Shown in pieces: positions 1 to 38,142 of a stretch of DNA of 38,142 nt. A model generated the notes under the pieces. That model had not been told where the DNA came from and did not search any database. It saw only the letters and a program-made list of their open reading frames with translations. The stretch covers positions 1-38,142 of the forward strand of contig VGEV01000018.1 of assembly GCA_016869175.1 (NCBI GenBank), read 5' to 3'. Position 1 is the first letter of the stretch. Every line of letters begins with the position of its first letter. Origin of the DNA: Alphaproteobacteria bacterium (GTDB lineage Bacteria; Pseudomonadota; Alphaproteobacteria; GCA-2731375). The translations under genes and the position numbers were made by a program.

Positions 1-131
1 GGCGGGCGTGGCGCCTCCCTGCTCTCGTGAAGGACCGGCTTAGACAACCAAATCCTGAACGAAATCAGTGAGCTATGCTACACCCGCCGCACCGATACGG
101 CCCGCGTCACGAATAATCCAGGATAGGACCG

Positions 132-2822
<2,691 letters not shown>

Positions 2823-2830
2823 GCGCGCGT

Positions 2831-4465
<1,635 letters not shown>

Positions 4466-4483
4466 GGCCGTTCTCCCCGTCGA

Positions 4484-4999
4484 TCAAGGCAATTTGGCGG
4501 GCAGTTCGACCAGGTGTCCGCCATTGACGAAGTCGCCGGGGCCGATCCCGGCGACGGCATCCACCAACCGGCCGTCGGCGCCCAGCAAACGGTCGGCGAT
4601 GGCGATCATCCGGCGGTTGGGCTGGGCGTGTCGCGCCCGTTCGCGCAGCAGGCGCGCGGCGGAGGCCTCCCGACCGGGATTGTGCAGCGCCATCAGCGTC
4701 AGCGCCGCCGCGGTCGAACGGCTGATGCCGGCAAAGCAATGCACGATCACCGGACTGGCGCGATCCCAGGCGCGGCCGAAGTCGATCAGCTCGCGGATAT
4801 GTTCATCGCCCGGCGCTATGTAGCCCTCCGCCGGCTCGGCGATATCGTGCACCCGCAGCCGCAGATGCTGCGCGACGGCAATGCCCTGCGGGGTCTGCGG
4901 AAACGCCTCTTCGCCCAGCAACGAGACCATGTGCGCCGGCCGCAAGGCCTCGGCATGCCGGGCCACTTCGGCCAGCGAGCAGACATAGAGAACCGGCAT
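4484..4999 (-). CDS. Tyrosine/dual-specificity-type protein phosphatase
   Basis: A 171-aa protein with the CX5R signature of cysteine phosphatases: HCFAGISRST, nucleophile Cys at about residue 88 and phosphate-binding Arg at about 94. An Asp in RVHDIAEP (about residue 52) is a candidate general acid. No signal peptide or membrane segment is seen, so it is probably cytoplasmic. The reading frame is open 17 codons further upstream (to 5050), but I choose the ATG at 4999 because GGGAGG sits just before it and the protein then begins MPVLYVCSLAEV, directly in the domain. The substrate is unknown; it could act on a phosphoprotein or a small phosphorylated molecule. It sits between tag and an acyl-CoA ligase gene, with which it shares no evident function. 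Confidence 0.85.
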   Translation of the reverse strand: MPVLYVCSLAEVARHAEALRPAHMVSLLGEEAFPQTPQGIAVAQHLRLRVHDIAEPAEGYIAPGDEHIRELIDFGRAWDRASPVIVHCFAGISRSTAAALTLMALHNPGREASAARLLRERARHAQPNRRMIAIADRLLGADGRLVDAVAGIGPGDFVNGGHLVELPAKLP

Positions 5000-5085
5000 G
5001 ATGGCCTCCCGCTCGCGGTCGCCGCCGCTCGCCGCGTTGGGCCTAGTCATAACGGGCGCAGGCCCGGCAGTTCAAGGCAGCCTTG

Positions 5086-5670
5086 TCATCTCTGGCCGAT
5101 CTCGGTGTGCCGGAAGCACTCGACCACATGGTCGTTAACCATGCCAACCGCTTGCATGAAGGCATAGCAGATGGTCGGGCCGCAGAAGCGGAATCCGCGC
5201 TCGCGCAGGGCCTTGGCCATGGCCTGGCTCTCCGGCGTTGCGGCCGGGATCTGCTCGAGCCGGCGCCAGTGGTTGAGTTTTGGCCGGCCATCGACGAACT
5301 GCCACAGGAAACGGTCGAACGAGTTTTTCTGTTCCATGATGGCAAGCCAGGCCTTAGCGCTCTCCACCGCGCCTTCGATCTTCTGCCGGTTGCGCACGAT
5401 GCCGGGGTCCGCCATCAGCCGCTGCAGCTTGTCCGGCCGGTAGCGGGCGATCTTGCGCGGCTCGAAGCCGTCGAAAGCCCGGCGGAAGTTGTCGCGTTTG
5501 CGCAGGATGGTGATCCAGGACAGCCCGGCCTGGAAGCCGTCCAACAGCAGTTTCTCGAACAGCGCGCGGTCGTCGTGCTCGGGCACGCCCCATTCCTCGT
5601 CGTGGTAGGTGACGTAGAGCGGATCGTTGCCGGGCCAGGCGCACCGCGGCTTGTCGGACGGCGTGGGCAT
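5086..5670 (-). CDS. tag: DNA-3-methyladenine glycosylase I
   Basis: This base-excision repair enzyme removes 3-methyladenine from alkylated DNA. The 194-aa product matches the family length (E. coli Tag 187). The zinc-snap residues are visible: Cys10 in PRCAWPGND, His23 in TYHDEEWG, and His181 and Cys185 in the C-terminal NDHVVEC. The core motif LLLDGFQAGLSW is present; its Asp44 stands where E. coli Tag has Glu38, a conservative change. The start ATG at 5670 is chosen from family alignment; the frame is open far upstream but there it only shadows the divergent amidase gene. No strong ribosome binding site is seen. The 54-bp gap to the amidase must hold both promoters or part of them. Confidence 0.95.
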   Translation of the reverse strand: MPTPSDKPRCAWPGNDPLYVTYHDEEWGVPEHDDRALFEKLLLDGFQAGLSWITILRKRDNFRRAFDGFEPRKIARYRPDKLQRLMADPGIVRNRQKIEGAVESAKAWLAIMEQKNSFDRFLWQFVDGRPKLNHWRRLEQIPAATPESQAMAKALRERGFRFCGPTICYAFMQAVGMVNDHVVECFRHTEIGQR

Positions 5671-5724
5671 GCTGTTACGATGGCTGCTCGGCGCGGCGAA
5701 GGCAATTCGTTGGGAGCGAGAACG

Positions 5725-7170
5725 ATGGTCGACTGGGCGTTTCGTACGGCGAGCGAACTGACCGCGGCACTCCGCCGCCGCGAGGTCGGCTGCGTGGAGG
5801 TGCTGGATTGGCAACTCGCGCGGGTCGCCCAGCACAACCCGCGGCTCAATGCCGTCATCGTGCTCGACCGCGACGGCGCGCGTGCGCGGGCCGAGGCGGC
5901 CGATCGGGCGCTCGGCCGCGGCGATCTCTGGGGACCGCTGCATGGCCTGCCGATGACGATCAAGGAATCGATCGACGTGGCCGGCCTGCCCACCACCTCG
6001 GGCGCGCCCGCCCTGCGGCACAACCGGCCGGCAGTGGATGCCGTGGCGGTCGCCCGTCTGAAGGCAGCCGGTGCCATTATCTTCGGCAAGAGCAACACGC
6101 CCCTCTATACGGGCGACATGCAGACCTACAACCAGCTTTATGGCACGACCAACAATCCCTGGGACGTGACGCGCGGGCCGGGCGGCTCGTCGGGGGGCGC
6201 GGCGGCGGCAGTGGCGGCCGGCCTGACGCCGCTTGAACTTGGCAGCGACATTGGCGGCTCGATCCGCAATCCGGCGCATTACTGCGGTATCTATGGCCAC
6301 AAGCCCAGCTACGGCACGGTGCCGTTCCGCGGCCACGTACCGCCGGCACCGGGGGCCGAGGCGCCGCTTGACATCGCGGTGCTGGGGCCGCTCGCGCGCA
6401 GTTCGGAGGATCTGGCCCTGGCGATGGGCGTGCTGGCCGGGCAAGGCGTCTGGCCGGCTGCGCCGGCGCCATCGGCCGGACGCCGCCGGCTGGCCGATTT
6501 CCACATCGCGGCTTGGCTGGACGACGGCGATTTTCCGATCGATGCGAGTGTGCTCGCCGTGCTGCGCCGGGCGGTCGAGGGGCTGCGGCAGGCTGGCGCC
6601 AGTGTGCACGAGACCGCGCGCCCGGGTTTCACCTTGGCGCAAGCGCATGAGGTGTATTACGCGCTATTGGCGGCGGCGCTCGGTGCCGGTCTGTCGGAAC
6701 GCAGCATCGCGAACTTTCGCCGACGGCTGCCCACGTTGTCGCCGACCGATCAGGGCTATGAGGCCCGCTTCATGCGCGGTGTCTCGTTGTCGCATCGCGA
6801 CTGGCTGGCGCTGAACGAACGCAGGCACGGCCTGCAGCGGCACTGGGCGAGGTTCTTCGAGCGCTACGATGCCCTGCTTTGCCCGGTCATGCCGACCGCG
6901 GCGTTCCGCCACGACCACAACCCGGATGTTTACGCTCGGCGCGCCGTGGTGAACGGCCGGCCGGTGCCCTATCTCGACCAGGTGGTGTGGGCGGGCCTGG
7001 TTGGCATCGCCGAACTGCCTTCGACTGTGGTGCCGGTCGGGCTGACCGCCGAGGGGCTGCCGGTCGGGCTGCAGGTGGTTGGCGCTTTCCGACAGGATGG
7101 CACCTGCATAGACTTGGCCGGACGGATCGGCAGGCTGATGGGCGGGTGCCGCCGGCCGCCCGGCTATTGA
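5725..7170 (+). CDS. Amidase (amidase-signature family)
   Basis: A 481-aa serine hydrolase of the amidase-signature family, which cleaves amide bonds with a Ser-cisSer-Lys triad. The triad is visible: Lys80 in MTIKESID, Ser155 in GPGGSSGG and the nucleophile Ser179 in DIGGSIRNP; the 24-residue spacing between the two serines matches the family. The ATG at 5725 is preceded by GGGAGCGAG (5712-5720). Open frame upstream of this is the antisense shadow of tag. No GatB or GatC gene is next to it, and the sequence looks more like a stand-alone amidase than GatA. The substrate is unknown. A decayed pcm gene follows after 58 bp on the same strand. Confidence 0.9.
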
Positions 7171-7228
7171 TGGCGCTTCCCGTCGGCAGCCTGGCGGAAT
7201 AGGCTGCCGCGCCCGGCGGAGGTCCCCC

Positions 7229-7935
7229 TTGGACGACGCCCAGTTCCGGCAATTGCGTCAGCGGCTGGTGGCGGAGGTGGCCATGGCCGGGCGCAGCTCG
7301 CGGCCGAGCTGGGCAAGCCGCAACTCGATGCCCGCGTCCTGCAGGCCCTGGCCGATGTGCCCCGGCACTGGTTCGTGCCAGAGCCGATACAGCTACATGC
7401 CTATCTCAACATGCCGCTGCCGATCGGATTCGGAAAGACCACCTCGCAGCCCTTCATCGTGGCGCTGATGACCGACCTGCTGCAGCCGGCGCCGACCGAC
7501 CGGTTGCTCGAGGTCGGTACCGGCCTGGGCTACCACGCAGCGGTGCTGTCAGGCCTGGTAGGCCAGATCTTCAACGTCGAGGTGATCGAGGACTTGCAGC
7601 GCGAGGCCCGCCAGCGGCTCAGGCGCCAGGGCGTCGGCAACGTCAGCTTCAAATGCGGCGATGGTCGCCTGGGCTGGCCGGAGCACGCGCCCTTCCACAA
7701 GATCCTGGTGGCGGCGGCTTCCAATCTGGTGCCGGCGACGCTGATGCACTAGGTGGCCGCTCCCGGCCGCATGGTGGTGCCGACCGGCCCGCCGGAGCAG
7801 CAAAGCCTGCTGCTCGTCACCAAGGAGCCGAGCGGCCGCATCGCGACGCGCGAGATCCTGCCGGTACGCTTCGCGATGCTGACTGGCGCCGAGGACGAGG
7901 ACGAACCGGAGGAACTGCCGCGCAGGCCGAGCTGA
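7229..7935 (+). pseudogene. pcm: Protein-L-isoaspartate O-methyltransferase, disrupted by a frameshift and an in-frame TAG
   Basis: Three conceptual segments together make one isoaspartyl methyltransferase. The first begins at TTG 7229 (GGAGG at 7218-7222) and reads MDDAQFRQLRQRLVAEVA. Near 7283-7292 the reading frame must change by one base to continue with AQLAAELGKPQLDARVLQAL, PLPIGFGKTTSQPF (family: PLPIGHGQTISQP) and the SAM motif LEVGTGLGYHAAVL. At 7750-7752 a TAG interrupts the frame, after which the expected GRMVVPTG strand and C terminus follow to the TGA at 7935. A single C-to-T change of CAG would create this TAG. Two independent lesions suggest a decaying gene; two sequencing errors are the alternative. 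If real, the cell lacks this protein-repair enzyme unless another copy exists. It converges on the SDR gene with a 3-bp gap. Confidence 0.85.
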
Positions 7936-7938
7936 GCG

Positions 7939-8631
7939 CTACCAGGGAATGGGCGTGCCGTCGTGGTTGATGAAGCGGCCGTTGTCGGCAGGCGTGAGGT
8001 TGGCGATCACGTGGCGCAGCGCTGCGACGCTGGCGCCGGGCGTGAGGTCCGCGGCCTGGCCACCCATGTCGGTCTTAACCCAGCCCGGATGCAGCAACGC
8101 GACGATCACGCCCTTGGCCACGAGGTCGAGCGACAGACAACGCATCGCCATGTTTACCGCCGCCTTGGAGGCGCGGTAGATCATCGCATTCGACTGCGCC
8201 AGCTGCAGCGAGCCCATGCGGCTGGTGATGGTGATCAGCTTCTTCTGCTGCCCGGCTTCCAGGTTGGCGAGCAGGCCATCGCTCACGCGCACCGGGCCGA
8301 CCACGTTGGTCGCGAGCGCGCGCGCGAAGGCGGGATAGTCCATCGAGCCCAGCGCCGCGCCCCGGTTGCCGATGACGCCGGCATTGTTGATCAGCACGTC
8401 GATCGGCCGGCCGGCAAGCTGGCGCTGCAGCGCGGCGAGGGAGGCATCGTCGTCCACATCGAGCGGGCAGAGCGCCGCTTGACCGCCGGAGCCGGCGACC
8501 AATTGCTGCAGCTCCTGCGCCTTGGCGGGAGCGCGGGCGCAGGCCAGTACCTGCCAGCCGTCGGCGGCATACTGGCGCGCGAATTCCAGGCCGATGCCGC
8601 GACTGGCGCCGGTGATGAGCACGGTGGGCAT
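7939..8631 (-). CDS. Short-chain dehydrogenase/reductase (CsgA/sniffer-like)
   Basis: A 230-aa classical SDR, expected to be an NAD(P)H-dependent oxidoreductase in the cytoplasm. The nucleotide-binding TGASRGIG is at residues 7-14, NNAG at 82-85, the catalytic Ser at about 137 and YRASK with Tyr152 and Lys156. The motif HPGWVKTDMGG and the overall length resemble the C-factor/sniffer carbonyl-reductase subgroup. The substrate is unknown. It lies 22 bp downstream of a BASS-type transporter gene on the same strand, so the two are probably co-transcribed; that might point to an imported carbonyl compound, but this is only inference. Confidence 0.92.
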   Translation of the reverse strand: MPTVLITGASRGIGLEFARQYAADGWQVLACARAPAKAQELQQLVAGSGGQAALCPLDVDDDASLAALQRQLAGRPIDVLINNAGVIGNRGAALGSMDYPAFARALATNVVGPVRVSDGLLANLEAGQQKKLITITSRMGSLQLAQSNAMIYRASKAAVNMAMRCLSLDLVAKGVIVALLHPGWVKTDMGGQAADLTPGASVAALRHVIANLTPADNGRFINHDGTPIPW

Positions 8632-8653
8632 GGCGGACCCTGGTTGGCGGGTA

Positions 8654-9595
8654 CTAGGCGGTCGTGGTGCCCAGCAGCCGGCGATAGAGCGGCAGCAGCA
8701 TGACGGGCAAGGTGTACATGGGCAATTGCGCGAAGGCGAAGAAGGCGCTGACCGCGAAGGGCGCGTCGTCGCCCAGCGCCGCCAGCACCAGCCCCATGTT
8801 GCAGTTGCCGAGCATGTGGCCGGCGGTCAAGGCGACGCCGCGCCCGGCGTTGGCGAACAGCAAGACCCCCAGCAGCTGCAGACCCAGATTGCCGAGATAG
8901 GCGCCGACGGTCAGCAGCAGCGCGAAGCCCGGCTGGCGCAGCGCCACCTCCTGCATGCCAGCCATGATGCCGATGGCAAAGGTGCCGAGACACAGCACCA
9001 TCAGGCCATCCAGGCGGCGGCCCAATTGAGCCACGCGAACCGGGTTGAGGACCGTGCGCTGCAAGGCCTGGCTGAGCGCGAACCCGGCCGCCACCAGCAG
9101 CGACAAGCGCAACATGAGCTCGACCGCGCCGAGCTTGAGTTCCAAGCCCAGGAGTTCGAGCGCCAGGAACGGCAAGGTGAAGGGCACGATGATCTGCACC
9201 GCCAGCACGCCGGCCGTAGCGAAGGCAACGTCCAGCCCCATGATCGCGGCGAAGGCCGGCGCGCCGGTCACGGTCGGTGCCGCCGCCATCAGCACCAGAC
9301 CCAGGATCAGGGCATCGGGCGCCTGCAACCATTTCAACAGGGCAAAGGTCAACAGGGGGGTGCCGAGCTGTTTGACCACGACGAAGCCGACCAGCAATAC
9401 CGGCCGTCGGGCGTAGCCGAGGAAGCGGCCGAGGTCGAGCCGCAGCAGGGCCAACGCCAGAAGCAGCACGATCACCGGCAGCAACAGCAGGCGCAACAGG
9501 CTGGCCAGCGGCGGCAGCGCCAGCCCCAGGAAGACGCTGACCGCCAGCGCCAACGCGGCATGGCGGGCAAGGAAGAGAAGCGGCGGATCGAGCAT
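8654..9595 (-). CDS. BASS-family (bile acid:Na+ symporter-like) membrane transporter
   Basis: A 313-aa, very hydrophobic protein with roughly nine to ten predicted transmembrane segments beginning at about residue 8. The C-terminal part (GNCNMGLVLAALGDD, then FFAFAQLPMYTLP and LLPLYRRLL) matches the conserved end of sodium-dependent BASS-type transporters; the central APTVTGAPAFAAI resembles the family's unwound-helix region. The frame is open to 9766, but the ATG at 9595 places the first membrane helix at the N terminus as expected. It probably imports an organic acid with Na+; the substrate is unknown. It is divergent from the amidase gene that begins at 9708. Confidence 0.8.
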   Translation of the reverse strand: MLDPPLLFLARHAALALAVSVFLGLALPPLASLLRLLLLPVIVLLLALALLRLDLGRFLGYARRPVLLVGFVVVKQLGTPLLTFALLKWLQAPDALILGLVLMAAAPTVTGAPAFAAIMGLDVAFATAGVLAVQIIVPFTLPFLALELLGLELKLGAVELMLRLSLLVAAGFALSQALQRTVLNPVRVAQLGRRLDGLMVLCLGTFAIGIMAGMQEVALRQPGFALLLTVGAYLGNLGLQLLGVLLFANAGRGVALTAGHMLGNCNMGLVLAALGDDAPFAVSAFFAFAQLPMYTLPVMLLPLYRRLLGTTTA

Positions 9596-9707
9596 GTTGG
9601 GCGGGGGTCTGGTGGAACGAAAGGGTTTGAGTCTAGCGTAACTATGCCCTGTCGCGCGCGCCCTGGCGTTGCGGCGCCGGCACGGGCTGCGGATTTCGAG
9701 GACGGGT

Positions 9708-10424
9708 TTGATCGAACGGCCATCGCCCAACCATGGGGCAAGGCGAACCGGCGCGGCCATCGACATGCTGGTGCTGCACTATACCGGCATGGCGAGCGCG
9801 GCCCTGGCGCTCGAGCGGCTATGCGACCCGGCGGCCCAGGTCAGCGCGCATTACCTGATCGACGAAGACGGCGCGGCTTATGCCCTGGTGGCGGAAGGTC
9901 GTCGTGCCTGGCATGCCGGGCTGAGCTATTGGGCGGGCGAGCGCGACATCAACAGCCGTTCCATCGGCATCGAGCTGCAGAATCCGGGACACGGGCCCGA
10001 CTACCATGCCTTTCCACCCGAACAGATGCGAGCCCTGATCGAACTCGCCCGAGGCATCCTTGCCCGGCATGCGATCCCGCCCGAGCGCGTGCTGGGGCAC
10101 AGCGACGTCGCGCCCAGCCGCAAGCAGGATCCGGGCGAGTTGTTCGACTGGCAGGGGCTGGCCGCCGCTGGCATCGGCCGCTGGCCACCGGCCCTGCGCA
10201 AGCCGCAGCCGGTCGGCCTGGGCCCCGCGGGCGGCGAGGGCGAAACCCGAGAATTGCAGCACCAGCTGGCGCGGTTCGGCTACGCCATCGGCGCCAACGG
10301 CCGCTACGATGCGGCGACCCGGGCGGCGGTTGCGGCTTTTCAGCGGCATTTCCGACCGGTCGCCGTCAACGGCCTGGCCGACGGCGAAACCCGCGGGCTG
10401 CTGGCGGCATTGCTTGACCGGTGA
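9708..10424 (+). CDS. N-acetylmuramoyl-L-alanine amidase with C-terminal peptidoglycan-binding domain (AmpD/AmiD type)
   Basis: A 238-aa zinc amidase that cuts the bond between MurNAc and the stem peptide. The amidase_2 domain (about residues 15-150) shows the zinc ligands His24 in LVLHYTGM, His131 in LGHSDVAP and Asp141 in KQDPGELF; Glu89 in SIGIELQNP is the likely catalytic acid. A PG_binding_1 domain follows (about 180-236: ELQHQLARFGY to AAFQRHF). Start TTG 9708 is chosen because GAGGACGGG lies just upstream and the product then begins MIERPSPN, as in AmpD relatives; another TTG at 9669 is in frame. No signal peptide or lipobox is seen with either start, so it may be a cytoplasmic recycling enzyme, although a cell-wall-binding domain would be more at home outside. 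rnpB starts about 24 bp downstream. Confidence 0.9.
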   Translation: MIERPSPNHGARRTGAAIDMLVLHYTGMASAALALERLCDPAAQVSAHYLIDEDGAAYALVAEGRRAWHAGLSYWAGERDINSRSIGIELQNPGHGPDYHAFPPEQMRALIELARGILARHAIPPERVLGHSDVAPSRKQDPGELFDWQGLAAAGIGRWPPALRKPQPVGLGPAGGEGETRELQHQLARFGYAIGANGRYDAATRAAVAAFQRHFRPVAVNGLADGETRGLLAALLDR

Positions 10425-10442
10425 GCGAGGAACGCCTAACTA
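10414..10442 (+). promoter_or_regulatory. Putative rnpB promoter
   Basis: A -35 element TTGACC at 10414-10419 is followed after 17 bp by TAACTA at 10437-10442, a weak -10. This would start transcription near 10448-10449, exactly where the P1 helix of RNase P RNA begins. The -35 lies in the last codons of the upstream amidase gene, so the stop codon is inside the promoter. Confidence 0.5.
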
Positions 10443-10445
10443 GAC

Positions 10446-10878
10446 AAGGCCAGACGGCCGGATGGCCGCTGCCGCCGGCGTTCGCCACGGGCAGAGGAAA
10501 GTCCGGGCTCCACGGAGACAGGGTGCCGGCTAACCGCCGGCGGGGGCGACCCCAGGGAAAGTGCCACAGAAAACAAACCGCCCTGCCGCTGCCAAACGGG
10601 CCGGCGGCTGGGGCAAGGGTGAAACGGTGCGGTAAGAGCGCACCGCGCTGCCGGTAACGGCGGCGGCAGGGCAAACCCCACCCGGAGCAAGACCAGATAG
10701 GGGCGGCGCGCCGGCCCGGCGACGGCAGTCGCCGGCCGGCAGGCGGGTTTCCGGGCCGAGCCGCGCGGGTAGGTTGCTAGAGGCGTCCGGCAACGGGCGT
10801 CCCAGAGGAATGGTCATCCAGCACCCGCGAACGCGGCCGTGGGTGCACGACAGAACCCGGCTTACAGGCCGTCTGGTG
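10446..10878 (+). ncRNA. rnpB: RNase P RNA (bacterial type A)
   Basis: This is the catalytic RNA that trims tRNA 5' leaders. The conserved 5' core GAGGAAAGTCCGGGCTCC is at 10494-10511. The central element GGTGCGGTAAGAGCGCACC is at 10626-10644. The 3' core ACAGAACCCGGCTTACAGG is at about 10850-10868. The ends are set by helix P1: GCCAGACGGCC (10449-10459) pairs with GGCCGTCTGGT (10867-10877). The length of about 430 nt is ordinary for alphaproteobacteria. Exact ends are good to a few nucleotides. Open frames through this region (for example one entering the amidohydrolase from 10774) are artefacts. Confidence 0.96.
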
Positions 10879-10904
10879 CCCGCTTGCCGCAAGCCGGCGG
10901 CGCC
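10875..10904 (+). terminator. Possible rnpB 3' hairpin
   Basis: GGTGCC (10875-10880) can pair with GGCGCC (10899-10904) including one G-U pair, enclosing a GCTTG/CAAGC stem (10882-10886 with 10890-10894). It immediately follows, and slightly overlaps, helix P1. There is no T-run after it, so termination by this hairpin is uncertain. Confidence 0.3.
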
Positions 10905-10950
10905 CGCATACTTCGCCCACGCTCCCCGCCAGCGCGTTGCCGAGGCCAGC

Positions 10951-12054
10951 ATGCAGAAGCGTCCGATCTCCGCCGATTCCCACATCACCGAGCCGCCCAA
11001 CTGCTATGTCGACTTCATCGACCCGAAGTTTCGCGAGGCGGCGCCCCGACTGATCAGCGACCCGCAATTTGGCGATACGTTCAAGATCGACGGTTTGCCC
11101 AAGGCGGTGCCGATGGGCTTGGTGGCGGCGGCGGGGCGTCCGGCGCACGAACTGCGCATGAGCGGGGCCAAATTCCAGGATCTGCACCGCAGCGGCTGGG
11201 ATCCCAAGGCCCGCATTGCCGACCAAGAGCGCGACGGCATCGCCGCCGAGATCATCTACCCGACCGTCGGCATGATGCTGTGCAACCATCCCGACATCGA
11301 TTTCAAGCGCGCCTGCATGCAGGCCTACAACCGCTGGCTACAGACCTATTGCGCGCCGATCGCCGGCCGGGTGTTCGGCCTGGGCCAGACGGCCGTGCGC
11401 AACGTCGAGGAGGCCATCGCCGATTTCCGTGAGATCAAGGCGATGGGCTTCAAGGGCGTGATGATGCCCGGCAATCCGGGCTGGAAGGATTACGACGACC
11501 CCGCCTACGACGCGCTTTGGCAGGCTTCGATCGACCTGGAACTGCCGCTTTCGTTCCATATCCTGACCGCCGGCAGCGACGCGATCTCGCGCCATCGCGG
11601 ACCGCGCATCAATGCCTTCCTGTCGATCATCCGCGGCTGCCAGGACATCATGGGGATGTTCGTGTTCTCCGGCATTTTCGAGCGCTTCCCGAAGCTGAAG
11701 GTGGTCTGCGTCGAGGCGGACGCCGGCTGGGCGCCGCATTTCATGTACCGCATGGACCACGCTTACGATCGGCACCGCTATTGGATGAAGGGCCGCGAGT
11801 TGGCCAAGCCGCCCAGCGAGTATTTCCGCGAGAACATCTATCTGACCTTCCAGGACGACTGGGTGGCGTTCAGGATGAAGGACATGTGCAACGTCAAGCG
11901 GCTGATGTGGGCGAACGATTTTCCGCACAGCGATTCCACGTGGCCCAACAGCCAGGCACTGTTGGCCGAACATACCGCGCATTTGAGCCAAGCCGAGCGC
12001 GACGCCATCCTGCACGACAATGTGGCCGGGCTTTACGGCCTCAAGGTCAACTGA
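10951..12054 (+). CDS. Amidohydrolase-family metal-dependent hydrolase (amidohydrolase_2 type)
   Basis: A 367-aa TIM-barrel hydrolase or decarboxylase of the amidohydrolase_2 group. The N terminus ISADSHITEPP carries the DxH metal-site pattern of this subgroup. Later come LPLSFHILTAG (candidate metal His), a CVEADAGWAPHFMYRMDHAY segment and the C-terminal MWANDFPHSDSTWP, whose Asp is the usual last metal or catalytic residue. The ATG at 10951 is preceded by GAGG at 10942-10945; the longer open frame upstream overlaps rnpB and is not credible. The reaction is unknown: relatives include hydrolases and aromatic-acid decarboxylases. It converges on the methyltransferase gene. Confidence 0.88.
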   Translation: MQKRPISADSHITEPPNCYVDFIDPKFREAAPRLISDPQFGDTFKIDGLPKAVPMGLVAAAGRPAHELRMSGAKFQDLHRSGWDPKARIADQERDGIAAEIIYPTVGMMLCNHPDIDFKRACMQAYNRWLQTYCAPIAGRVFGLGQTAVRNVEEAIADFREIKAMGFKGVMMPGNPGWKDYDDPAYDALWQASIDLELPLSFHILTAGSDAISRHRGPRINAFLSIIRGCQDIMGMFVFSGIFERFPKLKVVCVEADAGWAPHFMYRMDHAYDRHRYWMKGRELAKPPSEYFRENIYLTFQDDWVAFRMKDMCNVKRLMWANDFPHSDSTWPNSQALLAEHTAHLSQAERDAILHDNVAGLYGLKVN

Positions 12055-12069
12055 GAACGGGCCGATCCA

Positions 12070-12891
12070 CTAGCTGGCGATCAGGCAGCCGCCGCCCAGG
12101 TCGCCGGCGCTGATCCGCGCGACGAAGAATTCGTAGATCGAGACGTATTTGCGGTGCCGTTCCTCGCCGAACTGGCGGACGGTATCCTCGCGCATGGAGC
12201 GGAAGAGCTCCAGCCGCTGGCGCAGGATCTCGCGCCACTCGGTTGAGCGGTCCTCGGTATCGATCCGCGTGAACCCGGCACCCTGCAGCAGCGCCCGGTA
12301 GTCGGCGAAGCTGCTGATCCGTTTGGCCACCAGGCCCTCGGCCAGCCGCGCGCGGGCGGCCGCGCTCAGGCCGGGAAAGCCGATCCAATCGGTGAAGCCG
12401 AGCTTGCCGCCCGCTGTCAGCACCCGCCGGCACTCGGCGAACAACTCCTCCTTGTCGGGAATGTGCAGGAAGGCCTCCTGCGCGTAGATCGCGTCGAACC
12501 GGCGGTCGGCGAACGGCAGCTGCATGGCGTTGCCGCGCACGAAGCCGACCTGGCGGGACAAGCCGACCCGCTCGCTGAGGCGCCGGGCACCCAGGCTTCG
12601 CCCGGCGTTCAGGTCGATACCGACCACACGCGCACCCGTCTTGGCGGCGACGTAGCGTGCCGGACCGCCCAGTCCGCAACAGACATCGAGGACAAGCGAA
12701 CCGGCCCCGATCCCGACTGCCGCGATCAGGCGGTCGACCGCCTGCAAGCCGCCATAGTGATCCTGGTCGAAGTCGTAAAGGTCCTCTGGCCGCAACTGCT
12801 CAAGATCCTTGCCGGCGCGGGTCAACGCCGCCAGCACTTGCGTTTCGTTGATCGGGTGCTGGTCGTACATCTCCAGAACATCGGCGTGCAC
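12070..12891 (-). CDS. Class I SAM-dependent methyltransferase
   Basis: A Rossmann-fold methyltransferase of about 273 aa. SAM motif I is VLDVCCGLGGPARYVA, followed by the acidic end of strand 2 (VVGIDLN), the post-motif region AMQLPFADRRFDAIYAQEAFLHI and the LTAGGKLGFTDW strand. This pattern fits small-molecule methyltransferases related to sarcosine/dimethylglycine or phosphatidylethanolamine enzymes; the substrate is not known. The start is uncertain. GTG 12891 has GGAG about ten bases upstream; an ATG at 12870 begins MYDQHPINETQ but has no room for a ribosome binding site; the frame is open to a GTG at 12990 through low-complexity sequence. Confidence 0.85.
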   Translation of the reverse strand: MHADVLEMYDQHPINETQVLAALTRAGKDLEQLRPEDLYDFDQDHYGGLQAVDRLIAAVGIGAGSLVLDVCCGLGGPARYVAAKTGARVVGIDLNAGRSLGARRLSERVGLSRQVGFVRGNAMQLPFADRRFDAIYAQEAFLHIPDKEELFAECRRVLTAGGKLGFTDWIGFPGLSAAARARLAEGLVAKRISSFADYRALLQGAGFTRIDTEDRSTEWREILRQRLELFRSMREDTVRQFGEERHRKYVSIYEFFVARISAGDLGGGCLIAS

Positions 12892-13148
12892 GGCGGCTGT
12901 TCTCCGGCGGAAAGTGGGCGAGGCGGCGGCCGCTTCGTTGCCCGGCGGTGGACGGGCGGGCAGTTCGCGGGCGTGTTCCGATCTAACCACGCGCGGCCGG
13001 CAACGTCATCTTGCGCGATCGCCGAGAACATAGAGCGAACATTTAAGCCGATTGCTACGGCAAGGGCTTTGATGCATGTCGCTGGCACCAGTGTTAGTAG
13101 CGCCCAAGCAGAAGGCAACTCGAATACCGGCGGAATGACGATGGATTC

Positions 13149-13175
13149 TTGAAAAATCTAATCCAATTCGATAGT
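13149..13175 (+). promoter_or_regulatory. Putative mraZ/dcw promoter
   Basis: TTGAAA at 13149-13154 and GATAGT at 13170-13175 are separated by 15 bp, a little short of the ideal. Transcription would start near 13182, just before the MraZ boxes. An alternative -35, TTGACT at 13183-13188, overlaps the first box but has only a poor -10 at 13203-13211. Either way the operators would sit on or just after the promoter, as expected for repression by MraZ. Confidence 0.4.
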
Positions 13176-13186
13176 TGATCGTTGAC

Positions 13187-13221
13187 TCCCATTTTTCCCC
13201 ATGATATCCCATTTCATCCCA
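13187..13221 (-). promoter_or_regulatory. Four MraZ-box repeats (TGGGR, 10-bp period)
   Basis: TCCCA at 13187, CCCCA at 13197, TCCCA at 13207 and TCCCA at 13217 (plus strand) read as four direct TGGGR repeats on the minus strand, each separated by exactly 5 nt. Known MraZ operators are TGGGN direct repeats with 5-nt spacers upstream of mraZ, so this is very likely the autoregulatory operator of the cluster. One helical turn per repeat fits binding by several subunits of the ring-shaped MraZ on one DNA face. Confidence 0.85.
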
Positions 13222-13284
13222 GGATAGGCCGCCGCACGCCGCGCATGGCCGGGCCCTGCGGACCTCCAGGGGCGGAGGGCTGAC

Positions 13285-13749
13285 TTGGCGCTGTTCCTGT
13301 CGCGCTACGAGGGGCGGATCGACCGCAAGGGGCGGGTGCTGGTGCCGGCGCCATTCCGAGCGGCGGTGGCCGACCAGCGCTTCGGTGGCGTTGTCTGCTA
13401 TCCCTCTCCGGTCGAGCTGGCCATCGAGGGCTGCGACCTGGCGCGCATCGAATTGCTGGCCAATTCGATCGACAGTCTCAATCCTTTCAGCGCCGAGAAC
13501 GGCGCCTTCGCCACCACCATCTTGGGTAAGTCCCATCAGCTGGCGTTCGATCCGGAGGGGCGCGTCAGCCTGCCCGAAGCGCTTGTCGCCTTCGCCGGAA
13601 TCGCCGGCGCCATGTGGTTCGTCGGCCTGGGCAAGACCTTCCGCATCTGGTCGCCGGAGCGGCTGGCGGCCTACGAACGGGAAGCCGAGAAGCTGGCGCG
13701 CAACGAGGCCGGCCGGCTGGCGCTGAGGCCACAAGGGGTGGCAACGTGA
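13285..13749 (+). CDS. mraZ: Transcriptional regulator MraZ
   Basis: First gene of the division and cell-wall cluster. MraZ is a DNA-binding protein with two SpoVT/AbrB-like domains that forms a ring oligomer and represses its own operon. The 154-aa product shows both repeats: FLSRYEGRIDRKGRVLVPAPFR near residues 4-25 and SHQLAFDPEGRVSLPEAL near 80-100. The start is TTG at 13285, set by GGCGGAGGG at 13271-13279 and by the family N terminus (FLSRYEG). Four matching operator repeats lie 64-98 bp upstream. The stop overlaps the GTG of rsmH by 4 nt (GTGA). Confidence 0.96.
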   Translation: MALFLSRYEGRIDRKGRVLVPAPFRAAVADQRFGGVVCYPSPVELAIEGCDLARIELLANSIDSLNPFSAENGAFATTILGKSHQLAFDPEGRVSLPEALVAFAGIAGAMWFVGLGKTFRIWSPERLAAYEREAEKLARNEAGRLALRPQGVAT

Positions 13750-14699
13750 GCTTGCGCGAGCACGTGCCGGTCATGGCGGCCGAGGTGGTCGCCGCGCTGG
13801 CCCCGGCGGACGGCGAGGTCATGGTCGACGGCACGTTCGGCGCCGGCGGCTATTCCCGGGCGCTGTTGCAGGCGGCCGATTGCCGGGTGTTCGCGATCGA
13901 TCGCGACTCGCGGGCGATTGCCATGGGCCAGGCCATGGCGGCAAGTCATATGGGACGTCTGGTCCTGCTGCATGGCCGGTTCGGCCAGATGGATCGGCTG
14001 TTGGCGGCGCGAGAGGTTGCGGCCGTCGACGGCGTCGCCCTCGACCTTGGCGTGTCTTCGCGGCAACTGGACGATCCGACGCGCGGGTTCTCGTTTCAGG
14101 CCGACGGACCGCTCGACATGCGCATGCAGGCCGAGGGCGAGAGCGCGGCAGACGTTGTCAACGGCGCGAGCGAGGTCGAACTGGTCGACCTGCTGCGGCG
14201 CTACGGCGAGGAGCCGCAAGCCCGCCGCATCGCTCGCGCCATCGTCGAGGCGCGCGCCGCCCGCCGGATCGAACGCACCGCAGAGCTGGCCGAACTCGTC
14301 GAGCGGACGATTGGCCGCGGTCAGCGCCTCCACGCGGCGACCCGCACGTTCCAGGCGCTGCGCATCCAGGTGAATGAAGAATTGGGCGAACTTCAGCGCG
14401 GGCTCGCGGCCGCCGGGCGGCTGTTGCGGCCGGGTGGGCGGATCGCCGTCGTTTCGTTTCATTCGCTGGAGGATCGCATCGTGAAGCGCGTCTTGCAGTC
14501 GCCGCGCGAACAAGGCTCGCGCCATCTGCCGCCCCAGCCCGGACGCCCGGCGCCTTGCTTCCAGCCTCTGTTCCGGGGCGTGCGCAAGCCCAGTGTGGCC
14601 GAGATGGCACGCAATCCCCGAGCCCGTTCGGCCCGTCTCAGAGCGGCGAGCCGCACGACCGCGCCCGCCGCGATGGAGAGCTTCGCATGCGCCCCGTGA
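13746..14699 (+). CDS. rsmH: 16S rRNA (cytosine(1402)-N(4))-methyltransferase RsmH
   Basis: Methylates N4 of C1402 in the 30S decoding centre using SAM. The 317-aa product has the usual length. It opens with REHVPVMAAEVV; the SAM-binding loop is VDGTFGAGGYSRALL, followed by FAIDRD and ALDLGVSSRQLDDPTRGFSF; the C-terminal hallmarks are VVSFHSLEDRIVK and KPSVAEMARNPRARSARLR. GTG 13746 is the start: it overlaps the mraZ stop as GTGA, with AAGGGG upstream, and translation is probably coupled. It overlaps ftsL by 13 nt. Confidence 0.97.
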   Translation: MSLREHVPVMAAEVVAALAPADGEVMVDGTFGAGGYSRALLQAADCRVFAIDRDSRAIAMGQAMAASHMGRLVLLHGRFGQMDRLLAAREVAAVDGVALDLGVSSRQLDDPTRGFSFQADGPLDMRMQAEGESAADVVNGASEVELVDLLRRYGEEPQARRIARAIVEARAARRIERTAELAELVERTIGRGQRLHAATRTFQALRIQVNEELGELQRGLAAAGRLLRPGGRIAVVSFHSLEDRIVKRVLQSPREQGSRHLPPQPGRPAPCFQPLFRGVRKPSVAEMARNPRARSARLRAASRTTAPAAMESFACAP

Positions 14700-15064
14700 C
14701 GTTCTGGACCGCGTTCCTTGCCGTCCTGTTGGCTTTCGGGCTGTATTCCCTGGCCCACGATGTGCAGCGCCTGCAACGCCAGACGGGCGAGGTGCGCCGG
14801 CAGATCGCCCAGGAATCCCAGGCGCTGCAAACGCTGAAGGCCGAATGGAGCTATCTCAACCGGCCCGATCGCCTGCAAGCGCTGGTGGCGGCCAACCAGG
14901 CGGCGTTGGGCTTGGTTCAGTCCTTGCCGCACCAGACCGCCAGCTTCGCCGCGCTTTGGCAGCGCTCGGAGATCCTGGCTCGCGCGCTCGAAGGCCAGGC
15001 CGCCACCCAACCGCGGGGCAAGACGCCGCTCGTTCAGGTCGCCAACGCCAGGCGGGCGCAATGA
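14687..15064 (+). CDS. ftsL: Cell division protein FtsL
   Basis: A 125-aa bitopic division protein. A short N terminus is followed by one membrane segment (about residues 6-24, FWTAFLAVLLAFGLYSLAH) and a periplasmic coiled coil (VQRLQRQTGEVRRQIAQ) with the conserved LKAEWSYLNRPDRL patch seen in FtsL proteins. It forms a complex with FtsB/FtsQ and activates FtsWI. Sequence similarity in this family is low, so position between rsmH and ftsI is part of the evidence. The ATG at 14687 has GGAG at 14675-14678 and overlaps the end of rsmH by 13 nt; its stop overlaps the ftsI start as ATGA. Confidence 0.92.
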   Translation: MRPVTFWTAFLAVLLAFGLYSLAHDVQRLQRQTGEVRRQIAQESQALQTLKAEWSYLNRPDRLQALVAANQAALGLVQSLPHQTASFAALWQRSEILARALEGQAATQPRGKTPLVQVANARRAQ

Positions 15065-16773
15065 TCGACGCGCCGCCGGCCGGCCAACCTGCCATCCTGC
15101 TGCTGGGCGCCCGCGAGCAGGCGCTCAGGGTCGGGCGGCAGCGGCTGGCGCTGGTGGCGCTGTTCCTGGGCGCGGCCTTTTGCCTGATCGCCGGCCGCCT
15201 GGTCGAGCTTACCCTGCTGCGTGACTTGGCGGGCGAACGCCGCGCCAGTCAGGCGGCGGCGCTCAAGCCGGACCGGGCCGAGATCGTCGATCGCAACGGT
15301 CTGCTGGTCGCGGGCAACTTGGCCACGGCTTCGCTCTATGCCGATCCCCGGCTGGTGTTCGATGTCGACGGCACGGCGGACAAGTTGATGGCGACCTTGC
15401 CCGGCTTGCGGCGCGAGGAACTGGTCGAGCGCTTGCAACTGCCGCGCAGTTTCGTCTGGCTGCGGCGCAATCTGACGCCTCGCCAACAGCAGGAAGTGGC
15501 GAAACTCGGGCTTTCCGGGCTGGATTTCCAGGCCGAGTATCGCCGGGTCTATCCGCTGGGCCCGCTGGCCGCCCATGTGGTCGGGCTGACCGACATCGAC
15601 AAGCGCGGCATCGCCGGGATCGAGAAGTCGTTCGACGCCGAATTGCGCGGCCGGGCCGCCGGCGGCGAGCCGCTGCGCCTGTCGATCGATATCCGGGTGC
15701 AACATGCGGTGCGCGACGAGTTGCAGCGGGCGGTTGCTCAATTCCGCGCCGATGGTGGCGGCGCGCTGGTGCAGGATGTTCGCACGGGCGAACTGCTGGC
15801 GTTGGTCTCGTTGCCGGACTTCGATGCCAACGATCCCGCGGCGGCCGATCGCGACGCGCTATTCAACCGCATGACGCTCGGCGTCTATGAGTTGGGCTCG
15901 GTGTTCAAGATCTTCACCTTGGCCATTGGCCTTGACAGCGGGGCGACGACGCTGGGCCAGGGCTACGATGCGACCAGGCCGATCGCCATTTCCCACTTCA
16001 CTATTCGTGACGACCATCCCAAGGCACGGTTCCTGACAGTGCCGGAAATACTGATCTATTCCTCCAATATCGGCGCCGCCAAAATGGCGGTCGACTTCGG
16101 TACCAAGGTTCAGCAGCACTATCTGCAACGCCTGGGCCTGCTGCAACGCGCGCCTGTCGAACTGCCTGAGGTGGGCATGCCCCTCAGTCCCAGCCCGTGG
16201 CGCGAAATCAACACCATGACGATCGCCTTCGGGCACGGCGTCGCGGTCAGCCCGCTGCAATTCGCCAGCGCGGTGACGACGGTGGTGAACGGCGGCATCT
16301 ACCGCCCGCCCACGGTGCTGCGCCGCGAACCCGGCGAACTGCCGGGCCAGCGGGTGCTGAGTGCGGAGGCCTCGCAGGCGATGCGCGGCCTGCTGCGCCA
16401 GGTGGTGTTGCAGGGCACCGGCAAGAAGGCCGATGTGCCGGGCTTCCATGTTGGCGGCAAGACGGGCACCGCCGAGAAAGTGCGCGGCAACGGCTATGCG
16501 CGCCGCTCGCTGCTGTCGTCTTTCGTGGGCGTATTTCCGATGCACGAGCCGCGCTATGTCGTCTATGCGCTGCTGGACGAACCGCAGGGCACCAAGGAAA
16601 CCCACGGCTACGCTACGGCGGGCTGGACCGCGGCGCCGACGGTCGGGCGCATGGTCGAGCGGATCGCGCCCCTGCTGGGGCTGCCGCCGGTCGCGGAAAC
16701 GGTCGCGGTTGGCGAGCTTGGCGGGCGCGGCGGCGGCAACGAAGGCAGGGGTCACAAGGTTGCGGCTCAGTGA
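15061..16773 (+). CDS. ftsI: Septal peptidoglycan transpeptidase FtsI (PBP3)
   Basis: Class B penicillin-binding protein that cross-links septal peptidoglycan with FtsW. The 570-aa product has an N-terminal membrane anchor (about residues 30-50, LALVALFLGAAFCLIAGRLV), a pedestal domain and a transpeptidase domain with the three active-site motifs: SVFK at 280-283 (nucleophile Ser280), SSN at 334-336 and KTGT at 467-470. The start ATG overlaps the ftsL stop as ATGA. The end overlaps murE by 14 nt. Confidence 0.97.
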   Translation: MIDAPPAGQPAILLLGAREQALRVGRQRLALVALFLGAAFCLIAGRLVELTLLRDLAGERRASQAAALKPDRAEIVDRNGLLVAGNLATASLYADPRLVFDVDGTADKLMATLPGLRREELVERLQLPRSFVWLRRNLTPRQQQEVAKLGLSGLDFQAEYRRVYPLGPLAAHVVGLTDIDKRGIAGIEKSFDAELRGRAAGGEPLRLSIDIRVQHAVRDELQRAVAQFRADGGGALVQDVRTGELLALVSLPDFDANDPAAADRDALFNRMTLGVYELGSVFKIFTLAIGLDSGATTLGQGYDATRPIAISHFTIRDDHPKARFLTVPEILIYSSNIGAAKMAVDFGTKVQQHYLQRLGLLQRAPVELPEVGMPLSPSPWREINTMTIAFGHGVAVSPLQFASAVTTVVNGGIYRPPTVLRREPGELPGQRVLSAEASQAMRGLLRQVVLQGTGKKADVPGFHVGGKTGTAEKVRGNGYARRSLLSSFVGVFPMHEPRYVVYALLDEPQGTKETHGYATAGWTAAPTVGRMVERIAPLLGLPPVAETVAVGELGGRGGGNEGRGHKVAAQ

Positions 16774-18217
16774 ATTGTGCAAGGGCAGCGTGCCGGACGG
16801 CGTCCCCGACATGGACGTGACAGGTCTGACCGCCGATAGCCGGGCGGTCGAGCCGGGCTTTCTGTTCGCGGCGCTCGCCGGCGCGCGGGCCGACGGGTTG
16901 GACTATGTCGACGAGGCCGTGCGGCGCGGGGCTGTCGCGGTTCTGGCGGCGCCGGATCCGCGCTTGGCGCGCGTTGCCTTGCCGCGCATCGTCGATCCCC
17001 AACCGCGTCGGCGCTTTGCCCAGATGGCGGCCCGCATGCATCCCGGGCAGCCGGCCACGGTCGTTGCCGTCACCGGCACCAACGGCAAGAGCTCGGTCGT
17101 GGCCTTCGCCCGGCAGCTCTGGCGCCAGCTCGGACGGCGGGCGGCAAGCCTGGGCACACTGGGCCTGGATGCGCCCGGCGGCATCCAGCCGGCGGCCCAC
17201 ACGACACCTGAGCCGGTGGCGCTGCACCGCCTGCTGCGACGGCTGGCGCAGGACGGCGTCGAGTGCCTGGCGATGGAGGCTTCCAGCCACGGGATCGACC
17301 AGTGCCGGCTGGACGGGGTCCGGCTCCAGGCCGCGGCTTTCACCAGTTTCAGCCGCGACCACCTCGACTATCACGCGACGGCCAAGGCCTATCTCGCAGC
17401 CAAATTGCGGCTGTTCGAAGTGGTCATGGGGGCGGGTGGCACGGCGGTCATCAACGCCGACATGGCCGAAGCGGCCGAGGTCGCCGCCGCCTGCCGACGC
17501 CGCGGTCACTTGGTCCTCGGCTATGGCCTGGCCGGCGAGGACTTACGCCTGATCGATGCCCGGCCCGATCGTCAGGGCATGGCGCTGAGCCTTGAACTGC
17601 GCGGCACCCGGCACGGGCTGAGGCTGCCGCTGGTCGGCGACTTCCAGGCCATGAACGCGCTGGCCGCCGTGGGCTTGCTGCTGGCCTGCGGCGAAGCCCC
17701 GGCGGCACTGGTGGCCGGCCTTGCCCGCCTGCAGCCGGTGCCGGGCCGCCTGCAACGTGCCGCGACCCTGGCCAACGGCGCCGAGATCTTCGTGGACTAC
17801 GCGCACACGCCGGACGCCCTGAAACATGCCCTCTTGGCCTTGCGGCCGCACGCTGGCGGCCGGCTGCTGGTGGTGTTCGGCTGCGGCGGCGAGCGCGACC
17901 GCGGCAAGCGCCCGCTGATGGGCGCGGTCGCCAAGGCATTGGCCGACCGCGTCGTCGTGACCGACGACAACCCGCGCGGCGAGGATCCCGCCGCCATTCG
18001 TCGCGCCGTGTTGGCCGGCTGCCCGGGCGCCGAGGAGATCGGCGACCGCCGCGCCGCCATTCGCGCCGCCACAATGACGCTGCAATCGGCTGACATCCTG
18101 CTGATCGCGGGCAAGGGGCACGAGACGGGACAGATCGCCGGCGGGCTGACGCGGCCCTTCGACGACGTGGAGGAAGCGCGCATGGCGGCCGCACCGCCCG
18201 GGGCAGGCACGGCATGA
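16760..18217 (+). CDS. murE: UDP-MurNAc-L-Ala-D-Glu:meso-diaminopimelate ligase MurE
   Basis: Cytoplasmic ATP-dependent ligase that adds the third residue to the muramyl peptide. The 485-aa product has the UDP-binding region LTADSRAVEPGFLFAAL, the ATP loop VTGTNGKSSV at 104-113, EASSHGI, FSRDHLDYH and AGKGHET near the end. DNPR at 403-406 is the motif that selects meso-diaminopimelate rather than lysine, so the wall is DAP-type. I choose TTG 16760 (MRLSELCKG) because family members begin with this segment; it overlaps ftsI by 14 nt, with GGCAGGGG upstream. The first in-frame ATG at 16811 would cut into the UDP-binding domain. Confidence 0.95.
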   Translation: MRLSELCKGSVPDGVPDMDVTGLTADSRAVEPGFLFAALAGARADGLDYVDEAVRRGAVAVLAAPDPRLARVALPRIVDPQPRRRFAQMAARMHPGQPATVVAVTGTNGKSSVVAFARQLWRQLGRRAASLGTLGLDAPGGIQPAAHTTPEPVALHRLLRRLAQDGVECLAMEASSHGIDQCRLDGVRLQAAAFTSFSRDHLDYHATAKAYLAAKLRLFEVVMGAGGTAVINADMAEAAEVAAACRRRGHLVLGYGLAGEDLRLIDARPDRQGMALSLELRGTRHGLRLPLVGDFQAMNALAAVGLLLACGEAPAALVAGLARLQPVPGRLQRAATLANGAEIFVDYAHTPDALKHALLALRPHAGGRLLVVFGCGGERDRGKRPLMGAVAKALADRVVVTDDNPRGEDPAAIRRAVLAGCPGAEEIGDRRAAIRAATMTLQSADILLIAGKGHETGQIAGGLTRPFDDVEEARMAAAPPGAGTA

Positions 18218-19638
18218 GTGAGGGGGCGCTCTGGCAAGCCGACGAGGCGGCACAGGCAACCGGCGGGCGCGCCAGTGGCCAGTGGTCCGCAACCGGCGTC
18301 AGCATCGACAGCCGCAGCGTCGAGCCGGGCGATCTGTTTGTCGCCCTGCGCGGCCCCAGCCGTGACGGCCATGCCTTTGTCGGCTCGGCGCTGAAACAGG
18401 GGGCGGCCGCGGCAATGGTAACGCACCTGCCCGCCGGCTTGCCGTCAACGGTCCCGCATCTGCTGGTCGACGACACGCAAAGCGCGCTGGCCGCGTTGGC
18501 GCGCCGCGCCCGCGCCCGCGCCGAGCGGGTTGGCCTGGTCGCCGTCACGGGCAGCGTTGGCAAGACCTCGACCAAGGAGGGCCTGCGCCTGGCCCTCGAG
18601 CGGCAAGGCAAGACCTTCGGTTCGCCTGGCAACCTCAACAACCATTGGGGCGCGCCGCTCAGCCTTTCCCGCCTGCCGGCCGATGCGCGCTTCGCTGTGC
18701 TGGAGCTCGGCATGAATCACGCGGGCGAGATCGGACCGCTCAGCCGATTGGCCCGGCCCTATGTCGCGGTCGTCACCACCGTTGAGGCGGTGCATCTCGA
18801 GTTCTTCGAGTCGGTGCAAGGCATCGCCGATGCCAAGGCCGAGCTCTTCGAGGGTCTCGAGGACGGCGGCATTGCCGTGTTGAACCGGGACAACGCGTTC
18901 TTCGACCGGCTCGCGTCCGCCGCCCGGACGCGTGGCGCCGGCCGCGTTCTGGGCTTCGGCGAACATCCGCAGGCCGACGTGCGGCTGCTCTCACTCACGC
19001 TGTTTGCGGCGACCAGCCACCTGACCGCCGACGTGGATGGCTGCTGCGTCTCCTACAAGGTGGGCGCGCCGGGCCGCCACATGGCCCTGAACAGCCTGGC
19101 GATCCTGGCTGCCGTGAAAGCGCTGGGCGCCGATGTGGGGCTGGCAGCGCTGGCGCTGGCGGATCTCTCGGCGCTGAAAGGCCGCGGCCGGCAATGCGAG
19201 GTGCCGGTATCGGGCGGCGGATTCACCCTGCTGGACGAGAGCTACAATGCCAGCCCCGCCTCGCTCCGCGCCTCGCTTGAGGTGCTGGGCCGCGTGCCGA
19301 TCGGCCCACGCGGCCGGCGCATCGCGGTGCTGGGCGACATGCTGGAACTGGGCGCTGCCGCGCCCGAGCTGCATGCGGAACTGGCCAAGCAGATGCTGGA
19401 GAACGGCATTGATCTTGTCTTCTGCTGCGGCGCCAACATGGCGCACCTGGCGGCGGCCCTGCCGGCGGAGCGGCTGGCGCGGCATGCGGCCGATGCGACC
19501 GCGCTGCGCCCCGCCGTGCTGGCAAGCATGCGCAACGGCGATGCGGTGATGGTCAAGGGCTCCTTCGGCATGGGCATGGCAAGCCTGGTGGAGGCGCTGC
19601 TCGCCCTCCGCCAGCCCGCCGAGCGACTGAAGGCCTAG
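18214..19638 (+). CDS. murF: UDP-MurNAc-tripeptide:D-Ala-D-Ala ligase MurF
   Basis: Adds D-Ala-D-Ala to complete the UDP-MurNAc-pentapeptide. The 474-aa protein has [16 protein letters not shown], the ATP-binding [10 protein letters not shown] at 111-120, [27 protein letters not shown] and the C-terminal-domain [13 protein letters not shown] and [10 protein letters not shown], all typical of MurF. ATG 18214 overlaps the murE stop (ATGA). mraY follows after 4 bp. Confidence 0.97.
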
Positions 19639-19642
19639 CGCG

Positions 19643-20731
19643 ATGCTGTTCAACCTGCTGTTTCCGCTGGCGGACGAGATCGGAGTGTTCAATCTGTTCC
19701 GTTATCTCACCTTTCGCACCGGCGGGGCGGTGATCACCGCGCTGGTGATTTCCTTCGCTTTCGGGCCGGCTCTCATCCGCACGTTGCGCGCGCGCCAGGG
19801 CAAGGGCCAGCCGATCCGCGACGATGGCCCCAAGAGCCACCTGCTGACCAAGCAGGGCACACCCACCATGGGTGGCGCGCTGATCCTGATGGCGTTGTCG
19901 ATCAGCACGCTGCTCTGGGCCGATCTCACCAACGCCTATGTCTGGGCGGTCCTGCTGGTGACCGCGGGCTTCGGCGCCATCGGCTTTGCCGACGACTATC
20001 TCAAGGTGTCGCGGCGCAACGTGCGGGGCGTGCCCGGGCGGATCAAGCTTGGCTGCGAATTGCTGGTGGCGACGGCGGCGGCCCTGCTCATCCTGTGGGC
20101 GGCGCCCGAGCGGCTGTCGACCGGTCTGGCCGTGCCGTTCCTGAAGGCCGTGCTGCTCGATCTGGGTTGGTTGTTCGCGCCGTTCGCCGTGCTGGTCATG
20201 GTGGGCGCGTCGAACGCCGTCAACCTGACCGACGGGCTGGACGGGCTGGCGATCGGGCCGGTCATCATCACCGCGCTGGCCTTCGCGCTCATCGCCTATC
20301 TCGTGGGCAACGCCGTCTTCGCCAACTACTTGCAGATCCACGGCGTTCCGGGGGCGGGCGAGTTGGCAGTGTTCTGCGGCGCGTTGGCTGGCGCGGGCCT
20401 GGGCTTCCTCTGGTTCAACGCGCCGCCCGCCATGGTGTTCATGGGCGATACGGGCAGCCTGGCGCTGGGCGGCGGTTTGGGCGGCGTCGCCGTCGTCACC
20501 AAGCACGAACTGGTCCTGGTGGTGATCGGCGGCTTGTTCGTGCTGGAGACGGTTTCCGTCATCGTCCAGATCGCCTCCTACAAGCTGACCGGTCGACGGG
20601 TGTTTCGCATGGCGCCGTTGCACCATCACTTCGAACAGAAGGGCTGGGCCGAACCGACTGTGGTCATTCGCTTCTGGATCATCGCCGTCATCCTGGCGCT
20701 GGTCGGCCTTGCCACCTTGAAGCTGCGCTAG
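19643..20731 (+). CDS. mraY: Phospho-N-acetylmuramoyl-pentapeptide transferase MraY
   Basis: Integral membrane enzyme that moves phospho-MurNAc-pentapeptide onto undecaprenyl phosphate to form lipid I. The 362-aa product, the normal length, has about ten membrane segments. Conserved cytoplasmic motifs are [16 protein letters not shown] (catalytic Asp pair), [22 protein letters not shown] and the HHHFE triad of MraY. It starts with ATG 19643, 4 bp after murF, and ends 3 bp before murD. Confidence 0.98.
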
Positions 20732-20734
20732 GCG

Positions 20735-22126
20735 ATGGACCCTCGCAATCCATATTCCGGCAGCCGCGTGGCGGTGTTCGGCCTGGCGCGTTCCGGCCTC
20801 TCGGCGGCGCGCTGGCTGGCGGCCGCGGGCGCCGAGGTGCTGGCCTGGGACGACGATGCCGGACGCCGTGCCGCCATCGCCAGCCTGCCAGTGCGCGCCG
20901 TTGCGCCCGACCCCGGCGGTTGGGCGGGCATCGAAGCCTTGGTGCTCAGCCCGGGCGTGCCGCTCAGTCATCCGCAACCCCATCCGGTGGTCGCGCTGGC
21001 GCGCCGGTTGGGTGCCCGCGTGATCGGCGACATCGAAGTGTTCGCCACCGCCTTTCCGGCGGCGCGCGTGGTCGGCATCACCGGCACCAATGGCAAATCG
21101 ACGACCACGGCCTTGATCGGCCATCTGCTGCGTGCGGCCGGTCGGCCGGTGGCGGTCGGCGGCAATCTGGGGACGCCGGTCCTGGACCTGCCAGGCCTGC
21201 CTCGCAACGGCACCCACGTGCTGGAACTGTCCTCGTTCCAGCTCGACCTGACGACGAGCCTGAAGCCGGCGGTCGCGGTCTGGCTCAACCTGACACCCGA
21301 TCATCTCGACCGGCACGGCGATCTGGCGGGCTATGTGGCGGCCAAGCGCCGCCTGCTGGACATGGCGCCGCCCGAGGCGACTTTGGTGATCGGCATCGAC
21401 GACCCGGCGAGCCTCGCCCAGGTGACCGCCTTGCAGGCCGCCGGACGTGAAGTGTTGCCGGTTGCCGTTGGCCGCGCCATCGAGCACGGCATCCATGCCA
21501 TCGACGGCCGCCTCTATCGGCAGGAAACGCTGCTGGCGGATCTGAACGGCATCCGCTCGCTGCGCGGTGCGCACAACTGGCAGAACGCCGCCGCGGCAGT
21601 GGCGGCGGGACTGGCGCTCGGCCTGGGCCGCGATGAACTGCGCGCGGGCTTGCCCAGTTTCGCCGGCCTGCCGCACCGCATGGAGCAGGTCGGGCTGATC
21701 GACGGCATCGCCTTCGTCAACGACAGCAAGGCCACCAATGCCGAGGCGGCGGCGCGGGCCTTGGCCAGCTTCGGGAGCATCTATTGGATTGCCGGCGGCC
21801 TGCCCAAGACCGGCGGCATCGGCGCGCTGACGCACTACTTCCCGCGGGTTCGTCAGGCCTTCTTGATCGGCCAGGCAGCGCCCGAATTCGCCCGGACGCT
21901 GGCCGGTCGAGTGCGCTGCCAGCAATCGGGCGACCTGGCAACGGCGCTGCACCAAGCCTACGCCGCCGCACGCGCCGATGGCGCGCCCGAACCCGTGGTC
22001 CTGCTTTCGCCCGCCTGCGCGTCGTTCGACCAGTTCGCCAACTACGAGGCCCGAGGCGACCGCTTTCGTGAGCTCGTCGCCGCCATGACAGGCGGGCCGG
22101 TGTCCCGGGAGGCAGTACGATGCTGA
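20735..22126 (+). CDS. murD: UDP-MurNAc-L-alanine:D-glutamate ligase MurD
   Basis: ATP-dependent ligase adding D-Glu to UDP-MurNAc-L-Ala. The 463-aa product has an N-terminal UDP-binding fold (VAVFGLARSGLSAARWL, LVLSPGVPLSHP), the ATP loop GITGTNGKSTTT at 114-125, ELSSFQLD, NLTPDHLDRHG and the C-terminal FVNDSKATN and LLSPACASFDQF, all MurD hallmarks. The stop overlaps the ftsW start by 7 nt. Confidence 0.97.
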   Translation: MDPRNPYSGSRVAVFGLARSGLSAARWLAAAGAEVLAWDDDAGRRAAIASLPVRAVAPDPGGWAGIEALVLSPGVPLSHPQPHPVVALARRLGARVIGDIEVFATAFPAARVVGITGTNGKSTTTALIGHLLRAAGRPVAVGGNLGTPVLDLPGLPRNGTHVLELSSFQLDLTTSLKPAVAVWLNLTPDHLDRHGDLAGYVAAKRRLLDMAPPEATLVIGIDDPASLAQVTALQAAGREVLPVAVGRAIEHGIHAIDGRLYRQETLLADLNGIRSLRGAHNWQNAAAAVAAGLALGLGRDELRAGLPSFAGLPHRMEQVGLIDGIAFVNDSKATNAEAAARALASFGSIYWIAGGLPKTGGIGALTHYFPRVRQAFLIGQAAPEFARTLAGRVRCQQSGDLATALHQAYAAARADGAPEPVVLLSPACASFDQFANYEARGDRFRELVAAMTGGPVSREAVRC

Positions 22127-23244
22127 GCCTGGCGCGCACCGACAATAGCGTGATCGCCCACTGGTGGTGGACGATCGACCGCTGGATGCTGTTCGCCTTG
22201 GCGGCGCTGATCGCGCTCGGCAGCGTGCTGACGATGGCAGCAAGCCCGGCGGTGGCCGAGCGGATCGGCCTCGAGCCGTTTCACTTCGCGCGCCGGCAAA
22301 TTGGCTTTCTGCTGCCGGCGGTCCTATTGATCTTCTTCATTTCGCTGCTGACGCCGCGCAGCATCCGCCGCCTGGCTGCGCTCGGCTTCCTGGCAACGCT
22401 GCTGCTGATGGTCCTGACGCTCGTGCTCGGCCACGAAACCAAGGGCGCCACGCGTTGGTTGTCGCTGGCGGGATTGTCGTTGCAGCCCTCGGAATTTGCC
22501 AAGCCGTTCTTCGTCGTCGTGACCGCCTGGATGCTGGCCGAGCAGCGCCGGCATGACGGGCTGCCGGGCAACGCGATCGCGGCGGCGCTGCTGATGACGA
22601 TGCTGGGCGTGTTGGCGGCGCAACCGGATTTCGGCATGGCGGCGCTGGTTGCCAGCACTTTCGCATGTCAGCTGTTCATTGCCGGCTTGCCCTATCTCTT
22701 CGTCGCGGGGCTGGCCGGGCTTGGCGTCGTCGGCGCAGGCGCCGCCTACAACCTGAGCGCGCATGTGCGCAGCCGGATCGATCGCTTCCTCAATCCGGAG
22801 TCGGGCGACGGCTTCCAGATCGAACAGGCCATGCAGGCGTTCGGCAGCAGCGGATGGTTCGGCCGTGGGCCCGGCGATGGCATCGTCAAGCGCACCATCC
22901 CGGACGCCCATACCGACTTCATCTTCGCGGTCGCGGCGGAGGAGTTCGGTCTCGTGCTTTGCCTTGTCATTGTGCTGCTGTTCGCCTTCATTGCCTTGCG
23001 CGGATTGCTGCGCATCGTGCACGAGGATCGGCTGTTCACCATGCTGGCGGCGGGCGGTCTGCTGGCCGAGTTCGGCTTGCAAGCGGTCGTCAATATCGGG
23101 GTCAATCTGCACCTGCTGCCGACCAAGGGCATGACATTGCCGTTCCTGTCCTATGGCGGCTCCTCGCTGCTGGCGTTGGCCATTGCCATGGGCATGCTGC
23201 TGGCCTTGACCCGCCGGCACCAAGACCCGGGAGATCTGCCATGA
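22120..23244 (+). CDS. ftsW: Septal peptidoglycan glycosyltransferase FtsW (SEDS family)
   Basis: Polytopic membrane protein that polymerises lipid II at the septum with FtsI. The 374-aa product has about ten membrane segments and the SEDS signatures: KGATRWLSLAGLSLQPSEFAK in the first half, PDAHTDFIFAVAAEEFG in the large periplasmic loop (the Asp here corresponds to the catalytic residue of SEDS polymerases) and LPTKGMTLPFLSYGGSS near the end. GGGAGG at 22107-22112 sets the ATG at 22120. Its stop overlaps the murG start as ATGA. Confidence 0.97.
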   Translation: MLSLARTDNSVIAHWWWTIDRWMLFALAALIALGSVLTMAASPAVAERIGLEPFHFARRQIGFLLPAVLLIFFISLLTPRSIRRLAALGFLATLLLMVLTLVLGHETKGATRWLSLAGLSLQPSEFAKPFFVVVTAWMLAEQRRHDGLPGNAIAAALLMTMLGVLAAQPDFGMAALVASTFACQLFIAGLPYLFVAGLAGLGVVGAGAAYNLSAHVRSRIDRFLNPESGDGFQIEQAMQAFGSSGWFGRGPGDGIVKRTIPDAHTDFIFAVAAEEFGLVLCLVIVLLFAFIALRGLLRIVHEDRLFTMLAAGGLLAEFGLQAVVNIGVNLHLLPTKGMTLPFLSYGGSSLLALAIAMGMLLALTRRHQDPGDLP

Positions 23245-24377
23245 CGCGTTTGCGGCCGGTTGCGTTGGCGGCCGGCGGTACCGGAGGCCATGTGTTTCCG
23301 GCCGAGGCTTTGGCGGAGGAGCTGGAGCGGCGCGGTCGTCGCGTCATCTGCTTGACCGATCAGCGCGGCGCCCGGTTCGGCGAGCGGTTCAGTGCCCCCG
23401 AGGCCTATCGCCTGCGTGCCGTCAGCGATAGCGGCCGCGGACCGCTCGGCCGGATGGCCGCCTATTTCGAAATCGGAGTGAGCGTGCTGCAGGCGCGCCG
23501 CGTGCTGGCGCGCAGCCGGGCCGCGGCGGTGATCGGCTTCGGCGGCTACCCGGCGATTCCGGCCGTGCTGGCAGGCGGCCTGTTGGGGCTGCCGACCGCC
23601 CTGCACGAGCAGAACGCGGTGCTGGGGCGCAGCAACCGTTTCCTGGCGGGGCGCGTGCAGGCGATCGGCCTGGGCTTCCCGCACACGGCGCGGCTGCCCG
23701 CCAGCCTGCAAGCCAAGGTGGTGGTGACCGGCAATCCGCTCGGCAGCCGGGTGACGGCGCTGACCAACCGCGGCTATGTAGCGCCGGGGCAAGGGGAACC
23801 CTTCAACTTCCTGGTAGTGGGCGGCAGCCAAGGGGCGCGCATGCTGTCCGAGGCGGTGCCTGCGGCGTTGGCCTTGCTCTTGCCCGCGCAACGCCGACGG
23901 CTTGCGCTGACGCTGCAATGCCGGCCCGAGGATCGCGAGGCGACGGCCGCCAGCCTCGCCCGGCACGAGATTCGCGCCGAACTCGCGAGCTTCTTTTCCG
24001 ATCTGCCCGAGCGACTCGCCGATTCACATCTGGTGCTGGCACGCTCCGGCGCCGGCACCGTGGCGGAGTTGGCGGCGATCGGCCGACCGGCGCTCCTGGC
24101 GCCCTATCCGTTCGCCGCCGACGACCATCAAAGCGCCAATGCCCAGGCGATGGTGGCGGCGGGTGGCGCTTGGCTGGTGCAGGATGCGGATCTGGAACCG
24201 CGGGCGCTTGCGACCCGCCTGGCCGAATTGATGGCGGAGCCGCAGCGCCTCGCCGCGAGCGCCGAACGGGCGCGGGCTTTTGGCCGGCCGCGGGCGACGG
24301 CCGTGCTGGCCGATCTGCTGGAGGGGCTGTTGGCTCAGGCGGATTGCCCGGTCGTGGAAACCCGGAGGGCGGCATGA
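23241..24377 (+). CDS. murG: Lipid II synthase MurG (UDP-GlcNAc transferase)
   Basis: Peripheral membrane GT-B glycosyltransferase that adds GlcNAc to lipid I. The 378-aa product has the G-loops [12 protein letters not shown] (about residues 10-21) and [11 protein letters not shown], then [28 protein letters not shown] and the UDP-GlcNAc-binding [12 protein letters not shown], with [13 protein letters not shown] after it. The start at ATG 23241 overlaps ftsW (ATGA); the long open frame upstream is the shadow of ftsW. It overlaps murC as ATGA. Confidence 0.97.
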
Positions 24378-25810
24378 GGGCGTTACCGCGCGATATCGGT
24401 CCCATCCATTTCATCGGTATCGGCGGCATCGGCATGAGCGGCATCGCCGAAGTCATGCGCAATCTGGGCTACCGGGTGCAGGGCAGCGACCAGGCCGATA
24501 GCGCGAATCTCAAGCGGCTGCGGGCGCTCGGCATACCGGTGGCGATCGGGCATCGGCCGGAGAATCTGGGCGAGGCCCAGGTGGTGGTGATCTCCTCGGC
24601 GGTGAAGGGCGGCAATCCGGAAGTGCTGGCCGCCCGCTCGGCCCTGGTGCCGGTGGTGCGCCGGGCGGAAATGCTGGCCGAACTGATGCGGCTCAAATGG
24701 TCCATCGCGGTGGCGGGCACGCATGGCAAGACCACCACCACCTCGATGATCGCCACCTTGCTGGAGACGGCGGGCTGGGATCCGACGGCGATCATCGGCG
24801 GCATCCTGAACGCGCTTGGCAGCAATGCCCGGCTGGGTGCCGGCGATTGGATGGTGGTGGAGGCCGACGAAAGCGACGGCAGCTTCGTCAAGTTGCCGGC
24901 CACGGTCGCCATCGTCACCAATATCGATCCCGAACATCTCGACTTCTATGGCAGTTTCGACAAGCTGCGCGGCGCCTTTCAGGCGTTTGTCGAGAACCTG
25001 CCGTTCTACGGCTTCGGCGCGCTCTGCATCGATCACCCGGAGGTGCAGGCGCTGATCGGCCGCATCGAGGATCGGCGCATCGTCTCCTACGGCTTCAGCC
25101 CGCAGGCCGACGTGCGGGCCGTGGATGTCGGCCTGTCGCCCGAGGGAGCGCGCTTCACCGTGCGGCTGTCCGACCGCATGACCGGCGGCGAGCGCGCCAT
25201 CGAGGCGCTGCGGTTGCCGATGTTCGGACAGCACAACGTGCAGAACAGCCTGGCGGTGGTCGCGGTCGGTGTTGAGTTGGGCCTGGAGGATGCGATCATC
25301 CGGCAGGCGCTGGCCCGCTTCAGCGGCGTCAAGCGCCGCTTCACCAAGACCGGCGAGGTGGGCGGCATCACGGTGATCGACGATTACGGTCATCATCCGG
25401 TCGAGATCGCCGCCGTGCTGAAGGCGGCCCGTACCGTGTGTCGGGGGCAGGTGCTGGCGGTCGTGCAGCCGCACCGGTATACCCGGCTCGCCAGCCTGTT
25501 TGAGGAGTTCTGCACCTGCTTCAACGATGCCGACGCCGTGCTAGTGGCCGACATCTATGCCGCCGGCGAGGCGCCGATCGAAGGAATCGGCCGCGACGCC
25601 CTGGTCGACGGCCTGCGTCAGCATGGCCACCGCCGCGTGCTGTCGTTGCAGGCGCCCGCGGAATTGGCGCCGATGGTCAACGAGATGGCGCGGGCCGGCG
25701 ACTATGTCGTCTGCCTGGGTGCCGGCAGCATCACCAATTGGGCGAACGCCCTGCCGGAGGAATTGCGCGCTCTGCGCGGCCGCATCCGCCTGGGCGGGCT
25801 GGGGCGATGA
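24374..25810 (+). CDS. murC: UDP-MurNAc:L-alanine ligase MurC
   Basis: First amino-acid ligase of the pathway. The 478-aa product begins with the glycine-rich [18 protein letters not shown] (residues 11-28), carries the ATP loop [11 protein letters not shown] at 114-124, [32 protein letters not shown] and [11 protein letters not shown], all diagnostic for MurC. ATG 24374 overlaps murG (ATGA). Its stop overlaps the murB start as ATGA. Confidence 0.97.
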
Positions 25811-26754
25811 TGGCGCGGCCCAGCACACGAGGCGGCCCGATGGAGCGCCTGCCGGCGGTGCGCGGCCGTCTGGTGGCCGAGGCGGCGTTGGCGCCGTTGA
25901 CCTGGTTCGGCGTTGGCGGGCCGGCCGAGCTGCTGTTCGAGCCGGCCGACGAGACCGACCTTGCCGCCTTCCTGAGGGCGCGCCCGGACGATCTGCCGAT
26001 CATGCCGATGGGCGCGGCGTCCAACCTTCTGGTGCGCGATGGCGGCATTGGCGGGGTGGTGCTGCGGCTCGGCGCCGGCTTCACCGGCATCGCCGTGTCG
26101 GGCAGCGAACTGACCGTGGGCGCGGGCGCGTTCGATGTGAAGATTGCCAGCGCCGCGCGTGACGCCGGCATCGCTGGCTTGGAATTCTTTCGTGGCATTC
26201 CGGGCACGCTGGGTGGCGCCTTCCGCAGCAACGCCGGTGCGTTCGGCGGCGAGTTGCGCGACGTGTTGGTCGAGGCCGTGGCGTTGGACGGACACGGTCG
26301 GCGGCACGTGCTGAAGGCGGCCGAACTCAAGCTGGCTTATCGCAGCGCGGAAATTCCGGCTGACTGGATCTTCGTTCAAGCGCGGCTGACTGGCCGGCCG
26401 GGCGATCCGCGGGCGATCAGCGAGCGCATGCGGGCGATCGCCGAAGCGCGCGAGACGGCGCAGCCGGTCAAGGCGCGTAGCGGCGGCAGCACGTTCAAGA
26501 ATCCGCCCGGCCGCAAGGCCTGGGAACTGATCGACGCCGCCGGTTGCCGCGGCATGACCCGCGGGCGGGCGCAGGTATCCGAGCGGCATTGCAATTTCCT
26601 GGTCAATCTGGGGGCGGCGACGGCGACCGACCTGGAGACCCTGGGCGAGGAAGTCCGCCGGCGCGTGCAGGCGCATTGCGGCGTCAATCTGGAATGGGAA
26701 GTGGTGCGGGTGGGCGAGTTCGCCCGCACGCCAAGTATAGAGTTGAAGCCATGA
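25807..26754 (+). CDS. murB: UDP-N-acetylenolpyruvoylglucosamine reductase MurB
   Basis: FAD enzyme that reduces UDP-GlcNAc-enolpyruvate to UDP-MurNAc with NADPH. The 315-aa product shows [32 protein letters not shown] (FAD site), [44 protein letters not shown] (with the active-site Ser) and [15 protein letters not shown] 25807 overlaps the murC stop (ATGA) and is preferred; a second ATG at 25840 with GAGG at 25829-25832 would give a 304-aa protein that begins just before the conserved part. murB overlaps ddl as ATGA. Confidence 0.96.
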
Positions 26755-27662
26755 GTCGAAGAATCGCGTTGCTGATGGGCGGCTGGTCGAACGAGCGCGA
26801 GGTCTCGCTGACCAGCGGTCGCGCCTGTGGCCGGGCACTGGAAGAGGAAGGCTTCGAAGTCGAGGCCGTGGATGTCGGGCGCGACCTTGCCTGTGTCCTG
26901 TCCGCGCTCAAGCCCGACTTGGCGTTCAACGCGCTGCACGGCGGCTTCGGCGAGGACGGCTCGGTGCAGGGGTTGTTGGAGGTCTTGGGCATTCCCTACA
27001 CCCATTCCGGCGTGCGCGCCTCGGCGTTGGCGATGAACAAGCCGGCCGCCAAGCAGGTTTTCGCCGGCGTCGGGTTGCGTTGCCCGGACGGGCTGGTGGT
27101 CGATGTGGCGGAGTTGCGCCGGGGCGATCCCATACCCAGGCCCTATGTCGTCAAGCCGGTGGCGGAGGGCTCCACGGTCGGGGTGCGCATCGTGCGCCAG
27201 GGCGACAACGCCGCCGTGCTGCCGGCCGACTGGCGCTTTGGCGACAGGGCGCTGGTGGAACGCTTTATCCCGGGGCGGGAATTGTCGGTCGCGGTGCTGG
27301 GCGACGCTGCCCTGGGCGTGATCGAGATCCGTCCGCATAGCGGCTTCTATGACTACGATGCGAAATATACCGAAGGCCTGGCGCAGCACCTGATGCCGGC
27401 GCCGATCCATCCCGAGGTCTATGACGAGGCCATGCGGATGGCTCTGGAGGCGCATCGCGCCCTGGGTTGCCGGGGGGTGTCGCGGGCCGACTTGCGCTAT
27501 GACGACATGGCGGGCGAGCCGGGCGAACTCTATCTGCTCGAAGTCAACACCCAGCCCGGCATGACGCCGCTCAGCTTGGTGCCCGAGATCGCGCAGCATC
27601 GCGGCATTGATTTCCGTCGCTTGGTGCGTTGGATGGTGGAGGACGCGGCATGCAACCGCTGA
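26751..27662 (+). CDS. ddl: D-alanine:D-alanine ligase
   Basis: ATP-grasp ligase that makes the D-Ala-D-Ala dipeptide used by MurF. The 303-aa product, the normal DdlB length, has LLMGGWSNEREVSLTSG at the N terminus, ALHGGFGEDGSVQGLLE, IPYTHSGVRASALAMNK, VKPVAEGSTVGV and the C-terminal LEVNTQPGMTPLSLVPE, which includes the Mg2+ ligands. ATG 26751 overlaps murB (ATGA). The end overlaps ftsQ by 13 nt. Confidence 0.97.
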   Translation: MSRRIALLMGGWSNEREVSLTSGRACGRALEEEGFEVEAVDVGRDLACVLSALKPDLAFNALHGGFGEDGSVQGLLEVLGIPYTHSGVRASALAMNKPAAKQVFAGVGLRCPDGLVVDVAELRRGDPIPRPYVVKPVAEGSTVGVRIVRQGDNAAVLPADWRFGDRALVERFIPGRELSVAVLGDAALGVIEIRPHSGFYDYDAKYTEGLAQHLMPAPIHPEVYDEAMRMALEAHRALGCRGVSRADLRYDDMAGEPGELYLLEVNTQPGMTPLSLVPEIAQHRGIDFRRLVRWMVEDAACNR

Positions 27663-28510
27663 GGGTCGATCACGCCGACCGCCCGCTCGCGGTGGCCGAG
27701 CCCGCCCCGGCGCGCCGTCGGCCGTGGCCGGGATGGTTGCGGCGGGCCTTGCCGCGATTGCTGTCGGTGGGCGCGCTCTTGCTGTTCCTGTCGGCCGCGT
27801 GGCTCGCCTGGCGTCTGGCGATCGGCGACGAACCGGGGCGCGCAGTCGGTGAGGCCGGCCATCGGGCGGCGGTGGCGCTCGGGTTTGGGCTGCGGGACGT
27901 CTATGTGGTCGGCCGGCAGGAAACCCCGGCCGACGACGTGCGCCGGGCGCTGGCGGTGGCGCCGGGCGACTCGATCTTCGCGGTCGATCTCGAGGCGGCG
28001 CGCGAGCGGCTGCTGCGCCTGGGCTGGGTCGGCGAGGCCCACGTCAACCGCCGCCTGCCGGGCACCATCGAGGTGCGCTTGCACGAACGGCGGCCGTTCG
28101 CGCTTTGGCAGTTGGATGGTCGGCTGGCGTTGGTCGACCGCACCGGCGCGGTGATTCAGCGTGCCGGCCTGGAGCGTTTCCATGCCTTGCCGTTGGTGGT
28201 GGGGGAGCGCGCGGGCGAACTGGCGCATGTCATTGTCGACCTGCTGGAGCTGCAACCGGAGTTGTCGCACCAGGTCGAGGCGGCGATGCTGGTCGGCCAA
28301 CGGCGCTGGAACCTGAAGCTGCGCAATGGCGCCGAGGTGCTTCTGCCGGAGGAGGATCCGGCGGGCGCGCTGCACCGTCTGGCGGCGTTGCAGCGTTCGC
28401 ATGAAATTCTCAATCGCGAGGTCGCGCGCATCGATCTGCGGCTGCCGGACCGGCTGGTGGTTCGCGGGCTGCCGGCCGGCAAGCGTCGCGACGGCGACAA
28501 AGACACATGA
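27650..28510 (+). CDS. ftsQ: Cell division protein FtsQ
   Basis: Bitopic inner-membrane divisome protein linking FtsL/FtsB to other components. The 286-aa product has an Arg-rich cytoplasmic start, one membrane segment (about residues 36-57), a POTRA domain (about 68-140: VYVVGRQETPADDVRRAL to EVRLHERRPFALW) and a beta domain with ALVDRTGAVI. ATG 27650 is selected by TGGAGGA at 27637-27643 and overlaps ddl by 13 nt; an upstream in-frame start at 27629 is less likely. The stop overlaps ftsA as ATGA. Confidence 0.95.
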   Translation: MQPLRVDHADRPLAVAEPAPARRRPWPGWLRRALPRLLSVGALLLFLSAAWLAWRLAIGDEPGRAVGEAGHRAAVALGFGLRDVYVVGRQETPADDVRRALAVAPGDSIFAVDLEAARERLLRLGWVGEAHVNRRLPGTIEVRLHERRPFALWQLDGRLALVDRTGAVIQRAGLERFHALPLVVGERAGELAHVIVDLLELQPELSHQVEAAMLVGQRRWNLKLRNGAEVLLPEEDPAGALHRLAALQRSHEILNREVARIDLRLPDRLVVRGLPAGKRRDGDKDT

Positions 28511-29757
28511 GGCGCGCGATGTCGGTCGGTCGCAACAGCCTCGTCGCCGCGCTCGATATCGGCACGACCAAGGTCTGCTGCTTCGTCGCCAAGCCCGATG
28601 GCCAGGGCGGCAGCCGGGTGGTCGGCATCGGCCACCAGGTGAGCCGCGGCATCAAGGCGGGCGCGGTGGTGGACTTCGACCTGGCCGAGAGCGCGGTGCG
28701 CAACGCGGTCGAAGCCGCCGAACGGATGGCCGAGGAGCGGGTCGAGCAGGTCATCGTCAACGTTACCGGTGCGCAAGCCCAGGCGCAGACCGTGGGCGTC
28801 GAGGTCGCCATCGCCGGTCATCAGATCGGCGATGCCGACCTGCAGCGGGTGCTGGACCAGACCCAAGCGCATGGCGCGCAGCCCGAACGGCGGCTGCTGC
28901 ACGCCGTCCCCACCGATTTCACCATCGACGGCAATCGCGGCATACGCGACCCTCGCGGCATGTTCGGCGCGAACCTGGGCGTCATGCTCAACCTGGTAAG
29001 CGTTGCCGACGGGCCGCTGCGCAATCTGGAACTGGTGGTGCAACGCTGCCATCTGGAAGTTGCCGACCGTGTGCTGTCGGCCTATGCGTCGGGCTTGGCG
29101 ACGCTTGTGGAGGACGAGACCGACCTGGGCGTGACCGTGCTCGACATGGGGGGCGGCACCACCGGCCTCTCGGTCTTCTATGGCGGCAGCCTGGTCTTCG
29201 CCGATGTGATCCCGGTGGGCGGCCAGCACGTCACCAATGACATTGCCCGCGGCCTGGCGACGCCCGTGGCGCAGGCCGAACGCCTGAAGACGCTTTACGG
29301 CAGCGCCATACCCAGCCCCAGCGACGAACGCGAAATGCTGGCGGTGCCGCAGATCGGCGAACAGGGCGCCGACGCCGTGCAACAGGTCCCCCGCTCGATG
29401 CTGGTCGGCATCATCCAGCCGCGGATCGAAGAGACCTACGAGATGGTGCGCGAGCGATTGGAGGCGAGCGGTCACGCCCGGATCGCCGGTCGCCGCCTGG
29501 TGCTGACGGGCGGCGCCAGCCAGTTGACGGGCGCGCGCGAGTTGGCGGCCCGCGTGCTGGACAAGCAGGCACGCACTGGCCGGCCGTTGCGTCTGCAGGG
29601 GCTGGCCGAAGCGACGCAAGGGCCCGCTTTCGCGACCGCGGCCGGGCTGGTGGCCTATTCCTTGGCTCGGCCGTTTGACGTGGTGGGCCGCACCCAGGCT
29701 CGTGCGGCCTCCGGCCGGTTTGGCCGGTTTGGCCGTTGGCTCAAGGAGAACTTCTGA
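28507..29757 (+). CDS. ftsA: Cell division protein FtsA
   Basis: Actin-like ATPase that ties FtsZ to the membrane. The 416-aa product has the phosphate-1 loop [14 protein letters not shown], an adjacent 1C domain, the second phosphate region [14 protein letters not shown] and the adenosine motif [11 protein letters not shown]. The C terminus [12 protein letters not shown] is a clear amphipathic membrane-targeting helix. ATG 28507 overlaps ftsQ (ATGA); a second ATG is at 28519. A 95-bp gap follows before ftsZ. Confidence 0.97.
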
Positions 29758-29852
29758 TGCGAGGGCAGCGAGACGCGCCTGGAAATTATCCGTTACTTGG
29801 CGGAATAGTTGGGCATACTGAGGAAAATGCGAGAATCACCCAGGAGGGGGAG
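29758..29852 (+). promoter_or_regulatory. ftsA-ftsZ intergenic region
   Basis: This 95-bp gap is one of the few breaks in the cluster and is more A+T-rich than the flanking genes. It ends with a very strong ribosome binding site, AGGAGGGGGAG at 29842-29852, abutting the ftsZ ATG. A GANTC site (GAATC) lies at 29833-29837. Promoter-like hexamers (TTACTT 29793-29798, CATACT 29814-29819, 15-bp spacer) are weak. It may hold a separate ftsZ promoter; I cannot confirm one. The frame of ftsZ is open through the gap, but family alignment rejects the extension. Confidence 0.45.
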
Positions 29853-31481
29853 ATGAGTTTGAAGTTGAGCGCCCCAGAAGCGGTGGAGCTGAAGCCGCGC
29901 ATCGTCGTGATCGGCGTCGGGGGCGCCGGCGGCAACGCGGTCAACAACATGATCCGCTCTGGCCTGCAGGGCGTGGAGTTCATCGTCGCCAACACCGATG
30001 CGCAGGCGCTGAAGGGCAGCACCGCGGAACGCAAGGTGCAACTCGGCGCCGCCATCACGCAGGGCCTGGGCTGCGGCGCGCGGCCCGAGGTCGGACGCGC
30101 GGCGGCGGAGGAGACGATCGACACCATCCTCGATCACTTGCAGGGCACGCACATGGCCTTCATCACCGCCGGCATGGGCGGCGGCACGGGCACCGGGGCG
30201 GCGCCGGTGATCGCGCGGACCTGCCGTGACAGCGGCATGCTGACCATTGGTGTCGTGACCAAGCCGTTCCAGTTCGAGGGCACGCGGCGCATGCAGATCG
30301 CCGAACGCGGCATCGAGGAATTGCAGAAATACGTCGACACCCTGATCATCATCCCCAACCAGAACCTGTTCCGTGTGGCGAACGAGAAAACCACCTTCGC
30401 CGCCGCCTTCCAGATGGCCGACGAGGTGCTGCATTCGGGCGTGCGCGGCATCACCGACCTGATGGTGATGCCCGGGTTGATCAACCTCGACTTCGCCGAC
30501 GTCAAGACGGTGATGAGCGAGATGGGCAAGGCGATGATGGGCACCGGCGAGGCCGAGGGCGCGACCCGCGCCCTGGATGCCGCCGCGCGGGCGATCTCGA
30601 ACCCGCTGTTGGACGATGTCTCGATCAAGGGTGCGCAGGGCGTGCTGATCAACATCGCCGGCGGCCTGGATCTGACCCTGCACGAGGTCGACGAGGCGGC
30701 CAACTGCATCCGCCAGGCGGTCGATCCCGATGCCAATATCATCGTCGGCTCGGCGCTGGACGATTCACTGAACGGCAAGATGCGCATCTCCGTGGTCGCC
30801 ACCGGCATCGACGTGGAGCCGCAACAGGCCGAGCGGCCGGTGCTGACGGTCGTGGGTGGTAACGCGGTCGCCCGCCCGGCGTCGACGCCCGATCCCGTGG
30901 CGCGGACCGAGGCCCGGTCCGAACCGCCGCCGGCGGCATTGCTGGCAGCCAGCCCGACGGAACGGCCGATCGTCGCCAGCGGCGGCGGGGTGGTTGGCGC
31001 CGCCGCTCGGGTCCTGGCGCCCGAGGTCGGCTTGGCGGCCTCGGCGATGCGTGTGCCGGAGGCCAAACCGCTCGCGCCGGAGCGCGAACCGCTGCAGGGC
31101 AAGCCGCAGCCGGCGCCGGAAAATCGCGCCGAGCCGTTCATGCCGCCCGCTCCGCGCGAGCCGGCCGGCCGGCCGGAACTGTTCCGCAACTCGGAGGCCG
31201 CACCCGCCACGGCGGAGTCGCAAGCGGTCGCCAAGGATGTCAAGCGCGGGCGCGGCGGAAGCCTGTTGCGGCGCATGACGGGGGCCATGCTGTCGGGCGG
31301 CGATAACAAGGCGCCGGCGGCTGCGGCAGCCGTTGCGGTCGGCGACCTGGGCCCGGCCAAGGAGACCGCCGCGCCAACCTTGGGACGGGCGCAGCCGCCC
31401 GTCGATGGCAAGCTGCTGGCGCCGAAGCCTGAGGAAGACATTCTGGACATCCCCTCCTTCCTGCGTCGCCAGGCCAATTGA
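29853..31481 (+). CDS. ftsZ: Cell division protein FtsZ
   Basis: Tubulin-like GTPase that forms the cytokinetic ring. The 542-aa product has [15 protein letters not shown] (residues 19-33), the tubulin signature GGGTGTGAA at 109-117 and the T7 catalytic loop [10 protein letters not shown] at 211-220. The globular part ends near 320; a long Pro/Ala/Glu-rich linker of about 200 residues follows, then the conserved C-terminal peptide [12 protein letters not shown] that binds FtsA and other partners. The long linker is usual in alphaproteobacteria and explains the length beyond E. coli FtsZ (383 aa). ATG 29853 is fixed by the strong ribosome binding site. Confidence 0.98.
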
Positions 31482-31518
31482 GGGCGATCGAAGGGCGACA
31501 CACAGCCTGTAACATGTC

Positions 31519-31548
31519 TTGAGTTGTTCCCGGCCGCTCGGATTGCTA
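31519..31548 (+). promoter_or_regulatory. Possible lpxC promoter
   Basis: In the 152-bp gap between ftsZ and lpxC, TTGAGT at 31519-31524 and TTGCTA at 31543-31548 are 18 bp apart. Both hexamers are weak matches. No clear terminator hairpin with a T-run follows ftsZ, so read-through from ftsZ is also possible. Confidence 0.25.
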
Positions 31549-31633
31549 GCTGAGGGTGAGTGGGTCGGGGCTGGGCCGGCGGATCGTGGGCGCGAGCGAC
31601 TTGCGCCGCCGCGACGGCCACGGGTCGGGTGGA

Positions 31634-32566
31634 ATGCACTGGACTGGGCATAGTTTGCGGCAGCGCACGCTGCGGGAAGCGGTGGAGTGCACCGGCATCG
31701 GCCTTCATTCGGGCCAGCCGGTGACCCTGGTGCTGCGACCGGCCCCGGTCGAGCACGGTATTCGCTTCCGTCGCACCGACCTGCCGGAAGACGAGGCGGA
31801 GATTCCGGCGCGCTACGATCATGTCTGCGACACGCGGATGTGCACGACGCTGGCCAATCGCTTCGGCGCCAAGGTCGCGACGGTCGAACACCTGATGGCT
31901 GCCCTGGCCGGTCTTGGCATCGACAACGCGGTAGTCGAGTTGGACGGGCCGGAAGTGCCGGCCATGGACGGCTCGGCCGCGCCGTTCGTGTTCCTGCTGG
32001 AATGCGCCGGAATCGTGCAGCAGGCGGCGGCGAGACGTTCGCTCAAGGTGCTGAAACGGGTGCAGATCGTCGATGGCGAGCGGCGCTGCGAGTTGCTGCC
32101 TCATGATGGTTTTGCCGTGGAGTTCGAGATCGAGTTCGACAGCCCGGCGGTGAAGCACAAGCAGGGCCGTTTCGAGCTCCGCCCGGATAGTTTCAAGCGC
32201 GAACTGGCCGCAGCCCGCACGTTCGGCTTCGAGCGCGACGTGCAGCAGCTTTGGTCGATGGGCCTGGCCCGCGGCGGCTCGCTCGACAACGCCGTGGTGG
32301 TCAGCGCCGACCATCGAATCCTGAACGAAAACGGCCTGCGCTACGATGACGAGTTCGTGCGGCACAAAGTGCTCGACGCGATCGGCGATCTCTATCTCGC
32401 CGGGGCGCCGATGCAGGCCCGCTTGCGCTGCGTGCGCTCGGGCCATGCCATGAACAACCGCTTGCTGCGGCAGCTGTTCGCCGACCGTGGCGCCTATGCC
32501 ATCGTGCCGGCCGAAACGGTGCCGGCGGCATGGGTCGGCGAACCGTCCCTCTCGGTTGCCGGTTAG
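31634..32566 (+). CDS. lpxC: UDP-3-O-acyl-N-acetylglucosamine deacetylase LpxC
   Basis: Zinc deacetylase for the committed step of lipid A synthesis. With ATG 31634 the product is 310 aa, the usual length, and begins shortly before LRQRTLREAVECTGIGLHSG. Zinc ligands match E. coli LpxC: His86 in VEHLMAAL, His244 and Asp248 in RHKVLDAIGDLYL; Glu85 and His271 (SGHAMNN) are the catalytic pair. DGSAAPFVF is also conserved. An in-frame GTG at 31556 would add 26 residues; its ribosome binding site is no better, so the start is uncertain. A 72-bp gap separates it from bamD. Confidence 0.95.
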   Translation: MHWTGHSLRQRTLREAVECTGIGLHSGQPVTLVLRPAPVEHGIRFRRTDLPEDEAEIPARYDHVCDTRMCTTLANRFGAKVATVEHLMAALAGLGIDNAVVELDGPEVPAMDGSAAPFVFLLECAGIVQQAAARRSLKVLKRVQIVDGERRCELLPHDGFAVEFEIEFDSPAVKHKQGRFELRPDSFKRELAAARTFGFERDVQQLWSMGLARGGSLDNAVVVSADHRILNENGLRYDDEFVRHKVLDAIGDLYLAGAPMQARLRCVRSGHAMNNRLLRQLFADRGAYAIVPAETVPAAWVGEPSLSVAG

Positions 32567-32638
32567 GCCGCGGCTCGGCCACCCCCCTCGCGGCCGCGAT
32601 CGTGATATAGAAGGCGGCGGTGAGTGTGGATACCTGAC

Positions 32639-33463
32639 ATGGCTTCGAACGGCGAGTTGACGCGCGGACGCGGCGCGGCTTGCGCATTGGCGCTGCTGGT
32701 GGCGTTGGCGGGATGCGCCGGCGCTCCGGACCCCTATCGCGAACGTCCGGTCGAGGAACTCTACAACCGTGCCATGGACCAGCTGTTCGACGGGCAGAAC
32801 CAGATCGCCGCTAAGGGCTTCGAGGAGGTCGAGCGCCAGCATCCCTATTCCGTGTGGTCGCGCAAGGCGCAGCTCATGGCCGCCTATTCGAACTATCTGG
32901 CCAACCGCTACGACGAGGCGATTCTGGCGGCCGAGCGTTATATTCAGCTTTATCCCGGCAGTCGCGACGCATCTTACGCGCTGTATCTTGTGGCGATCTC
33001 GCATTATGAGCAGATCGTGGATGTCGGGCGCGACCAGCGGGTCACTCGTCAGGCGCTGACCGCCCTGCAGCAAGTGGTCGATCGGTTCCCCGACAGCGAC
33101 TATGCGCGCGATGCGCGCCTGAAGATCGACCTGACGCGCGACCACTTGGCCGGCAAGGAAATGGAGATCGGCCGCTATTACCTCAAGCGAAAGGAGTATG
33201 CCGCCGCCATCAACCGCTTCCGGGCCGTGGTGGAGCAATTCCAGACCACCAGCCACGTGCCGGAGGCCCTGCACCGGTTGACGGAAGCCTATCTCGCGCT
33301 GGGCGTCAACGACGAGGCGCGCACCGCGGCGGCGGTGCTGGGCCACAATTTTCCAGGCAGCGAGTGGTACATCGACAGCTACGCCCTGCTGACTGGGCAG
33401 AACCTGGCGCCGGCGGAGGCGCAAGGATCGTGGCTCAGCCGCTTGTGGCGTTCGGTGCTGTGA
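32639..33463 (+). CDS. bamD: Outer membrane protein assembly factor BamD
   Basis: Essential outer-membrane lipoprotein of the BAM complex that folds beta-barrel proteins. The 274-aa product has a lipoprotein signal peptide with lipobox LAGC (Cys26), followed by TPR repeats: PVEELYNRAMDQLFDGQNQIAAKGFEEV is cut short here to its key features, an acidic-aromatic first helix pair, then HPYSVWSRKAQLMAAYSNY and HPYS-type spacing typical of BamD, and YYLKRKEYAAAINRF in the later repeats. ATG 32639 is chosen because it gives a compact signal peptide; an in-frame GTG at 32624 is possible. recN begins 10 bp downstream. Confidence 0.95.
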   Translation: MASNGELTRGRGAACALALLVALAGCAGAPDPYRERPVEELYNRAMDQLFDGQNQIAAKGFEEVERQHPYSVWSRKAQLMAAYSNYLANRYDEAILAAERYIQLYPGSRDASYALYLVAISHYEQIVDVGRDQRVTRQALTALQQVVDRFPDSDYARDARLKIDLTRDHLAGKEMEIGRYYLKRKEYAAAINRFRAVVEQFQTTSHVPEALHRLTEAYLALGVNDEARTAAAVLGHNFPGSEWYIDSYALLTGQNLAPAEAQGSWLSRLWRSVL

Positions 33464-33473
33464 TCCTGCCGAC

Positions 33474-37961
<4,488 letters not shown>

Positions 37962-37965
<4 letters not shown>

Positions 37966-38029
37966 AGCGGTGTCCGATCGGATGGCAATCGCTGATGGCG
38001 ATCCATCGGATCGCGGCCCACCGCGCTAG
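37962..38029. repeat. 68-bp imperfect inverted repeat (MITE/REP-like), possible terminator
   Basis: The element runs from CTAG (37962) to CTAG (38029). Arms pair as CTAG-CGGTG on the outside, GATCGGATGG (37976-37985) against CCATCGGATC (38003-38012) with one mismatch, and ATCGC/GCGAT (37988-37992 with 37998-38002) around a 5-nt loop. TA occurs at both ends, as in target duplications of Tc1/mariner/IS630-type elements. The element begins within the stop codon of the crotonase gene and could act as a transcription end for the operon. No T-run follows. Confidence 0.6.
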
Positions 38030-38047
38030 AGCCATTTTGGCTTGAGA

Positions 38048-38142
38048 TTACGCATAACCGGCATGACTGAAGAAGTTCTGGCATTCGGCCGCTGAGAAGG
38101 TGTCGAGGATGGCGCCGATTCTGTCCCAGAGCTCCGGGATGG
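38048..38142 (-). mobile_element. C-terminal end of an IS630-family transposase (cut by window edge)
   Basis: On the minus strand from 38140 to the TAA at 38048-38050, the sequence reads IPELWDRIGAILDTFSAAEC followed by QNFFSHAGYA and stop. This matches the well-known end of IS630-type transposases (the DTF..EC.N.F.HAGY pattern). Only about 30 residues are in the window, so it is not possible to say whether the element is intact. The outer end of the IS is probably near the TA at 38027-38028, followed by GAGCCATTTTGGC, which would place it directly against the inverted repeat. Confidence 0.75.

Follow-up and report, generated by a model that had tools for sequence, protein, structure and literature searches.

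Four phased repeats within the core promoter of an alphaproteobacterial mraZ gene as a probable MraZ operator of class-typical orientation

The region upstream of mraZ in the 38,142-nt stretch of alphaproteobacterial DNA analyzed here (the window) carries four copies of the word YCCCA, which raises the question of whether these form an operator for MraZ and how their orientation, opposite to that of the operon, is to be understood. The repeats were recovered where the original prediction had placed them, at 13187 (TCCCA), 13197 (CCCCA), 13207 (TCCCA) and 13217 (TCCCA), with a period of exactly 10 bp (Table 1). Read on the minus strand, they are four TGGGR direct repeats with a TGGG core, each consisting of a 5-bp box and a 5-bp spacer, and they directly precede mraZ and the dcw cluster. 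The three-box pattern YCCCA-N5-YCCCA-N5-YCCCA matched the window twice, these matches being two overlapping triplets of a single array, and was found in 0 of 100 dinucleotide shuffles of the window. The search for this pattern covered 15 genomes of the window's family (the same 15 that represent the order in the sampling below); in the window's own genome (G000) it returned just the two overlapping matches of the mraZ array. The phasing of the four boxes is far beyond chance.

Table 1. Features of the mraZ promoter region and the genes that follow it, with positions in the window.
Feature	Positions	Strand	Basis
-35 element TTGACT	13182..13187	+	TTGAC conserved in class logo and in at least 120 composite loci
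MraZ box 1 (putative), TGGGA on minus strand; first base doubles as last -35 base	13187..13191	-	sequence, class logo
MraZ box 2 (putative), TGGGG on minus strand; within promoter spacer	13197..13201	-	sequence, class logo
-10 element TATCCC, 17 bp from -35, extended TG at 13202-13203	13205..13210	+	logo, sequence, agreement with S. meliloti start
MraZ box 3 (putative), TGGGA on minus strand; overlapping -10	13207..13211	-	sequence, class logo
MraZ box 4 (putative), TGGGA on minus strand; at predicted transcription start	13217..13221	-	sequence, class logo
Predicted transcription start, within about 2 bp	13217..13217	+	offset rule, agreement with published S. meliloti leader
GGAGG ribosome binding site	13274..13278	+	sequence
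mraZ, 154 aa, TTG start	13285..13749	+	PF02381, 2.7e-14
rsmH (mraW), overlapping mraZ end	13746..14699	+	PF01795, 3.7e-91
Remaining dcw cluster: ftsI-like, Mur ligases, mraY-like, ftsW, murG-like, ftsA, ftsZ	15061..31481	+	Pfam matches

Two promoters had been offered for this locus, one using TTGACT as its -35 element and the other consisting of TTGAAA and GATAGT (13149-13154 and 13170-13175). The first of these was retained; the second was rejected because its elements are just 15 bp apart and the GATAGT positions are poor in information in the class logo. The boxes had also been placed just downstream of a promoter, but instead they lie inside TTGACT-N17-TATCCC. With transcription starting as predicted, the leader of mraZ would be 68 nt. 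The same offset rule applied to Sinorhizobium meliloti 4H41 gives a leader of 171 nt up to the ATG of MNRFLSHVTNRIDAKGR, and public sequencing data put the S. meliloti mraZ leader at 170 nt (PMC5089854). According to the same source, leaders of 70 nt or less are typical of species outside the Rhodobacteraceae, among them Caulobacter crescentus, and S. meliloti is the exception, while mraZ of Rhodobacter sphaeroides is transcribed solely from the distant UpsM promoter. The -10 element of the window departs strongly from the sigma-70 consensus, and box 3 constrains its sequence; part of the conservation described below could therefore belong to the promoter only.

A comparison of mraZ upstream regions from related alphaproteobacteria had been proposed as a check. 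We compared 118 such regions, comprising 15 from the order (including the window), 30 from other loci of the class and 73 chosen at about one per family, and found the phased repeats conserved, on the minus strand and often as four boxes. When four slots at 10-bp intervals were scored, at least three perfect CCCA were present in 83 of the 118 regions and four perfect CCCA in register in 37, while two regions had three or more perfect TGGG on the plus strand. A Markov null yielded three CCCA in 0 of 2360 sequences and three TGGG in 1 of 2360. The view of the fourth box as an extra half-site does not hold, given the 37 regions with four perfect CCCA and the four repeats published for Burkholderia cenocepacia (PMC7761207).

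The consensus for the class is TTGAC-n-CCCAT-n5-CCCATG-n-TATCCCAT-n5-CCCAT, with 29 fixed positions, and the information in the class logo peaks at boxes 2 and 3 and at the -10 element. At least 20 of the 29 positions of this composite were matched by 107 of the 118 alphaproteobacterial regions, a figure that is descriptive since the consensus was written after seeing that set; the window matches 28. Counted by family, this level was reached in 86 of 96, and 11 of the 118 regions have MraZ without the composite. Tests of the composite came from the Markov null, the non-alphaproteobacteria, the genomes that lack MraZ and a pattern scan. None of 354 Markov sequences reached 20 positions (largest score 19), nor did any of 64 non-alphaproteobacterial regions (largest 17). 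The array is an old control site common to nearly all related bacteria, and thus a trait of the class rather than of this genome in particular.

A scan of the genomes of named species with a 23-base composite pattern returned at least 120 stretches. Of the 120 matches listed, 114 have an MraZ gene directly behind them on the same strand; in the remaining six the sequence ends 73-233 bp past the site. The genera among the listed matches include Sinorhizobium, Rhizobium, Agrobacterium, Mesorhizobium, Microvirga, Azospirillum, Parvibaculum, Methylocella and Dongia, and the composite would serve as a ready-made definition of the operator in alphaproteobacteria, for example in Sinorhizobium, Agrobacterium and Azospirillum. 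All of the listed matches are titled alphaproteobacterial or unassigned Proteobacteria/Pseudomonadota, with one exception (L209). This is a contig of a MAG named Nitrosomonas that carries the alphaproteobacterial composite before mraZ and is probably mis-binned.

The orientation of the boxes on the strand opposite to the operon was confirmed, though as a property of the whole class. Strand was assessed by a score that is symmetric for both strands (three slots, 12 points, last 500 bp upstream). The minus strand outscored the plus strand in 111 of the 118 alphaproteobacterial regions (4 plus, 3 ties), whereas the plus strand outscored the minus strand in 58 of 64 regions from other Pseudomonadota (4 minus, 2 ties), a sample made up of the 30 best loci of a draw from the phylum and 34 chosen regions. 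By family, the alphaproteobacteria divide into 89 minus, 4 plus and 3 ties among 96, and the non-alphaproteobacteria into 29 plus and 1 minus among 30 (Fisher test, 9e-23). These counts make reverse orientation the rule in the class rather than a local peculiarity. Weak arrays are common outside the alphaproteobacteria, just 29 of the 64 regions having a plus-strand score of at least 11 of 12. One region (L100) bears a plus-strand array together with a minus-strand array. Among the low-scoring alphaproteobacteria, the members of family f49 (G281, G062 and G186) as well as G299, G090 and G140 have no clear array on either strand, and thus no intermediate of the strand change was found there.

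Autorepression by E. coli MraZ was reportedly described by Eraso in 2014. The E. coli Pmra promoter (NC_000913.3) resembles that of the window in having TGGGN boxes with a 10-bp period directly upstream of mraZ, these being TGGGA, TGGGG and TGGGA plus a degenerate fourth slot, a chain of three perfect TGGG. In E. coli the boxes follow the -10 element and read on the operon strand, whereas those of the window are on the opposite strand and inside the -35/-10 interval; the E. coli position is taken from PMC7761207, which also summarizes the autorepression. The B. cenocepacia site shares with the window four repeats at a 10-bp period (7 nt plus a 3-nt spacer), and a fragment containing it is bound by MraZ in EMSA, but this site is located downstream of the -10 element and overlaps the start site (PMC7761207). 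Direct repeats, AAAGTG[T/G], also occur in the mraZ promoter region of Mollicutes (PMC8475190), with a half-site sequence that differs from that of the window. MraZ boxes, their 10-bp phasing and arrays of four are already known. The window array does not share the operon-strand placement downstream of the -10 element seen in E. coli and B. cenocepacia, which we take as a feature of a sub-type and not as defining for MraZ operators overall. A literature search of partial coverage, which does not establish absence in print, found no alphaproteobacterial MraZ boxes, no inverted, promoter-embedded form and no report of DNA binding or expression effects for an alphaproteobacterial MraZ, and none of the MraZ box terms looked for was found in PMC9602371.

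The difference in strand could be read in another way, with alphaproteobacterial MraZ recognizing the operon-strand CCCAT as a different sequence, so that recognition changed and the protein was not flipped. The boxes are ATGGGR (minus strand) in the alphaproteobacteria and GTGGG (plus strand) elsewhere, and class-specific residues flank the conserved KGR motifs of MraZ, both of which agree with such a change. Against it, the common TGGG core and the equal 10-bp period are most simply explained by inversion of the same half-site. We consider a change in recognition rather unlikely, and it would be compatible with a MraZ operator at this position.

The presence of the array tracks that of mraZ. 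Thirty nearly complete alphaproteobacterial genomes gave no PF02381 match, and rsmH was found in 29 of them. An alphaproteobacterial MraZ profile built here detected MraZ before rsmH in seven of the 29 (L310 and six genomes of family f13) and in none of the other 22. These 22, in which no MraZ was detected just upstream of rsmH, belong to 12 families (L304-L309, L311-L319, L321, L323, L324, L328, L329, L331 and L333), and mraZ has apparently been lost repeatedly among them. The composite reached 20 positions in one of the 22 (L312 of family f70, with a score of 21) and in one of the seven genomes rescued by the profile (L310). Overall it was present in 108 of 125 regions with MraZ and in 1 of 22 without (Fisher test, 4e-14, computed on genomes, which are not independent events).

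Family f13 retains MraZ in a divergent form, missed by PF02381 at E 0.001, and all six of its genomes (L320, L322, L325, L326, L327 and L330) score below 20 for the composite. Arrays of four phased TCCC, in which the next base is usually C or G, were found in L320, L325, L327 and L330 (0 of 100 shuffles each); L322 has a weaker one (2 of 100), and L326 has none (97 of 100). Where it could be read, the MraZ motif of this family is KGRFVLPP (L320, L322 and L327) or KGRVAIPA (L326), the commonest form in alphaproteobacterial MraZ being KGRVSVP. It is possible that repressor and operator have diverged together in this family.

The conserved block might instead be chiefly an unusual dcw core promoter (TTGAC-N17-TATCCC) in which the outer boxes are incidental. 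The high information at boxes 2 and 3 and the -10 element agrees with this, as does the TTGACG...CCCATGGTACCC sequence kept in some MraZ-less genomes of f70 (L314 and L315), a decayed promoter relic upstream of rsmH that would be expected if selection on the promoter outlasts selection on the operator. However, the outer boxes also keep CCCA, with class-logo values of 0.67-0.95 at the positions of box 1 and 0.71-0.91 at those of box 4, and the array reaches upstream into the -35 element, slot -1 being occupied in 45% of 120 among the composite matches listed. In addition, the f13 arrays keep the 10-bp period with the last base changed, and 10-bp repeats are superfluous for a promoter alone, which leaves this explanation improbable. 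A shade less probable still is that the CCCAT periodicity is the site of another division regulator such as NtrX or CenR. Binding of both to the region before mraZ has been reported for R. sphaeroides (PMC7240162, PMC9275681), and CenR recognizes a direct repeat, but the reported motifs GCA-N9-TGC and TGA-N8-TGA are unlike 10-bp CCCA repeats, and we rejected NtrX and CenR sites as the identity of the array on this basis. Also against another regulator, the array disappears together with mraZ, its TGGG core is common to the E. coli mraZ array, and in the window's genome it occurs exclusively at mraZ. Nothing was found in favor of the repeats being a low-complexity stretch that arose by chance; this reading is contradicted by the shuffles and the Markov null, is refuted by the conservation across the class, and can be dismissed.

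We therefore favor, at a probability of roughly 0.87, the reading of the array as a MraZ autoregulatory operator built into the dcw core promoter, with binding, repression and steric occlusion of the polymerase predicted from sequence. Operator and promoter are backed by the array itself, the geometry of the promoter, the conservation of a single register across the class, the loss with mraZ and one published start site. The operator originally proposed is thus very probably correct, as judged by class conservation and loss alongside mraZ, and autorepression by MraZ through the array is its likely role. The four minus-strand TGGGR boxes would present one site per helical turn, from the last base of the -35 element through the spacer and the -10 element to about 13217. 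A ring-shaped MraZ oligomer could occupy several successive boxes along a single helical face, thereby covering the -35 element, the spacer, the -10 element and the start; RNA polymerase would be shut out, MraZ and polymerase being mutually exclusive, and mraZ and its downstream genes would be transcribed less. Since the -10 element precedes the boxes in E. coli and B. cenocepacia, the physical step that is blocked may differ there from that in the alphaproteobacteria.

With somewhat less assurance, we suggest that the operator, at or near the base of the alphaproteobacteria, was flipped in strand and shifted from downstream of the -10 element into the -35/-10 core promoter, that autorepression thereby went from a downstream block to direct occlusion of the promoter, and that f13 has since changed the MraZ DNA-binding motif and the box sequence together. 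The gene cluster that begins with mraZ is among the most conserved in bacteria, yet the studies of the MraZ operator that we found deal with gammaproteobacteria, betaproteobacteria and mollicutes. If true, a strand inversion that is common to the class and lies within the promoter would mean that an ancient repressor can work in either orientation and position. The natural losses of mraZ and the co-diverged family would offer test material for how the MraZ ring reads DNA.

The MraZ protein of the window matches PF02381 with 53.3 bits (cut-off 23) and retains the D-x-KGR and D-x-x-GR motifs of the two half-domains, common to nearly all MraZ compared. It has Leu at E. coli position 17, adjoining the KGR motif, where Ser is found in 98% of 45 alphaproteobacterial MraZ proteins. 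A phmmer search of the PDB with the window protein returned no MraZ entry, and E. coli MraZ matched 9qlr, 9qlg/9r4j, 9sx6/9sz7 and 1n0e-1n0g; a literature search for papers describing 9qlr, 9qlg/9r4j and 9sx6/9sz7 found none. Rfam identified no structured RNA in the mraZ leader, its sole match in the window being the bacterial class A RNase P RNA (RF00010, 254.8 bits) on the plus strand at 10450-10880, upstream of the dcw cluster. On the minus strand at 12070-12990 is a gene with a methyltransferase domain, whose transcription is directed away from mraZ.
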